A stretch of DNA of 64,000 nt from Edaphobacter sp. 4G125. GTDB lineage: Bacteria; Acidobacteriota; Terriglobia; Terriglobales; Acidobacteriaceae. The notes below the pieces were generated by a model that did not search any database, was not told where the DNA came from, and saw only the letters and a list, made by a program, of their open reading frames with translations. Below are positions 1 to 64,000 of the stretch, in pieces; positions within the stretch are counted from its first letter, which is position 1, and the number at the start of each line of letters is the position of its first letter. The translations under genes were made by a program, and so were the position numbers. The DNA lies in contig NZ_CP060393.1 in the NCBI RefSeq assembly GCF_014274685.1, positions 1,919,501-1,983,500 on the forward strand, given 5' to 3'.

Positions 1-506
1 GCGGAGAATGTTGTTGAAGTCTGCCCGTTGACGAGTTGAGTAGTAAAGGTGAAGCTGCCGGGAGTTGGATCGTAATCTACGACGCCCGTAGCTGTAAAAA
101 AGCCATTGCCTGTTGCATCGAGACATGTGGCATTGAGGCAACCGGTCACATTGCTGATGTACTCAGCGTTATAGTCTGTCATATGGAACGCGAAGGTTTC
201 TCCGTTTTCCGTAATAGTAAAAAGTTGGACCGGACTGATTGCCGGCGGCACCATGTTTTGGCCCTGGGTGTAGGGAAGAACACCGCTCAAAAAATTAATT
301 GGATTTCCATTCGTCAAATACAAACCGAATGTTCCAGTATTTGCTCCAGGTCCTCCCGCTACGAATCCATCAAAAAATTGGATCGTAGAGGAAGTAAAGG
401 TGTCATCCCCAAAAGCGGAGACTGTTCCTGTAATTGAATCGGCGTGAAGTGCCGTGGGTGCAATAAAAGCAGCAGCCAAGGCAAAGACAGCGAGCGGTCT
501 TAACAT
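1..506 (-). CDS. secreted protein, PEP-CTERM-like, C-terminus outside window
   Basis: Read from an ATG at 506, the minus strand stays open to the window edge (168 codons) and begins MLRPLAVFALAAAF, a clear signal peptide ending near LHADS. A GGAGG ribosome site lies about 10 bases upstream. The mature part is rich in Gly, Thr, Phe and Asn and predicted beta-rich, as in the secreted proteins that carry a PEP-CTERM sorting tail in Acidobacteria. That tail would lie beyond the left edge, so the PEP-CTERM assignment is inference. Two cysteines (VTGCLNATCLD) may form a disulfide. Function unknown; the open frame on the opposite strand is its shadow. Confidence 0.7.
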   Translation of the reverse strand, partial: MLRPLAVFALAAAFIAPTALHADSITGTVSAFGDDTFTSSTIQFFDGFVAGGPGANTGTFGLYLTNGNPINFLSGVLPYTQGQNMVPPAISPVQLFTITENGETFAFHMTDYNAEYISNVTGCLNATCLDATGNGFFTATGVVDYDPTPGSFTFTTQLVNGQTSTTFS

Positions 507-741
507 GAAGGTATACCTCCAATAGATGAGCAAGATGCGGCATCGTGCGACCGTATCGCTCATAAAATGCACGTTAATGACCAATGACTACCGCTGTCGC
601 ACACCCCGGCGATAATTCATGAGTTAACTACTTACAAAATCAGGGCGGAAAATTGTGAAAAGTCTTTTTCAGAAAACACGCAAATTTTTGCATATAAAAA
701 TAGTGTTATAAGAATTTTTTTCTCATTCTGGCGTGAATTCC

Positions 742-1818
742 TTACCATTGCAGCAACAATAGCTCTGAGCAGAATGCCGGTCCCATTGCTCCCATCATGC
801 TGTAACAGCCTGGACTCCCCGGGCGATTCTCCAGATACTCCTTCATCACGGTGAGCACAGAGGCTGACGAAAGATTCCCGTGTCGGCGCAGGCTGTTCCA
901 CGAGGCTGAAAGGGCTCCTGAGGGAAGATTCAGACTGTTTTCCATCGCCAGCAGCACCTTGGGGCCACCGCTATGGAAGATGAAACTGCAGATCTGTCCC
1001 ATGTGCATATCCTGTTCGCTAAGAAATGTTTCTACGGTCTTTCGCAGCTCTTTGTTGACCAGTTCGGGTACATCTGCTGAAAGCACAATATTAAATCCGC
1101 TATGGTTGATGCTCCATCCCATCAGATGCTCCGTATCCGGATAGAACGTAGACCTTGTCGCCACCACCCGAGGACACGGTTCCGCTACGCTCGTCGGCTT
1201 TAGAGCATGCGGCGTCTCTTCTCCGGCAAGCACGACTGCGGCTGCGCCATCACCAAACAATCCGCATGCAACAAGTGCTGCCATAGAGGAGTCCTGTTCC
1301 TGCCAGGTGAGCGAACAGAGTTCGACGGAGAGCAACAATGCATATTGTTTTGGATACGCTCGGACATAATCTGCTGCGCGCGCAATGCCCGCTGCCCCGG
1401 CGACGCAGCCTAATCCGAAGATAGGGGTGCGCTTGATGTCGTGCGGAAAGCCCATTCGATTCACAAGGCGAGCATCGATGCTTGGACACGCAATGCCGGT
1501 GACTGAAGTAAAGAAGATGGCTGAGATATCTGCGGGAGTCAGACCAGCCTGGTCCAGTGCCTTCTGAATGGCCTCTTGTCCAAGCTGCATAGCTCCCTGG
1601 ATCCAGGCATCATTCGTTGGACCAAAGCCTGAGATGCTTCCCAGGGTTTCCAGTGGAAACATGATGTGACGGTAGTCCACGCCACAGTTCGTGTGAAGGC
1701 GATCCATGACTTCGGGCATCGCCAGCTTGTCTTGCATACGCTCTTTCAATGCTTCCGTAATCACGGCCTGGGGATAACGGTGAGGCGGAAATGCCGTACC
1801 GACGGATGTAATGCGCAT
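742..1818 (-). CDS. type III polyketide synthase (chalcone/stilbene synthase family)
   Basis: A 358-residue thiolase-fold enzyme expected to condense malonyl-CoA units onto an acyl-CoA starter to make alkylpyrones or alkylresorcinols in the cytoplasm. The catalytic triad is visible: Cys138 in GLGCVAGAAG, His282 in FHSGGPKVL and Asn315 in HGNLSSASV. The length is normal for bacterial type III enzymes. The start at 1818 has a GAGAGG ribosome site about 10 bases upstream. No methyltransferase or oxidoreductase partner, often present in such operons, lies next to it, so it appears to be a single-gene unit. The family call is firm; starter and product cannot be read from sequence. Confidence 0.92.
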   Translation of the reverse strand: MRITSVGTAFPPHRYPQAVITEALKERMQDKLAMPEVMDRLHTNCGVDYRHIMFPLETLGSISGFGPTNDAWIQGAMQLGQEAIQKALDQAGLTPADISAIFFTSVTGIACPSIDARLVNRMGFPHDIKRTPIFGLGCVAGAAGIARAADYVRAYPKQYALLLSVELCSLTWQEQDSSMAALVACGLFGDGAAAVVLAGEETPHALKPTSVAEPCPRVVATRSTFYPDTEHLMGWSINHSGFNIVLSADVPELVNKELRKTVETFLSEQDMHMGQICSFIFHSGGPKVLLAMENSLNLPSGALSASWNSLRRHGNLSSASVLTVMKEYLENRPGSPGCYSMMGAMGPAFCSELLLLQW

Positions 1819-2134
1819 AGGTCTGAAAACCTCTCAGAGGTTGGGGAGTTTCGGGCACACCAATGACTGCTCATTGGCAAACTGCTATGGGGCAGAAATG
1901 TCTGGAACCCTGCGCTCAGAGGCTGGGGGGAAGGTGTTACATCCAGCACGCAAGGGAAGAAGCCGAAGATCGGCAACAGGCCCAGTATAAGTCACAAAAG
2001 ATCGCTCCATCCCAGTGTTTTTCTGGATTTTTCAAAAAAACCGGGCCTGCTCGGGCAAGTGTCTCATTTCACGTTCGGTCGAATTCGATACTATGGTCGA
2101 GTTTTCTATTCGTACTGAGAAGGAGTGATTAAAA
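1819..2134. other. divergent intergenic region between polyketide synthase and ridA-like gene
   Basis: About 316 bases between divergent genes. It must hold both promoters. I see no convincing small gene here; the open frames lack ribosome sites and conserved features. A GAGAAGGAGTG ribosome site for the downstream gene lies at about 2117-2127. Confidence 0.4.
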
Positions 2135-2596
2135 ATGGCATCATCGACACGCAGAGGTCTCTTGAAGAACGCAGCTGCAGCCGCAACGGGAGCCGTCATG
2201 GCCGCCCCTGTGGCATCGGCTCAAACGGCGGCGCGTACCGTCAAAAAAGACGCTACCGGAAAAACTCCAGGTCCTTTTCCGTTTACGCCTGTCGTCTCGT
2301 TTGGCAATCTCCTCTTCGTCTCCGGTGTCGGATGCCGGGTTCCCGGAACCATCGAGGAAAATACCAAATGGGTCCTTGATGAGATCGAAAAATATCTTAT
2401 TGCCTCTGGCTCATCGCTCGAGAAGGTACTGAAGGTCAATGTTTTTATGGAAGACATCAAAGACTTCGACCGCATGAACGCTGTGTACAAGACCCGTAAG
2501 TGGGGCACAGTCTTTCCGGCACGCAATACGGTTCAGCCTGCCAAACTTCCTGCGGGTGACTACGGCCTCGCGATCGACTGCGTTGCCTACGTGTGA
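2135..2596 (+). CDS. Tat-exported RidA (YjgF/YER057c/UK114) family protein
   Basis: 153 residues. The N-terminus (STRRGLLKNAAAAATGAV) is a twin-arginine-type signal, and the rest is a RidA domain (about residues 45-150) with the conserved PARNTVQPAKLP segment that carries the Arg which in RidA binds the carboxylate of imine/enamine substrates. RidA deaminates reactive 2-aminoacrylate-type intermediates in the cytoplasm, so an exported copy must work on something else in the periplasm; this is inference. A strong GGAG ribosome site precedes the ATG. It appears monocistronic. Confidence 0.85.
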   Translation: MASSTRRGLLKNAAAAATGAVMAAPVASAQTAARTVKKDATGKTPGPFPFTPVVSFGNLLFVSGVGCRVPGTIEENTKWVLDEIEKYLIASGSSLEKVLKVNVFMEDIKDFDRMNAVYKTRKWGTVFPARNTVQPAKLPAGDYGLAIDCVAYV

Positions 2597-2984
2597 GATC
2601 GAAGTCATTCACCTCAGCCTGTTTTTCTGTCTCAATACCTTTGTCATCCCAGCTGGGGGACAGAAATCCTGTCAAGCCAGGATCTCCTCTAACTCTCACG
2701 ATTCAGAGGAGATCTTGATTGCAGAATCTCTTCATCTATCTCGCTAAAATAGAAATAGGAAAAAAGATAAGTCAAGTAATAGAAATCGGAAAGATTAGAA
2801 GTCATATGTCCGGCTCATTTTGAGTCGGACGTGATCGTTTAACGCGGTAGAGAAGACGCAGGTACACACTTATCTTATTTATTTCGAATACTTTGTCTCA
2901 TTTGTAGGGAGGGGAGGGGTTGTTTGTTGTCCAACCGACACCCAGTCAACTGAAACGCCTCGAGGCTGCTATCCTTTCCCTCAC
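2597..2984. other. intergenic region with a 10-bp inverted repeat
   Basis: No gene seen. A perfect 10-bp inverted repeat (GATCTCCTCT at 2681-2690, AGAGGAGATC at 2705-2714, 14-base loop) could be a hairpin ending the upstream transcript, but no T-run follows. The last 100 bases should contain the promoter of the transporter gene. No clear ribosome site precedes the ATG at 2985. Confidence 0.4.
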
Positions 2985-4238
2985 ATGGCCTCCACAACCA
3001 AATCCAGGGTGACCGGTGCAGTTGCCGGAGCGACGACAGCGCTTGTGCTTCTCACCGCGCTCAACTTCGTCAACTACATCGACCGGTACATCCTTCCAGG
3101 CGTGCAGGAGCAGATCAAGCACGAGTTCCTTCTCTCTGACGAGCAGATCGGAAGCCTCACCCTCTGGTTCATGCTCGCTTACATGCTCACCTCGCCCATT
3201 ACGGGATGGCTCGGAGACCGTTTTCCGCGAAAACCGATGATCGTCGTCGCGGCCCTCTTCTGGAGTGCGATCAACTTCTTCACCGCGTCGGTGAACTCTT
3301 ACGAATCACTGAATCTGCGCCATGCAGCGCTCGGTATCGGCGAGGCCAGCTTCGGAATCTTCGCTCCAGCGCTGCTTGCGGACTTCTACCCACCTGAGCA
3401 GCGCAACCGCGTGATGACGATCTTCAACATCGCGATTCCCGTCGGAGCCGCCCTTGGATATCTCGTCGGCGGAGTCGTCGGGGAGCACCACGGCTGGCGC
3501 ATGTCATTCATCGTCTCTGCCATTCCCGGAGTGATTTTGGCCCTGCTCATCCTCTTTCTGATGAAGGAGCCGGAGCGCGGAGCCAGTCAGCACGAGAAGG
3601 CAAAGTTTGAGAAGGGAACCGTTCTAAATCTTCTGAAGAACAAGGCGTACCTTGCCTCGATCCTTGGGTATGCCGCCGTTACGTTTTCATTGGGTGGAAT
3701 CTCGTGGTGGATGCCGTCCTTTCTCGAGCGCGTTGGAGGGCGTTCGCAGGCCAGCGCAGCTTTTCTGATGGGAGCGATCACTGTGGTGACAGGCCTGCTT
3801 GGAACCATCACCGGAGGAGTTATTGCGCAGCGCTGGTCGAAGAAGACTCCGAAGGCTCTCTACTTAGTGCCCGCCATGAGTGCGGCGCTTGCGGTCCCAC
3901 CGGCCCTGGTCTGCTTCTTCGGTCCGAAAAACCTGACGATCCCTGCGCTCGCTCTCGCGATCTTCCTCATTTTTCTCGGGACCGGTCCTGTAAACGCTGC
4001 GACCGTCAATGCGGTTCGTCCGGAGGTCCGAGCGACGGCAATGGCTGGACAGCTCTTTATCATCCATGCGCTTGGCGATGCCATCTCACCGCGCGTAATC
4101 GGAGCTGTCAGCGACCGATCGAACCTTAGTTTTGGATTGGGCTCGACTTTGATTACGCTTGTTCTGGCTGCGATCATCTTCTTTTTCGGCTCGCGTTACG
4201 CTCCACCGCTGGGCGAAGAGGAACCTGTTGCAGCATGA
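2985..4238 (+). CDS. MFS transporter, spinster-like
   Basis: 417 residues with about 12 hydrophobic segments. The first helix carries NFVNYIDRYILPG, typical of the spinster-type major facilitator branch, and MFS motif A (GWLGDRFPRKP, residues 74-84) lies between helices 2 and 3. Substrate unknown; family members move lipids, sugars or aromatic acids. The stop overlaps the start of the glycosyltransferase gene by four bases (ATGA), so the two are translationally coupled and probably act together, perhaps on a glycolipid; that link is inference. Confidence 0.85.
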   Translation: MASTTKSRVTGAVAGATTALVLLTALNFVNYIDRYILPGVQEQIKHEFLLSDEQIGSLTLWFMLAYMLTSPITGWLGDRFPRKPMIVVAALFWSAINFFTASVNSYESLNLRHAALGIGEASFGIFAPALLADFYPPEQRNRVMTIFNIAIPVGAALGYLVGGVVGEHHGWRMSFIVSAIPGVILALLILFLMKEPERGASQHEKAKFEKGTVLNLLKNKAYLASILGYAAVTFSLGGISWWMPSFLERVGGRSQASAAFLMGAITVVTGLLGTITGGVIAQRWSKKTPKALYLVPAMSAALAVPPALVCFFGPKNLTIPALALAIFLIFLGTGPVNAATVNAVRPEVRATAMAGQLFIIHALGDAISPRVIGAVSDRSNLSFGLGSTLITLVLAAIIFFFGSRYAPPLGEEEPVAA

Positions 4239-5413
4239 TTGCACTACTCATCATCGCCTGGCTTGTGACCCTGGCCTGGCTCTGGAAGGCAGCAACGGCA
4301 GTATGCGGGTTGCCACACATTCCTAACCTGCTTGAACCAAAGTTCGATCGCGCTCCGGAAGGCAGTCCGTCAATCACGGTTATCGTTCCTGCACGAGACG
4401 AAGCTGCCGCATTACCTTTGTGTCTTTCATCGTTGCTCGCACAGGATTACAAGAACCTGAGGATTATTGCTGTGGACGATCGCTCAACCGATGGGACGGG
4501 AGCGATCATGGATGCTCTCGCGGTTCATCATCCAGAGCGTCTGCGTGTGCTGCATGTAAAGCAGCTTTCCGCAGGATGGCTAGGCAAACCACATGCGATG
4601 GCTTTGGCTGCAAGGGATGCGATTGTGATGGAGCGTCCTGATTACCTGCTTTTCACCGATGCAGATGTAATCTTTCAATCCGAAGCGATTCGCCGTTCAC
4701 TCGCGCAGGCCGTCGCGACGCAAGCGGATCACTTCGTCACGTTTCCAACGCCATTGGTCAAGACCTTTGGCGAAGGCGTGCTGCTCGGTTATCTGGGGGT
4801 GATGGGATTGTGGGTGACGCGGCCATGGAAGGCCGCCGATCCCAAAGCGAAGCGCGACTTTATTGGTATTGGTGCCTTCAATCTGCTGCGAACTGAAGCG
4901 TATGAAAAGCTGGGTGGATTCGAGGCGCTACGGATGGAGATACTGGAAGATCTTGTGCTCGCGCGCAAGGTCAAGCTTGCTGGGCTGCACCAACAAGTCG
5001 CGACGGCGCCAGGCATGGTGAGCCTACACTGGGCAGCGGGAACGATGGGTGTGGTGAAGGGAATGACCAAAAATCTCTTCGCCATCTTCCGTTTCCGAAT
5101 CGAAGTCGTTGTGTTTGCCTGTATCGCCTTGGCGGTCCTTTGCCTTGGGCCGATCGGTTTTCTCTTTCCAGCGCAAACGAAGTTTCCAGCGGAGATCGCG
5201 TTGGCTTCCATAGCGGCACTGTATATTGTTTCGGCGCGTCACTCGAAAATCTCGCCCTGGTACGCGCTGTTGTTTCCAGCGGGAGCTGCGTTGTTTCTGT
5301 ACTCGCTGCTTCGCTCGTCGTGGATTACGGTACGCGAGGGTGGAGTGACGTGGCGAGGCACGTTTTATCCGCTGGTAGAGCTTCGCCGCGGGCTGGTCTC
5401 CCTTCGCGAGTAA
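4235..5413 (+). CDS. family 2 glycosyltransferase, HpnB-like
   Basis: 392 residues. A short N-terminal membrane segment (1-20) is followed by a GT-A domain with VIVPARDEA (about 49-57), VDDRSTDGTG (80-89), the metal-binding DxD as TDAD (141-144) and an acidic EDLVLARKVK stretch. Several C-terminal helices come last. Length and arrangement fit the hopanoid-associated HpnB group and related membrane glycosyltransferases; no other hopanoid gene is visible here, so the HpnB name is only a resemblance. It shares an ATGA overlap with the MFS gene and ends 9 bases from the convergent ispG. Confidence 0.85.
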   Translation: MIALLIIAWLVTLAWLWKAATAVCGLPHIPNLLEPKFDRAPEGSPSITVIVPARDEAAALPLCLSSLLAQDYKNLRIIAVDDRSTDGTGAIMDALAVHHPERLRVLHVKQLSAGWLGKPHAMALAARDAIVMERPDYLLFTDADVIFQSEAIRRSLAQAVATQADHFVTFPTPLVKTFGEGVLLGYLGVMGLWVTRPWKAADPKAKRDFIGIGAFNLLRTEAYEKLGGFEALRMEILEDLVLARKVKLAGLHQQVATAPGMVSLHWAAGTMGVVKGMTKNLFAIFRFRIEVVVFACIALAVLCLGPIGFLFPAQTKFPAEIALASIAALYIVSARHSKISPWYALLFPAGAALFLYSLLRSSWITVREGGVTWRGTFYPLVELRRGLVSLRE

Positions 5414-5422
5414 GGAATTCGA

Positions 5423-6655
5423 TCAGGCTTCGACGAGAACTTTGCCGTAACGCTTCTCAACGTATCCGTCGAGGATCTGCTGGAACTCTTCGACGATGTG
5501 GTCGCCCTTGAGCGTGGTGTAGAGCTTGCCGTCTACGTAGACGGGGGCCTTCGGCTCCTCGAAGGTTCCCGGCAGAGAGATACCGATGTTGGCATGCTTG
5601 GATTCGCCGGGGCCGTTGACGATGCAACCCATGACTGCAAGCTTCAGCTCTTCGACGCCAGGATACTGCTTCTTCCATTCAGGCATTTGCTCAGCCAAGT
5701 ATCCTTGGATGCGCTCGGCGAGCTCTTGGAAGTAAGTTGATGTAGTGCGCCCGCACCCAGGGCAGCTGGTGACCTGGGGCATGAAGCTGCGGATGCTCAG
5801 GGACTGAAGAATCTGTTGTCCGCAGCGAACCTCTTCGGAACGGTCGCCACCTGGGGTCGGCGTGAGCGAGACTCGGATGGTGTCACCGATGCCACTGAGG
5901 AGCAGGGGAGCGAGACCAGCAGCGGAGGCAACGATACCTTTCATGCCCATGCCAGCTTCGGTAAGCCCGAGGTGCAGAGCATAGTCGCAGCGTCGTGCAA
6001 GCTCAGTGTAAACATCGATCAGGTCACGCACGCCGGAGACCTTGGCTGAGAGAACGATTTGATCGCGGCGCAGGCCGTAACGTTCGGCAGCGGCGGCGTT
6101 GTCGAGCGCGGAGACAACCATTGCCTCCATCATGACATCACGCGCAGGCAGTGGATCGGACGATTTGGAGTTCTCGTCCATCATCTTGGTGAGCAGCGCC
6201 TGGTCGAGCGAACCCCAGTTGACGCCGATGCGCACAGGCTTCTGATGTTTGACGGCGACCTCAACCATCGTGCGGAAGTTATCGTCGTCTTTGCGTCCGA
6301 TAGAGACGTTTCCAGGATTGATGCGATATTTCGAGAGGGCCTTTGCAGTGTCAGGGTATTTGGTGAGTAGAAGGTGACCGTTGTAGTGAAAGTCTCCGAT
6401 GATGGGAGTGTTCCAGCCCTTCTTCTGAATACCTTCAACGATGTAGGGAACAGCCTTTGCGGCATTGTCGTTGTTGACCGTGATACGGACCATCTCAGAA
6501 CCGGCGCGTGCCAGAGCTGCAATCTGCTGAACGGTGCTTTCGACATCCGCTGTGTCGGTGTTGGTCATGGACTGCACTACGACCGGCGCATCGGAACCTA
6601 CACGAACTCCACCAATATTGACCGTAACCGCACGACGACGCTGTATCTCGGGCAT
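5423..6655 (-). CDS. ispG: 4-hydroxy-3-methylbut-2-enyl diphosphate synthase
   Basis: The penultimate enzyme of the non-mevalonate isoprenoid pathway, reducing MEcPP to HMBPP with a [4Fe-4S] cluster. The three cluster cysteines are present in SCPGCGR and GCIVNGPGE in the C-terminal third, and the N-terminal TIM-barrel part has [10 protein letters not shown] place the start at 6655 ([16 protein letters not shown]), giving 410 residues, because a GGGTGGAG ribosome site lies just upstream; an in-frame ATG at 6709 would add 18 unconserved residues. It appears monocistronic. Confidence 0.96.
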
Positions 6656-6719
6656 AAACTCTCCACCCTTAAGTTTATCACTCAGCAACGAAATACCCTC
6701 GCGATACACTAAGCTGTAA

Positions 6720-6796
6720 GGCCCGGTAGCTCAGTTGCATAGAGCAGCGCACTCCTAACGCGAAGGTCGCAGGTTGGACTCCTGCCCGGGCCACCA
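6720..6796 (+). tRNA. tRNA-Arg (anticodon CCT)
   Basis: A 77-base cloverleaf with encoded CCA: acceptor stem GGCCCGG/CCGGGCC, D stem GCTC/GAGC, T stem GCAGG/CCTGC, variable loop AGGTC, anticodon CCT at 6754-6756 in loop CTCCTAA. It departs from the usual tRNA: base 19 is C (6738) and base 56 is G (6776), where nearly all tRNAs have G19 and C56, so the tertiary pair seems swapped rather than lost. The anticodon stem has G27:A43 and A31:C39 mismatches and only three Watson-Crick pairs. It could be functional with a compensated change or a decaying copy. Confidence 0.85.
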
Positions 6797-7374
6797 TAAA
6801 CCCCTATAAACGTTGATGATTTATCGATACCCCGAAGTGAGGAGAGCGTGAGATTTGCCTTGTGCCGCTTTGTGTCATTTTGTCTTTCTTTTACATCGGG
6901 ACGTAGTGAAATAAACCTCACGGAGAGGGTTAGGGATTGTCGTTTTGTACGTTTAAGGCAGCTGTTCGTTTCATCGACGAGCGGTTACCCTCTTGGGCAG
7001 GGCGCTCTAGATCGACGTGGTGGATCAGAACCCGCCCATAGAGAGACGGAGAGCCTTTAGACGGCCCTCCGCGATCAGATAGCCAAAGCGACCTGGCACT
7101 TATCGAGGACAGGTATGTGGCCTCCCTTCGGAGTAAAGGAGGCGAGCCGTTGTGCTTATGCTCCCGAATCCGTTACAGACCGTTGCGTCTCGGTTGATGT
7201 GTGCGCGACCAAAACATTGATGATTTGCGCCGAGCGATGTAGGTAGTCTCATGTCCACGGAAACCCGTTAGCCCAAAAGCTCTATGGTTCGCATGGTTTC
7301 CGTGATCCAATCGACCTAGCTGCTCGACCTTGCCATAGTACTTTGGGGAGGATGCGCCTATCGCTCAATTGGTT
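6797..7374. other. gene-free region downstream of the tRNA, with 10-bp direct repeats
   Basis: 578 bases with no supported gene. At 6861, 6871 and 6881 three direct repeats of TGTG/TGTC follow each other with a 10-base period, reminiscent of arm-type sites of tyrosine integrases, which often use tRNA genes. No integrase gene or second copy of the tRNA end is visible in the window, so an integration scar is only a possibility. A GGCCTCC/GGAGGC inverted repeat lies near 7119-7145. Confidence 0.3.
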
Positions 7375-8274
7375 TTAAATAGATTCAGTCTGTTGTCGAA
7401 ACCAGGCCACGATTGAACCGCGCAAAGCCGCTTTCTCAAAGTGAGAGGATATTTTTAGAAGATTTGTCAGATGATCTTTGCCGGAGAGGACAGATGGTAG
7501 GAATGTTTCCGAACTCCGAGAAATGGAGCCGCCTAAAACGATGATATCGGGTGCGAGGGGCAAGAGATAGACTTCGATCACGCGGCCAAGCTCGTCTCCA
7601 AATGCCGACATGATTTCAGATGCAATCGGATCGGTGAAAGAGTTCTTTGTGATCTCTTTCACTGATTGATATTTCCCCCCGCGGTCTTCCTGCAGTTTCA
7701 TGATTCCTCGAGTAGAGACAAAATCTTCGACCGTGCGATCTCTCCACGGGAGGGCATAAAGATCATTGGGGAGAACATCCGTTACGGAAACCGGTCGGCC
7801 ATCAATTGCAAACGCGGCGCCAATTCCCGTCCCTAAGGTAATTCCAATGGCCCTCGCCGCGAAGGGTTCTTGTAATTCGCCAAGAAGAAACGCATCAGCA
7901 TCGTTGAGAAATATGATTTTTGTTCCGTCGAGTCCGAACTGATCGGCGAGACATTTACGAATGTTTAAGCCATACCAGGCTGAGAATTTATGTTGCAGCC
8001 GCGAGACTCCTCCGGGATAGTCGAATGGTCCAGGAATCGCGACCGCGATTCCTGCAATGTTCCCAGACAAGGTTAAAGCAGAGAGAGCCATGCGACCGGC
8101 CTCAGCGGCCCGATCCAGCAGATATGTAGCCGAACCTCCCTCATCTAGAGCAAGAGACGCGCTGGATCTACTCAGTGGATTGCTTATGTCCACAGCCATG
8201 GCGGCGACGTGACTGCCTCCCATGTCGAAGCTTAAAAGAACCTTGTCATTGGTTGATATTGTCGGGGAGGACAT
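7375..8274 (-). CDS. ROK-family sugar kinase
   Basis: 299 residues of the ROK (repressor, ORF, kinase) fold without the helix-turn-helix of the repressor members, so probably a cytoplasmic sugar kinase. The N-terminal phosphate loop is FDMGGSHV (residues 16-23), the catalytic Asp125 is in LNDADAF, and the second phosphate motif is GITLGTGIG (144-152). The Cys-rich zinc motif of many ROK kinases is not apparent. The gene lies 45 bases downstream of the isomerase-like gene on the same strand and is probably co-transcribed, pointing to sugar phosphorylation coupled to isomerisation. Sugar specificity is unknown. Confidence 0.85.
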   Translation of the reverse strand: MSSPTISTNDKVLLSFDMGGSHVAAMAVDISNPLSRSSASLALDEGGSATYLLDRAAEAGRMALSALTLSGNIAGIAVAIPGPFDYPGGVSRLQHKFSAWYGLNIRKCLADQFGLDGTKIIFLNDADAFLLGELQEPFAARAIGITLGTGIGAAFAIDGRPVSVTDVLPNDLYALPWRDRTVEDFVSTRGIMKLQEDRGGKYQSVKEITKNSFTDPIASEIMSAFGDELGRVIEVYLLPLAPDIIVLGGSISRSSETFLPSVLSGKDHLTNLLKISSHFEKAALRGSIVAWFRQQTESI

Positions 8275-8319
8275 GGCTTGTGCACCTCAGGGGAAGAACC
8301 GTCTCGTACCATTTGCATT

Positions 8320-10083
8320 TCATGATTCCGTATTGTTGCCGAGCCCAGGCACGGATCGAACGAAAGCTTTGATGGTTGCGCATGCCATACCTGGGACAGC
8401 AGGGCGAATGGTGTAATGCCCTACAGCGGCGGGCACGATGAAAGATTCGGCGTAGTGAACGATAAACGGAGGAAAAAGCCCTAAGGGGCTTTCGACGATC
8501 GCTTCGTGCCCCTGGACAAGATTGAGGACATTGAGGTTTCCTTGTGTGTCGTGCGGTACAGTTCCGGTGAACCAATGGCGCCGCGTTTCGATGAACTGCG
8601 TCTCGTGAAGGCCGGTTGATTCTTCACGCCAGTGGTCGCTCTCCGCGATCGTCTTATGGCGATTGATCAGATCCTGCTCCACCCATCTTGTGGTTCGATT
8701 CCAGCAGATGTTCTCTATGCCATGATCCAGGTGAATTGGTCTTGGGGAACCATCAAGACCGAGTCGTCCCCAATCCCACAACTTAAACGTGAAGATATAA
8801 GGCGTTGCACTGATCTCAAGAACGACTGTGTCGCGTCCAGAACAGTGGATTGTTCCAGCTGGAATTAGAAAATGATCGTGTTTGTGAGCAGGGAATCGAT
8901 TTACATAATGTTCTGCGTCAAATTCGATCGCATCACTTTCTTGTGCTTCTCTCAACTCTTTTGTCATGGTTTCGCGATCGATGTCCGACTTTAAGCCCAG
9001 GTAGACGCTTCCATCTTGCTTGGCGTCGAGGATGTAATAGCTCTCGTCCTGGGTATACTTCATCCCGAATTCTCGTCGGATATATTCCCGTTTGGGATGA
9101 ACCTGCAAGGAAAGATTGCTACCGCCATAAGTGTCGAGGAGGTCGAATCGAATGGGAAATTCAGCGCCAAAGCGCGAAACGATCTCTTTCCCGAGTAGCT
9201 CCATGGGATGAAAGAGCACGAGATCGAGCGCAGGGATTTCCACGGTCTTTTCCCCGAACCGAAGAAGAATACTATTTTCTTCGGGAACGCAATCGAAACA
9301 CCAGGCATAGTTTGCCTGATCGCGTGGTAAGCCGAAGACTTCCTCCATCCAATGTCCACCCCACGGACCCGGATCAAAGAAAGGAACCACTCGAAATGGC
9401 TGATGTGCGAGGAGGTTCAAACCCGCTTTAAAAAGCTCTGTGGTAATCAATTTGGGCAGGGAAGGAATATTGGTGTCTAGTAAAAAGTTGGCTTTGGGGA
9501 GAACCTGTGTCTTCAGTTGATCGGCTACACGCCAATCGACGAAGAAGCCGCGCTTGTACTTGAGTGACGGACGTTCAGCTCGATTCGCAATTCCCAAATT
9601 GCCGATTTCGCCTCGTCGCTGGCGTTGTTGAATCTCCCAACGCGCCATATCGGCATAAATGACAACGTCGAAGTTCGGAATGAGGAGCGAGGCTCCTGTA
9701 CCAATTACGATTGTGACATCCGGATTTGCCGAAGTTAGTTCGGTGCGAGCCGCATCTAATTTTTTGGCGTCTACGAAATCCCGGATCGCGAGTGAGTTCA
9801 TTTGGCCAAAGACCGGATCGTCAGTGAGATATGGCTCGACAAGCTCATTGATTTGATCGGGAGAAAGGTACCAGTCTGCGGCCAACAGTTGCCGATGTGG
9901 ACCGAGTTCTTGGCGGAGATAGGAACTCAGTTCCTCGATCGACACTCCTGGATAGCATTCGATGCAAACCACTCCTGTTCCCTTGGGTATGGAGGATCGG
10001 ATTTTATTGCCGATAGCGGGCCATCCCTGAATGCAGTCGCGATCTTCTGCAGTGACTTGAATATATGGGGTCTTGTCATACAT
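8320..10083 (-). CDS. class I mannose-6-phosphate isomerase-like protein with N-terminal kinase-like domain
   Basis: 587 residues. The C-terminal two thirds (about 230-580) is a cupin of the class I phosphomannose isomerase type with zinc-ligand segments NLSLQVHP and HDHFLIPAGTIHCSG. The first 200 residues resemble a nucleoside/uridine-kinase P-loop domain, but the Walker A position reads IECYPGVSIEEL with no GKS/T, so this domain looks catalytically dead. It is followed by the ROK kinase gene and divergent from the DeoR regulator across 154 bases. Predicted role: interconversion of a ketose and aldose phosphate. Confidence 0.8.
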   Translation of the reverse strand: MYDKTPYIQVTAEDRDCIQGWPAIGNKIRSSIPKGTGVVCIECYPGVSIEELSSYLRQELGPHRQLLAADWYLSPDQINELVEPYLTDDPVFGQMNSLAIRDFVDAKKLDAARTELTSANPDVTIVIGTGASLLIPNFDVVIYADMARWEIQQRQRRGEIGNLGIANRAERPSLKYKRGFFVDWRVADQLKTQVLPKANFLLDTNIPSLPKLITTELFKAGLNLLAHQPFRVVPFFDPGPWGGHWMEEVFGLPRDQANYAWCFDCVPEENSILLRFGEKTVEIPALDLVLFHPMELLGKEIVSRFGAEFPIRFDLLDTYGGSNLSLQVHPKREYIRREFGMKYTQDESYYILDAKQDGSVYLGLKSDIDRETMTKELREAQESDAIEFDAEHYVNRFPAHKHDHFLIPAGTIHCSGRDTVVLEISATPYIFTFKLWDWGRLGLDGSPRPIHLDHGIENICWNRTTRWVEQDLINRHKTIAESDHWREESTGLHETQFIETRRHWFTGTVPHDTQGNLNVLNLVQGHEAIVESPLGLFPPFIVHYAESFIVPAAVGHYTIRPAVPGMACATIKAFVRSVPGLGNNTES

Positions 10084-10237
10084 ATCGTCTTCAGCCTTCC
10101 CCCAGCGCTTCCCGATGATTCATTCATAATGAACGATACATCGCTTATTAGTCAAAATTAAGATCGAAATCTTATATTAAGAAAATTATAAAAGAGGGGA
10201 CCATGGCATATCAGTCATCCCCTGCAACGAGCATTGT

Positions 10238-11041
10238 ATGGTTATCGATATGGCCCGAGGCAAAGAGAAACAGGTACAAAGACACGAGCAGATCCTTAGT
10301 CGGTTACAGGAAGTAGGAGAGATAACGATTGAAGAACTGTGTGCGGAACTCGGTGCGTCCGTTGTCACGATTCGTCGCGATCTAGACGAACTCGAACAGA
10401 GATCTCTTCTGAAAAGAACTCGAGGTGGGGCGATGCCGATCGGTCCTCTGTTCTATGAGCCGTTCAAAAAGGATCCATCTTTTCAGGATAAGATCGGGAG
10501 TTTTGCGGAAGAGAAGCGACGAATTGCGCGAAGGGCATCGGAAATGATCACTCCAGGCACGACGGTTGCGCTGACGGGCGGGACCACGACAACTGAAATT
10601 ATTCGATGTCTCAATACCGTAAGCGGAATCACAATCGTCACGAATACGGTTAACGTCGCCATGGAATTGAGTTCACGCAAAGACATTGATGTGTATGTCA
10701 CGGGTGGTCATCTGCGCGGCAACTGGTTCACTCTTGTGGGTCCTCTCGCAACAACATCTGCGGAGTTATTGTTTGCCGACATTATGTTTCTTGGAGTCGA
10801 TGGTCTCGAAGTCCATCATGGGCTGACGTGTTCCCATCCCCAGGAGGCAGAAGTTTTGCGATTACTCGCCGGTCATTCAAAACACTTGGTCGTGGTCGCG
10901 GACTCAAGCAAGATCGGAAGTGTGTCGAAGTGGCTGCTGTGTCCCACTCGCGAGATACACGAAATTATTACGGATACGGGTGCGAAGGATGAGGCTATCG
11001 CGCCTTTTGAAGCTATAGGAATTAAGGTTCATCGAGTTTAG
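10238..11041 (+). CDS. DeoR/GlpR-family transcriptional regulator
   Basis: 267 residues. The N-terminal helix-turn-helix has the DeoR signature (EITIEELCAELGASVVTIRRDLDEL, about residues 28-52), and the C-terminal sugar-phosphate sensor domain has TGGTTTTEI and VTNTVNVAMEL. DeoR proteins repress neighbouring sugar genes and are released by a phosphorylated sugar. It is divergent from the isomerase and ROK kinase genes, its likely targets. The start is uncertain: the ATG at 10238 or the one at 10250 (MARGKEKQVQ); neither has a strong ribosome site. A palindrome (AGCGCT at 11044-11049) begins just after its stop. Confidence 0.88.
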   Translation: MVIDMARGKEKQVQRHEQILSRLQEVGEITIEELCAELGASVVTIRRDLDELEQRSLLKRTRGGAMPIGPLFYEPFKKDPSFQDKIGSFAEEKRRIARRASEMITPGTTVALTGGTTTTEIIRCLNTVSGITIVTNTVNVAMELSSRKDIDVYVTGGHLRGNWFTLVGPLATTSAELLFADIMFLGVDGLEVHHGLTCSHPQEAEVLRLLAGHSKHLVVVADSSKIGSVSKWLLCPTREIHEIITDTGAKDEAIAPFEAIGIKVHRV

Positions 11042-11053
11042 AGAGCGCTTAAA
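11042..11053. promoter_or_regulatory. AGCGCT operator, distal member of pair 1
   Basis: AGAGCGCTTAAA, centred on AGCGCT at 11044-11049. It lies 86 bases upstream of the perfect palindrome in front of the RhaT-like gene. The same arrangement recurs twice further on. Function as an operator is inferred from recurrence and placement. Confidence 0.55.
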
Positions 11054-11126
11054 GTAACCTAGCGATCCGATTCTTATCTCCAGATCATTTGACTTATATC
11101 AAAAAGCCAATCTAGCCTCAGCATTA

Positions 11127-11138
11127 TTGAGCGCTCAA
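11127..11138. promoter_or_regulatory. AGCGCT operator, proximal member of pair 1
   Basis: Perfect 12-bp palindrome TTGAGCGCTCAA, centre at 11132/11133, ending 27 bases before the permease start codon. A TTGACT hexamer (11089-11094) and a TCTAGC hexamer (11111-11116, 16-base spacer) lie between the two operators, so both flank the probable promoter. Confidence 0.65.
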
Positions 11139-11165
11139 AAGAGGCAGGATTGGAGAGTCCACGTC

Positions 11166-12179
11166 ATGGAGAACGAGTTTGCCGGGTTGGTTTTGCTGGT
11201 GGTTGCAGGTGTGATGAACGCGTGCTTCGCGCTTCCCATGAAGCTGATGGGAAGGTGGGGTTGGGAGAACATATGGCTTGTATGGAGTGGATTTGCTCTC
11301 GTCGTACTCCCCGTGATGACAGCCTCCTTGTTCGTTCCTTTGCTTGGATTCGCTCTTTTGGCGGGAGGTCCAAGCCTTCTTCTTCTGATTGGGGCATGCG
11401 GGTTTGCCTGGGGCGTCGCCCAAGTATTGTTTGGACTTGCCATTGACATGATTGGCATAACACTCGCGTTTTCCATCGTGTTAGGTCTTTCTGCCGCCGT
11501 GGGAAGCGTCGTGCCTTTTTTCCGGATTGCTCTTCAACGTGGTTTCGCGTCGACGGATTTGCGATTCGGAGGCGCTCTCGCGGTTGTTTTGAGCGGGGTG
11601 TTCTTGTGCGCCTGGGCCGGTAACTGCAGAGATCGGTCAAGACCGCGAACAAGTGCGGGGTCCAATTTTCGTCGAGGATTGATCTGTGCGGTCTGCAGTG
11701 GACTGGGGGCTGCGGCGATGAACATCGGGATATCCCTGGGAACACCCATCGATCTGTTCGCCAAGGCACATGGTGCTCGACCCGCTTTAAGTAATATCGC
11801 AGTCTGGCTTCCACTTTTAGTAGCAGGCGCGATCCCGAACCTGATTTATTGCGGGATGTTGCTTCATCGCAACATGAGCTACGGCAGATTTGCTGCGGAG
11901 AGAACTGCATGGTATTGGGTTGGTGGTTTGCTCATGGCCGTGCTGTGGTTTGCAAGCAGTATTTTGTACGGCATCGGCGCTGGCGGAATGGGGCGCTTCG
12001 GTTTGGTGATCGGATGGCCGACGTTTATGGCGGCGATCGTGATTACTGCCGGGATCGTCGGAGTTGCAATGGGTGAATGGAAGGGAGCATCGGCACGCGC
12101 GTCTGCTCTTCAAGCTACCGGCATGCTGGTTCTCGTCCTCTCAATCCTTCTGCTCGCGCAATCCAATGGAACGATGTGA
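11166..12179 (+). CDS. RhaT-family sugar:proton symporter (copy 1)
   Basis: An inner-membrane permease of 337 residues and about 10 helices, resembling L-rhamnose/proton symporter RhaT of the drug/metabolite transporter superfamily (paired motifs GWENIWLVWSG and GFAWGVAQVLFGLAID). The start at 11166 has a GGAGAG ribosome site; an earlier in-frame start would include the operator. A second member, at 21087, has the same length and motifs. Both fall in a locus with fucose enzymes, so L-fucose or a related deoxy sugar is a likely substrate, but rhamnose cannot be excluded. Confidence 0.82.
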   Translation: MENEFAGLVLLVVAGVMNACFALPMKLMGRWGWENIWLVWSGFALVVLPVMTASLFVPLLGFALLAGGPSLLLLIGACGFAWGVAQVLFGLAIDMIGITLAFSIVLGLSAAVGSVVPFFRIALQRGFASTDLRFGGALAVVLSGVFLCAWAGNCRDRSRPRTSAGSNFRRGLICAVCSGLGAAAMNIGISLGTPIDLFAKAHGARPALSNIAVWLPLLVAGAIPNLIYCGMLLHRNMSYGRFAAERTAWYWVGGLLMAVLWFASSILYGIGAGGMGRFGLVIGWPTFMAAIVITAGIVGVAMGEWKGASARASALQATGMLVLVLSILLLAQSNGTM

Positions 12180-12380
12180 ATCTCTCAGGGAGTTTTGGGC
12201 GCATCCTGTGCGCAACGCCGCCCTCGACCAAAGATCGCCTAAATGGTTGCTAGAGATCGAAATAAGCAAAAAAGAAAATTAATACGATCTTTTTATTGAA
12301 TTTAGATCATTTTAAAGATACAGTTCTCCTGTTTGGGGAGGGCCGTCGACCTCCCGAGGTCTGTGGAGGAGGCAAGGAAG

Positions 12381-15300
12381 ATGAAATTTGGAACGATTGT
12401 CCGAATAAAGGCGAAGATACGGTTCCTTACGATGTGGGCCATCCCCTGTGTCATGATCGGTGGGCTGCCGCATAGTATGCGAGCGCAGACAGCGAATGCG
12501 TCACTTTCAGGACGCATTACGGACGCGACGGGAGCGGTGATTCCCGATGCAGATATTGTTCTGATACAAACTTCGACTCATGTCACGAGCGCAACGAAAT
12601 CGAATCACGAAGGTTTGTACACCTTTCCTTCTGTTAAGCCTGGCGAATATTCCATGTCGGTCAAGAAGACTGGTTTTGGAGACGCGACAATCAAAGGTCT
12701 ATCGCTCAGTGTGCAGGGAAATGTGTTGCGGGACGTCACGCTCGCGGCAGGATCGACCACGGAAACGATTACCGTCAATTCCGAAACGGAAGATCTGGTG
12801 CAAAAGACGAGTTCCGAACTCGGAACCGTAATCGATCAAAAGACCATCCATCAATTACCGCTCAACGGAAGGAACTTCACCCAACTGCTTACGCTTACAC
12901 CTGGCGCAACTCCGATCAGTACCTCCCAGAGCGCTGGGGTTGGCGTGAACGATCTGGCTGTTCTTAGTGTACCGACGGCGAGTGTGGCACAGCCATCGAT
13001 CCAAGGACAAACCAACCGTTCCAATCTGTATCTGCTGGATGGTGTGGTTAACACCGAGATGACGGGCAGCGTTTATGTTATCCCTCCGATTGTTGATGCG
13101 ATGCAGGAGTTCAAAGTGCAATCTCACGACGACAAGGCTGAGTATGGAAGTGTACTCGGTGGAGTCATCAATGTAGTTACAAGAAGCGGAACCAATTCAC
13201 TTCACGGCGCTGCGTGGGAATTTGTAAGAAACAATATCTTCGATGCTCGAGACACCTTCCGTGATCAGGACAGAACGGGGCCGTCTGCTTTTCGCCAGAA
13301 TCAGTTTGGAGCCACTGTGGGTGGGCCGGTACTTCTGCCCAAGGTTTACGATGGACGGAACCGCACGTTTTTCTTCTTCGGGTATGAAGGATGGCGCTAT
13401 CGGCAAGCAGCGCAGGCGCGATATCGTGTACCCACGGACGCGGAACTTGCGGGTGACTTTTCGCACTCGATCCTGCCGAACAATATTTACGATCCTGTGA
13501 CAACCAGCGGTAGTGCGGCGACCGGCTATACACGCATGGCTTTTCCAGACAATGTCATTCCTGCAAGCAGAATCAACTCGGTGAGCGCTGGCTTCATTAA
13601 GGCATACTATGCGCGCCCCAACCTCACCGGAGACCCTCTCTATAATGCAATCGTGACTCGTTCCAACTCGAATGATTCCGATCATTATATGGTTCGGCTG
13701 GATGAGCAACTGGGAAGTAAGAACGCCATCTTTTTTCGTTACGACCGGCTCAATGTGACGAACTTATCTCCTGCCACCATTAGCTTGAGCACTGGAGCGT
13801 CCGTGCCCGCACAGAATCTGGGGGTGGGATGGACTGGAGTATTAACCAGTAAATTGTTGGCCGATGTCCGATTCGGAATCAGCAAGAGGCCGTTTTCACG
13901 ATTCCAGCAAGACAGTGCGGGGCTTGGTCCCATGCAGGGCCTTGGTTTTACCAGCGTCGGAGGGACGGTATTCAACCTTGCGACTCCCTATTCCAATGGG
14001 GGGATGCAGATCGCGAATACTATTGAGAGTCCCGTGCAGAACTGGTCTCCTAGTCTCACCTGGGTCGCTGGCAATCACAACCTAAAGTTTGGCATGCAAT
14101 ACATCAAGCAGGGAAATGATTCCAATAGCCCTGCATATGGTGGATATACCTTTGCGAATGACCAGACAGGAGATCCACAACAAGTGGGGACAACTGGAAA
14201 CTCGCTTGCATCTGCTTTGTTAGGCCTTCCATCTCAGATCAACAATACAACCACAGTAAGCAACAGCAATCGTGTCTCGACCTATTCCTTCTACGCGCAG
14301 GATGTTTGGGCTTTTGCTAAGCGAGTGACGATAACCTATGGCCTTCGCTTTGATCATCGCAGACCATTTTCTCCATCTGGTTCGACGATGGTGAATGGAC
14401 TTACCGTGGATGGCTTATGGTGGATCGGTGCGGACAAGCTGCCACCCCCGTGCAGTCAAACGGGTCAGAGTCCGTGTATCCCCGGTGACGGAACGCTTGG
14501 TTCGATTCCAAATGGCGACAAGATCCTTCTATCGCCTTACGGTCGGGCCTGGGGGCCAGTTCCGAGATGGGACGATTTCGGGCCTCGCGTTGGTATCGCC
14601 TGGCGTATCACAGACAAGATTGTGCTTCGTGGTGGGTATGGTATCGTTTACGACCCGATCATGGGTTTTGAACAAGACTGGAAGGGGTTTGCTGGATCAT
14701 GGCCAGCCACCGGTTCGGTGACTGCCTCAGTGGCGATTAATCAAGTGGGGGCATCTGCCACGCCGATCCAAGACACATTTAGTTCAATCGGTAAGGCTCT
14801 GCCTGATCCCAATCCTTGGAATACCGTGACATGGTTTATGGACCCCAAAATTCGTGATCCGCGGTCGCAGCAATATAACGTCACGTTGGAACACGAAATT
14901 GCTCCGAACTTGGCCCTGTCCGTTGGTTATGTAGGGAGTCACTCTGATCGGATGAGTGTGACAGGAATTTTCAACACGGCTCAGACATCTGGTCCTGGAA
15001 CGCCCGCGCAAGTGGATGCACGTAAGCCTTTTCCATGGGTTACGGCCACTCCTTTCATGAGCACTGACCGGGGATCTGCAGATTACAATGCGCTGCAAGT
15101 AAAACTGGATCGGAGGTTTGCCAATGGCCTTCAATATCTTGTGTCTTATACGTTCTCGAAATCGATTGATGAAGGTGGTAGTGGGCTCTTCGATGTGGAG
15201 AATGGGCCGGGAGGCAGCTCTGCTCTGCAGAACTATTACGATCTTCGCAACAGCAGAAGCGTTTCGTCCTATGACGTCCCGCACTTTTTTTCTATGGCCG

Positions 15301-15818
15301 GCTTATACGAGCTTCCATTCGGACGTGACAAGAAATTATTGAATCATGGGATCGCGAGTTATGTTCTTGGGAACTGGCAGTTGAATGGCGTAGCCCAGGT
15401 TCGCTCCGGTCAACCGTATAATCTGAGCGTCTCTGGGGATGTTGCAAATATTGGAACGTCATTTTCCTGGTGGAACTATGCGAGACCCAATCAGATTAGT
15501 AACCCAAAGCCGGAGCATCCAACTCCACTGAAGTGGTTCGATCCTGCGGCGTTTGCAGTTCCTGTCAACTCCTATGGAAACTTCAGCCGAAACTCACTAC
15601 GAACATCTCATGTCGCAACTGCGGATGCTTCATTATTCAAGAGCTTCCCGTTCAAAGACCAGCTCGCACTTAATTTCAGGGCCGAGATTTTCAACATCTT
15701 CAACATCCAGAACTATGGAGCTCCCAATACAACGATCGGTGATCCCGGCGCTGGGCGGATAACCTCAAACGTATTACCGCCACGGCAGATTCAGTTGGGT
15801 CTACACCTTAATTTCTAA
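12381..15818 (+). CDS. TonB-dependent receptor, carboxypeptidase-regulatory-like N-terminus
   Basis: An outer-membrane receptor of 1145 residues of the large type used in Acidobacteria for oligosaccharide import. After a signal peptide (ending near RAQTANA) comes a carboxypeptidase-regulatory-like beta-sandwich (SGRITDATGAVIPDADIVL, about 40-120), then a plug (QLPLNGRNFTQLL) and a long barrel that ends in an aromatic residue (LGLHLNF). The start at 12381 is chosen for its GGAGGAGG ribosome site; an in-frame ATG at 12333 is less likely. It sits between a RhaT-like permease and a secreted glycosidase, so it probably imports the glycan they process. A terminator follows. Confidence 0.92.
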   Translation: MKFGTIVRIKAKIRFLTMWAIPCVMIGGLPHSMRAQTANASLSGRITDATGAVIPDADIVLIQTSTHVTSATKSNHEGLYTFPSVKPGEYSMSVKKTGFGDATIKGLSLSVQGNVLRDVTLAAGSTTETITVNSETEDLVQKTSSELGTVIDQKTIHQLPLNGRNFTQLLTLTPGATPISTSQSAGVGVNDLAVLSVPTASVAQPSIQGQTNRSNLYLLDGVVNTEMTGSVYVIPPIVDAMQEFKVQSHDDKAEYGSVLGGVINVVTRSGTNSLHGAAWEFVRNNIFDARDTFRDQDRTGPSAFRQNQFGATVGGPVLLPKVYDGRNRTFFFFGYEGWRYRQAAQARYRVPTDAELAGDFSHSILPNNIYDPVTTSGSAATGYTRMAFPDNVIPASRINSVSAGFIKAYYARPNLTGDPLYNAIVTRSNSNDSDHYMVRLDEQLGSKNAIFFRYDRLNVTNLSPATISLSTGASVPAQNLGVGWTGVLTSKLLADVRFGISKRPFSRFQQDSAGLGPMQGLGFTSVGGTVFNLATPYSNGGMQIANTIESPVQNWSPSLTWVAGNHNLKFGMQYIKQGNDSNSPAYGGYTFANDQTGDPQQVGTTGNSLASALLGLPSQINNTTTVSNSNRVSTYSFYAQDVWAFAKRVTITYGLRFDHRRPFSPSGSTMVNGLTVDGLWWIGADKLPPPCSQTGQSPCIPGDGTLGSIPNGDKILLSPYGRAWGPVPRWDDFGPRVGIAWRITDKIVLRGGYGIVYDPIMGFEQDWKGFAGSWPATGSVTASVAINQVGASATPIQDTFSSIGKALPDPNPWNTVTWFMDPKIRDPRSQQYNVTLEHEIAPNLALSVGYVGSHSDRMSVTGIFNTAQTSGPGTPAQVDARKPFPWVTATPFMSTDRGSADYNALQVKLDRRFANGLQYLVSYTFSKSIDEGGSGLFDVENGPGGSSALQNYYDLRNSRSVSSYDVPHFFSMAGLYELPFGRDKKLLNHGIASYVLGNWQLNGVAQVRSGQPYNLSVSGDVANIGTSFSWWNYARPNQISNPKPEHPTPLKWFDPAAFAVPVNSYGNFSRNSLRTSHVATADASLFKSFPFKDQLALNFRAEIFNIFNIQNYGAPNTTIGDPGAGRITSNVLPPRQIQLGLHLNF

Positions 15819-15836
15819 CGCGATCAATGTCTCTTT

Positions 15837-15878
15837 GACAGGCAATTGATGGTTTCGATTGCCTGTCATTTGTTTTCA
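15837..15878 (+). terminator. Rho-independent terminator after TonB receptor
   Basis: Perfect 10-bp stem GACAGGCAAT / ATTGCCTGTC (15837-15846 and 15858-15867) with an 11-base loop, followed by ATTTGTTTTC. It lies 18 bases past the receptor stop, and its presence argues for the later start codon of the next gene. Confidence 0.8.
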
Positions 15879-15906
15879 GACTGACAGAAGGAACAGGTTC
15901 GTAGCG

Positions 15907-18141
15907 ATGAGCAGATCGAAGATCCGGAGAAGAGTGCAACCCAAGACAATATTTAGTAGGCGTCAGTTTTGCGGGGCAGGTGCTTCGGTACTTGCCATGG
16001 CATTTCTTCCGTCTCGTTCACTTGCTTCCATCCACGAAACGAAGCGCGCCGGAGTGTTGGGTATTCCGACACTCGATGAGCTAGAAACGGGATGGCTCGA
16101 CTGCGATCAATTGGCACATATGCCTTCACTTCATAATTTTCATGAGATGGCCGCCTGCGCGCCAGATCTGATCGGCGTGAATTTTTTACCCGGAGGACAA
16201 CTCTACAGGGATTCCGGGCCTCGCTGGTATATCTATAACACCCTGCCCCTCTGTCGCATGTCGGTCGACGGCACAGAGCATGACAGTAAGAGTTGTAAGT
16301 GGTTCGCCTATCAATCGGTGAGGCGTACTCAGACTCCGGACCTCGAGATCGTAACGACGAACCGTCTTGTTATGGAGGACTCTGCCATCTTATGGCGAGT
16401 CAAGTTTAAGAATACGAGCGGAATAAGGAAGACCATACGCGTCAAAATCGATACGAAGGGCGCCCGCAGGGATGCCAGCGGTGGAGTGCAGTTAATCGCT
16501 CGATCGCGGGAATTCGCGATGAATGCGATCTACCAATTTTTCGATTCCCCGATGGCCGGGACGAGCGATTCCTATGTGGAATGGGAGTTGAACCTCCTTC
16601 CAGAACAGGATCATGAAATTCGTTTCTGCATGAGAGCGAGTGCTGAAGACGCAGAATCTCAACATCTGTCGCCCATATTATGGTTCGAGTCGGAGTGGAT
16701 TCGTGCCAAGAAGGTATGGGAGGATCGCTGGAACAGTGCTTTTACCCCGGGGAACAACTTCTTTTCGGGGAATGCTCCTACACTAGTCACGAGCGATGCT
16801 GCGATTCATGAAATCTATTATCGAAGCGTGTTGACTCTTCTGGTCCTACTCCGTACCAACCTTTGGAGTGACAGAACCTTTATTACAAGTGGGGAACGAG
16901 CCAAAGGTGTGGTCTATTACTGGGACACCTCACTCTTTTCGACTTTATTCGCCATGCTTGAACCCAAGCAGATGAAAGAGCAAATCAAGCTCTTCCTCGA
17001 ACAGGATCCGCACGAGGATGCCGTTATCGTGTTCAAAACTCGACGCCCTCCCTCGCCCGAGCGAATTACTAGTCCTAAAGGGTGGGACCTTCGAGGATAC
17101 GCAGCGAATGATCTCTCTATCTTTCGCTTGACATGGTCGTACTTGTCCGTAACACAAGATGAAAAATTCCTGGATGAGAAGATAGCCGATCAGACAGTAA
17201 AGAAGCGACTGGAGGTCTTGGCAACGGATTGGAAGAAACTGGTGCGTGAGCCATCCGACAGGCTCGCGGACTATGGAGAGGCCCCCAATCTTTTAGAGTG
17301 TGTTCCTACTTATATCAATAAAGTGCCTTCCTTCAATGCTGCAAACGTTTGGATGATGCGCGAGTATGCCGACATTGTCGATTTATCGGGTAGTCATGGG
17401 GAAGCGAATGAACTTCGCAGGGAAGCAGAAGACATTGCCCTGGCAGTAATGACTCTATATGTGCCGGGCCAAGGTGTATGGGCAAGTCTGCATCGGGATG
17501 GTAAGCGGGTTGAGATGAGGCATTGCTATGATTTCGCTACGGTTGGCAGGTTTATGGCCGCAGATCTGCCGCCTACAGTGCGTCAGGAGATGGTTGAGTT
17601 TGTTCAAAGGGAACTGCTTGCCGAGAAATGGATGCGTGCCCAATCGATGTTGGATGTGGCAGTAGCCAACTCCGATCGTCCCGATCACGGCCCGATGGGC
17701 GCCTATGATGCGTGGCCAGCAGTTACCGTTGATGCGATGTGCACTCTCGGATACTGGAAGGACGCGGTTCCTTTCCTGCGGCGGACCAGAATGGCAATCT
17801 ACGAGGGTGTTTACGCACAGGCGCATGAATTCTATGGGCCACGGCGGCGGGAATACGATGCCCCGGTTCGGATTGCGCAGCGAGAAGGTTGCATGCGGGA
17901 ATGTACTGGAGGTGGTGCATTTGCCGAGACAATTATCAACACGCTCTTCGGATTCATCCCGAAGCTAGGGAATCCCTTGAAGCTATTCGAGCCCCATACT
18001 CCTCGAGGGTTTGTGGGAGAACTATGTCATGTGCGTTTTGGAAATGACCAATTTGGGATTCGGTCCGACAGCTCGGGGTTGCACTTGCGAAAAGAGACTA
18101 ACGCCAGATCTGGTTCGCATGGTCGGCAAAGCGAAGAATAG
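15907..18141 (+). CDS. Tat-exported six-hairpin glycoside hydrolase-like protein
   Basis: 744 residues. A twin-arginine signal (SRRQFCGAGASVLAMAF) directs it out of the cytoplasm. An N-terminal beta-sandwich (about 60-270) precedes an alpha-rich region with YYWDTSLFSTLFAMLEP, DYGEAPNLLECVPTYINK and NAANVWMMREYADI, the pattern of an (alpha/alpha)6 barrel as in GH63/GH78-type enzymes. I could not assign a CAZy family. The ATG at 15907 is preferred because an ATG at 15859 lies within the terminator. Its last 44 bases overlap the convergent GntR gene. Substrate presumably the glycan imported by the upstream receptor. Confidence 0.65.
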   Translation: MSRSKIRRRVQPKTIFSRRQFCGAGASVLAMAFLPSRSLASIHETKRAGVLGIPTLDELETGWLDCDQLAHMPSLHNFHEMAACAPDLIGVNFLPGGQLYRDSGPRWYIYNTLPLCRMSVDGTEHDSKSCKWFAYQSVRRTQTPDLEIVTTNRLVMEDSAILWRVKFKNTSGIRKTIRVKIDTKGARRDASGGVQLIARSREFAMNAIYQFFDSPMAGTSDSYVEWELNLLPEQDHEIRFCMRASAEDAESQHLSPILWFESEWIRAKKVWEDRWNSAFTPGNNFFSGNAPTLVTSDAAIHEIYYRSVLTLLVLLRTNLWSDRTFITSGERAKGVVYYWDTSLFSTLFAMLEPKQMKEQIKLFLEQDPHEDAVIVFKTRRPPSPERITSPKGWDLRGYAANDLSIFRLTWSYLSVTQDEKFLDEKIADQTVKKRLEVLATDWKKLVREPSDRLADYGEAPNLLECVPTYINKVPSFNAANVWMMREYADIVDLSGSHGEANELRREAEDIALAVMTLYVPGQGVWASLHRDGKRVEMRHCYDFATVGRFMAADLPPTVRQEMVEFVQRELLAEKWMRAQSMLDVAVANSDRPDHGPMGAYDAWPAVTVDAMCTLGYWKDAVPFLRRTRMAIYEGVYAQAHEFYGPRRREYDAPVRIAQREGCMRECTGGGAFAETIINTLFGFIPKLGNPLKLFEPHTPRGFVGELCHVRFGNDQFGIRSDSSGLHLRKETNARSGSHGRQSEE

Positions 18142-18793
18142 CATTTCGAACCGTCAACTCGGCGATCGAGGCTTCTCCTTCTGCTATAGCACGTACCATG
18201 GCGCGGTGTCGTTCGAGGTCCGGTTTCCAAGCTGTTGCTAGCGTTGCGTTTCCTCCTAGACGCATCGAGACAAAGGCAAAGAGCGGTACCAAGAGCATGC
18301 GCGCATGCTGAGATAGGACTTCATTGCCGGTAAGTTCACAAAGTTGCAAATGGAATCTAAGATCGGCTTCGAGCAGAGCCGTCAAATCCTTGCTTTTAAT
18401 GGATTTCGCCATATTGGCGATTGCATGTTCCAGGGCAGAGAGATCCTGACCGGACTGGGTGAGGATACGGGCAGCCATTCCTTCGAGCGCAGCCCGAACT
18501 TCATAGATTTGGGCCACTTTCTCGGGAGAATATGAGCTAACGCGCGCACTGCGTCCAGAATTTTTGGTTGCAAAACCTTCGGAGATAAGAATGTTGATGG
18601 CTTCACGGACAGAGGTTTGAGCAACACCAAACTTACTCGCCCAGAATTTTTCAATGATGCGAGAACCCTGGGGTAAGTTGCCACGAACAATTTCGTTTTT
18701 AAGTTGTTCCGCAAGGGACGATTTGATCAGGAGAGGTGGGCTGGCAATAGTTTTTTTTGATGCTTTCATTCGATACCGGCGAGTCGTTGTCAA
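18098..18793 (-). CDS. GntR-family (FCD subfamily) transcriptional regulator
   Basis: An N-terminal winged helix-turn-helix (SLAEQLKNEIVRGNLPQGSR, then FGVAQTSVREAINILISEG) is followed by an all-helical FCD ligand domain (YEVRAALEGMAARIL, ADLRFHLQLCELTGN, ERHRAMVRAI). Such proteins sense sugar acids such as hexuronates. The start is uncertain: TTG at 18793 has an AGGAG ribosome site, ATG at 18769 (MKASKKT) is also possible, and a GTG at 18946 would add about 50 unconserved residues. It is divergent from the SDR/fuconate dehydratase operon, and one AGCGCT site lies between, so it is a positional candidate for that operator's regulator. Confidence 0.85.
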   Translation of the reverse strand: MTTTRRYRMKASKKTIASPPLLIKSSLAEQLKNEIVRGNLPQGSRIIEKFWASKFGVAQTSVREAINILISEGFATKNSGRSARVSSYSPEKVAQIYEVRAALEGMAARILTQSGQDLSALEHAIANMAKSIKSKDLTALLEADLRFHLQLCELTGNEVLSQHARMLLVPLFAFVSMRLGGNATLATAWKPDLERHRAMVRAIAEGEASIAELTVRNAILRFADHANQIWR

Positions 18794-18958
18794 AGAAGGA
18801 CTCCTCTTCGCAGAAATCCTCTTGCATGGCGTTGATGCTAGCACAGAACCCCTGGATGGCCTGGATGGTCGTCCGATGAGAGATAGGCTTGCTTCGTTAA
18901 TTCGGACGTCGTTCTTGTTCGTTTTATTTTCTTTTTCGAAAGTCACTCTCTTTGTATA

Positions 18959-18970
18959 AGAGCGCTCATA
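18959..18970. promoter_or_regulatory. AGCGCT operator, member of pair 2 next to gntR
   Basis: AGAGCGCTCATA centred on AGCGCT at 18961-18966, in the divergent promoter region between gntR and the SDR operon. It lies 96 bases from the perfect palindrome at 19053-19066. It could serve autoregulation of the GntR gene. Operator function is inferred. Confidence 0.55.
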
Positions 18971-19052
18971 ATCCTATCCTTCCCCGGAGAGTTCTCATTT
19001 AGTCAGTGATAATCTATCTAGCCTTCTCGTGCGGGAATTCTGTATAGACACG

Positions 19053-19066
19053 TTTGAGCGCTCAAA
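19053..19066. promoter_or_regulatory. AGCGCT operator, perfect palindrome, pair 2
   Basis: Perfect 14-bp palindrome TTTGAGCGCTCAAA, 27 bases upstream of the SDR start codon. It is the strongest copy of the motif and the best consensus. Central CpG and even symmetry resemble LacI-family operators more than typical FadR-type GntR sites. Confidence 0.65.
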
Positions 19067-19093
19067 TGTATAGTTCTATTCGGAGTCTATGAA

Positions 19094-19861
19094 GTGTCTG
19101 GAAGCTTATCTGGCAAGTGTGTCGTGGTGACTGGTGGAGCTCAGGGGATTGGCTTGGAATGTGCGCGGGCCTATGTTCGAGAGGGTGCTCAAGTTGCGAT
19201 TTTGGATTTGTCGATCGAGCAAGGAGAGCGGGCTGCGGTCATGCTCGGTCCTGTTGCCCTGTTCGTGCACTGTGACATATCCAGTTCTTCATCCGTAGAA
19301 AAAGCGGTGTCTGTCGTGCTCGCTGCATTGGGCAAAGTCGATGCGCTCCACAACAACGCTGGAGTCGCAATGCCGTCAAAGCCGTTGCACGAGACTGACG
19401 AGGCAGAATGGGACCGACTCTTCGGGGTGAATCTGAAATCTGTCCTTTGGACTACGAGGTACTTTTATAAAGAGCTGCTCTCTACGCGCGGCACGATTCT
19501 GAACACCGCAAGTATGGTCGGCCTCATCGGTCAGGCGAATCATGCAGCATATGTTGCAACCAAAGGTGCTTTGATTTCTTTGACCAAAGCGATGGCATTG
19601 GACTATGCGGCAGATGGAATTCGGGTCAATGCTATTTGTCCTGCAGGGGTGTGGACTCCGATGCTTCGGCAATGGGCCGCAGAGCAGGAGAACGAGGCTG
19701 ACATTGCCTCCTACCTTGATCGCATCCATCCTCTAGGAAGTTGCCCGGAAGGTGATGTTATCGCGGATGCAGCTGTCTTTTTGCTTTCAGATGCTGCCCG
19801 GTTTATTACTGGCTGTGCGCTGCCCGTCAGTGGCGGAGCTGAACTTGGCTATCGACTTTAG
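19094..19861 (+). CDS. short-chain dehydrogenase, L-fucose dehydrogenase-like
   Basis: 255 residues, classical SDR with NAD(P) motif TGGAQGIG, HNNAGVA, catalytic Ser in NTASMVG and YVATK. It is the first gene of an operon with L-fuconate dehydratase (8 bases downstream) and a sugar permease, so oxidation of L-fucose or a related 6-deoxy sugar to its lactone is the most likely reaction. That is inference from context; the SDR fold alone does not fix the substrate. The start is a GTG at 19094. Repeated palindromes upstream indicate tight regulation. Confidence 0.85.
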   Translation: MSGSLSGKCVVVTGGAQGIGLECARAYVREGAQVAILDLSIEQGERAAVMLGPVALFVHCDISSSSSVEKAVSVVLAALGKVDALHNNAGVAMPSKPLHETDEAEWDRLFGVNLKSVLWTTRYFYKELLSTRGTILNTASMVGLIGQANHAAYVATKGALISLTKAMALDYAADGIRVNAICPAGVWTPMLRQWAAEQENEADIASYLDRIHPLGSCPEGDVIADAAVFLLSDAARFITGCALPVSGGAELGYRL

Positions 19862-19869
19862 GAGAGACG

Positions 19870-21090
19870 ATGCAGATCAAAACAATTTTCGCGGAAGATC
19901 GTCGATTTCCGTTGGAACCGGGTGCAGGTTCGGATGCAGTTCATTCCAATCCAGTCTATTCCTTCGCGGTTACGCAACTGACGCTCGATACTGGTGTAAC
20001 GGGAACTGGAATTGTACTTACGATGGGCCGCGGGAATGAACTTGTGTGCAATGCGATAGGTCTTCTGAGCCTTCAATTGGTGGGTAGAGATATCGAAGAG
20101 CTGATGTCAGATTTTGGCCTGACATTTCGGCTGCTGGCAGATGATCCGCAGCTTCGCTGGTTGGGACCCCACAAAGGGGTAGTTCATCTCGCCCTTGCAT
20201 CGATTACGAACGCTTGTTTTGACGCCTGGGCCAAAGCAAGGCAGGTTCCGCTTTGGAAACTTCTTCTCTCTCTTTCTCCAGATGAGATCGTGGCGTTATT
20301 GGACCTCAGTTACCTGGAGGATGTGTTGGATACGCGTCGAGCCACAGAACTGTTGACGACTCAGATGTCTTCTCGTTCGGAACGAGAAGACGTACTTGCG
20401 GCGGGCTATCCGGGCTACGATACGAGCGTTGGGTGGTATCAATACAGTTCGATGCAAATGGAGGACCGAGTTAGACGTAGCGTCGACGCGGGTTTCAACG
20501 CCTTTAAATTGAAGGTAGGTGGGTCGCTGGAGCATGATCTCGTCCGCGCACGAGGGTTGCGAAAAGTTGTTGGAGATCAAGCAACGCTTATGTTTGATGC
20601 AAATCAGCAGTGGAGCTATCCCCAGGCTTTGATCGCATGCAAAGAACTTGCAACCCTCAATCCACTTTGGATCGAAGAGCCCACGCATCCGGACGACGTG
20701 TTTGCCCACAAGTCTCTAGCGAATGCTGCTGCTCCCATTGCATTAGCTCTGGGGGAGCATGTGCCGAATCGAGTGATCTTTAAGAATTTCCTGCAGGCGG
20801 AGTGTGCCAAGTTTCTGCAGCCTGATTGCACTCGCCTTGGAGGCGTGAGCGAATTCCTTACCGTAAGCTTGCTGGCAAGAATATTTGGTGTGCCCGTGGT
20901 GCCTCATGTGGGAGATATGGGACAGATCCATCAACATCTTGTCCTTTTCAATCATGTTGCTTTGGGACACCCGAAGACATTTCTCGAATACATTCCTCAT
21001 TTGAGCACGCACTTTGTCCATCCAGCAGTGGTCAAGGACGGCCGATACCAAACTCCCCAGGAAGCCGGAAGCAGTAGCGACCTCGTATGA
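19870..21090 (+). CDS. L-fuconate dehydratase (enolase superfamily)
   Basis: 406 residues, mandelate-racemase subgroup of the enolase superfamily, matching L-fuconate dehydratase and human ENOSF1 in layout: YSFAVTQLTLDTG and GTGIVLTMGRGNE near the start, GPHKGVVHLALASI (about 98-111), the acid/base Lys in FKLKVGGS (about 215-222), metal ligands in MFDANQ and IEEPTHPDD, and a C-terminal VPHVGDMGQ. It dehydrates L-fuconate to 2-keto-3-deoxy-L-fuconate in oxidative fucose breakdown. The next enzyme (KDF dehydrogenase or aldolase) is not obvious here. It overlaps the downstream permease gene by four bases. Confidence 0.9.
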   Translation: MQIKTIFAEDRRFPLEPGAGSDAVHSNPVYSFAVTQLTLDTGVTGTGIVLTMGRGNELVCNAIGLLSLQLVGRDIEELMSDFGLTFRLLADDPQLRWLGPHKGVVHLALASITNACFDAWAKARQVPLWKLLLSLSPDEIVALLDLSYLEDVLDTRRATELLTTQMSSRSEREDVLAAGYPGYDTSVGWYQYSSMQMEDRVRRSVDAGFNAFKLKVGGSLEHDLVRARGLRKVVGDQATLMFDANQQWSYPQALIACKELATLNPLWIEEPTHPDDVFAHKSLANAAAPIALALGEHVPNRVIFKNFLQAECAKFLQPDCTRLGGVSEFLTVSLLARIFGVPVVPHVGDMGQIHQHLVLFNHVALGHPKTFLEYIPHLSTHFVHPAVVKDGRYQTPQEAGSSSDLV

Positions 21091-22085
21091 CAGCGAACAT
21101 GGTTGGAATTGCATTGGCACTGTTTGGAGGCATAGTCGTCGGCAATTGTATGTCGCCGATCAAACGCATTAAGGTTTGGCCATGGGAGTGTACGTGGCTT
21201 GTTTTTAGTTTCGTGTCATTGCTTCTGGTTCCGGTGTCGTTGTGCTTTTACGCTGTGCCAGGTTGGCCCGCGCTCTACTGGGGATTGACTGCCCGTGACT
21301 TGTACCCTTCCTTTGCATTCGGTTTCGGTTGGGGAGTAGCGCAGGTACTTTTTGGCATCGCCATCCGACGGCTCGGAATGGCACTGGGATTCACCGTGGT
21401 TGTTGGACTGGGTACTGTCTTCGGCACCCTGATTCCGTTCTTGGCGCATCGGCAAGGTAGCCTGTTCGCCGGAAGAGGGCTCATGCTGGTGTGCGGCTGC
21501 GCGTTGATGACGCTTGGGGTGGGATTATCGGGTTGGGCCGGGCAAATGAGGGATTTCAGGAAGCATGAATCTTCCGCGGCGAACTATCTGTCGGGATTCA
21601 TCATTGCTACGATCTCGGGTGTATTGTCTTCAATGCTCAATTTGTCCCTTTCCTTTGGTGGAGGGATCAGTGAGGCGGCTGTGAAGCGAGGTGCCCACTC
21701 TGCAGTCGCGGTTGTTGCCATTTGGCCCATTGCTCTCGCAGGAGGACTCATCCCCAATTTCTTTTACTCGTTCTGGCTGCTTATTCGGAATCGCAGCTGG
21801 AACAACTTCAGAAAGCCAGTTCCGGATGGGCTCTGGAGCGGATTGATGGGCTTCTTGTGGATCTCCGCGGTTGTACTCTACGGACTGGCAACTTATCAGT
21901 TGGGGCCGCTCGGGGACTCCGCAGGTTGGGCGATCTACCAGATCACCATGGTGCTAACAGCGTGCATGGCCGGTGTAATCGCTGGCGAGTGGAAGAATGC
22001 TTCGCGACCATCCGTGACAGCCTTTCTCGTTAGTATCCTCCCGCTGCTGACGGCGACTGTCATCCTCGCGAAAGCGACGAAATAA
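21087..22085 (+). CDS. RhaT-family sugar:proton symporter (copy 2)
   Basis: 332 residues with about 10 transmembrane helices, related to RhaT and to the copy at 11166 (WPWECTWLVFS and GFGWGVAQVLFGIAIRR match its motifs). ATGA overlap with the fuconate dehydratase gene means coupled translation, so it likely imports the sugar that the operon oxidises, probably L-fucose. It ends about 150 bases before the fucosidase gene, whose promoter carries the same operator pair. Confidence 0.85.
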   Translation: MTANMVGIALALFGGIVVGNCMSPIKRIKVWPWECTWLVFSFVSLLLVPVSLCFYAVPGWPALYWGLTARDLYPSFAFGFGWGVAQVLFGIAIRRLGMALGFTVVVGLGTVFGTLIPFLAHRQGSLFAGRGLMLVCGCALMTLGVGLSGWAGQMRDFRKHESSAANYLSGFIIATISGVLSSMLNLSLSFGGGISEAAVKRGAHSAVAVVAIWPIALAGGLIPNFFYSFWLLIRNRSWNNFRKPVPDGLWSGLMGFLWISAVVLYGLATYQLGPLGDSAGWAIYQITMVLTACMAGVIAGEWKNASRPSVTAFLVSILPLLTATVILAKATK

Positions 22086-22147
22086 GCAGCCTTCTCTCTC
22101 TGTAAGTTCTTCGCGCTTTCTCCTAATTCAATTCCAGCTGACTATAG

Positions 22148-22159
22148 TGAGCGCTTAAA
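22148..22159. promoter_or_regulatory. AGCGCT operator, distal member of pair 3
   Basis: TGAGCGCTTAAA, centred on AGCGCT at 22150-22155, 86 bases upstream of the proximal site. It shares the GCGCTTAAA half with the distal site of pair 1. Confidence 0.55.
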
Positions 22160-22230
22160 CATCTAGATTACATTTAGACAAAAATAAAAATATTTGACAA
22201 TAATTCGATATTACATCTAGTGTTAGGTGA

Positions 22231-22245
22231 TTATGAGCGCTCAAA
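22231..22245. promoter_or_regulatory. AGCGCT operator overlapping the fucosidase start codon
   Basis: TTATGAGCGCTCAAA, with AGCGCT at 22236-22241 immediately after the ATG. Between the pair lie TTGACA (22194-22199) and TCTAGT (22216-22221) with a 16-base spacer, the same layout as pair 1. Confidence 0.55.
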
Positions 22246-23588
22246 CTGCTTCGAGGCGTCACTTTCTCAAACTGGGTTCTGCGGCCGGGGTTCTCTCCAT
22301 GTTGCCGCGATTTGCAGTCGCAAACGATCTCGATAATCCTCATACGGCATGGTTTCGCAAAGCAAAGTTTGGCATGTTTATCCATTGGGGACCATATTCT
22401 CTGGCTAGCGTCGAAGCGTCGTGGCCCATCATGCGGCCGTCTGGGAAATGGAATATCAGCGAAGCGGAATATCGTTCTCTTTGGAAGCGATTTAATCCCA
22501 CCAAGTATGATCCAGATCACTTTATCGATCTAGCGCGCAGCGCCGGTCAGCAATACATGGTCTTCACAACGAAGCACCATGATGGTTTCTGCATGTTTGA
22601 TTCTGATTACACGGATTACAAGATTACAAAGACGCCGTATGGCAAAGACATCGTTGGCATGCTTGCAGATGCTTGTAAGAGGCGCGAGATGCCGCTCGGC
22701 TTTTACTATTCGCCACCGGACCTCACGCATCCAGGATTTCGTGACACGTCCAAGTTAGCAAAAGAGAACTGGAATGGGGAACCCAATCGTCCAGAATGGT
22801 CGTCCTACCTCAACTACATGGAACTGCAACTCACGGAGTTATTGACGCGATACGGAGATTGCAAGATCATCTGGTTCGACGGCCTGAATCATCAGCAGAA
22901 ATACGATGGCCAAAGGTTTCTTAGGCTCATTCATACCCTTCAACCCAAGACCTTGGTTAATGATCGCATTGGGGTGCGCGGCGACTTCGTAACCCCGGAA
23001 CAGTTTATCCCAAAGGCGATTCCTACAAAGGACGTGGAGGTGCGTGGGGCCGATCCCAGTATTGCTTTTCATCAAGGAGTACCCCAGGCAAGCGAGTTCC
23101 AGCTTTGGGAAACTTGCATGACGATCAATAAGACCTGGGCATACAACGCGAATGACCGCGACTTCAAATCCACACAAGAGTTAATTCGTGCCCTCATTGA
23201 GGTGGCGAGTCGAGGTGGAAACTTCCTCTTGAACATTGGGCCGCAACCAGATGGCCTTGTGCAGCCAGAATTTCAAGAACGACTTCGGGGTATCGGAGAC
23301 TGGTTAGAAATCAATGGAGAGTCAATTTTCGATACAATCTATGGACCGATCCAAAATGTGGCAGGAATAAGAACGACCTCTGGTCGTGATCATGTCTATG
23401 TGCATCTTTTTGATCCACCCAACGGATCGCTCGTTCTCCCGGATTTTGCGCGGAAAGTGGCGTCTGTACGGTTATTGGCCACAAGTCAACTGGTACGGTT
23501 TTCGCAGACTGAACAAGAAGTAACGATTCAAATTGTCGATCTACCGCGGACTTCGAGTGTGAATGTACTGGCACTTAGACTGATTTAG
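22233..23588 (+). CDS. alpha-L-fucosidase, GH29
   Basis: 451 residues from the ATG at 22233 (a GTG at 22227 is also in frame). A twin-arginine signal (SRRHFLKLGSAAGVLSML) exports it. The GH29 barrel has WFRKAKFGMFIHWGPYS near the N-terminus, the paired histidines in FTTKHHDGFCMFDS, and the presumed nucleophile Asp216 in IIWFDGLN. A C-terminal beta-sandwich follows. It should release L-fucose from glycans in the periplasm, feeding the permease and the SDR/fuconate dehydratase of the preceding operon. Its start codon lies inside an operator. The family is certain; linkage preference is not. Confidence 0.93.
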   Translation: MSAQTASRRHFLKLGSAAGVLSMLPRFAVANDLDNPHTAWFRKAKFGMFIHWGPYSLASVEASWPIMRPSGKWNISEAEYRSLWKRFNPTKYDPDHFIDLARSAGQQYMVFTTKHHDGFCMFDSDYTDYKITKTPYGKDIVGMLADACKRREMPLGFYYSPPDLTHPGFRDTSKLAKENWNGEPNRPEWSSYLNYMELQLTELLTRYGDCKIIWFDGLNHQQKYDGQRFLRLIHTLQPKTLVNDRIGVRGDFVTPEQFIPKAIPTKDVEVRGADPSIAFHQGVPQASEFQLWETCMTINKTWAYNANDRDFKSTQELIRALIEVASRGGNFLLNIGPQPDGLVQPEFQERLRGIGDWLEINGESIFDTIYGPIQNVAGIRTTSGRDHVYVHLFDPPNGSLVLPDFARKVASVRLLATSQLVRFSQTEQEVTIQIVDLPRTSSVNVLALRLI

Positions 23589-23659
23589 AATTCTCCTTCG
23601 CTGAAGGGGATACTTCCTGCCGAACTGCGATTAATGTCTCTCGCCTCTTATGCAGGTAT

Positions 23660-25138
23660 TCATCTGGAGGTGATAGCGCAGATCGGATCACTTTCGACCA
23701 AAATTGTGGCCCCAGGGGCAACGGCTATATCTGTCCAACTGATTGGGAGGCCTTCTGAGGTTATCGTGTGATGCGCAGGCGATCTTTTCCCATCAACTTT
23801 CAAATATGCAAGATTTCCTGGGAACTGAGCTCGCCAACGAAGGAGTGGCCCGGAATTGTTCTTCAAAGATGTGCTTGAGGTTCCCTTGTGAGTTACATCG
23901 ATTTGATTCTTTTTGATGGATAGAGATGTGAGCGTTGCACTATCGGTATTCTCCGGCAGTCTCGAGAATGTGCTAAGGTCGAATCTTTCAGAGGGGGTGC
24001 CGGGTATCACGCCCATGACTCCACTGACGATGGCTTCAATGACTGCATAAGACACCTCCGGGTATTCTCTCCGCTGTTTGTGCGGGGCGCTGAGGTCGGT
24101 CAGCACTTGGTAAGCGGTTTGGTTTCTTCCATAGCGGAAAAGAATAAGAGGAAGGTAGCTCTCCTCCTCAATGTTGATCTGACTCCAATAGGAAGGTGAG
24201 GAGAGGTAGCCGAGTGCACCGCGAATATGTGCTGGGTCTTTGGCTGCCGCAAAATACAGTACAAGTGCGTCGCCGGAGCCGTACCCGCTAAGGTCTTTGC
24301 GGATAGTGCCAAGATAGTGTGCATCATGTTCTGACCAAGCTACTCGCTCCAGCAGCGACTGGACGGCGTCGGCGTCTTCCCGCATCTTCTTCACAAGAGA
24401 TGTATTTTTTACGTTGATTTCCTGAAAGGAGTTCAGCGCGCGGTACTCGGCCGCCAAAAGATCGGCGCCGAAGATAAAATCGTGCGTGCCCTCGGAATAG
24501 CTAGGGATGCCCCTTGCCTGAACGAAACGGCCTTCTGCCTGTCGGCGATTCGCGATGCGTGGCCGATGAAGAATCGTCTTTGGGGCGAGCTGCCAGGCCT
24601 TGATGTAGCTGCTGGTCGTGATGCGAAAGAAGCGTTGAAAGGCGGGGTCGTAGCGATAGCTGTCGTCTCCGGTCCAGCGCCACATACGGGTGCTGGCGTC
24701 TAGGACGTCGAAGTTTGCGGGTAGATTGAACCAGAAATTAGTATCGGAGATATAGTCGGCGGCGGAGGGGCGGCCTTCGCCGTCGATCTCCCAGTAGGCC
24801 GCCCAGTCGCGCGATTCCACTGCGGATTGAGCAAAGCGGCGGAGCATGTTTTTGTTTGCGGTGTAGAGACCGAGCGCAGCCGCACCCCCTGTCTGGTGAG
24901 AGACATCGCGCATGCAGAAGGCATTGCGGCCGGGAAGTGCTGCTTCGTACCACGGCCCGATTGTCGTCACCCCTGTTCGGCTGTATTCCAATGCCTGGCT
25001 CTTCGCCCACGCGAAGGATTGTGCTAGAGATGGAACCGATGAGGTGAAGCCAAGTGGTGAAGTGGCTGCCTGCTGTTGCGCCGGGGCGAGGTGGACTGCG
25101 GCGAGAGATACCAACAAAACAAATGGAAGCTTCTTCAC
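23660..25138 (-). CDS. exported six-hairpin glycosidase-like protein
   Basis: About 492 residues with a signal peptide (MKKLPFVLLVSLAAVHLAPAQ). I choose the GTG at 25138, which has a GAAAGG ribosome site; the first in-frame GTG at 25156 adds six residues. The mature protein is alpha-rich with WYEAALPGRNAFCMRDVSHQ, DTNFWFNLPANFDVLDAS and EYPEVSYAVIEAIVSGVMG, suggesting an (alpha/alpha)6 barrel, then a short C-terminal beta domain. I do not recognise a CAZy family. It follows the TIM-barrel glycosidase and receptor genes on the same strand, probably as one operon. Confidence 0.6.
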   Translation of the reverse strand: MKKLPFVLLVSLAAVHLAPAQQQAATSPLGFTSSVPSLAQSFAWAKSQALEYSRTGVTTIGPWYEAALPGRNAFCMRDVSHQTGGAAALGLYTANKNMLRRFAQSAVESRDWAAYWEIDGEGRPSAADYISDTNFWFNLPANFDVLDASTRMWRWTGDDSYRYDPAFQRFFRITTSSYIKAWQLAPKTILHRPRIANRRQAEGRFVQARGIPSYSEGTHDFIFGADLLAAEYRALNSFQEINVKNTSLVKKMREDADAVQSLLERVAWSEHDAHYLGTIRKDLSGYGSGDALVLYFAAAKDPAHIRGALGYLSSPSYWSQINIEEESYLPLILFRYGRNQTAYQVLTDLSAPHKQRREYPEVSYAVIEAIVSGVMGVIPGTPSERFDLSTFSRLPENTDSATLTSLSIKKNQIDVTHKGTSSTSLKNNSGPLLRWRAQFPGNLAYLKVDGKRSPAHHTITSEGLPISWTDIAVAPGATILVESDPICAITSR

Positions 25139-25166
25139 TTGCACCCTTTCTTTCACGCAACGATTG

Positions 25167-26732
25167 TTAGCGAAGAATCATAACGAGTCCAGGCGATGAG
25201 ATGTCGCCCTTCGTTGCGGAGTGCAACCCAAAGTCGCGCAGATTTGTCTCGCTCAAATGAAGGCTGCGTCCATCGATGCGCACGAGATGGGTTACATCAA
25301 ATGCTTCGTTGGAAGCAAGGTCCTGGGTAAAAACACGTTTTCCTGCGAGCGGACGATCAAAGATGAGACTGAGCGAGGCAAAGATACCAAAGATGCCGTA
25401 CGGCCCTGGCGCATCTCCGACGTGTAGCTCGACATTTGCAAGAGGCATGTACCAGCCGTGACCGGGGCGGGTCCGTTCCTGTACGCCGATCGCGACTGCT
25501 CCACTTGGGAACTTCGCTGCAAAGACGAAAGGCTTCTCGCCCCTTGATGTGACCTTGGGTAGAGCGAGGTTGCGTGCGATGCAGGCTGGTGCTCCTTGAT
25601 GGACCAGATTGCCGACGAGGCTGCTATCCCAGGTCTGTCCGAGCTCGAAGTTCCAGCTATCAATCAGAATTTCAGTGCTGACCTGGACGCTTCCCGAGCC
25701 TGCAGCAAAAGGGCGAGCGATACGCTGCCAGCGCAGGGCGCGAACCACTTCGTCCATACGGCGTTTGGCTTGTCGCGAACCATTGAAGAATAGGTCGACA
25801 TCTGCACCCGGTCGCAATCCGTAGAGAGGGTGGCGCATGACGCCCATGGTGCACCCCATGACCGCAGCGACATAGACTTCATCTTCCACGTTGAGAAGAG
25901 TAGATAGATTGGAATGTCCTTGTGCACCTTTCAGCATTTCGGCGAGACGGTCGAGTGTCGTAGGAAGGGAAAGAATAGAGGTCACGTCATAAGTTCGATA
26001 CACGTCAGTATTGGCCAAAATCTCTTGCCGGCGTGTTCCCCAGCTCTGTGTGCCGAATCTTCCACCGTCATGCCAATCGCCATTGAGCGGAGGTTCTCCG
26101 TGAACATGTTCAAACTGAAGCGGAGAGCGATTCTTTCTGCGCAGATCAACCAGATGGAATTCTGGATCGCCGATGTCGACTTTCCAATAGCGAATCTCCG
26201 CATCGAGGCTGATCGCCTCCAAATGTTCGTCCTGCGGACCTCCTGGTGTGTTGCGGCACCAGAGTGCAGCCCCACGCCAGTTAGCCGCCCGAATAGCTTT
26301 GTTCAGCATCGAGAGCCGTTCAGCTGGAGACCCAGGGAAAGACGGAAATTTCGTAGCATCGAGCTCGAAGGTTGCTGTCCCACCGGATTCCCATCCATCG
26401 TCCAGCAGGAGGTAAAGATCTTCTCGTACGCTAGGGAAAAAGTCATGGGCCCAGCCTTGCTTTCCCAGCAGAACTCTCTCGTTCATTGCTTGGTGAGCGA
26501 GTCGACTACCAGAATCTCCCTCGAGGATTTCCGGAGATACGTCCTTTAGGTGGTGCCCGTACATATAGTTCTGAATGGCCCAGGTACACCAGTAGTTTGG
26601 TGTTCCACTTGGTTTTGCGGGAACCAGGTTCTCCCCAGTCCTGAGATTAGATGCTGCCGGAGCCGACAGATCACTGAGACCAGTCGCTAGTGCAGTCGCA
26701 GCTCCTTTGAGGACAAACTTCCTCCGATTCAC
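25167..26732 (-). CDS. Tat-exported TIM-barrel glycosidase-like protein (alpha-galactosidase clan resemblance)
   Basis: 521 residues from the GTG at 26732, which has a GGGAAAGG ribosome site and opens with NRRKFVLKGAATALATGL, a Tat-type signal. In-frame codons further upstream (to 26954) look spurious. The barrel contains YLLLDDGWE and YWKVDIGD, positions comparable to the GH27/GH36 aspartate segments, which suggests an alpha-glycosidase of clan D type, but overall similarity is not strong enough to name a family. It lies between the receptor and the six-hairpin protein, so all three likely act on one oligosaccharide. Confidence 0.6.
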   Translation of the reverse strand: MNRRKFVLKGAATALATGLSDLSAPAASNLRTGENLVPAKPSGTPNYWCTWAIQNYMYGHHLKDVSPEILEGDSGSRLAHQAMNERVLLGKQGWAHDFFPSVREDLYLLLDDGWESGGTATFELDATKFPSFPGSPAERLSMLNKAIRAANWRGAALWCRNTPGGPQDEHLEAISLDAEIRYWKVDIGDPEFHLVDLRRKNRSPLQFEHVHGEPPLNGDWHDGGRFGTQSWGTRRQEILANTDVYRTYDVTSILSLPTTLDRLAEMLKGAQGHSNLSTLLNVEDEVYVAAVMGCTMGVMRHPLYGLRPGADVDLFFNGSRQAKRRMDEVVRALRWQRIARPFAAGSGSVQVSTEILIDSWNFELGQTWDSSLVGNLVHQGAPACIARNLALPKVTSRGEKPFVFAAKFPSGAVAIGVQERTRPGHGWYMPLANVELHVGDAPGPYGIFGIFASLSLIFDRPLAGKRVFTQDLASNEAFDVTHLVRIDGRSLHLSETNLRDFGLHSATKGDISSPGLVMILR

Positions 26733-26820
26733 AATAGCCCTTTCCCTGATTCTTTTTTGCGAACGTATTGCGGAGAGCGCGCTGTGGATGGATGCAACCG
26801 CAGCGCGCTCTGTCGTTGTG

Positions 26821-29800
26821 CTAAAAGGTGAAGTGAGCCCCAATCTGCAGCTGGCGCGGATTTCCTCTTGCACTGCCGATCTGACCAAAGTTGGAGTGCC
26901 CGAGGTTTGTGTCCGGATTGGAATAGTACGGCGTATTTGTGAGATTAAAGGCATCCAGTTGTACGCTAATCTTCATCGATTCGTGGATAGTTTCGGATTT
27001 CGACAAAGACAGATCCGCGTTGTGGAAGCCGGGGCCGTGGACCTTTCCTGAACCTGAATTGCCCAGTTGGAGTGCTGCCGGTGTCGTGAAGCAGCTTGTA
27101 TCGAACCATTTTGAAATCGCGCCGATCGTTCGAACAGAATTGCACGTAACATTTGCGCGATTGCTCACTCCGCTGCCGAGGTTGTCGTAGGCTGCTGTGA
27201 AAGCAAGAGGGCTGCCGGACTGCAGCTTCGTGATGGTACTAAATTGCCATCCTCCGAAAAGTACCTCTGCCGGACGTGGGGCTGAGGTAAGCCAGCGCTG
27301 ACCGGGGCCAAACGGCAATTGATAGATGAGACTGGCGATGAAGTTCTGCGGAATGTTAGGAGCCTGGTTTCTGCCTTCACCCCGGTTGTAGCGATCGTCG
27401 AGTGGCCACCAGACGCTCATATCGTCGATCTCTTTTGACCAGGTGTAGTTCACACGCCCGACCAGCGAGTGAGAGATGTTAACCTTCGTCTCAGCTTGCA
27501 ACGCATGATAGATAGAGGAACCATCGGCGGCAGCGTAGTCCATGTTGGTCGCGTACTGCTGTCCGGCTGAGTTGAAGTACCTGTAGGGAAGGCGCGAGTT
27601 ATAGGGCGTATTTCCTGGCGGCGGGGTGTTGATGTTGTAACGCCGGAAGAGATGCACTCCACGGGTACCGACATAGGTGATGCTGAAGGCGAGCGAATCG
27701 GTGACTTTTTGTTGTACACCAACGTTCCATGCATAAGCCACGTCGGGTTGCATCTTTTTCGTCATAATGCTGACGGTGACCCCTGGCGGAGGTGCGACGG
27801 ATGCTGTGGTTGAGGTGGGAACATACTGCGGCAGGCCAACCACGCTGAGAGGTTGTAGAGGCACGTTGCGTTGCTGGGCAGGGCTATTGAAGACTTCAAA
27901 GAAGGGGAAGTTGCGCTCGAGAAACCCTCCCATTGCGCCAAAGTTTCCAGGGAAGTGGGTGATACCAAAGGCGCCGCTTACAGTGGTTCCGCCACTGGTG
28001 GGGGAGTAGGCAAAGCCAACGCGCGGCGAGTAGCCGCCATAATAATTGTCCACGTTGGGCGCGCGGTTGCCATCTTTGGCAAAGTCAAGAACGCCAGTGG
28101 CGAGATTGAAGTTGGACTGACGGTTGTTTTTGTCAATGGCCGCTGTAATCAGGTCCCAGCGTAGCGCAAGGTTTACTGTAAGGGTGCGGTTGACACGGTA
28201 CTGGTCTCCCGCATAAATACCTAGCAGGTTGGCTCGGGTAGCAGGTTTGGTCGCGACGAAACCGCGGTCGAGGCTAGAAGGGAGGCCGAGTAGGAAACTC
28301 GCAAACTGGTTGCCTCCGATTGGAGTTGTACAGCTTGGATCCAGGGTGCAACTGCTGGTGTAGTCGGAGATGTAGTTGAAATCTCCGTTCTTGTTCGCGT
28401 CTGAGTTGGTGAGTGAAGCCTGCAACCGCCGGTAGTCCTCGCCGAAGGTTACCGTGTGCTGACCCCAGACCTTGGTTAGATTATCGGTGATCTGGTAGGA
28501 GTTGGAGATACGTTGTGAGTTTGTCCAGCCTTGAGAGCCGGTCGACGCGATGTTTCCGATGCTGAAGTTGCCTATCCCCGTCGCCCCGAAAATTGCGCTG
28601 TTTCCGTTCGGAATGCCGAGTGCTGTATTTTCGTTGGTGCCAAGGTCGTTGCCGAAGTCCTGTGTATAAAAACGATTGAAGCCAAAGCGCAACTCGTTGA
28701 GCATCGTCGGCGAGAAGGTATGGTTATAGCCAAGAGCAGCGTTGTGATTCCGGCTCTTGGCATTGACGTCACCAATCTGAATAAATGGTGTTCCTGGCGA
28801 GGGAGCCGAAAGATCGCGCTGTTGGTAGGACTCACGACCGAAGATGCGGTCGCCATTGCCGAACTGATAGTCCAACTTGGCATCGAACTGATGGCTCTTG
28901 TCGGGTTCGACGGTGTTGGCTTTGTAGTTGTTGCTGGTGCTGGTTTGGTCGGTTGCTGCGGGCCATATCTTGTTTCCCGACACCATATTGGCCGACACAG
29001 GATCGAAACGGTTGGTAGGAATTTGCCACGCGGGTCCCTGCGGAGTGTTGACGGTGGGAAAGGGAGCTTTTGTCAACGGATCGTAGATTGGAGAAGGGAA
29101 CTGGCTCTTCAAGAATGTGCCCTGCGTCATCAGCGTTGTAGGAACGGTAAGAATATAGCTGATGCCATTGCTGAGGAGAAGCCCCTGATAGTCGACGAAG
29201 AAGAACGCTTTGTTGCGCAGGATGGGGCCGCCGAACGATCCGCCGAACTGGTTGGCTCGATATGGAGCCTTACTCGTTGCACGCCACTGATAGGCGTTGA
29301 GTGCATCGTCGCGAAAGAACTCATAGGCGGAGCCGTGAAAATTGTTCGTGCCGGACTTGATGAACGCGTTGACCTGTGCTCCACCATAAGTCCCAACGGT
29401 GATGTCCGCGTTATTTGTCGAGATCTTAACCTCATGGATGGAATCGAGCGGTGGCGTGACATTAATGAAGGCGTTGAGCATTTCCATGTTGTTTACGCCA
29501 TCCAGGGTGTAGGTCGTGCCGCCCCAAGGCATTCCGTTGACGCTCGCTGTAATTGGCCCGGATGCTCCGGCGCCGGCGGCAGCCTCAGGCGCACTGCCGA
29601 AGCCAGCCTGCACGGAGCCGGGAACGGTCTGCACCAGCTGCGAAAAGACCCGGCCGTTCAGAGGCAGGTTCGTAACCTCATGAGCATCCAGCACCTCGCC
29701 TAGAGACGAACTCGTGCTGTCGATGAGCGGGTTGGTGGCAGTTACCGTGACGGATTGGTTTGTTGTTCCGACCTGGAGGGTGAAAGGGACGATTGTGGCG

Positions 29801-30147
29801 TTATCCACCGTAACGATATTGCCCTTTGAGATGACGGTCTGCATTCCGGCCGCCTCAATCTGGATTCGATAATTTCCAGGTGGTAAATTGTTGACTCGAT
29901 ATTCACCTCGCGAATCGGCGGTCCCTGAGAAACTTATCCCAGTGTCCTCGCTTGTGACCGTTACTTTCACGTTGTTGACCGCTGCGCCCGTCGAATCCAG
30001 AACCGTCCCGACGATGCGCCCGCTGACACCTTGAGCAAGCACCTGGGACGCAGTCAAGATGAGAAAAAGCGCCAACGTCATCCAGCCGGCTGCTGGCAAG
30101 TTTATGAATCTAATCCACTTATATCTTCTAGTTTCTTGCGATTGCAT
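26821..30147 (-). CDS. TonB-dependent receptor, carboxypeptidase-regulatory-like N-terminus
   Basis: 1108 residues, outer membrane. The signal region (LALFLILTASQVLAQ) is followed by a regulatory beta-sandwich (SGRIVGTVLDSTGAAVNNVKV), a plug (NLPLNGRVFSQLVQTVPGS, TLDGVNNMEML) and a barrel ending in IGAHFTF. A strong GGGAGGCGGGAAG ribosome site precedes the ATG. It is the first gene of the minus-strand cassette with two exported glycosidases and probably imports their products or substrates. It belongs to the same family as the receptor at 12381 but differs throughout the barrel. A 390-codon open frame on the other strand inside it is a shadow. Confidence 0.92.
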   Translation of the reverse strand: MQSQETRRYKWIRFINLPAAGWMTLALFLILTASQVLAQGVSGRIVGTVLDSTGAAVNNVKVTVTSEDTGISFSGTADSRGEYRVNNLPPGNYRIQIEAAGMQTVISKGNIVTVDNATIVPFTLQVGTTNQSVTVTATNPLIDSTSSSLGEVLDAHEVTNLPLNGRVFSQLVQTVPGSVQAGFGSAPEAAAGAGASGPITASVNGMPWGGTTYTLDGVNNMEMLNAFINVTPPLDSIHEVKISTNNADITVGTYGGAQVNAFIKSGTNNFHGSAYEFFRDDALNAYQWRATSKAPYRANQFGGSFGGPILRNKAFFFVDYQGLLLSNGISYILTVPTTLMTQGTFLKSQFPSPIYDPLTKAPFPTVNTPQGPAWQIPTNRFDPVSANMVSGNKIWPAATDQTSTSNNYKANTVEPDKSHQFDAKLDYQFGNGDRIFGRESYQQRDLSAPSPGTPFIQIGDVNAKSRNHNAALGYNHTFSPTMLNELRFGFNRFYTQDFGNDLGTNENTALGIPNGNSAIFGATGIGNFSIGNIASTGSQGWTNSQRISNSYQITDNLTKVWGQHTVTFGEDYRRLQASLTNSDANKNGDFNYISDYTSSCTLDPSCTTPIGGNQFASFLLGLPSSLDRGFVATKPATRANLLGIYAGDQYRVNRTLTVNLALRWDLITAAIDKNNRQSNFNLATGVLDFAKDGNRAPNVDNYYGGYSPRVGFAYSPTSGGTTVSGAFGITHFPGNFGAMGGFLERNFPFFEVFNSPAQQRNVPLQPLSVVGLPQYVPTSTTASVAPPPGVTVSIMTKKMQPDVAYAWNVGVQQKVTDSLAFSITYVGTRGVHLFRRYNINTPPPGNTPYNSRLPYRYFNSAGQQYATNMDYAAADGSSIYHALQAETKVNISHSLVGRVNYTWSKEIDDMSVWWPLDDRYNRGEGRNQAPNIPQNFIASLIYQLPFGPGQRWLTSAPRPAEVLFGGWQFSTITKLQSGSPLAFTAAYDNLGSGVSNRANVTCNSVRTIGAISKWFDTSCFTTPAALQLGNSGSGKVHGPGFHNADLSLSKSETIHESMKISVQLDAFNLTNTPYYSNPDTNLGHSNFGQIGSARGNPRQLQIGAHFTF

Positions 30148-30450
30148 CTTCCCGCCTCCCCTGATCTTTCGAATGCATCAGCATTTCAAAAACACTTGCC
30201 ACGCTAGAATGCGAAGCGACCAGAGACTAGTTACCCGGGGATACCACAAGGCGACATAAGATATTTTTCTAGTTATTTCAATACGTTTCACGGATGTTAC
30301 ATGGTGCGTTACAAGCCCTGGGGAGACTTGTTGTGCTTCACCAACGGAATGGCGACAGGCTAAATCTGCAAGTTGTTTGGTAAAGTGCGTCCGGCCGGAG
30401 GATCTGAAAAGTTCGAAAAAGGCGTCAGGTTATGAATTGAACCAAACGGC
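30148..30450. other. intergenic region upstream of receptor cassette
   Basis: About 300 bases holding the receptor promoter. No gene or clear repeat is seen. The upstream neighbour, the membrane-bound wHTH regulator, ends at its left-hand side in the same orientation. Confidence 0.3.
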
Positions 30451-32082
30451 CTAGTTTGCCCGGGGGGGCATTTGCGGGTTTCCCATGTTGGCTGCCTGAA
30501 CCCGGTGAACGGAAATCAGATCCGCACCGAGGACTTGATATCCTTTAGCAAGGCGTACGTGAACGAGGGCTTGAAAAGGGGTAAGGTCTTTTTTCCCTTT
30601 ATCTCCAGGATCGCTTAGGGCCTTACTTAGGCGTTCAATGCCGTACTTCGAGGTCACAAACATCGCGGCCCCCTCAGTACCTTTAGTGTCGAGCCCGCCG
30701 ATGATGGCAATCGAGCGGCCAGGTGTGACACCTGGTGCAATTGTGACGATACCGAAGTCTGCTGTAAGAGCCTTGGTGTTGGCATCGCGTTCTGTGTGAT
30801 ATGACGAGGCCTCGCCGTCCCGCGGGTGAGCGTTCAATATCTGGGCGCGCCATTGTTCATGATGTTGGTCTGGATTGCTGTAACTGAAATCGCCTGCGGT
30901 GAGTAGCTGCTCGACAGCGGGATTCTGAAAGGATGAGCCGAGCAGAATGACGTTGTGTTGGTTGAGATCATTCGGGCCCACATCCCGGCTCGATTTGATA
31001 ATCGGTTTCAAACCCATGTGGCCAAAGAGCGACGCCAGCATGGCAACGGACTCCAATTCACCGGTTCCGGTATATCCATTTTCGTAATACAGTTGCCCGG
31101 CTTTTGCTACGATTTCAGGGTTCGACGCAAACTGGCGCGCCACGTGAGGGTCTACGAGCGCTCCGCGGCTATCGATCGCGCCATGACGAAATCGGAACAG
31201 GTCATTCGAGTCATCCAGGAGAAAGACGGCATCCGGGTAAGCAATCACAGGAGAGGTATCGTTACCAAGAAAACGTCGCCAGAAGGCTTCGACCAGGCCA
31301 TCATCGACGGGCCCGGTATTGAGGGCGTTGGCTTCGCCTGTATGCAGCTTCATTGCAATTTGATGGATTGCCAGCCAATAACCGAAGGACATCATAAGAG
31401 TAGCTAAGGCGAGAAGTTCGCCGATGGTGCTCCAGCGCAGTTTTGTTCGAGAGACGCTCTTTGTGCCGGCTGCTGCGTCGATAGGTGCGGTTTCCAGTGA
31501 GTCAGTATCCGCGATAGACCCGGATTTGCCTGTAGATAAGTCGCCCCGATGGGAAAGCGAAACCGCCATTACCTCGAAAGTGGGCACGTAGTGGCCCTTC
31601 GGAAACTGAATCAGAATGGGATCTCGGCTGCCTTCGTCATCGTAGTACTCCTTAAGTTTGACCCTGAGACGGTGGCTTTGCACCCTGACGATTGGGTCTA
31701 CTTTCGGGTCGAAATCGGGTTTACGACCCAGCGCCTCGACGCCGATGGTGTATTCCTTCAGACTCTCTGCTGAGCCACCGATGGTTTTATCTGTCAGGAA
31801 CTGAAGCAGTAGTTGAAGTGTGGCAGCGTTGCGAAAGGTGGCGGACTGGACGACACGCCGAACCTGATCTCTGTATTCCTCAACCGACGTCTCGCTTACA
31901 TGTGAATGCGCGAACGTGCTGGCGTTTTCCAATTCGCCCCTCAAGTAATTCCTGAATGAGAAAAATCCTAGCAGTTCATTAAGAATTTGATCAACGTGGA
32001 CGCTGCGGGTTGCTCGTGGGGTGCACACTAGGCAAAGGTGTTGGAGACGGAGTCCGATTGATGCTCTATCAATATGGTGCAT
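30451..32082 (-). CDS. membrane-anchored winged-helix regulator, Acidobacteria type
   Basis: Up to 543 residues. An N-terminal cytoplasmic domain has SLKEYTIGVEALG, FDPKVDPIVRVQSHRLR and FPKGHYVPTFE, the winged-helix-like module common in Acidobacteria, often fused to sensor or TPR domains. One transmembrane helix (about 218-240) follows, then a 300-residue presumably periplasmic domain of unknown fold. The layout is that of ToxR/CadC one-component sensors. The first 50 residues look unlike coding; a TTG at 31932 with a GAGGGG ribosome site is a good alternative start. It may control the adjacent receptor cassette or the alpha-galactosidase locus. Confidence 0.75.
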   Translation of the reverse strand: MHHIDRASIGLRLQHLCLVCTPRATRSVHVDQILNELLGFFSFRNYLRGELENASTFAHSHVSETSVEEYRDQVRRVVQSATFRNAATLQLLLQFLTDKTIGGSAESLKEYTIGVEALGRKPDFDPKVDPIVRVQSHRLRVKLKEYYDDEGSRDPILIQFPKGHYVPTFEVMAVSLSHRGDLSTGKSGSIADTDSLETAPIDAAAGTKSVSRTKLRWSTIGELLALATLMMSFGYWLAIHQIAMKLHTGEANALNTGPVDDGLVEAFWRRFLGNDTSPVIAYPDAVFLLDDSNDLFRFRHGAIDSRGALVDPHVARQFASNPEIVAKAGQLYYENGYTGTGELESVAMLASLFGHMGLKPIIKSSRDVGPNDLNQHNVILLGSSFQNPAVEQLLTAGDFSYSNPDQHHEQWRAQILNAHPRDGEASSYHTERDANTKALTADFGIVTIAPGVTPGRSIAIIGGLDTKGTEGAAMFVTSKYGIERLSKALSDPGDKGKKDLTPFQALVHVRLAKGYQVLGADLISVHRVQAANMGNPQMPPRAN

Positions 32083-32481
32083 CAGGAAGAAGCAAAGATC
32101 GCATACTCAGTTCGCCGCTATCGTCTGTTGCTGCAGTGGAGTTGCGTGCTCCGCCTGGAAAATGATAGCCAGTCAATGGGCGATTCTGCGAATCTCTCTC
32201 GATCTGGAGAAGAAACTCTTTATATCCTTAGCTGCCACAGCCGCATAGTAGTGGGTGGTGAAGTACCTGTAAATGTCTGTATTGACTCTGCGCGCCTAGC
32301 GTGACAGGTTGGAAGTCAAGCTACTACCGCACTTGAGCTATGTATCAAAATTGAAATAAGTACTTAAATTGAAAATGTATCCGGAAATTTGCATATCTTG
32401 TCCGTCTACTAGAAAAGCGAATTATGCATGGATGATTTGGGTTGTTCGGATTCTATCAATCCCTCCGCGGTCACGCTGAGT
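32083..32481. other. intergenic region between wHTH and LacI genes
   Basis: About 400 bases. Two short open frames on the plus strand have no ribosome site or recognisable domain and I reject them. The AT-rich part (32330-32400) is likely promoter DNA. Nothing else is seen. Confidence 0.3.
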
Positions 32482-33546
32482 TCAGTTTTTGTTCTGTGCA
32501 GATCGAACTCCAACGGTATGTTTTGTTGATTGCGATTCCCCCGATGGTTTTGGTGGAGGGGCAGTAGAACGGCGAGCGATCAACTCTGTAGCGATGATGT
32601 GGTTTGCAGTTCGCTTTCGTGACCCAGGAATGGCGTCGTAAAGCGCCATGAATGCTCTTAAGGCAATCTCAACACGCGAGACGCGAATGGTCGTGAGCGG
32701 CGGCTGCATGAGGCCGCTTAGTTGAATATCATCGAATCCTATCAGGGATAGTTCAGATGGAACTTGAACACCACGTGTGTACGCCGCATCGAGAGCTCCG
32801 ATCGCTGTGAGATCGTTAGAACACATCACGGCGGTAGGAGGGGAGGGAAGATCAAGTAACTCATTCATGGCGGCCTGGCCACCATCGACTCCATGATTTC
32901 CAGTGCGGATGTACTCACGCCGAAGCGTAATGTTTTGCCGTTTAAGTGAGGAAATGAATGCGTTCCGTCGTGTCACGGCTGACTTCAAGGTTGGCGGACC
33001 CTGGATCAAAGCAATGCGCTCGTGCCCAAGCTGCAAGAGATGGTCGATCGCAAGAGCGATGCCATGTTCGTAGTCGATTGTGATATTGCTGATGTTGCGA
33101 CCAACCTTACCAGTATCCAGAAACACCAAGGGAATATCGCGACGGCTGAGTATCTGGATCAGCTTGGGCTCCATCTCAGAGGTCATGATCGCGACTCCAT
33201 CGACCTTGTGTTCCAGTAGTCGTCGTACGCATTGCTCCATGCGCTTCAGATCGTAGTCGGTATCAACGACCAGAGTTTCGTAGTCGTACTCAAGCGCATG
33301 TCTTTCGAAGAGCTTTACTAGATCGGGAAAGAAGGGGTTAGTGATATCCGAAATAATCAGGCCATAAGTATAGCTTTTACCTGAGCTGAGTATGCGAGCA
33401 TAGGTATTCGGAAAGTACCCGAGCTGCTTTGCCGCTTTATGTACGCGGTGTTCTGTCTGTGGATCGACTGGTGCCGATCGCGTAAATACACGAGATACTG
33501 TAGCGGAGGAAACCCCAGCCGCCTTCGCTACCTGGCGGATATTCAT
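32482..33546 (-). CDS. LacI-family transcriptional regulator
   Basis: 354 residues. The N-terminal LacI helix-turn-helix (IRQVAKAAGVSSATVSRVF) and hinge (LGYFPNTYARILSSGKS) are followed by a periplasmic-binding-protein-like sensor domain with GLIISDITNPFF and LIGFDDIQLSGLMQPPLTTI. It lies 33 bases downstream of the alpha-galactosidase gene on the same strand, so it probably controls that gene in response to a galactoside. LacI proteins typically bind even palindromes with a central CpG, so it could also bind the AGCGCT sites 10-20 kb away, but no such site is seen at its own locus. Confidence 0.92.
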   Translation of the reverse strand: MNIRQVAKAAGVSSATVSRVFTRSAPVDPQTEHRVHKAAKQLGYFPNTYARILSSGKSYTYGLIISDITNPFFPDLVKLFERHALEYDYETLVVDTDYDLKRMEQCVRRLLEHKVDGVAIMTSEMEPKLIQILSRRDIPLVFLDTGKVGRNISNITIDYEHGIALAIDHLLQLGHERIALIQGPPTLKSAVTRRNAFISSLKRQNITLRREYIRTGNHGVDGGQAAMNELLDLPSPPTAVMCSNDLTAIGALDAAYTRGVQVPSELSLIGFDDIQLSGLMQPPLTTIRVSRVEIALRAFMALYDAIPGSRKRTANHIIATELIARRSTAPPPKPSGESQSTKHTVGVRSAQNKN

Positions 33547-33579
33547 TCCTTCAGTTCCTCCGCTCCAGCATTCTTCGCA

Positions 33580-35160
33580 CTACCTTCTCACCCGGAGCAG
33601 TACCACTCCGTGACGCGGTACTGAAGATGCAAAATGATTGCCAGTTGCGCTGACGTCTTCGTGCTTCCAAAGGTCGTGGATATGCAGTTTCTTCCCCGTA
33701 AAGGAAGGGTCGATACTCGCCAGGTTGATTGTTTCGGGAACCGCCTGTTCTCCACGATTGAAGATGCCAACAATGATGGAGCCATCGCCCATCTTTCTTG
33801 TAAGAACTTCAATGTTTCCATCCTTAGAGAATTCTTCCGTCGGCAACGCGGCGGAATCCTGATCAATTGCAATGACCTCTGCATTCATCAGAATGGACTT
33901 CGTTTCATCTGACATATTGCGCAGGTCGTTACCAGCGATCAGGGGAGCTGAAAGCATCGACCAAAGACTCATATGGGTTCTATATTCATCGGCATTCATT
34001 CCCCCATTACCGATCTCAAGCATATCCGGATCGTTCCAGTGACCAGACCGAGTGTAGGAAGCGATAGCAAGTTGCGAAAAACCTATTCTATCCATTGACT
34101 CCCAAGTGTCGCGTATGTCCCCTGTTGTTCTCCATAAGTTGCCTCCGGTCTTCGCGCCCCACTTCCAGGGAGCGTTTTCGCCATATTGGCAGAGACTGAA
34201 AACGATGGGGTGTTTCGTGGATTGAAGCGCAACCCCCATCTTCTGGTAGAGACCACGATGATTCTGTTCTGAGGAAGGATAGATATTGCGTGCGCTACAT
34301 AAGTCATATTTAAGGTAGTCGATTCCCCAAGCCGCATATGTCTTTGCATCCTGCGCCTCATGACCGAAGCTGCCGGTATAGCCAGCACAGGTCTTGGGTC
34401 CAGGTGAAGAATAGATGCCGAGCTTGAGACCTTTGGAGTGAACATAGTCAGCGAGTGCCTTCATGTCAGGGAACTTTGTGTTGGTGAGGATGTTGCCATC
34501 TTTGTCGCGCCCTGCTTCCCAGGTGTCGTCGATGTTGATGTAGATGTAGCCAAGCTTGTTCATGCCGCTGCTGACCATGGCATCGGCCATCTCGCGAACG
34601 TCTTTGTCGGTGATCTTACCCGCGAATTTATTCCAACTGTTCCATCCCATCGGTGGTGTGCGGACCAGGCCGTTATCAGGGACATCAATGAGATGAGGGA
34701 GAGGCAAGGGAGCCGGGGGCATGGCAGCTTCGTGCGTCGTGCGTTCAGCATCGCCAGTCATTGCCTGTCCACGGAACCCGATGGACGTAAGGGTGATTTT
34801 CCCGTCATGGAAAGTGCCATCATAAACAACAGGACGACGGGCAAAACCTCCAGGAGAGCCTGCCGGAACTGGTGGCGGTACGGTAGCAATATGCACCGTG
34901 GTGCCTTTGATGCTTCCTTCTATCGGGATTCCGTCCGGGGCGCGACCAAGCCATTTACCGGTGAGTGTCTCACCGTGCTGTTCCAACTGGAAGAAGATTT
35001 CGCGATAGGTTCCATCTCCATTGGGAGCACGCAGATTCCAGTAGCCGGTCAGGTCACCTTGTGCAAATGCAGGCAGACTGAACGCTATGAGTGCAATAGC
35101 GTTCAGGCGCAATAAAGTAAACCGTTTAGAAACCATTTTGCAAGTATTTGAAACCTGCAT
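33580..35160 (-). CDS. alpha-galactosidase, GH27
   Basis: 526 residues with a signal peptide (LLRLNAIALIAFSLPAFAQ). A beta domain of about 110 residues (GDLTGYWNLR onward) precedes the GH27 barrel: MGWNSWNKFAGKI, YINIDDTWEA, the nucleophile in DYLKYDLC and the acid/base in WNDPDMLEIG. A C-terminal beta-sandwich follows. It hydrolyses terminal alpha-galactosides in the periplasm or outside. The start at 35160 is chosen for an AAGGAGAGG ribosome site; an in-frame ATG at 35196 is less likely. The LacI gene follows closely. Confidence 0.94.
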   Translation of the reverse strand: MQVSNTCKMVSKRFTLLRLNAIALIAFSLPAFAQGDLTGYWNLRAPNGDGTYREIFFQLEQHGETLTGKWLGRAPDGIPIEGSIKGTTVHIATVPPPVPAGSPGGFARRPVVYDGTFHDGKITLTSIGFRGQAMTGDAERTTHEAAMPPAPLPLPHLIDVPDNGLVRTPPMGWNSWNKFAGKITDKDVREMADAMVSSGMNKLGYIYINIDDTWEAGRDKDGNILTNTKFPDMKALADYVHSKGLKLGIYSSPGPKTCAGYTGSFGHEAQDAKTYAAWGIDYLKYDLCSARNIYPSSEQNHRGLYQKMGVALQSTKHPIVFSLCQYGENAPWKWGAKTGGNLWRTTGDIRDTWESMDRIGFSQLAIASYTRSGHWNDPDMLEIGNGGMNADEYRTHMSLWSMLSAPLIAGNDLRNMSDETKSILMNAEVIAIDQDSAALPTEEFSKDGNIEVLTRKMGDGSIIVGIFNRGEQAVPETINLASIDPSFTGKKLHIHDLWKHEDVSATGNHFASSVPRHGVVLLRVRR

Positions 35161-35515
35161 GAGATATCCCTCTCCTTGTAGGAAACGATGGCGCACCCCT
35201 GATTTTCAGGGAGTATCTTCGCGAGCAATGTAACCGATTTCATGTGATTTGTGCAAGACATGTCCACGAAATCGTGAAGTATCGGGTAGGGGGAATTATC
35301 CTCAAAATAAATCATTGCAGTGGAGGGAACTACGACGGATCGTATGCTTACTCTCGTCAAGCTTTCGGTTTCCTTCTGGATGCGAAAGCACGGCTTCCAA
35401 ACCATTCTGGATGATGAGGTATTTAGCGTGTTAGAGATTCTGATTTTTTAGTCCGGAGTGGTGATATTCGGCTAAAGCTTGCAAAATCTCCTGCAGATGC
35501 GGTTCAATCGAGTTA
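35161..35515. other. divergent intergenic region
   Basis: About 355 bases between the alpha-galactosidase gene (minus) and the first small Cys/His protein (plus). No gene supported. It must contain promoters for both. No AGCGCT palindrome is found, unlike the fucose locus. Confidence 0.3.
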
Positions 35516-35905
35516 TTGCGAAAGCTTCTCTCCATTTTGTTGCTGGTTGCCTTCAGTTTTCTAGTTGCTGCGCCGCTTTTCGCCGGAACAGCAGAGAGAG
35601 AAGCTCGTCTTCCTGCATGCTGCCGTAAAAACGGAAAGCACCATTGCATGATGGGGGCGGAAAGCGGTCAGCAGCTTGCGCACGCAGGGCCGTATCTTAC
35701 GGCCCCCGTTGAAAAGTGCCCTTACTATCCAAAAGCTGTAAAGGCATTGCGCTCTTCTGACTTATATACGGTCACGACCGCGGAAGCAGTCTTTGCTTCG
35801 CTGGTAAGTCATCCTGCACGCAAAGCCCAAACGGATGCAAAATGTCGTATCTCGCGTGATCGCTCCCGACTAAAGCGCGGCCCCCCAACATCTTTCTTCT
35901 TGTAG
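35516..35905 (+). CDS. small exported Cys/His-rich protein (paralog A), possible metal-binding
   Basis: 129 residues from a TTG start at 35516. A signal peptide (KLLSILLLVAFSFLVAAPLFAG) is followed by LPACCRKNGKHHCMM, then EKCPYY, AVFASLVSHP and a basic C-terminus ISRDRSRLKRGPP. The Cys, His and Met pattern suggests a periplasmic metal site, as in copper-related small proteins. The paralog at 36135 keeps all four motifs. It is followed by that paralog, a TonB receptor and a PepSY membrane protein. No known family was recognised; DUF2946-type copper-locus proteins are the nearest analogy I can offer. Confidence 0.65.
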   Translation: MRKLLSILLLVAFSFLVAAPLFAGTAEREARLPACCRKNGKHHCMMGAESGQQLAHAGPYLTAPVEKCPYYPKAVKALRSSDLYTVTTAEAVFASLVSHPARKAQTDAKCRISRDRSRLKRGPPTSFFL

Positions 35906-36134
35906 ATCGCTCAGTTTTCCGCTGATTAATGCAGCGCGGAGGCTGACCGACTTTATTGCGCTCCATGGTCCCTTTGATGCAAGATCTGTAACTGTCAGAA
36001 GGCCTCTGCTCCTTAGGCAGCAGTTCTCTATCTCGGCGGTTTCTGTCTAGATCTTCCATCCGAAGGACGACAGTCATTGAGACGCGACTTGGACCTCAGA
36101 TGATGAATCACGCTTCTGTGAAACCAGATCCTAG

Positions 36135-36566
36135 ATGGAAGAGATGCGACGTATTGAGAAAAGCTTGAAGGAGAAGACATGGTGCGTAAGCATCATTATG
36201 CTTCTTGTTTTTTCCTTTTCGTTGCAGTTTCTATCACTGATATTTTCTCATCTTCCAGCCGAGGCATCGCTTCCAGCCTGTTGCCGAACGCACGGAAAGC
36301 ATCACTGTGTGATGAACAAGGATTTGTTCGCACCTAGCCAAGGTCCCCACTCCCCTGAAATTGTTCAAGTCCGAGAGAAGTGCCCTTTTTTCGCAACAAC
36401 TCTTGTGAGTTGGCATGGACACGAATTCAGATTGAATGTTGCGGATCTTATTTTTGCTGAGATCGTCTCGCATCCTGTTCTTCGGCCGCAAATAGCTGCG
36501 CTTCGTAGAATTTCATTTGACCGATCTCGTCAAAAACGTGGCCCTCCTTCGACATCTCTCCTTTAA
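36135..36566 (+). CDS. small exported Cys/His-rich protein (paralog B), possible metal-binding
   Basis: 143 residues. A hydrophobic N-terminal segment (VSIIMLLVFSFSLQFLSLIF) precedes LPACCRTHGKHHCVM, EKCPFF, LIFAEIVSHP and RISFDRSRQKRGPP. It is clearly related to the protein at 35516 over the mature part, though the middle differs. The conserved cysteines and histidines would suit copper or another soft metal; this is inference. It ends about 100 bases before a TonB receptor gene on the same strand. A short GCCGGAT/ATCCGGC hairpin (36580-36594) follows it. Confidence 0.65.
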   Translation: MEEMRRIEKSLKEKTWCVSIIMLLVFSFSLQFLSLIFSHLPAEASLPACCRTHGKHHCVMNKDLFAPSQGPHSPEIVQVREKCPFFATTLVSWHGHEFRLNVADLIFAEIVSHPVLRPQIAALRRISFDRSRQKRGPPSTSLL

Positions 36567-36669
36567 TTTTCTGAAAAGAGCCGGATGATCCGGCGCCTGT
36601 AGAGGCTTCCATGTTGTCTGTGCAAGACGAACAGAGGATCTCTGCCGAAATGTCTTTTGGAGAGGAACG

Positions 36670-39183
36670 ATGCGTTGCCATTGGAGAAGTATATTTTTTC
36701 GCTTATGTGTTTTCTTTACTTTATCCTTGAGCCTTTCGGCTCAGACTCCGCTAAGTGCGACGACTGCTGGACAGGTTATTGGCCCACAAGGAGCGGCCGT
36801 TGCAAACGCACAAATCGAGACCCGTCAACTTAATGGTTCATTTGTGGCTCGTCGGATATCGGATCAGGATGGCCGGTTTTCGATAGGTCAGTTGCCGGTA
36901 GGGCAGTATGAATTTCATGTTGAACACGCCGGATTCCGAGAGCTGATTCGGCAGGTCGAGGTCCATGCGGAAGACAGCCTGTTTTTGAGTTTCCCGCTCA
37001 CACTATTGTCGATTACAGAAAATGTCACGGTCAGTGCGCAACCTTCTCTGATAACAGAAACGCCACTCAGCCAGACTCGAGCTTCCATAAGCCGTGAAGA
37101 CTTCAAAGATTCTCCAGCGATAACAATTGCAGATGTACTGGGTTTGGCGCCGGGAGTCACCTTTGTTCAAGGCAATGGCCCTCGTGATGTTGCCATCTCT
37201 GTTCGCGGCTCAAGCACACGCCAGACATATGGCGTCCGTAATGTACAGGTCTTTGAAGATGGTTTTCCTGTGACTCAGCCGGATGGTCTGGCGAGGACAG
37301 ATCTTACGGATCCTCATGCGTACAGCGGTGTAGATGTGATTCAGGGACCGTCGTCAGCGCTTTATGGAAACTATGCGACAGGTGGAGCCATCAATTTCCA
37401 TACACGAAGTGGAAGTGAAATTCATGGACTGGAAGTAGGGGCGGACTTTGGAAGTTTCGGTTACTACAACGATTATCTGACCTATGGTGCTGGAAGCGAT
37501 CGGTATCAGATTGCTGCATTTGTAAGCAATGTCCGTGCAGATCAGGTAACGGTAAATAATCAATTCAATACGGTAACCGCGAATATCCTTGCTAATTTTG
37601 TGGCAACGCCGCATGATCGCATGACTTTCAAGTTCATAAACAATGATCTGAACACGAATCTCTCAATTCGACTCTCTCGGGCACAATATCAAATCAATCC
37701 ATATCAAATAGGCTGTGAGATCTATAGTTCTTCTTTTGCTGCAAATGGATGTGCCAGTGTCAGCGTTTATGTTAACGGCTATAACGGTGCTAAGAAATCA
37801 CTAGGAGCTGCGGAAGCTGGTTTGAATCGTCATGATCGTCGCACGATCGTCGGAGCTCGCTACGAGCGCGATCTTACGTCCAATACGACTTGGCAGACGC
37901 AATTTGTATGGGATAACCGCGACGCGAATCAACCAACCAGTTCCTCGGCATATCGTGGCACTCTTCCATCTTTTAATCTGGAAAGTGATGTTGTACGCCA
38001 TGGATCTTTGGCGAAGCGCCAAACGACTATCTATGCTGGCGGATTCTTCAACTATGAGAACATCAACTCTCAAAGCTCAAATCTAATGCCTGGGGGCGAC
38101 GCTACATTGGGTGGCGCAACTCAGACCGTCATCGGAACTCATCTCAACACCGGTTTCCGCGGACGCGCCGAGTTCGTTCTAGCGGAACGGTGGACTCTGG
38201 TTGCAGGATTTGGTGGCGAGTATACGCGTTTGAATGCGCTGGCGAATAACTTCACTTATCCGATTGCTGGAACACCTGTTATCTCACCCGTTTCGGCGAA
38301 TCGTACCTTCTTCAATGTTGCTCCTGAAGTGGGAGTACAGTTTCATCCTACCCATGCCTGGAGTATTCACGCTCGCTTGGGGACAGGCTATGGGACCCCT
38401 CAGGCAACACAACTATTCACGAATGCGCAAGGCCAGTTCGGGAACAATGTAACCCTCAAAACGCAACGAAACATCGGAATTGATGGCGGAGCTGAATGGT
38501 CGATTGGTTCTATGTTGCAGTTTTCGGGCGCGCTATTTTACGAGTGGTTCCACAATGAGCAGGTGACGCAATCGGCTGGAGTTAATCTACAAAGCTATAC
38601 CTTCAATGCGCCCGCTTCCACGCATCGTGGCGTGCAGGCAAGTATCGATCTACGCCCGCTTCCCCACGCTATTGCAGGGCTCAGATTGCGGGCTTCCTAT
38701 CTGTATGACAATCAGATCTACACCCGCTACACCGAACAGCTAACGACAGGTGATGTGAGTAATAGTTTCTCGCGTAATAATAAGCAAATTCCAGGTGTTC
38801 AGCCGCATTATCTCAATGCACGGATTATTTATGACCAGCCAGTAGGGAAGCTGCATGGTTTCGGAGCATATCTGGAGACAAGCTGGCGAGATAAATATGC
38901 TCTCGACAATGCCAATTTTCTTTATGCTTCTGGCTACACCCTTCTGAATCTAAGCACGCATTACGACATGCCTTCTGGACATGGAGCCCTATCGCGATTG
39001 AGATTCTTTTTCGATATCCAGAATCTTGCTGACAAAATCTATATCGCATCTGCCAGCAATATTACGAACACCTTGAATCCGGCGGGACAGCAGAACGGTG
39101 CAAGTGTATTGGCGACTTCGACAGGCTCGATCTATGCAGGTACGCCACGAGCTTCTTACGGCGGCGTACGAGTTCGTTTCTAA
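36670..39183 (+). CDS. TonB-dependent receptor, siderophore/metal type
   Basis: 837 residues, much shorter than the sugar-type receptors in this window. A signal peptide (ending SLSAQTP) precedes a carboxypeptidase-regulatory-like domain (about 30-110), a plug with SAQPSLITETPLSQT, ITIADVLGLAPGVT, VQVFEDGFPVTQPDG and VDVIQGPSSALYGNYATGG, and a barrel ending VRVRF. This plug is of the FecA/OprC type, used for ferric-siderophore, copper or heme import. The neighbours (Cys/His-rich proteins and a PepSY protein) support a metal role. A GGAGAGG ribosome site precedes the ATG. Confidence 0.88.
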   Translation: MRCHWRSIFFRLCVFFTLSLSLSAQTPLSATTAGQVIGPQGAAVANAQIETRQLNGSFVARRISDQDGRFSIGQLPVGQYEFHVEHAGFRELIRQVEVHAEDSLFLSFPLTLLSITENVTVSAQPSLITETPLSQTRASISREDFKDSPAITIADVLGLAPGVTFVQGNGPRDVAISVRGSSTRQTYGVRNVQVFEDGFPVTQPDGLARTDLTDPHAYSGVDVIQGPSSALYGNYATGGAINFHTRSGSEIHGLEVGADFGSFGYYNDYLTYGAGSDRYQIAAFVSNVRADQVTVNNQFNTVTANILANFVATPHDRMTFKFINNDLNTNLSIRLSRAQYQINPYQIGCEIYSSSFAANGCASVSVYVNGYNGAKKSLGAAEAGLNRHDRRTIVGARYERDLTSNTTWQTQFVWDNRDANQPTSSSAYRGTLPSFNLESDVVRHGSLAKRQTTIYAGGFFNYENINSQSSNLMPGGDATLGGATQTVIGTHLNTGFRGRAEFVLAERWTLVAGFGGEYTRLNALANNFTYPIAGTPVISPVSANRTFFNVAPEVGVQFHPTHAWSIHARLGTGYGTPQATQLFTNAQGQFGNNVTLKTQRNIGIDGGAEWSIGSMLQFSGALFYEWFHNEQVTQSAGVNLQSYTFNAPASTHRGVQASIDLRPLPHAIAGLRLRASYLYDNQIYTRYTEQLTTGDVSNSFSRNNKQIPGVQPHYLNARIIYDQPVGKLHGFGAYLETSWRDKYALDNANFLYASGYTLLNLSTHYDMPSGHGALSRLRFFFDIQNLADKIYIASASNITNTLNPAGQQNGASVLATSTGSIYAGTPRASYGGVRVRF

Positions 39184-39198
39184 CGTTATTCCAACTAG

Positions 39199-39229
39199 CT
39201 GGTGAGAACGACGGGTTTGTTCTCGCCAG
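39199..39229 (+). other. intra-operon hairpin abutting a ribosome-binding site
   Basis: Stem CTGGTGAGAAC / GTTCTCGCCAG (11 pairs, one G:T) with a 9-base loop, 15 bases after the receptor stop. Its right arm touches the AGAGGAG ribosome site of the next gene. There is no T-run, so it is more likely an mRNA-processing or translation-control element than a terminator. Confidence 0.5.
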
Positions 39230-39241
39230 AGGAGAATCGCA

Positions 39242-40651
39242 ATGAATGACACTTTGGAGACAGCAGCTGCGGACGAGCAGGCCCGTCGGGTCTATCGCGC
39301 GGTCTGGCGATGGCACTTCTATGCTGGAATCTTTTGCATTCCGCTGGTGATCTGGCTTTCCTGCACTGGTTCAATTTATCTCTTCAAACCGCAGATTGAA
39401 CGTTGGCTGGACAGGCCATACGATCACTTTGAAATTCATGGTTTACAGGCGACACCGGAGCAGATTGCAAATGTTGCTCTCCGCGCAGTGCCCCATTCCA
39501 GTCTTCACTACTATGAGCTGCCACCATCTGCAAATGCGGCGACGCGGGTGATTGTTGGTGTAGGTTCGCAAGAATTCCGTGTTTATATTCACCCACAGAC
39601 GCTTCAGATTCTGAAGATTATTGATGAAGATAAGCGCCCTATGCGGATTATTTTTCGATTACATGGCGAGCTCCTTGCTGGGGATTGGGGCTCGCGTGTA
39701 GTCGAGTTAGCTGCTTCGTGGGCGATTGTCCTCATCGTTAGTGGTCTGTATCTCTGGTGGCCGAGACAAGGCGAGAGATTAGCAGGAGTTTTCTGGATCC
39801 GGTTTAGAAGAGGGTCCAGGATCTTCTGGCGAGATCTGCACGCAGTTACTGGACTCTGGATCTCCGCTTTTGCGCTTTTTCTGCTTCTTACAGGATTGCC
39901 CTGGGCGAAAAGTTGGGGGACGTATTTCCAGCGAGTTCGCCAAATAACAGGTACAGCGGTCGCACTGCAAGACTGGACCATAGGCCGGTCCTCAGAATTA
40001 GCCGAGCGTGAAGGATTAAATAGAAACAGTGTTACGACAGATGCAATGGATCATTCCAATCATGTGGGCCATGCAATGTCACATTTGCCTTCGAATCTTT
40101 CGCTGGTAGGCATGAACCGGGTTGTTTCGGCTGCAACAGCCCTTCATCTTGCTTCACCAGTGCTAATTACCCCATCGGCGAAGGAAGGCGCTCCCTGGGT
40201 AGTTAAGTCAGATGCACAGAACCGTACATTGCGAACTATCATTCTGATGAATCCGAATACGGCTGCGATAGTGAATCGCCAGGACTTCAATCAACGTCAT
40301 ATTGTCGACCGCGTGCTCGGGGTCGGAATCGCGGCGCATGAAGGCCAACTCTTCGGACTTGCAAACCAACTTCTCGGCCTAATAACTGCAATGGGATTGG
40401 TAGCGCTTTCTCTGAGCGCTATTGTGTTGTGGTGGAGACGGCGCCATGTAGGGGTTCTAGGGGCGCCATTGCCAACAACAAAGCCGAGGTGGTCTATAGC
40501 TCTGGTAGCAGTTATTGTTGTGCTCGCCCTCTATCTTCCTGCTATGGCTGCCTCGCTTGTTACGGTGATCATGTTAGAGAAACTTCTTTTTTCCCGGGTT
40601 CCACAGGTAAGCCGTTGGCTCGGACTTTCGACCGCAACTCGTGATTTGTAA
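39242..40651 (+). CDS. PepSY-associated membrane protein (PiuB-like)
   Basis: 469 residues with about four to five helices. It starts with the PepSY_TM pattern VWRWHFYAGIFCIPLVIWLS, has PepSY-type segments in the large periplasmic parts and an FRLHGELLAGDWG motif. Relatives act in siderophore-iron reduction or release and in copper handling at the inner membrane. A Met/His-rich loop at residues 269-281 (MDHSNHVGHAMSH) looks like a copper-type metal site. It follows the TonB receptor by 58 bases with a GGAG ribosome site, so the two are probably one operon. Confidence 0.82.
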   Translation: MNDTLETAAADEQARRVYRAVWRWHFYAGIFCIPLVIWLSCTGSIYLFKPQIERWLDRPYDHFEIHGLQATPEQIANVALRAVPHSSLHYYELPPSANAATRVIVGVGSQEFRVYIHPQTLQILKIIDEDKRPMRIIFRLHGELLAGDWGSRVVELAASWAIVLIVSGLYLWWPRQGERLAGVFWIRFRRGSRIFWRDLHAVTGLWISAFALFLLLTGLPWAKSWGTYFQRVRQITGTAVALQDWTIGRSSELAEREGLNRNSVTTDAMDHSNHVGHAMSHLPSNLSLVGMNRVVSAATALHLASPVLITPSAKEGAPWVVKSDAQNRTLRTIILMNPNTAAIVNRQDFNQRHIVDRVLGVGIAAHEGQLFGLANQLLGLITAMGLVALSLSAIVLWWRRRHVGVLGAPLPTTKPRWSIALVAVIVVLALYLPAMAASLVTVIMLEKLLFSRVPQVSRWLGLSTATRDL

Positions 40652-40723
40652 TCAAAATTACAAAGCTGCTTTATCGAAGATAAAAAGCGCATATTACGTT
40701 TTCTTCTGCTGTACTGTTGAACC

Positions 40724-43036
40724 ATGAAGAAGTTTTTTGGCTTTGTGCTTGTTGCAGCTTCAATGGCGTTTGCACAGACATCCGATCCGCTCAGGTTTGT
40801 TGATCCGATGATTGGTACTGGTCCGGAAGGGCATACATTTCCGGGTGCGACTGCGCCGTTTGGCATGGTCCAGCTCTCGCCTGATACGCAGATTCGCCCG
40901 TTTAAACAAAGCTACAAGTGGGCAGCTGGATATCGCTATGAAGACACGACAATTTTGGGTTTTTCGCACACACATTTTTCTGGAGCGGGACATAGCGATC
41001 TTGGCGATGTGCTTCTGACTCCGATCAGTGGCGACAGCGTTCCTCTTGAACCCGGAGATCCGGAGAAGCCCCATTCAGGCTACCGCTCCAGGTTTTCACA
41101 TGCAGAGGAACATGCCGAGGCCGGTTACTACAGCGTGTTTCTAAAAGATTCTGCCGTTCATGCAGAACTTACTGCCAGCGAGCGCGTCGGAGTTCATCGC
41201 TATACATTTGCTGGTGGCGCACAACGCCATGTTCTACTTGATCTTCGCAGCAGCATCTATAACTATCCCGGCAAGGTGCTGTGGTCGCGCATAAGAATCC
41301 GCAAAGACGGTACTGTAACCGGAATGCGCGAGACCCGCGGTTGGGCGCCGGGCCGGCAGTTGTATTTTGCAATCCGTTTTTCTACGGACATGATTGGGCA
41401 TGCGCTCTATAACAAAGAAGATCTGCCAGTCTATCGCGGCTTCAAAACGCCTGGAACATCACCTCAAGATACTCGGAGTATCGAAGGCCGGGGACTTGAG
41501 GCCGTATTTGACTTTGCGTCTTCCTCTGCTCCACTTATCGTGAAGGTTGCACTCTCCTCAGTAAGCGAGCAAAACGCAATTGAGAATATGGACGTGGAAG
41601 TACCCGGTTTTGACTTTGACCATGTACGAGCCACGACGCAACATATGTGGAGAGAGCAGTTGGCACATGTTGAATTTCAGGCTTCAATCCCAATGCAAAG
41701 GTCGCTTTACACGGCGTTTTACCACGCCCTTATGGCTCCAAGCATAAGCATGGATGTGAATGGAGAATACAGGGGACCTGACAATCAGGTACATCGCGCC
41801 GTAGGTTTTCGCTTTGTCTCGACCCTTTCTTTGTGGGATACCTACCGTGCAGAACAGCCGCTCATGACTCTCATCGAGCCGGAACAACGGACGAACGATC
41901 TGGTTCAATCGATGCTTTCCTCTGCAGAGGAAAGCCCATTCGGAATTCTTCCGGTATGGCAGTTTCAAGGGCAGGAAACCTGGTGCATGATCGGATATCA
42001 TGCTGTTCCGATGATTGCTGATGCGTATATGAAGGGAATCCGTGGTTACGATGCCCAGAAGGCTCTCGATACGATGATTGCTAGCGCAACCTATGCACCC
42101 TACGGCAATCTCGGACAGTATATGAAGCTTGGTTATGTCCCGGTCGACCATGATGACGAAGCAGTTTCCAAGACTGTGGAATACGCTTTTGATGACTGGA
42201 CGATCTCACGCATGGCTGCAGCAATGAATAAGACTACAGTAGCTGCGACTTTTAGGAAGCGTTCTGCATTTTGGCGAAACAACTTTAATACAGCAGATGG
42301 ATTTACTGAGCCTCGGCTCGAAAATGGAAACTATCGCAAGCCTTTCGATCCGGCTAAGGCAGGGGCAGGTAGTGGTTTTACTGAAGGTAATGCGTGGCAA
42401 TACTCGTGGTACCAGCCACACGATGAGCAGGGACTGATCGATCTACTGGGAGGTCGCGACAACTTGATCGCCAGACTCGATGAGATGTTCGATCAGAAAG
42501 TCGATCCTGCCATGTATGCCAACGTTGAAGACATCTCAGGGATGATCGGTCAGTATATTCATGGCAATGAGCCTAGCCATCATCTTGCGTATCTCTACAT
42601 GTATGCGGGCGCGCCATTGAAGACGCAGGTGCGGCTGAAACAAATTGTAGATTCGCAATATAAACCTGCCCCTGATGGCCTAGTTGGCAATGACGATCTT
42701 GGGCAGATGTCGGCATGGCTCATCTTTACTTCGTTAGGTTTTTATCCGGTAGCGCCCGGATCCAACGAGTATGTTTTGGGGAGGCCATTTGTCAATCGTG
42801 CACGAATTCACCTGCCGAATGGGAAGCTGCTGACTATTGACAGTGTGGATATGATTGAAGGTCACGATTTTCTGAAAGATGTTTCGCTCAATGGTAAATC
42901 CCTGGATCGCAGCTTTGTGACTCACGAGGAACTTATGAACGGCGGCGAGCTCAAGTTCACTTTTAGTAGCGAGAAAGAAGCAAAATGGTCTCATGGCACT
43001 TTGCGCGTGCCATATTCCGAAACATCTCCTCATTGA
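40724..43036 (+). CDS. GH92 alpha-mannosidase
   Basis: 770 residues with a signal peptide (MKKFFGFVLVAASMAFAQ). The N-terminal beta-sandwich holds VDPMIGTGPEGHTFPGATAPFGM and GFSHTHFSGAG. The (alpha/alpha)6 part has the GH92 segments VDHDDEAVSKTVEYAFDDW, EGNAWQYSWYQPHDEQGL and NDDLGQMSAW, which carry calcium ligands and catalytic acids in characterised members. It trims alpha-mannose from glycans outside the cytoplasm. A likely terminator follows. The gene is monocistronic and not obviously tied to the metal module upstream. Confidence 0.95.
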   Translation: MKKFFGFVLVAASMAFAQTSDPLRFVDPMIGTGPEGHTFPGATAPFGMVQLSPDTQIRPFKQSYKWAAGYRYEDTTILGFSHTHFSGAGHSDLGDVLLTPISGDSVPLEPGDPEKPHSGYRSRFSHAEEHAEAGYYSVFLKDSAVHAELTASERVGVHRYTFAGGAQRHVLLDLRSSIYNYPGKVLWSRIRIRKDGTVTGMRETRGWAPGRQLYFAIRFSTDMIGHALYNKEDLPVYRGFKTPGTSPQDTRSIEGRGLEAVFDFASSSAPLIVKVALSSVSEQNAIENMDVEVPGFDFDHVRATTQHMWREQLAHVEFQASIPMQRSLYTAFYHALMAPSISMDVNGEYRGPDNQVHRAVGFRFVSTLSLWDTYRAEQPLMTLIEPEQRTNDLVQSMLSSAEESPFGILPVWQFQGQETWCMIGYHAVPMIADAYMKGIRGYDAQKALDTMIASATYAPYGNLGQYMKLGYVPVDHDDEAVSKTVEYAFDDWTISRMAAAMNKTTVAATFRKRSAFWRNNFNTADGFTEPRLENGNYRKPFDPAKAGAGSGFTEGNAWQYSWYQPHDEQGLIDLLGGRDNLIARLDEMFDQKVDPAMYANVEDISGMIGQYIHGNEPSHHLAYLYMYAGAPLKTQVRLKQIVDSQYKPAPDGLVGNDDLGQMSAWLIFTSLGFYPVAPGSNEYVLGRPFVNRARIHLPNGKLLTIDSVDMIEGHDFLKDVSLNGKSLDRSFVTHEELMNGGELKFTFSSEKEAKWSHGTLRVPYSETSPH

Positions 43037-43052
43037 TTCAACGCTGCCGGCG

Positions 43053-43080
43053 ACAGAGTGTTGCTCTGTGAATCATGTTT
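43053..43080 (+). terminator. probable terminator after GH92 gene
   Basis: ACAGAG / CTCTGT stem (43053-43058, 43064-43069) with a five-base loop, nested in a TGATTCA/TGAATCA repeat and followed shortly by TTTT. It lies 17 bases past the stop codon. Confidence 0.45.
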
Positions 43081-43167
43081 TAGTGGGGAGAATACTTTTC
43101 AAAGAAATGGAGTCTGCCAAGGATCAGAAACGTCTAAGTCCTTAGGATAGGAAAGGAAGGAAGACAA

Positions 43168-44124
43168 ATGATCCTCCGGAGTCTCTTACTTGCGAGTGCA
43201 ATCTTAGGTTCATCTTTGGCTTATGCTCAGGAAGGACCAACGCCAACGCAGGCGATTGTTACAGTGAACTCTAAATCTTCTCAGACCCTGACCGCGCAAA
43301 ACTTAAAGGTTAAGGTGAATAATCGTGATGCCCAGGTTGCGGCGGTTACTTCGATCAAGCCGAATGGAACCCAGGTAGCTCTTCTCATTGATGATGGTTT
43401 GCGAACCTCTGTTGCTCGTCAACTGTCCGATATCCGGAGATTTATTACATCTCTACCAGAAGGAACTGAGATCTTTGTCGGATATATGCAGAACGGACGA
43501 GTCGTTCCTGCCCAGGTCTTCACAACTGATCACGCTGTTGCGGCAACGAGCCTTCGCATTCCGATGGGCTCTCCTGGAGTGAGTGCCAGCCCTTACTTTT
43601 GTCTTTCAGACTTCGTTAAGAACTGGCCCGGCAGCTCAGGCTCAGAAGGTGCATTACTGACTCCGAAGGCACGATTTGTGATGATGCTGACCAACGGTGT
43701 CGATCCTTACAATGGGAGCGTCAGCCCGATGAATCAGAACAGCGTCTATGTCAATAACGCCATCCGCGATGCCCAACGCGCGGGTGTTCCGGTATATTCC
43801 ATCTACTATGGCAATGCTGGAATCCGCGGTGGCGCGGCAAGTTTCAGCGGCCAAAGTTATCTCGCTCAGGTTGCCGATGATACCGGAGGTAGAGCTTATT
43901 ATCAGGGGTTGGGGAGCCCGGTTTCTTTAACGCCCTTCTTTGATCAGTTTCGCAAAGCAATAGGAGAAAGTTATGTCGCAAGCTTTTCAGCGCCAGCGAA
44001 AAACAATGAACTGGTTGATCTGAAATTTTCGACGACTCTGCCGTCTGCAAAACTGCAAACGCCTCGTCAGGTTCGTCCAGGAACGCGTATTATTGCTCGT
44101 CAGCAGGCTCTCAACCCAGAGTAA
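43168..44124 (+). CDS. secreted VWA-domain protein (VWFA-related, Acidobacterial type)
   Basis: 318 residues with a signal peptide (LLLASAILGSSLAYAQ). A short beta region (LTAQNLKVKVNNRDAQV) leads into a von Willebrand A-like domain where the metal-site motif reads LLIDDGLRTS instead of the usual DxSxS pattern, with further pieces FVMMLTNGVDPYNG and VPVYSIYYGN. Proteins of this type are common and multicopy in Acidobacteria; function is unknown, perhaps adhesion or surface assembly. An AGGAAGGAAG ribosome site precedes it. It overlaps the convergent oxidoreductase by 14 bases. Confidence 0.78.
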   Translation: MILRSLLLASAILGSSLAYAQEGPTPTQAIVTVNSKSSQTLTAQNLKVKVNNRDAQVAAVTSIKPNGTQVALLIDDGLRTSVARQLSDIRRFITSLPEGTEIFVGYMQNGRVVPAQVFTTDHAVAATSLRIPMGSPGVSASPYFCLSDFVKNWPGSSGSEGALLTPKARFVMMLTNGVDPYNGSVSPMNQNSVYVNNAIRDAQRAGVPVYSIYYGNAGIRGGAASFSGQSYLAQVADDTGGRAYYQGLGSPVSLTPFFDQFRKAIGESYVASFSAPAKNNELVDLKFSTTLPSAKLQTPRQVRPGTRIIARQQALNPE

Positions 44125-45214
44125 GGCCTGCTGCTTTATAAATTGATTGGATGTGCTGCATATCCTTGAGACCTTCTTCGCCAGGAGTATCCGGCGTTCG
44201 GTTTTCAAGGATGCAGCGGCTGAAGTGATCGATTTGGCGTGCGAACTGCTTCGGATCGGGCTCCGGGTTCTTTTCGTCGATCCTGGTCGGCGGTGTGTTG
44301 CGATCGCTCCGATAGTTTGCGGTGAGATGCAAGCCCTGATAACCGAACTCGTCGACTTCGAGCCAGCCCTTCGAACCAAATACCTTGTAATATCCAGGCA
44401 TCGAAGCTCCGTAGGTTGTTATGCAACTTGCTACAGCTCCAGAAGGGAATTTCATGGTCCAGGCGAGATTCTCCTCGACACCCTGGAATCGGCTATCCTG
44501 ATCCGGAGTGGTTGCAACTGCCGTAAAGGCTATAGGATCTTCTCCGGTTAGATAACGCGTCGCATTAAGCGAATAGATGCCAACGTCCATCAGTGGACCG
44601 CCGCCGCCAAGGGCGCGCGTCGAACGCCATTCATTGGGAGCAATATTGAAGCCATTCGCACTATCAATGGCCTCTACTTTGCCGATCGCTCCATCGCGAA
44701 TCAGTTTGATCGTTTTTAACGTAATCGGCTCGTAGTGAAGTCGATAAGCGATCATCAGCTTCACATTTGCCAATTTGCACGCCGAAATCATCTGCTCACA
44801 TTCAGCAACCGAGATTGCCATCGGCTTTTCACACAACACATGTTTACCAGATTTCGCCGAACGGATCGTGTACTCCGCATGCATGCTATTGGGCAGACAA
44901 ACAATAACGGCATCGATGTCTTTGTTCTCACGGATTCGCTCGATGTTTTCATAGCTGTAGATCGAGCTTGTTGATACGCCATACTGTGCGGCGATTCTCT
45001 CAGCTTTGTCACGATGGCCGCTGACAAGTCCTGTTACGCGCGCAGTGGAGCTCTCCGCAATACCGCGCATGTGATGGTCGGCGATACGGCCCAGTCCGAT
45101 AATGCAATAGCCGATCTTGCGGGCAGGGGATTGTGCTATCAACGGGAGATGATGGAGTGCGCTTGCTGCAACTCCCATCGCTCCAAGTTTTGCGAAATCT
45201 CTTCGTGAGGTCAT
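44111..45214 (-). CDS. Tat-exported Gfo/Idh/MocA-family oxidoreductase
   Basis: 367 residues from the ATG at 45214 (MTSRRDFAKLGAMGVAASAL), a twin-arginine signal; earlier in-frame codons (to 45373) give an implausible N-terminus. The Rossmann part has CIIGLGRIADHHMRG and the Gfo/Idh EKPMA motif (HVLCEKPMAISVAE). The C-terminal domain has GGGPLMDVGIYSLNATRYL. Exported members with tightly bound cofactor resemble glucose-fructose oxidoreductase. It likely oxidises a sugar or cyclitol in the periplasm; substrate unknown. Confidence 0.87.
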   Translation of the reverse strand: MTSRRDFAKLGAMGVAASALHHLPLIAQSPARKIGYCIIGLGRIADHHMRGIAESSTARVTGLVSGHRDKAERIAAQYGVSTSSIYSYENIERIRENKDIDAVIVCLPNSMHAEYTIRSAKSGKHVLCEKPMAISVAECEQMISACKLANVKLMIAYRLHYEPITLKTIKLIRDGAIGKVEAIDSANGFNIAPNEWRSTRALGGGGPLMDVGIYSLNATRYLTGEDPIAFTAVATTPDQDSRFQGVEENLAWTMKFPSGAVASCITTYGASMPGYYKVFGSKGWLEVDEFGYQGLHLTANYRSDRNTPPTRIDEKNPEPDPKQFARQIDHFSRCILENRTPDTPGEEGLKDMQHIQSIYKAAGLTLG

Positions 45215-45300
45215 ATTTTTAGATGAGCAGAATGCGTTGGAATGATGTAACGCCAACAGCATAGAACATTTCTGGTGAAAAGCGATTTTTACAAGAAAGA

Positions 45301-45326
45301 AAAAGCCCCCGGATCCGGGGGCTTTT
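45301..45326. terminator. bidirectional Rho-independent terminator (groEL side)
   Basis: Perfect palindrome AAAAGCCCCCGG/CCGGGGGCTTTT with a two-base centre (13-bp arms including the A/T tails). It lies 19 bases past the groEL stop on the minus strand and can also stop plus-strand transcripts. Confidence 0.92.
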
Positions 45327-45344
45327 CTTTGTGATGAATAAGGA

Positions 45345-47018
<1,674 letters not shown>

Positions 47019-47131
47019 TTACTCCTGTTGCCGGCAGTAGCCGGCGAAAAGTTTGTGTTATTGCTGAATTCGTTTTTGAGTCCATTCCAGTCGGAAATGC
47101 GGCGAAGCCGCGTACCGCTGGATGCGCAGTC

Positions 47132-47425
47132 CTACTTGAGGATGCCGAGGACTTCCTCTTCGCGCATGATCAGGAGCTCTTCACCATCGAGCTTGATCTC
47201 GGTACCGGAGTACTTGCCGAAGAGGATCTGGTCGCCAGCCTTGACGTCAAGCGGGAAGACCTTGCCTTCGTCGTTCGACTTGCCCTTGCCAACCGAGATC
47301 ACCTCGCCCTGCTGGGGCTTTTCCTTCGCGGAGTCGGGGATGATGATGCCGCCACGAACTGTTTCGCTCTCTTCCACACGGCGGACCAGGATACGATCGT
47401 GCAGCGGTGTAAACGTCTTCGCCAT
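47132..47425 (-). CDS. groES: co-chaperonin GroES (Hsp10)
   Basis: 97 residues, heptameric lid of GroEL. Characteristic segments are [17 protein letters not shown], the mobile loop [19 protein letters not shown] and [20 protein letters not shown]. An AGGAGAGG ribosome site precedes the ATG. It is the first gene of groESL, with a CIRCE operator about 170 bases upstream. Confidence 0.98.
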
Positions 47426-47593
47426 TGTTACCTCTCCTTATTGCGGTTTGGTTCCCCGAAGAGAAGACCTCTTCAAGGTGAAATCACGCATCGACCCTTC
47501 TAGGCGATCGTTCGCCCTGGCCGGTGCAAGCTGTTGGAATTGCTAGTACCGTATCCCTGAATGCCCTGAATCGAGGAGGGAAATTGCAGTTGG

Positions 47594-47620
47594 TTAGCAC
47601 TCAACTCTTCCGATTGCTAA
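47594..47620. promoter_or_regulatory. CIRCE element (HrcA operator) for groESL
   Basis: TTAGCACTC, nine bases, then GATTGCTAA: the classical TTAGCACTC-N9-GAGTGCTAA inverted repeat with one mismatch in the right arm. It indicates heat-shock control by HrcA; hrcA itself is not in the window. Confidence 0.92.
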
Positions 47621-47794
47621 CGATAGGATACCCATTTGCGAATGTCAACTCAGGGAGATGAAATCTGAGTGAAAGTCGCGCAGGGTCAATTTGATTACTT
47701 TATAAGTGGCTGAATATAAATGGAAAACAATCTAAACATTTTTGCGGAAGACAGTTTCGTGCTCCGCTCCACTGGAGGGCGTAAAATAACGCCC

Positions 47795-48388
47795 ATGATG
47801 TTGTCTCGCCGTGTCTTGTTTCGCTTCTTTCCTGTCTGCATCGCTGTGATCCTGACGGCCTCTGTTCTGCTGGCTGAACAATCTCCAGAACGGCATGGCC
47901 GAAAGTACAAACCGCCGCCGGAAACCTCAAAGATCACCGTCGAGGTCAAGAAGAAGTTCAATGGCAAACCCATCATGAACGCTGCTGTCATCTTCAATCC
48001 GTTTAAAGATGGCAAAGACATCGGCAATCTTGAAGTCAAGACAGATCCGGATGGCAAAGCGACGATCGACATCATCCCCACCGGTTCTCTGGTGCGGGTG
48101 CAGGTAATCGCCAACGGGTATGCGACGTTTGCCAAGGACTATCAGGTAGACGATACGGCCTACAACATCGAGATTGAGATGCTGCGCCCCCGCGAGCAGG
48201 TTTCCTCTTATGTAGATAACGACGGGAAGGCTTCTTCGCGGAAGTGGGGGGTCCAGGAGCCGGTCCGCCCGAAGGCTTCTGGCCAGAAGCCGGATTCGAG
48301 TGCTCCTCAGCCTTCGAAGCCCGATTCCACGCCGCCCTCGAATTCTTCGTCTGGCGGTTCGGCGCAGCAGCCTGCGCCGCAGCAATAG
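47795..48388 (+). CDS. exported carboxypeptidase-regulatory-like domain protein
   Basis: 197 residues from the ATG at 47795 (earlier in-frame ATG at 47720 is unlikely as it precedes the signal). A signal peptide (FFPVCIAVILTASVLLAEQ) is followed by a beta domain (TVEVKKKFNGKPIMNAAVIF, TDPDGKATIDIIPTGS) of the type also found at the N-terminus of the large receptors, and a Pro/Ser/Gln-rich low-complexity tail. Function unknown; perhaps cell-surface attachment. The SDR gene begins 12 bases later. Confidence 0.65.
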   Translation: MMLSRRVLFRFFPVCIAVILTASVLLAEQSPERHGRKYKPPPETSKITVEVKKKFNGKPIMNAAVIFNPFKDGKDIGNLEVKTDPDGKATIDIIPTGSLVRVQVIANGYATFAKDYQVDDTAYNIEIEMLRPREQVSSYVDNDGKASSRKWGVQEPVRPKASGQKPDSSAPQPSKPDSTPPSNSSSGGSAQQPAPQQ

Positions 48389-48400
48389 GACAGTGACCGC

Positions 48401-49129
48401 ATGAAGCCTCTTGCAGGAAAGGCCGCGCTGGTGACCGGTGCGGCCCGGCGCATTGGGTGCGCGATCGCGCTTGCCCTTGCGGAACAGGGAGCCGATGTTG
48501 CGATCACCTATCGCGACTCGCAGGCGGAAGCCGAGCAGACGGTTCGCGATCTGGCTGCGCATGATGTCGAGGCACTGGCGGTCCGCTGCGATCTTCGCGA
48601 GCCTGCGGACATCGAGAATGCGGTCTCATCCACAGTCGAGCAGTTTGGCCGGCTCGACCTTGTGGTCAATAATGCAGGGATGTTTGAGTCGGCCGCTCTC
48701 GAAGCGATTTCGGTCGAACAGTGGGATACGATCTTCGCAACGAATACGCGCGCCCCTTTCCTGGTGGCCCAGGCGGCGCTGCCACATCTACGGGCGGCGC
48801 AGGGAAGGATTGTGAACATCGGCTCGCTGGGAGGGATGCATGTGTGGGCCACGCATGGCCACTACTGCACCTCGAAGGCGGCGCTGCACATGCTTTCGCA
48901 GGTGATGGCGAAGGCATGGGCTCCGGAGGTCAGTGTGAACTGCGTGGCTCCTGGAATGATCGTCCAGGGCGAGATCGAAGAGGCTTACGAACACTTTGCC
49001 CGGAAGACGCCGATGCAGCGAAATGGAAAAGCTGCCGACGTCGCGACAGCTGTATTGTTCTTTGCAACTGCTCCGTCATTTATTACTGGACAGATTCTTA
49101 CGGTCGATGGTGGCCTGGGACTGAGTTAG
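48401..49129 (+). CDS. short-chain dehydrogenase/reductase
   Basis: 242 residues with TGAARRIG (cofactor loop, pteridine-reductase-like Arg), VNNAGM, the serine in NIGSLGG and HYCTSKAA at the YxxxK position. The Arg in the cofactor loop suggests NADPH. Close to FabG and pteridine reductase groups, substrate unknown. It follows the beta-domain gene closely and its stop overlaps that of the convergent membrane protein gene (TTAG shared). Confidence 0.85.
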   Translation: MKPLAGKAALVTGAARRIGCAIALALAEQGADVAITYRDSQAEAEQTVRDLAAHDVEALAVRCDLREPADIENAVSSTVEQFGRLDLVVNNAGMFESAALEAISVEQWDTIFATNTRAPFLVAQAALPHLRAAQGRIVNIGSLGGMHVWATHGHYCTSKAALHMLSQVMAKAWAPEVSVNCVAPGMIVQGEIEEAYEHFARKTPMQRNGKAADVATAVLFFATAPSFITGQILTVDGGLGLS

Positions 49130-49572
49130 TGAGACTGGTCCGGCTCGATCTCCATGCCGAAGCGCGAGAGTTCGCGCTTCTGCAGGTTGTAGTCGACGAA
49201 GAAGCCAATGCCGATGGCCAGCGGAATGAGCCCGACGGCGGCTCCCGCGAGGACATTACGTTCACTCACGATCACGCACAGGGCAATAAAGAACAGCATC
49301 AGGCCAATTCCTGAAGAGACCAATATGATGCCGGCGCGACGTGCGTTGCTCAGACTGCGGAGAGGGTCTTTCGGGGGAATTTCCTCCTCGCGAACCTGAC
49401 CCAAGACCTTCTCGATGTCCTCGATGGACATGCCGCGGGCGAGCATGGCCATGCGCTGATCGGCACGGATGCGCTTGTTGTGGGCATTGGACCAGATGCC
49501 GCTGATAATGGCGACGATAGCGACGGCGAAGGCTCCGATGGGAATGATAAAGGGGCTATTGAAGACTTCCAT
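49126..49572 (-). CDS. DUF6249-type small membrane protein
   Basis: 148 residues with three hydrophobic segments (FIIPIGAFAVAIVAIISGIW; GIILVSSGIGLMLFFIAL; LAGAAVGLIPLAIGIGFF) and a charged part with MAMLARGMSIEDIEKVL, the pattern of the DUF6249 family. Function unknown. It is divergent from the ECF sigma factor gene across 100 bases, so the two may be linked. An AAAGGAAG ribosome site precedes the ATG. Confidence 0.72.
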   Translation of the reverse strand: MEVFNSPFIIPIGAFAVAIVAIISGIWSNAHNKRIRADQRMAMLARGMSIEDIEKVLGQVREEEIPPKDPLRSLSNARRAGIILVSSGIGLMLFFIALCVIVSERNVLAGAAVGLIPLAIGIGFFVDYNLQKRELSRFGMEIEPDQSH

Positions 49573-49672
49573 AAGGCTTCTTCCTTTCTGCCAGCGTTAG
49601 ACAACGGGGCGATATTTAAGTTTCATTCTTCGTACTGAAACTTTCGGCACTTTGTGAGGTCTAACGTTTTTC

Positions 49673-50224
49673 GTGAGCCTTGATCTTAGCTTCGAGCAGG
49701 TGGTGCGAGACCATCAAGCAATGGTCTTCCGCACCATCTATCGAATGACAGGGAGTCGCGAAAATCTGGAGGATCTCGCGCAGGAGGTCTTTCTCCGGCT
49801 CTATCGGGCGCTGCCTAACTTTCGCGGAGAGTCGCTCGTGACCACCTATCTCTATCGCATCGCCGTCAACGTCGCTCAGAACGAGTGGAAACGACGCAAA
49901 CGTCAGGAGCGCCCGTTGGTTTCCATCTCAGAGGAGACCAACGCCTGGGAAGACCGGCTTGAACATCCTGCTCAGAATGCTGAACAGCAGATGGAGACAC
50001 GTGAATTTCGTCTTCTTTTAGAAGAGCAGCTGCAGGAGCTGAGTAGCATCGAGCGCACAGTGCTTGTGCTCTACCATCAGGAGGAGCGAAGCTATGAACA
50101 GATTGCGGCGGCACTCAACATGCCGATTGGAACGATTCGAACGCATCTGCATCGCGGGCGAAAAAAGCTGCGCGGGCGGTTGCAACAGGCGCAGGGGAGG
50201 GCGACGTGTCCGGTGACGAGATGA
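49673..50224 (+). CDS. ECF-type RNA polymerase sigma factor
   Basis: 183 residues. Region 2 (VFRTIYRMTGSRENLEDLAQEVFLRLYRAL) and region 4 (SSIERTVLVLYHQEERSYEQIAAALNMPIGTIRTHLHRGR) are intact. The start is a GTG at 49673. It overlaps the next gene by 19 bases, a common sigma/anti-sigma arrangement. The signal it answers to is not apparent. Confidence 0.9.
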   Translation: MSLDLSFEQVVRDHQAMVFRTIYRMTGSRENLEDLAQEVFLRLYRALPNFRGESLVTTYLYRIAVNVAQNEWKRRKRQERPLVSISEETNAWEDRLEHPAQNAEQQMETREFRLLLEEQLQELSSIERTVLVLYHQEERSYEQIAAALNMPIGTIRTHLHRGRKKLRGRLQQAQGRATCPVTR

Positions 50225-50550
50225 ATCCGTTTGAAGTGCAGGCTCTCGATGCTCAGATTCAGCGAGAGCTGGAGCGTATGCCCGATCTCTCAGGGGCCAT
50301 TCCGGCGGACTTTGCCGCTCGGGTGGCGGCGAAGGTGCCGGCGAAGCGTGTGTCTCCTGCGACGACTGCTACTCATTACGGAAGCAGACTCGTGTGGGTG
50401 AGCCTTGTTGTGTTGTCGATCCTGTTGATCGTTCTTGCAGGGGAGAGTTTTGTTCACTCCACCATCGGAATCGCTATCGAATGGACCCTCTGTGCCCAAT
50501 TTCTTGCGATCGTGATCTGGCTGGGAACGCGTCGCTGGAGATCGAGTTAA
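50206..50550 (+). CDS. small membrane protein overlapping the sigma factor gene (putative anti-sigma)
   Basis: 114 residues from a GTG at 50206 (ATG at 50221 also possible). The first 60 residues are soluble and charged, followed by two hydrophobic helices (LVWVSLVVLSILLIVLAGE; IAIEWTLCAQFLAIVIWLG). No zinc-binding anti-sigma motif (HxxxCxxC) is present. The overlap with the sigma gene makes an anti-sigma role likely by context only. Confidence 0.6.
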   Translation: MSGDEMNPFEVQALDAQIQRELERMPDLSGAIPADFAARVAAKVPAKRVSPATTATHYGSRLVWVSLVVLSILLIVLAGESFVHSTIGIAIEWTLCAQFLAIVIWLGTRRWRSS

Positions 50551-50574
50551 CTGATTCCGTCCTTTAGAACCGCA

Positions 50575-50614
50575 GATCCTTCGACTCGCTCTGCTCGCTC
50601 AGGATGACACATTC
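50575..50614. repeat. dispersed intergenic repeat, type 1 copy
   Basis: CGCTCTGCTCGCTCAGGATGACAC core, resembling the copy at 51719-51757 (GCTCCGCTCGCTCAGGATGACA). Both lie in non-coding DNA around the pdx genes. Confidence 0.45.
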
Positions 50615-51219
50615 TTGTTGGTAGTTCTTTTATACTGACGCACCATATCCAGGAAGAGTTGGTGGACGCGAGTATCGTGTCCAAGCTCCGGGTGGAAGGT
50701 CGCAGCCAGCAGGTGTCCTTCGCGGACCAGAACGGGGTCGCCGCCACGCGTCGCCAAGGTTTCGACTTCTTTTCCGGTGCGGGTGATGCGTGGGGCGCGG
50801 ATGAAGACCATCTCCAGGGGAGCGCCGGGGAGTTTTGATTCGGCCTGGAGGATGGTGGAATCAACCTGGCGCCCATAGGCATTGCGCTCGACGGTGATAT
50901 CGAGTGTTCCGAGGGATTTTTGGGCGGGATGAACCACGTCCTTGGCAAGGAGAATAACTCCGGCGCAGGTTCCGAAGGTTGGGGTGGAGTGGACGAAGTC
51001 TTTCAGTAACTCGAAGAAGCCGCGCTGCTCCAGAAACCGGAGCATGGTGGTGGACTCCCCACCGGGCATGATGAGACCGTCCAATCCTTCAAGGTCGGAG
51101 GGGAGGCGGACAAGCCGCGAGGTGGCTCCGAGACGACGGAGGGTCTGGGCATGGGCATCGTAGGCTCCCTGTAGGGCAAGTACGCCGATGATGAGCCCTG
51201 TGTTGTGACCTTCCGCCAT
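50599..51219 (-). CDS. pdxT: pyridoxal 5'-phosphate synthase glutaminase subunit PdxT
   Basis: 206 residues, class I glutaminase that supplies ammonia to PdxS in de novo vitamin B6 synthesis. The catalytic residues are in place: Cys85 in GTCAGVILLA, His176 and Glu178 in FHPELGHD, and the oxyanion motif PGGEST (52-57). The partner pdxS lies about 1.5 kb upstream on the same strand with a plus-strand SDR gene and a repeat-rich gap in between, so the pair is not one operon here. Confidence 0.95.
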   Translation of the reverse strand: MAEGHNTGLIIGVLALQGAYDAHAQTLRRLGATSRLVRLPSDLEGLDGLIMPGGESTTMLRFLEQRGFFELLKDFVHSTPTFGTCAGVILLAKDVVHPAQKSLGTLDITVERNAYGRQVDSTILQAESKLPGAPLEMVFIRAPRITRTGKEVETLATRGGDPVLVREGHLLAATFHPELGHDTRVHQLFLDMVRQYKRTTNKNVSS

Positions 51220-51582
51220 GTCCCCCTCCCCCTATCTGTTTGGTGTCAAAGTATTCCAAAGATGGAACTTAGCCCCGTACTTCATGAGCTGGGATCTCTC
51301 GTCTGATGTTGAGATTGATCCTATGAGACTGTTCCTATTTATTAAGTATAGAGAAAAGGAGGGAGTAATTTTGCAGTGGGCAAATCATTTCCTATCTTGA
51401 AGATAGCGTAGGAGAGGGCTTGACAGTCGATTTCTCTACTTAAGTTGGGATGACACATGTCTTTTTGAGGGTGGCTGACGATGATGCGGGTGGGTTCCCA
51501 TCGATACAGGGATTCTTCGTCTACGGCTCGAAATGACGACGAGCAGTGGACGAAGATGGGACGCCCGGATTTGTTGGAAAGC

Positions 51583-51645
51583 GAAATGCGGGGATTTCTC
51601 CACTTCGCTGCCGTCTGTGACGCCAGCCTCGGTCGAAATGACACT
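51583..51645. repeat. dispersed intergenic repeat, type 2 copy A
   Basis: Starts GAAATGCGGGGATTTCTC and ends TCGAAATGACAC. A second copy at 58293-58379 has the same beginning and end with an insertion in the middle. Both are outside genes. Confidence 0.65.
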
Positions 51646-51718
51646 TTTATAGGAACGTGACTCCGTTATGGATATAGGGTGTGAAACGCAGATCCCACTT
51701 GGCTTCGCTCAGGGTGAG

Positions 51719-51757
51719 CTCTTCAACTGGCTCCGCTCGCTCAGGATGACAGATTCC
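51719..51757. repeat. dispersed intergenic repeat, type 1 copy
   Basis: Carries the GCTCGCTCAGGATGACA core shared with 50575-50614. It lies about 60 bases before the SDR start. Confidence 0.45.
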
Positions 51758-51815
51758 TGTGAGAGGAAAGATGAATGCGATATCTTTGCGGAAGTAAGGC
51801 GGAGGTCTTTCAAGA

Positions 51816-52586
51816 ATGGCAAGTAGAGCGGCAAGTTATCCGAGCCTCGAAGGCAAGGTGGTTCTGGTAACGGGAGGTGCCAGCGGAATTGGTGAGTCTA
51901 TTGTTGAAGCCTTTACGCTGCAACGGGCGCAGGTTGTGTTTCTGGACATTCAGGATGATGCTGCAAAGCAGCTCATTGAACGGCTGAAGAAGACAGTGGA
52001 GGTAGCGCCGGTCTATCGTCACTGCAATCTGGCCGACATGGAAGATTTAGATCGCACGATGAAGGAGATCGTCGCTCTGCACCCGAAGATCGATGTTTTG
52101 GTGAACAACGCGGGCAATGATACCCGGCATACGGTGGAAGAGGTGACGTCGCAGTCCTGGGATGAGCTGATGGCGATCAACTTAAAACAGCAGTTCTTTA
52201 TGGCTCAAACGGTGATTCCTTCAATGAAGAAGAGTGGTAGGGGATCGATCATCAACATGAGCTCGATCAGCTGGGTGATTCCTTCAACCGGAGTTCCCGT
52301 GTACGTGACGGCGAAGGCGGCGATTGTGGGGATGACCCGGACGTTGGCCCATACGGTCGGGAAGGACAATATCCGAGTGAACAGCGTGTTGCCCGGAGCC
52401 ATCCTGACTGAACGGCAAAAGAGGTTGTGGCTGACGGAGGAGTACAAGGCCGAGGTTCTGTCGCGACAGGCGTTGAAGAGGATGATTCTTCCGGAAGAAG
52501 TAGCACGGCTGGTGCTGTTTCTTGCGTCAGATGACAGCTCGGCGATTACGAACCAGAGCCATGTGATCGATGGAGGATGGGTGTGA
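51816..52586 (+). CDS. short-chain dehydrogenase/reductase
   Basis: 256 residues with TGGASGIG, LVNNAGND, the serine in NMSSISW and YVTAKAA at the catalytic Tyr/Lys, ending in the usual HVIDGGWV. Resembles sugar or cyclitol dehydrogenases of the SDR family; substrate unknown. It stands alone on the plus strand between pdxT and pdxS and shares a terminator region with pdxS. Confidence 0.87.
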   Translation: MASRAASYPSLEGKVVLVTGGASGIGESIVEAFTLQRAQVVFLDIQDDAAKQLIERLKKTVEVAPVYRHCNLADMEDLDRTMKEIVALHPKIDVLVNNAGNDTRHTVEEVTSQSWDELMAINLKQQFFMAQTVIPSMKKSGRGSIINMSSISWVIPSTGVPVYVTAKAAIVGMTRTLAHTVGKDNIRVNSVLPGAILTERQKRLWLTEEYKAEVLSRQALKRMILPEEVARLVLFLASDDSSAITNQSHVIDGGWV

Positions 52587-52656
52587 GACGCACCAGAATG
52601 GCGCGAAAAGGTGGTAAGAAGAATTTAAGAGATGTTTGATACTTCGACTTAAAGAA

Positions 52657-52690
52657 GAAACGCCACCGAGTAAGCTTTCGGTGGCGTTCT
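52657..52690. terminator. terminator between SDR and pdxS (convergent)
   Basis: AACGCCACCGA / TCGGTGGCGTT stem (11 bp) with a 9-base loop. On the minus strand it is followed by TTTCTTCTTT, suiting pdxS; it may also act on the SDR transcript. Confidence 0.75.
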
Positions 52691-52705
52691 AACTATTGTT
52701 ACCAG

Positions 52706-53659
52706 TTACCAGCCGCGGGTCTGGAGGAGTTCGGATTCTTCGAGAGCGGCAGCGGCGAGGCCCTTCATGGTTCCGGTGACCTGCTCGCTGGCCTCGGCGA
52801 CGATCTTGGGATCGTTGTAGTGGGTAGTAGCGATGACGATAGCCTTGGCGCGGGAGACAGCCTCTTCGCGCTCCTTGGGGTTGTTCTCGACGTCGAGCGG
52901 GGTGGCGCGCTCCTTCATGAAGATTCCGGAGCCAACGAAGACGGCCTCGGCGCCGAGCTGCATCATGAGAGCGGCATCGGCCGGGGTGGCGATACCACCG
53001 GCGGAGAAGTTGGGAACGGGGAGCTTGCCGGTCTTGGCGACCATGCGGATGAGTTCGTAGGGCGCCTGGTGGACCTTGGCCTGGTTGTAGAGCTCGGCCT
53101 CGTCGAGGACGGTAAGGGCTTTCATCTCGCGGACAATCTGACGCATGTGCTGGACAGCGTGGACGACATCGCCGGTGCCGGCTTCGCCCTTGGTGCGAAT
53201 CATGGCTGCGCCTTCAGCGATGCGGCGACAGGCCTCACCGAGGTTGCGGGCTCCGCAGACGAAGGGCGTGGTGAAGGCGTGCTTGTCGATGTGATAGGTC
53301 TCGTCAGCAGGGGTGAGGACCTCGGACTCGTCAATGAAGTCGACGCCAAGTTCCTGCAGAACCTGGGCCTCGGTGAAGTGGCCGATGCGGGCCTTGGCCA
53401 TGACGGGGATGGAGACGGCTCCCATGATCTGCTTGATGAGCTTGGGGTTGGCCATGCGGGCGACTCCGCCTTCAGCGCGAATCATTGCGGGAACGCGCTC
53501 GAGCGCCATGACGGAGGTGGCTCCGGCCTCTTCGGCAATGCGGGCCTGCTCGACGTTCATGACGTCCATGATGACGCCACCTTTCAGCATCTCGGCGAGG
53601 CCGGTCTTGAGGCGGAGAGAAGAGGATCCGAGGTTGCCGTTTGAGGTGTGGTCTGCCAT
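52706..53659 (-). CDS. pdxS: pyridoxal 5'-phosphate synthase subunit PdxS
   Basis: 317 residues, the synthase that builds PLP from ribose 5-phosphate, glyceraldehyde 3-phosphate and ammonia delivered by PdxT. Conserved pieces: [12 protein letters not shown] with Asp32, [12 protein letters not shown]-like segment with Lys89, [12 protein letters not shown], and [20 protein letters not shown]. The length is somewhat above the usual 290-300 through a short N-terminal extension. The minus-strand promoter lies between 53660 and 53746. Confidence 0.96.
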
Positions 53660-53908
53660 GACGATTCTCCTTGGGAGCCGCGGTTCTGATCAATTTTGAG
53701 GGTGAGCCGCGAGAGATTTAAGTTTAGCAGTTTTTATGAATGAAGGATGAAGGGAGCCGAGGGAACCGATAGTGACGAAATGGGATGGGTAGGCATGAAT
53801 CATCCATTGATCATTGAAGGTTGTTCATTCTGGATTCGCAGAGAATTAAACCGTTGTTTACAAAGCTATCGATGGAGCGGTTCAAGCTCATGGGGACGGG
53901 GGATTTCC

Positions 53909-54631
53909 ATGAGCGCTGAGTTGACGATCGTGATTCCGGCTAAGAATGAAGCGAAGATGTTGCCCAGGTTGTTGAAGTCCCTGGCCCGACAGGATTATGA
54001 GGGGATGGCTGAGACCCGGGTAATTGTGGCGGATGCCGGGTCGACCGATGGAACAGTGGAGGTGGCACTGAGCTTTCGCGATCGCCTGCGGGTCGAGGTG
54101 ATTGAGGGAGGACTCCCATCCGTGGGGAGGAACGCGGGTGCACGCCTGGCTACGACGCCATACCTTCTGTTTCTGGATGCTGATGTAGAGCTTGCAGAGC
54201 CCACTTTGCTGCGTCGTGCCCTGTGGCGGATGCGGCGAAGGAAGCTACACCTGGTGACCACCAACATTGCCTGCCGTGAGGGAAACTTCTTCGACGACCT
54301 GCTCTATGCGGGAAATAACTTTATGCAGTATGTGGGGTCGTTTCTGAAGCCGTTCGCGACAGGGATGTTTATGCTGTTCGACCGCGAGGTCTTCTGGGCA
54401 TTGGGAGGATTCAACGAGTACGCCTTGTTTGCGGAGGACTACCTGCTTTCCAAGGGAGTGGCGAGGGCACGTTTCAAGATCGTGCACGGAAAGATCTTTA
54501 CGACCAATCGGCGGTTCCGAAAGCTGGGGCACGGCAGAATGGTCTGGATGTTCTTCAAGACCATGTTGCATAGCTGGAACGATGGATACTTTTTGCGGGA
54601 CCAGGGATATTGGGAAGAAGAGTCGATTTAG
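53909..54631 (+). CDS. family 2 glycosyltransferase
   Basis: 240 residues from the ATG at 53909, which has a GGGGGA ribosome site; an earlier in-frame ATG at 53747 adds unconserved residues. The GT-A domain shows LTIVIPAKNEAKMLPRLL, VADAGSTDGT, a DAD metal motif (LFLDADVELAE) and a late FAEDYLLSKGVA segment. It likely transfers a sugar to a lipid or polysaccharide at the membrane. No neighbour suggests the substrate. Confidence 0.85.
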   Translation: MSAELTIVIPAKNEAKMLPRLLKSLARQDYEGMAETRVIVADAGSTDGTVEVALSFRDRLRVEVIEGGLPSVGRNAGARLATTPYLLFLDADVELAEPTLLRRALWRMRRRKLHLVTTNIACREGNFFDDLLYAGNNFMQYVGSFLKPFATGMFMLFDREVFWALGGFNEYALFAEDYLLSKGVARARFKIVHGKIFTTNRRFRKLGHGRMVWMFFKTMLHSWNDGYFLRDQGYWEEESI

Positions 54632-54655
54632 CGTATCCGTCGGCGGAGGTGTGGA

Positions 54656-55162
54656 TCACTCTTCTGGCTGGGTGAAACCGGCGCGTGCGAGCATGGCAGG
54701 ATCGAGCACGATGAAGATAGCTTGTCCGCAGGCCAGCACGGTTCCATCGGGAGACAGAATCTCAGCCTGGTGAAAGAGCTTACGTCCCTCGCGGCGCAGG
54801 TGGCGGCTGGTCACCTTTAGAGGCTGGTAGAGAGGAACTGGCCGGAGATAATCGATCTCCATGTGCCGGGTTACGGCAAGAAGATCGAGGGGGCGATTGA
54901 GCTTGCTCATGGCCTCATCGAGCAGGGTGGCGACGATACCGCCGTGGACGTATCCGGGCGGGCCTTCGTGGGCGCGATCAAGCTGAAAATTGGCGGCTGC
55001 GGTAGGGTGCTGCGGGTCTGATGCATCGGTGGAGAAGGCCAGATGCAGTCCCTGCGGATTGGCCGAACCACATCCAAAACAATGATTTGCCCGCTCATCA
55101 ATAGTAAGGGTTCCCTGCAGGGAAGCAGCAGGAACATGACGGGCTGCGTCGGTCGCTGACAT
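54656..55162 (-). CDS. hotdog-fold thioesterase (PaaI-like)
   Basis: 168 residues from the ATG at 55162 (an ATG at 55216 is also in frame). The hotdog domain has NHCFGCGSANPQGLHL and the HGG motif in GYVHGGIVATLLDEAM, matching the 4HBT acyl-CoA thioesterase group. It hydrolyses acyl-CoA in the cytoplasm; the acyl group is unknown. It is convergent with the glycosyltransferase gene. Confidence 0.87.
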   Translation of the reverse strand: MSATDAARHVPAASLQGTLTIDERANHCFGCGSANPQGLHLAFSTDASDPQHPTAAANFQLDRAHEGPPGYVHGGIVATLLDEAMSKLNRPLDLLAVTRHMEIDYLRPVPLYQPLKVTSRHLRREGRKLFHQAEILSPDGTVLACGQAIFIVLDPAMLARAGFTQPEE

Positions 55163-55310
55163 CTCTCGAGCGACGGTAGCACAAAACGGGCATGGGGACA
55201 GAAATCCCGGGCGCATCCCCCAAAAGTTGTATTACTTTTGTGTATTCCGCTTCCTAACATTTGTATGAGGGATGGTCGATGACGAATTTATCGGCAATCC
55301 TTGTTGATTC

Positions 55311-56168
55311 ATGCAGATGAAGCGAAATAATCCAGGCCGGTTAAGCTTGATTCAGCGAGCGAAATCATATGCGATGTCGCTCGCAATGGTTACTTTCGTT
55401 CTGACTCTAGCGCTCGCGGTTTCGACCCCTTTATTGGCTGCGTCGATTCCAACGCCAATGCCTCGGCCGACGATGACGGCGGAGCAGAGCTTGTTTGCCG
55501 CAGCTAATCGGGAACGTGTCGCTCGTGGAATTCCAGAGCTTCGCTATGATCCGGTTTTGGCGGAGGCAGCGCGGTTTCATGCGTTGCAGATGGCAACCCG
55601 TGAGGATATCTCGCATCAGTTTGCCGGCGAACCTGATCTGGCGGAACGAGGTTCGCGGGCGGGAGTGCGCTTTTCACTGATCTCGGAGAATGTTGGAGAG
55701 GCACCGAACTCCGCGATGTTTCATGAGCTGTGGATGCACTCGAAGGGGCATCGCGAGAACCTGCTGGATCCTGAGGTGAACTCGGTTGGAATTGCGGTTG
55801 TGAACAGAAACGGCCAGTTCTATGCCGTAGAAGATTTCGCTGCAACGGTAGAGTCTTTGAGTTTCGATCAGCAGGAAGATGCAGTCGCACAGACTCTGAC
55901 AAAGGCCGGGTTGGAGGTTGGGGCCAATGGGACGACCTCTTCGCAAGCCCAAGCGCGGTTGGCGTGCAAGATGGATTCTGGTTTTCCGGGAGCCAACAAA
56001 CCTTGGTACATCATGCGCTATAGTGCCGACCGGTTAGATCAGCTGCCGAGCCGTCTTAAGAGCCAGATCCGATCAGGACAATACCGTCAGGCAGTCGTAG
56101 GAGCCTGCCAGGATTCCGCAAGTGGTTCGTTCAGCGGCTACAACATTGCGGTTCTGTTGTATCCCTAG
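55311..56168 (+). CDS. secreted CAP-domain (SCP/PR-1-like) protein
   Basis: 285 residues with a signal peptide (MSLAMVTFVLTLALAVSTPLLAA). The CAP domain (about 65-180) has LFAAANRERVARGIPEL, EAARFHALQMA, SENVGEAPNS and WMHSKGHRENLLDPEVNSVGIAVV, with the cavity His and Glu residues of the family. A C-terminal region of about 100 residues contains Cys in RLACKMDSG and VGACQDS. Bacterial CAP proteins are exported with unknown activity. The exact start among several ATGs is uncertain. Confidence 0.88.
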   Translation: MQMKRNNPGRLSLIQRAKSYAMSLAMVTFVLTLALAVSTPLLAASIPTPMPRPTMTAEQSLFAAANRERVARGIPELRYDPVLAEAARFHALQMATREDISHQFAGEPDLAERGSRAGVRFSLISENVGEAPNSAMFHELWMHSKGHRENLLDPEVNSVGIAVVNRNGQFYAVEDFAATVESLSFDQQEDAVAQTLTKAGLEVGANGTTSSQAQARLACKMDSGFPGANKPWYIMRYSADRLDQLPSRLKSQIRSGQYRQAVVGACQDSASGSFSGYNIAVLLYP

Positions 56169-56194
56169 TTTGTCTGCCTTTCCCCCCTTATTTT

Positions 56195-56932
56195 TTAGGA
56201 GAGTGTCTCTCGAAAGAGCTCTATGAGCTTGGCGTATGCCCGCTCGGCTTGAGGCTGGTTGTAGGCGGGGTTGTCGGGAACGGTCCAGCCATGATGTGAT
56301 CCTTCATAGATCTCACTCTCGAAACGCCCACCCCAAGCCTTAAGCGCCTTTACCAATTCCATGATGGCATCGGCATCCATGCTCTTGTCGTCGGTGGCAT
56401 GACCGAAGTAAAGACGAGCGTTCACCTTGGGCAAGACGAGATGAGGGCTGGCAGGAGAGTTGGCCTTGTAGAGTCCGCCGCCATGGAAGGATGCGACTGC
56501 TGCGACCAGATCGGGTCGGACGGCAGCAGCGCGTAAAGCGATCCCTCCACCAATACAGAAACCGACAACCCCGATCTTCTTTCCAGAGGTGTGTGCAGCC
56601 AAGGTATCGAGATAGACGGCAAGATCTTTGCCGAGAGCTTCCGGGGTCAGAGGGGCGGACAGTTCTGCTATGCGCTGTGTCGTTGCGGGGTCGCCAGATT
56701 TGCGAGGGAAGGAAAAGACTGGAGGGCGGCTGGTCCGGTAAAACTCGTTCGGCATGAGCACGACATAGCTTTCGGCGGCGAGGCGGCGAGCCATCTGGCG
56801 TTTCGTATCCCGAATACTGCCGATATCGGGAATAAAGAGTATTCCGGGGAGCGGATGATCGGCATCTGGGGTAAAGAGTACGGCGTCTGCTGTACCGTCA
56901 GGGAGAGTCAGTTGAAGGTCCTGCTCCGTCAT
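56195..56932 (-). CDS. dienelactone hydrolase family protein
   Basis: 245 residues, alpha/beta hydrolase. The nucleophile is Cys126 in GFCIGGGIALR, the acid is Asp in FGHATDDKSMD, and the histidine is in GSHHGWTVPD. It has ILFIPDIGSIRDTKRQMARRLA near the start. Such enzymes open lactones, including dienelactones from aromatics and possibly sugar lactones. An AAGGAGC ribosome site precedes the ATG. It is divergent from the LarA-like gene, about 70 bases away. Confidence 0.88.
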   Translation of the reverse strand: MTEQDLQLTLPDGTADAVLFTPDADHPLPGILFIPDIGSIRDTKRQMARRLAAESYVVLMPNEFYRTSRPPVFSFPRKSGDPATTQRIAELSAPLTPEALGKDLAVYLDTLAAHTSGKKIGVVGFCIGGGIALRAAAVRPDLVAAVASFHGGGLYKANSPASPHLVLPKVNARLYFGHATDDKSMDADAIMELVKALKAWGGRFESEIYEGSHHGWTVPDNPAYNQPQAERAYAKLIELFRETLS

Positions 56933-57001
56933 GTCGTCTGCTCCTTAGGTCTCTCTAAAATTGGTTTTACCACGTTGGGCGACGGCGTAAGATGAACTCT
57001 C

Positions 57002-58276
57002 ATGAGCCTCTATTTTTCCGCTGGAAGTCCGACCACCGAGATGTCGGTGGAGGATCTTCGTGCCGCCCTCTTCTCTGCGTTGGATGCAATTGGCAATAAG
57101 AACAGAGTTCTTGCGGTTCCTCCAGACTTTACGCGGTTTCATTCGCAATCCGGGGTTCTGACGGAGTTGGCCTGGCAATATTATGGCAACCGTTTGAAGG
57201 ATGTTCTTCCAGCGCTTGGCACGCATAAGGGGATGACCGATTCGGAGATTGCCACGATGTATGGCTCGACGCCGCGGGATCTTTTCCGTGTGCATGACTG
57301 GCGCAACGATGTTGTGACATTGGGCGAAGTTCCTGGAGCGTTTTTGTACGAGGTGTCGGAAGGAAAGGTAGATTACACCTGGCCTGCACAGGTGAACAAA
57401 CTGCTTCGGGATGGTGGACACGATCTGATTCTTTCGATTGGACAAGTGGTTCCCCACGAAGTGGTAGGCATGGCGAACTACAACAAGAACATCTTTGTGG
57501 GGACAGGCGGTTCGATGGGGATTCATCGCTCGCACTTTCTGGGAGCAGTTTATGGAATGGAGCGCATGATGGGGCGGGCCGATACGCCTGTACGCCGTGT
57601 GTTGAACTATGCCAGCGATCACTTCGCGAAAACCCTGCCGATTGTCTATGTGCAGACGGTGGTGGGGAAGAATACGGATGGAAAGCTGGTGGTTCGCGGG
57701 CTTTATATCGGCGACGATGTGGAGTGCTTCAATCTTGCAGCTGAGCTTTCGCTCAAGGTGAATTTTCAGATGCTGGACCGTGAGATCAAGAAGGCCGTAG
57801 TCTTCCTTGATCCTCATGAGTTTCGTAGCACATGGTTGGGAAATAAGAGCGTCTACCGAACACGCATGGCGCTTGCCGACGGCGCGGAGTTGATCGTACT
57901 TGCACCGGGTGTGCATGAATTTGGTGAAGATGGAGCTATCGACAAGTTGATTCGCAAGTATGGCTACTGCGGAACTCCGCGAACGCTGGAAGTCGTTAAA
58001 GAAGATCCTGCGTTGGCGGGGAATCTGAGTGCTGCGGCGCATCTGATTCATGGATCTTCGGAGGGACGCTTCACTATTCGTTACTGTCCTGGACACCTGA
58101 CGCAGCAGGAAATTGAAAGCGTTCATTTCCAGTATGGCGATCTGGCTGAGTACAGCAAAAAATACAATCCGGATGTTCTGAAGGATGGCTGGAATGTGGT
58201 GGATGGCGAAGAGATCTTCTACATTTCGAATCCAGGGCTTGGGTTGTGGGCGTATCGAGGGCGGTTTAAGGATTAG
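57002..58276 (+). CDS. lactate-racemase-domain (LarA/DUF2088) protein, probable sugar-acid epimerase
   Basis: 424 residues with the LarA-type N-terminal motif VLAVPPDFTRFHS, ALGTHKGMTDSE (His in the nickel-cofactor region of LarA), ILSIGQVVPHEVVG and GTGGSMGIHRSHFLG. LarA uses a nickel-pincer cofactor to epimerise hydroxy acids. Its neighbours are a tagaturonate epimerase, gluconokinase and an SDR, so a uronate or aldonate is a likely substrate. The cofactor genes larBCE are not in the window. The opposite-strand 576-codon frame is a shadow. Confidence 0.78.
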   Translation: MSLYFSAGSPTTEMSVEDLRAALFSALDAIGNKNRVLAVPPDFTRFHSQSGVLTELAWQYYGNRLKDVLPALGTHKGMTDSEIATMYGSTPRDLFRVHDWRNDVVTLGEVPGAFLYEVSEGKVDYTWPAQVNKLLRDGGHDLILSIGQVVPHEVVGMANYNKNIFVGTGGSMGIHRSHFLGAVYGMERMMGRADTPVRRVLNYASDHFAKTLPIVYVQTVVGKNTDGKLVVRGLYIGDDVECFNLAAELSLKVNFQMLDREIKKAVVFLDPHEFRSTWLGNKSVYRTRMALADGAELIVLAPGVHEFGEDGAIDKLIRKYGYCGTPRTLEVVKEDPALAGNLSAAAHLIHGSSEGRFTIRYCPGHLTQQEIESVHFQYGDLAEYSKKYNPDVLKDGWNVVDGEEIFYISNPGLGLWAYRGRFKD

Positions 58277-58292
58277 GAGCCATCTGGAAGAT

Positions 58293-58379
58293 GAAATGCG
58301 GGGATTTCTCCCATTCGATTCGCCGCGCAGGCTACTTCGCTTCCGTCTGGTGACGACAGCCTCAATCGAAATGACACAT
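58293..58379. repeat. dispersed intergenic repeat, type 2 copy B
   Basis: Starts GAAATGCGGGGATTTCTC and ends ATCGAAATGACACATT, matching copy A at 51583-51645 apart from about 20 extra bases. It begins 17 bases past the LarA-like stop. Confidence 0.65.
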
Positions 58380-58487
58380 TGAAGGTTGGTCTTTTTGAGA
58401 TGACATTGCATCTTGGGAGAGATGTAGGTATTCTTAGGCTGGTCTGAGTGGTTGGACCAATATGCGCTGCAACGGATGACACTAAAA

Positions 58488-59741
58488 ATGAAACAGCTCC
58501 CGAGGTTTTCCATAGGGGTAGGCGACCGGTTCGCCCACCAGGCCAAAGCGCAGCTTGCTGCATGCATCAAGGCGAAGGATGCCGGTTTAGAGGTTGCGCC
58601 TGTTTGGAATAAGTCGAACAGGGAGCACAACATCATTGGGAGTGAGCCCTCGCAGACGCGGAAGGCTGCCGACATAGCGGTGAAAGAGCTCGGATGGAAA
58701 GCCGCCTATTACCTGGATGCGGACCACATCAACCTCAATACAGTTGAGCGGTTTCTTGCTCCATGCGATTTCTTCACCCTGGATGTTGCCGATATGATCG
58801 GCAAACCGGCTGATCCGGCGGATGTGAAGGCGTTCGTTTCGCGTCATCCTGAGTTGATTGGGGCAGTGACGATTCCGGGAATCTCCGAGCCTTTCCACAC
58901 GGATGAGGCTTTTGTGGCTGGAGTGGCGAATAAGTTTCTTGCTGCGGTACAGGACGCAGGCAAGATCTATCGATTTCTGGTGGAGAAAAAGGGAGAGGGG
59001 AACTTTATCCCTGAAGTTTCGATGGACGAGACGGACTCTCCGCAGACTCCAGTAGAGCTGCTGATTATTCTTGCTGCGATTGCTGATGAGAAGATTCCTA
59101 TTCAGACGATCGCGCCGAAGTTCACCGGACGATTCAACAAGGGTGTGGATTATGTCGGCGACGTCGCTCAGTTTGCTCGCGAGTTCCGCGAGGACATCGC
59201 AGCGATTGCTTTTGCGGTGAAGAAATATGGTTTGCCTGCCAATCTAAAACTGAGTGTCCATTCCGGTTCAGACAAATTTTCGATTTACAAATCCATCCAC
59301 GATACTGTGACCTCGACGGGAGCGGGAGTTCACCTGAAGACCGCGGGAACAACTTGGCTGGAGGAGTTGATTGGTCTTGCCGAGGCAGGTGGGCAGGGGC
59401 TTGAGATCGCGAAAGAGGTGTATCGCGAAGCCTATGGTCATCGTGAAGAGCTGTGTGCTCCATATGCAACGGTTATCGACATCGACCCAGCGAAGCTACC
59501 GACGCCTGACGCAGTAAACGGATGGACGAGCGAACAGTTTGTCTCCGCCCTGCGGCATGAGCAAAGCAATGCTGCATACAACCCAAGCCTTCGTCAGCTT
59601 TTGCATGTGGGTTTCAAGGTCGCGGCGAAGATGGGAGATCGCTATCTAAAGGCCCTGGAGGCGAACGAGGAGAGCGTGGCAAGGAACGTAACCACGAATC
59701 TCTTCGATCGACACATCCGTCCTGTATTTCTGGGCCGGTAG
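58488..59741 (+). CDS. uxaE: tagaturonate/fructuronate epimerase family protein
   Basis: 417 residues from the ATG at 58488 (MKQLPRFSIGVGDRF); an in-frame ATG at 58452 is an alternative. It has FSIGVGDRFAHQAKAQL, NIIGSEPSQTR, YYLDADHINL, FIPEVSMDETDSPQTP and LKLSVHSGSDKFSIYK, matching UxaE, which interconverts D-tagaturonate and D-fructuronate (characterised in Thermotoga). It belongs with the LarA-like protein upstream and gluconokinase and SDR downstream, suggesting hexuronate breakdown. Confidence 0.87.
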   Translation: MKQLPRFSIGVGDRFAHQAKAQLAACIKAKDAGLEVAPVWNKSNREHNIIGSEPSQTRKAADIAVKELGWKAAYYLDADHINLNTVERFLAPCDFFTLDVADMIGKPADPADVKAFVSRHPELIGAVTIPGISEPFHTDEAFVAGVANKFLAAVQDAGKIYRFLVEKKGEGNFIPEVSMDETDSPQTPVELLIILAAIADEKIPIQTIAPKFTGRFNKGVDYVGDVAQFAREFREDIAAIAFAVKKYGLPANLKLSVHSGSDKFSIYKSIHDTVTSTGAGVHLKTAGTTWLEELIGLAEAGGQGLEIAKEVYREAYGHREELCAPYATVIDIDPAKLPTPDAVNGWTSEQFVSALRHEQSNAAYNPSLRQLLHVGFKVAAKMGDRYLKALEANEESVARNVTTNLFDRHIRPVFLGR

Positions 59742-59777
59742 CGGCGAAGTAGTCGCTGAGAGGATATTCTGGAACGG

Positions 59778-60275
59778 ATGATCGTTGTACTGATGGGGGT
59801 TAGCGGGTCAGGCAAGACCACGATTGGCGAACGGCTTGCCGAACGCATGAGAGCGGTTTTTGCCGATGCGGATGACTATCATCCTGCCGCCAATAAGGAG
59901 AAGATGGCAGCCGGGCATCCCTTGAATGATGAAGACCGCGAACCCTGGCTGGAGATATTGAATCGCCTGATGCGCGGTTGGCATGACGAAGGCAAGAGCG
60001 GTGTGCTGGCCTGCTCGGCGCTGAAACAGAAGTATCGCGTGACGCTCTCGCTGGGGATTCCTTCTGAGGCTCTCCGTTTTGTGTGGCTGGATGGCTCTGA
60101 GGAATTGATCTCAGAACGTCTGGCAGCACGTCATCATGAGTTCATGAACCCAAATCTATTGCAGAGCCAATTTCAGGCCCTTGAGCCACCGGCGGATGCT
60201 TTGCGTATAGTGAATGATCGGGCTCCAGATGAAGTGGTAAGCAGTATTCTGGAAGGGCTTTCAACAAAAATATAA
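59778..60275 (+). CDS. gntK: gluconokinase
   Basis: 165 residues, P-loop kinase with MGVSGSGKTTIGERLAE (residues 7-22), DADDYHP, NKEKMAAGHPLNDEDR and ACSALKQKYR, the diagnostic motifs of GntK. It phosphorylates gluconate to 6-phosphogluconate in the cytoplasm. Ends 26 bases before the SDR gene, with which it likely forms an operon. Confidence 0.93.
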   Translation: MIVVLMGVSGSGKTTIGERLAERMRAVFADADDYHPAANKEKMAAGHPLNDEDREPWLEILNRLMRGWHDEGKSGVLACSALKQKYRVTLSLGIPSEALRFVWLDGSEELISERLAARHHEFMNPNLLQSQFQALEPPADALRIVNDRAPDEVVSSILEGLSTKI

Positions 60276-60301
60276 CGAATCAAGGCAGGAGAGGACGTAC
60301 C

Positions 60302-61078
60302 ATGGCGCATCCATTGTTTGATCTGACCGGAAAGACAGCGGTTGTTGTAGGTGGAACCTCAGGGATTGGATTGGCCATGGCCATTGGTCTTGCTGAGTCG
60401 GGAGCGGATGTTGTGGCGAGTTCCCGCCGCGCTGAACAGGTGGAAGAGGCCGCTCAGGCTATTGAAGCAAAGGGTCGCCGGGCTCTTCGACTGACCTCGG
60501 ACGTAGGGGACCGTGGTTCGCTGGAGGCGTTGCTTGAGGGGACGTTGAAGGAGTTTGGCAAGGTCGATATCCTCATCAACTCCGCTGGAAAGATTAAGCG
60601 TGAGCCGACGCTGACGGTCTCGGAAGAGACCTGGAACGACATTATGGATACCAATGTGACGGGGACGCTGCGTGCCTGCCAGATCTTCGGCCGTCACATG
60701 CTGGAGCGCGGTTATGGGCGCATCATCAACATCGCTTCGCTCAATACCTTTGTCTCTCTTAAGGAAGTGACGGCCTACGCGACCAGCAAGGCGGCGGTTG
60801 GTGCGCTGACGAAGTCACTTGCGGTGGAGTGGAGTTCCCGAGGAGTGACAGTGAATGCGATTGCCCCGGGAATCTTTCGTACGGCACTAAACCAGAAGCT
60901 GCTGGATGAGAGTGAGCGCGGTAAGGAACTGCTTTTGCGCACTCCCATGGGTCGCTTCGGAAAGACCGAGGAGCTTGTCGGCTCGGCGATCTTCCTTGCC
61001 AGCGATGCTTCGACCTTTGTGACGGGAGAGATCCTTGTGGTTGATGGCGGATTCCTCGCCAGCGGCGTGAATCAATAA
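60302..61078 (+). CDS. short-chain dehydrogenase, gluconate 5-dehydrogenase/KduD-like
   Basis: 258 residues with GGTSGIG (cofactor loop), INSAGKI, NIASLNT and YATSKAAVG. Resembles gluconate 5-dehydrogenase and 2-deoxy-D-gluconate 3-dehydrogenase, fitting its place after gluconokinase. A GGCAGGAGAGG ribosome site precedes the ATG. The exact substrate cannot be told apart by sequence alone. Confidence 0.87.
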   Translation: MAHPLFDLTGKTAVVVGGTSGIGLAMAIGLAESGADVVASSRRAEQVEEAAQAIEAKGRRALRLTSDVGDRGSLEALLEGTLKEFGKVDILINSAGKIKREPTLTVSEETWNDIMDTNVTGTLRACQIFGRHMLERGYGRIINIASLNTFVSLKEVTAYATSKAAVGALTKSLAVEWSSRGVTVNAIAPGIFRTALNQKLLDESERGKELLLRTPMGRFGKTEELVGSAIFLASDASTFVTGEILVVDGGFLASGVNQ

Positions 61079-61106
61079 AAATCTAGTGCTTGTATGGGAG
61101 AGAGGG

Positions 61107-61955
61107 TTATAACCCCTCTCGAAGACGCGTGCGCGGGTCCATGTAATCTCTCAGTGCATCCCCAATAAAGTTGAACGAAAGAACGCAGAGCATCACCGCC
61201 ATGGCGGGGAAGAAGACCATGTGCGGTGAATCGAAGAGGTGGGAGCGGGCATCGTTCAGCATCGAGCCCCAGCTTGCGGCTGGTGGGGGTACTCCTAGCC
61301 CCAGGAAACTCAACGTGGCTTCGGCCATGACTGCGGTTGCCATTCCGATAGCGGCCTGCACGATCAGGGGCTGAAGGATATTGGGCAGTATGTGGGCTGC
61401 AAGAATTCGGATGTCCGAGGCGCCAAGCGCGCGGGCGGCTTCCACGAATTCTCGTTCTTTGACTGCCATGACCTGTCCGCGGACGAGGCGAGCGTAACCT
61501 ACCCATCCGGAGATGGCGAGCGCGATGATGACATTTCCCAGTCCCGGGCCCATGAAGGCGACAAACGCGATGGCGAGAAGAATCCCTGGCAGAGCAAGGA
61601 ACGCGTTCATTACATAGATGTTGATGACGGTATCGAGCCAGCCTCCGTAAAAGCCAGCCAGACATCCGGCAACCAGACCGATGGCGAGCGAGAGTCCGAC
61701 GACACTGATTGCAACGATGAGGGAGATACGCGCGCCATAGAGGGTACGCGAGAGGATATCTCGGCCAAGCTCATCGGTTCCGAACCAGTGGGCCCCATTC
61801 GGTCCAAGCAGGCGACCATGCAGGTCAAGCGCGGCGGGATCTTTGGGGGCGAGGATGGGAGCGAACACTGCGCAGATTAGAAATAGAATCAGCAACGCTG
61901 CTCCGATGACCGCCAGAGGATGTTGCTTCATGCGACTGAGCCAGGCGTGTTCCAT
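61107..61955 (-). CDS. ABC transporter permease, DppC/OppC type
   Basis: 282 residues, inner-membrane subunit of a peptide/nickel-type importer. N-terminal OppC segment (HPLAVIGAALLILFLICAVFAP), WFGTDELGRDILSR, the coupling motif EAARALGASDIRILAAHILPN and six helices. The partner permease, ATPases and binding protein are not adjacent in this window, which is unusual. Confidence 0.93.
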   Translation of the reverse strand: MEHAWLSRMKQHPLAVIGAALLILFLICAVFAPILAPKDPAALDLHGRLLGPNGAHWFGTDELGRDILSRTLYGARISLIVAISVVGLSLAIGLVAGCLAGFYGGWLDTVINIYVMNAFLALPGILLAIAFVAFMGPGLGNVIIALAISGWVGYARLVRGQVMAVKEREFVEAARALGASDIRILAAHILPNILQPLIVQAAIGMATAVMAEATLSFLGLGVPPPAASWGSMLNDARSHLFDSPHMVFFPAMAVMLCVLSFNFIGDALRDYMDPRTRLREGL

Positions 61956-62035
61956 CTCTTCCAGGATTGAGGATACAACTTCTGTTGCGGCACGGAGAGG
62001 CTATACAGAGAAACACTTTCGGTAAACTGTTGTAA

Positions 62036-63292
62036 GTGCGAATCCTGATCTACGGTCTTAATTACTCCCCAGAACTGACAGGGATCGGAAAATACACAGG
62101 CGAAATGGCATCCTGGCTTGCTCGGCGCGGGCACGAGGTGTGTGTCGTCACGGCACCCCCTTATTATCCTGCGTGGAGCATCCGCGAGGACTATCGCGGC
62201 ACTCTTTATAGGACCGAACGCCATTTTGGCGAACCGCTGGTCTATCGCACGCCACTTTATGTTCCAGCGAAACCGTCTGGTCTGAAGCGGATGGCGCACT
62301 TGTTCTCCTTCATGCTGGGTAGTCTTCCTATCATGTTTCGGCAGTGTTTCTGGCGTCCGGATGTGGTTTTTACGGTAGAGCCGACTTTTTTCGGGGCTCC
62401 AGTTGCGGTGCTCGTAGCGAAGGTGACGGGTGCCGCGTCGTGGCTGCATGTGCAGGACTTTGAGATCGACGCTGCCTTCGATCTCGGCCTGCTCCCGGCC
62501 CATGGCCCGGTTCATTCGATCGCACTTGGTCTGGAGAAAGCTTTTACCCGGGCCTTCACTCGCGTTTCAAGTATCTCGAGCAAGATGGTCGAGCGGGCTG
62601 AGGCGAAGGGGGTTCCTTCCAATCGGGTCACACTCTTTCCGAACTGGGTCGATATCGATGCTGTCCATCCGCAGGACCCCGATACTCCAAATTCCTTCCG
62701 GCATGAACTTAGCCTGGAAGGCAAGATCATTCTGTTGTACTCAGGCAATATGGGGGCCAAACAGGGGCTTGAACTGCTGGCTCCGTTGGCCGCTTTATTT
62801 GAGAAAGACCCGCGCGTCCATTTTGTCTTCTGCGGCGATGGTGCCTTCCGACCAACGCTTGAATCGCTCGTAGCCAATCGATCCAACGTAACTCTGCTTC
62901 CATTGCAGCCCCTTGAGCGGTTGAATGATCTGCTCAATGCTGCTGATATTCACCTGTTACCGCAGAAAGCAGGAGCGGCCGACCTGGTCATGCCTTCCAA
63001 ATTGACAGGGATGCTTTCGAGCGGACGTCCAGTGATTGCGACTGCGGATGCAGGTACGCAGGTCGCCCGCGTTGTCAGCGGGGATTCGGCTGATGAAGCC
63101 TGCGGGCTTGTGGTTCCCGCAGAAGACCCAGCAGCGTTGTACGCAGCGGTCGAAGAACTTATCGAAGACCCTACGTTGCGCGCTAAGTTAGGCGTAAACG
63201 CTCGTCGCTATGCGGTCAACCACCTGGGGAAGCAGCAAGTGCTCGAACAGTTTGAACGCGATATTGAAGAACTGATTTCATCGATCAGATAA
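62036..63292 (+). CDS. WcaI-like glycosyltransferase (family 4)
   Basis: 418 residues from a GTG. N-terminal RILIYGLNYSPELTGIGKYTGEM is the WcaI signature (colanic-acid type), followed by VVTAPPYYPAW and the GT4 C-terminal part with LLYSGNMGAKQGLELL, FVFCGDGAFRP and ADLVMPSKLTGMLSSGRPVIATA. It probably adds a fucose or similar unit in exopolysaccharide synthesis. Followed after 42 bases by GDP-mannose dehydratase, which makes a GDP-fucose precursor, a consistent pairing. Confidence 0.9.
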   Translation: MRILIYGLNYSPELTGIGKYTGEMASWLARRGHEVCVVTAPPYYPAWSIREDYRGTLYRTERHFGEPLVYRTPLYVPAKPSGLKRMAHLFSFMLGSLPIMFRQCFWRPDVVFTVEPTFFGAPVAVLVAKVTGAASWLHVQDFEIDAAFDLGLLPAHGPVHSIALGLEKAFTRAFTRVSSISSKMVERAEAKGVPSNRVTLFPNWVDIDAVHPQDPDTPNSFRHELSLEGKIILLYSGNMGAKQGLELLAPLAALFEKDPRVHFVFCGDGAFRPTLESLVANRSNVTLLPLQPLERLNDLLNAADIHLLPQKAGAADLVMPSKLTGMLSSGRPVIATADAGTQVARVVSGDSADEACGLVVPAEDPAALYAAVEELIEDPTLRAKLGVNARRYAVNHLGKQQVLEQFERDIEELISSIR

Positions 63293-63334
63293 ACTGAATC
63301 TAGCCCACCCCGGAGCCTAAGGAGAACAGACGTT

Positions 63335-64000
63335 TTGAAGAGAGCCCTGATTACAGGAGTCACCGGCCAGGACGGAGCGTATCTTGCCCAGTTTCTTCTC
63401 GCTAAAGGCTATGAGGTTCATGGCATCAAACGCCGTACCTCGCTGTTCAACACGAATCGCATCGATCATCTCTACGAAGACCCGCATCAGCCGAATCCTC
63501 ACTTCATCCTGCATTATGGCGACCTCACGGATTCTTCATCGCTGATTCATATCGTGCAAAAGGTGCAGCCGGATGAGATCTACAATTTGGGTGCCCAGTC
63601 TCACGTACAGGTTTCCTTCGAACAGCCCGAATATACGGCCGATGCCGATGCCATCGGGCCGCTTCGTTTGCTGGAAGCGATTCGCATCCTGGGACTTGAG
63701 AAGAAGACGAAGTTTTATCAAGCATCAACCTCAGAGCTCTACGGTCTTGTCCAGGAGATTCCACAACGCGAGACGACGCCTTTTTATCCGCGTTCGCCCT
63801 ACGCTGTGGCGAAGATGTATGCCTTCTGGATCTGCGTGAACTATCGTGAAGCTTACGGAATCTTTGCCTGCAACGGCATTCTCTTCAATCACGAGTCGCC
63901 CCTGCGTGGCGAGACCTTTGTGACCCGCAAGATTACACGCGGTCTTGCACGGATCAAGGTTGGTCTACAGGACACTCTCTATATGGGGAACCTGGATGCC
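63335..64000 (+). CDS. gmd: GDP-mannose 4,6-dehydratase, truncated by window edge
   Basis: 222 codons are visible from a TTG at 63335 with an AAGGAGA ribosome site; the frame runs to the edge. It has the NADP motif [40 protein letters not shown] and catalytic YAVAK, then [19 protein letters not shown]. It turns GDP-mannose into GDP-4-keto-6-deoxymannose, precursor of GDP-fucose and GDP-rhamnose. Confidence 0.95.

What the first reader, a model, noticed from the sequence alone, without database searches (positions are those of the whole stretch)
35516..40651. Candidate undescribed metal-acquisition module: twin Cys/His small proteins, TonB receptor, PepSY protein
Two adjacent paralogous exported proteins share LPACCR-x2-GKHHC-x-M, EKCP[YF], a [LI]VSHP motif and DRSR-x-KRGPP. 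They are followed by a FecA/OprC-type TonB receptor and a PepSY membrane protein whose loop reads M-x-H-x2-H-x2-H-x-M-x-H (residues 269-281). Cys, His and Met ligands in three of four genes point to copper or another soft metal, or a metallophore-bound form. The small proteins match no family I recognise. Seen: motifs and order. Inferred: metal role.
Basis: partly seen in the sequence, partly recalled or inferred. Interest (0 to 1): 0.78.

Follow-up and report, generated by a model that had tools for sequence, protein, structure and literature searches.

The report
Tandem copper-sensing ribosome-stalling leader peptides
The two small proteins look less like metal carriers than like built-in switches that stall the ribosome and sense copper while being made, controlling a copper-uptake operon; the principle is known from whooping-cough bacteria, and what is new here is a divergent, doubled version in Acidobacteriota.

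Summary
All sequence claims hold. The small proteins are best explained as copper-responsive arrest peptides (upstream ORFs) of the CruR type, heading an operon laid out like Bordetella cruR-crtA-crpH. In 75 homologous ORFs at 66 loci, R[GA]PP ends 1-11 residues before the C-terminus in all (against 1 of 2,819 other ORFs), and CP lies 49-54 residues before it in 72. A TonB receptor follows at 62 loci, PepSY at 2, CusF-SCO1 at 1. Ten of 51 members match DUF2946 (CruR's family), at least one over Pfam's cut-off; the two window proteins do not. Unlike CruR, CXXC is usually lost (CPYY, CPFF here), CC-x5-H-x-C is nearly invariant, and the leader is doubled at 8 loci. Small RGPP ORFs without detectable kinship precede related receptors on Acetobacter and Gluconobacter plasmids. 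Copper is strongly suggested, not shown. How the stall acts on the receptor gene is open: my RNA tests do not support Shine-Dalgarno masking and only weakly support Rho. New variant of a known kind.

The parts
35516..35905 (+). first leader peptide (arrest-peptide-like uORF 1), 129 aa, TTG start
   Evidence: start fits homologs that begin M-R-[RK]-L
35618..35647 (+). CC-x5-H-x-C site of uORF 1 (CCRKNGKHHC)
   Evidence: pattern in 73 of 75 family ORFs
35717..35722 (+). CP of EKCPYY in uORF 1, 53 residues before the R of RGPP
35876..35887 (+). RGPP arrest motif of uORF 1, 5 residues before the C-terminus
35906..36134 (+). 229-nt spacer between the two leader peptides
   Evidence: folding z-score -1.61
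36135..36566 (+). second leader peptide (uORF 2), 143 aa; start at 36144 also possible
36279..36308 (+). CC-x5-H-x-C site of uORF 2 (CCRTHGKHHC)
36381..36386 (+). CP of EKCPFF in uORF 2, 52 residues before the R of RGPP
36537..36548 (+). RGPP arrest motif of uORF 2, 5 residues before the C-terminus
36567..36669 (+). 103-nt leader between uORF 2 and the receptor gene, with a 6-bp GC-rich hairpin at 36580-36594
   Evidence: across loci such spacers are no more structured than control spacers
36670..39183 (+). TonB-dependent receptor (837 aa), PqqU/YncD-like by sequence; proposed importer of a copper complex
39242..40651 (+). PepSY_TM protein (469 aa); H25, H141, H200, H366 conserved in the 6 proteins compared (window included); His/Met-rich loop 269-281; proposed copper reductase like CrpH
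   Evidence: function by analogy with PMC13038864

Best explanation
35516-40651 is a copper-import operon headed by two tandem CruR-like arrest peptides. Each small ORF starts with a hydrophobic export-signal-like segment. When copper is scarce, its C-terminal RGPP stalls the ribosome a few codons before the stop, and the stall lets the receptor (36670-39183) and PepSY genes (39242-40651) be expressed, most likely by blocking Rho-dependent termination as in Bordetella. When copper is present, it binds the nascent chain at CC-x5-H-x-C, helped by the CP about 52 residues before RGPP (from the general size of the exit tunnel, recalled as 30-40 residues, both should be outside it at the moment of the stall). 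Folding then pulls the chain, frees the ribosome and shuts the import genes off. The receptor would import a copper chelate and the PepSY_TM protein would reduce or hand on copper in the periplasm. Two leaders in series would give a tighter switch, since both would have to stall. Shown by sequence: ORFs, motifs, conservation, spacing, neighbourhood, remote kinship to DUF2946. Inferred: stalling, copper as ligand, direction of regulation, Rho, and the roles of the receptor and PepSY proteins.
For: (1) R[GA]PP within the last 15 residues: 75 of 76 profile hits against 1 of 2,819 other mechanical ORFs of at least 100 aa in the same loci, and 0 of 1,095 of at least 200 aa; the 76th hit (L163) lacks the other features too and was dropped. 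RGPP 66, RAPP 9. RGPP/RAPP arrest and its use in secretory uORFs before TonB-receptor and PepSY genes are published (PMC12992588, passages, section 13). CruR likewise needs a near-fixed sensor-to-RAPP spacing. (3) 10 of 51 members match DUF2946 at E<=0.01; at least one passes the cut-off (27.3 against 23.7 bits). (4) 62 of 66 loci have a TonB receptor directly downstream, 2 the PepSY gene, 1 CusF-SCO1, 1 CcmH then FeoB; apart from L069 (62%) the other 36 receptors aligned are 18-23% identical to the window's, so the leader is the constant part. (5) Copper links: SCO1/CusF-type genes at 6 of 66 loci; His/Met-rich PepSY loop in all 6 proteins compared; SCO or PCu(A)C genes beside plasmid relatives. 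(6) The same gene order is published as cruR-crtA-crpH. (7) Close PepSY relatives (E<=1e-60) occur in 2 of 60 family genomes, and both lie in a run headed by a leader gene.
Against: The two window proteins do not match DUF2946 and lack the second Cys of CXXC that CruR needs. No call returned an experiment on any member. Homologs were found by similarity to the window protein, its C-terminus included, and come mostly from one bacterial family, so the conservation counts are neither independent nor free of that choice. The C>G excess (0.166 against 0.005) is largely explained by amino-acid content (observed 0.164, expected 0.141 in 74 ORFs; paired p 0.03; against 504 control genes p 0.015) and is reversed in uORF 2 of the window (z -1.77; uORF 1 +0.20), so the Rho step has little support here. 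A 24.5%-identical plasmid relative of the common receptor type lies beside zinc genes, one leader (L042) precedes CcmH and FeoB genes, and one PepSY relative (Methylocystis plasmid) stands behind a two-component system with no receptor or leader annotated directly before it, so neither copper nor the full set holds everywhere.
Confidence: 0.65

Rival explanations
1. CutF-like logic: copper increases stalling and the stall opens an mRNA hairpin that hides the ribosome-binding site of the receptor gene.
For: CutF proteins also have signal peptide, metal motif and a C-terminal proline motif (PMC9973294: abstract, sections 10-12); the receptor's ribosome-binding site is predicted to be paired in the window (z -2.32).
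Against: Spacers of 40-250 nt after leaders are not more structured than control spacers (mean z -0.89 for 55 against -1.12 for 120 of 141, p 0.87). The motif is RGPP as in CruR-type peptides, DUF2946 is the CruR family, and the downstream genes look like import genes, which should go down with copper.
Confidence: 0.1
2. The small proteins are periplasmic metal chaperones or carriers that work in trans with the receptor and the PepSY protein.
For: Nearly invariant Cys/His ligands and a hydrophobic N-terminus; co-occurrence with the receptor.
Against: It explains neither the R[GA]PP 1-11 residues from the end in 75 of 75 nor the tight CP-to-RGPP spacing. The model has low confidence over residues 41-100 (pLDDT 59-63). 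The chain varies outside the motifs.
Confidence: 0.08
3. Arrest peptides that sense something other than copper (zinc, iron, redox state or secretion itself).
For: No ligand shown; FeoB near one leader; zinc genes next to a distant receptor relative; published RAPP/RGPP peptides also monitor protein localization (listing, passages).
Against: SCO1/CusF neighbours at 6 of 66 loci, gene order shared with a copper-linked operon type, and no secretion gene as the first downstream gene at the 66 loci.
Confidence: 0.15

Closest known systems
CruR (DUF2946, PF11162), Bordetella pertussis bp2923; PMC9426467 (abstract, passages and section 7 seen)
   Same: Small export-signal ORF heading a TonB receptor - PepSY_TM operon; Cys metal motif; C-terminal RAPP/RGPP; near-fixed motif spacing; remote profile match of some family members.
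   Different: Window members fail the DUF2946 model; CXXC is CPYY/CPFF; a nearly invariant CC-x5-H-x-C lies 33-34 residues upstream of CP; two leaders in tandem.
CrtA (BfrG) copper TonB transporter; PMC12914433 (abstract, passages, sections 4 and 7 seen)
   Same: Second gene of the operon, TonB receptor, followed by PepSY_TM.
   Different: By sequence the window receptor is nearest YncD/PqqU among solved structures; CrtA subfamily membership not testable here because no CrtA sequence was at hand.
CrpH PepSY_TM protein; PMC13038864 (abstract, passages, sections 20 and 21 seen)
   Same: PepSY_TM third gene; conserved His residues in the membrane regions.
   Different: His/Met-rich loop 269-281, present in some form in the 6 proteins compared here; whether CrpH has it was not tested.
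CutF and CutF-like proteins; PMC9973294 (abstract and sections 10-12 seen)
   Same: Nascent exported copper sensors upstream of copper genes, Pro motif at the C-terminus.
   Different: Opposite response to copper and a hairpin-based mechanism; no structural excess in the spacers here.
RAPP/RGPP small secretory uORFs before TonB receptors; PMC12992588 (passages and section 13 seen)
   Same: General class that this family falls into.
   Different: That survey is generic; the text I saw does not describe this Cys/His family, the tandem arrangement or the change of receptors behind one leader.

Membership tests
CruR / DUF2946 | Match to PF11162 above Pfam's cut-off | tested here: not met
   Window proteins: no match at E<=1. 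Relatives: 10 of 51 at E<=0.01, at least one over the cut-off.
CruR / DUF2946 | C-terminal RAPP-type arrest motif | tested here: met
   RGPP 5 residues from the end in both; 75 of 75 kept family ORFs have R[GA]PP, 1-11 residues from the end.
CruR / DUF2946 | CXXC copper-sensing motif | tested here: not met
   CPYY and CPFF in the window; CPxC in 10 of 72 ORFs with CP.
CruR / DUF2946 | Nearly fixed spacing between the Cys motif and the RAPP motif | tested here: met
   CP-to-R 52 or 53 in 60 of 72, range 49-54; CruR has 45 residues between CXXC and RAPP, here about 48 counted the same way.
CruR / DUF2946 | First gene of an operon with TonB receptor and/or PepSY_TM | tested here: met
   64 of 66 loci have one directly downstream; co-transcription itself not tested.
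CruR / DUF2946 | Export signal at the N-terminus | tested here: inconclusive
   Long N-terminal hydrophobic helix in alignment and model; no signal-peptide predictor was run.
CruR / DUF2946 | Copper-relieved stalling and Rho-dependent termination | not testable with these tools
   Only indirect: C>G excess, mostly explained by amino acids.
CrtA copper transporter | Conserved binding site including an essential His in strand 8 | tested here: inconclusive
   No CrtA sequence at hand; the PDB sequence search at E<=1e-5 did not return CrtA.
OprC (TIGR01778) | Match to the TonB-copper model | tested here: not met
   Window receptor: not among its matches (E<=1, E<=1e-5); 2 of 38 receptors downstream of leaders match.
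CrpH / PepSY_TM | PepSY_TM domain | tested here: met
   PF03929, E 9e-67.
CrpH / PepSY_TM | Invariant His at the heme positions of FoxB/CrpH; CrpH sequence cluster | tested here: inconclusive
   H25, H141, H200, H366 conserved in 6 of 6 proteins compared, but not aligned with FoxB or CrpH; cluster membership not tested.
CutF-like | Stem-loop masking the downstream start | tested here: inconclusive
   Local pairing in the window, no excess across loci.

The most novel reading that the evidence does not exclude
Two arrest peptides in series act as a two-input gate on one operon: each nascent chain senses a different state (for example different copper affinities, or copper and redox) through a relocated CC-x5-H-x-C site, and the receptor is made only if both ribosomes stall. 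The leader is an exchangeable sensor cassette that has been fitted to several very different receptor types.
Probability: 0.25. Interest if true: 0.72.

Novelty: new variant of a known kind. Interest (0 to 1): 0.5.

Why it matters
It gives a protein family of Acidobacteriota that the Pfam and NCBIfam libraries largely leave unlabelled a concrete and testable function, and suggests that co-translational copper sensing extends to a sensor site different from the published one. The tandem leaders, the change of receptors behind a constant leader, and RGPP leaders without detectable kinship in front of related receptors in Alphaproteobacteria would make arrest-peptide control of metal import a repeatedly recruited device. 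That bears directly on how a nascent chain reads a metal ion.

Tried and rejected
Direct family searches of the window proteins: nothing useful (the weak BRANT hit, E 0.37, covers only residues 3-36, a hydrophobic N-terminal stretch). PDB profile search of the small proteins: no match at E<=1; PepSY protein: no match at E<=0.01. Rfam on 35100-36800: one sub-threshold microRNA match (29 against 65 bits, E 0.0006), judged chance. Promoter scan: 1 found against 1.4 expected; terminator-like sites: 4 found against 1.5 expected (one on the minus strand), none judged convincing. Spacer structure as a conserved element: rejected, no excess. C>G bubble: first looked strong, then mostly explained by amino acids. 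Tree of 75 leaders: first and second copies of tandem pairs do not form two clean groups; few columns, so whether tandem pairs arose once or several times is open. Own-genome search for more members: three convincing (a fourth at E 0.39 with a stop inside, only). Small protein 1 against plasmids: no match. Plasmid leaders of Acetobacter/Gluconobacter against Pfam: nothing above chance (Novosphingobium's was not scanned). My first gene calling missed receptors that run off contigs or overlap other frames; corrected by tblastn.

Rows dropped: L036 (same protein as L067), L077 (replaced by the overlapping stretch L164), L163 (spurious hit without RGPP). Rows not fetched with flanks: G085 and G008; G008 and G050.
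Full report
OBSERVATION. Neither small protein matches Pfam or NCBIfam usefully.

FAMILY. Searching with small protein 2 found matches in 36 of 100 genomes of the same bacterial family at E<=1e-3 and 8 named contigs (Granulicella, Acidobacterium and other Acidobacteriota). With a 51-row profile, 28 of 297 genomes of the phylum matched: 15 of the same genus (own included), 10 others of the same family, 1 of the same class, 2 elsewhere in the phylum, of which one (G185, L163) is spurious. The own genome holds a third copy at C1:3274496-3274873, directly before another TonB receptor. After dropping duplicates and the spurious hit I worked with 75 ORFs at 66 loci, the window included.

THE MISSED HALLMARK. 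All 75 end with R[GA]PP (66 RGPP, 9 RAPP) with 1-11 residues after it. Among 2,819 other mechanical ORFs of at least 100 aa in the same loci, 1 has R[GA]PP in its last 15 residues; among 1,095 of at least 200 aa, none. CC-x5-H-x-C is in 73 of 75. So indels are tolerated between CC and CP, but hardly between CP and RGPP, as expected if a sensor must stand at a set distance from the stall point. Roy et al. report the same kind of constraint for CruR (CXXC to RAPP, 45 residues; PMC9426467). The homologs were found by similarity to the window protein, so these counts are not free of that choice.

KINSHIP. Ten of 51 members match DUF2946 at E<=0.01, and the G031 member (L164) passes Pfam's cut-off over nearly the full model (27.3 against 23.7 bits); how many others pass it was not listed. 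The window proteins do not match. I therefore call the family CruR-like, remotely kin to DUF2946, and do not file the window proteins as DUF2946 members.

NEIGHBOURHOOD. A TonB receptor lies directly downstream on the same strand at 62 of 66 loci, the PepSY gene at 2 (L059, L164), a CusF-SCO1 fusion at 1 (L045), and CcmH followed by FeoB at 1 (L042). A PepSY gene follows the receptor at the window, L069, L145 and L150. SCO1-type genes lie within 3.2 kb downstream at 6 loci (L045, L046, L047, L051, L054, L060). Receptors are of very different types: of 37 aligned with the window's, L069's is 62% identical and the rest 18-23%; 2 of 38 match the TonB-copper model. Close PepSY relatives (E<=1e-60) occur in 2 of 60 family genomes, the own one and G031, both in a run headed by a leader gene. 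The His/Met-rich loop is present, with varying letters, in all 6 PepSY proteins compared (window included), and H25, H141, H200, H366 are conserved in all 6; that these are the heme ligands is by analogy, not by alignment with FoxB or CrpH.

TANDEM LEADERS. Two leaders in a row occur at 8 of 66 loci (window, L034, L064, L145, L146, L147, L149, L150), spaced 36-229 nt, with RGPP in both copies each time. The tree is too poorly resolved to say whether they arose once.

OUTSIDE THE PHYLUM. In the two Acetobacter plasmid records opened, a receptor (50% identical in the one compared, L165) is followed by a PepSY gene (41-43%), with SCO genes nearby. A small hypothetical ORF stands directly before the receptor; the same is so in Gluconobacter (receptor 46%), where a transposase and no PepSY gene follows. 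These small ORFs have no Pfam family and score below zero bits against the window family's profile; they are kin to each other (41%) and carry RGPP 14-16 residues and QGPP 1-3 residues before the end. In Novosphingobium sp. THN1 an ORF ending RGPPALA precedes a receptor and a PepSY gene (44.9%); that receptor is only distantly like the window's (29% over 119 residues), the record is unannotated, and the ORF's kinship to the Acetobacter leaders is marginal (E 0.001). In Pseudoalteromonas a receptor-PepSY pair lies near PCu(A)C and SCO genes but has no leader ORF of at least 60 aa before it, and the 54-residue annotated ORF upstream has no RGPP. In Methylocystis parvus a PepSY relative stands behind a two-component system without receptor or leader. 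This suggests, but does not prove, that RGPP leaders were recruited more than once.

KNOWN SYSTEM. cruR-crtA-crpH of Bordetella pertussis has the same order. Published there: copper binding to the CXXC of nascent CruR relieves a RAPP arrest, followed by Rho-dependent termination (PMC9426467); CruR's arrest was confirmed in vitro (PMC12992588); CrtA imports chelated copper (PMC12914433); CrpH supports heme-copper oxidases and may be a copper reductase (PMC13038864). 'Acidobacter' does not occur in the main text of PMC9426467, PMC12914433, PMC13038864 or PMC10987492 and occurs once, in a figure legend, in PMC12992588. That paper says TonB-related RAPP/RGPP uORFs are found universally in Gram-negative bacteria, so the general idea covers this phylum already. 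A search for Acidobacteri + arrest peptide + copper returned only that paper. Supplements were not seen.

MECHANISM TESTS HERE. Spacers after leaders fold no better than control spacers (55 against 120 of 141; p 0.87), which gives no support for masking of the receptor's start, although in the window itself that site is predicted to be paired. The last part of leader ORFs is rich in C over G (0.166 against 0.005), a sign used for Rho sites, but amino-acid content explains most of it (expected 0.141, observed 0.164; p 0.03 paired, 0.015 against 504 control genes), and leader 2 of the window goes the other way. The link from stall to downstream expression is thus borrowed from CruR, not shown. 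The AlphaFold2 model has a long N-terminal helix and an uncertain middle (mean pLDDT 71, pTM 0.34), in line with the description of CruR as poorly structured.

VERDICT. A CruR-like, doubled copper-sensing arrest-peptide leader in front of a receptor-PepSY operon; new variant of a known kind. Likelihood of arrest-peptide function about 0.9, of copper as the cue about 0.75, of CruR-like direction (copper off) about 0.75: my estimates, not computed.

Noticed in passing
   Followed up: partly
L165:3325-3714, L166:3376-3765, L170:3344-3736, L169:2060-2500: Small ORFs with RGPP (and QGPP near the end in the first three), without detectable kinship to the window family, directly precede TonB receptors on Acetobacter, Gluconobacter and Novosphingobium plasmids; possible separate arrest-peptide leaders.
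   Followed up: partly
   Followed up: no
window 40724-43036 and 33580-35196: The operon is flanked by a GH92 glycoside hydrolase (same strand, 72 nt after PepSY) and, on the other strand, an alpha-galactosidase (Melibiase_2); neither looks metal-related.
   Followed up: partly
   Followed up: no
L171 (Paraburkholderia sprentiae plasmid) 1-8060: A distant (24.5%) relative of the common leader-associated receptor type sits among zinc-uptake genes (ZigA, zinc ABC binding protein, Fur-family regulator, ExbB/ExbD/TonB).
   Followed up: no
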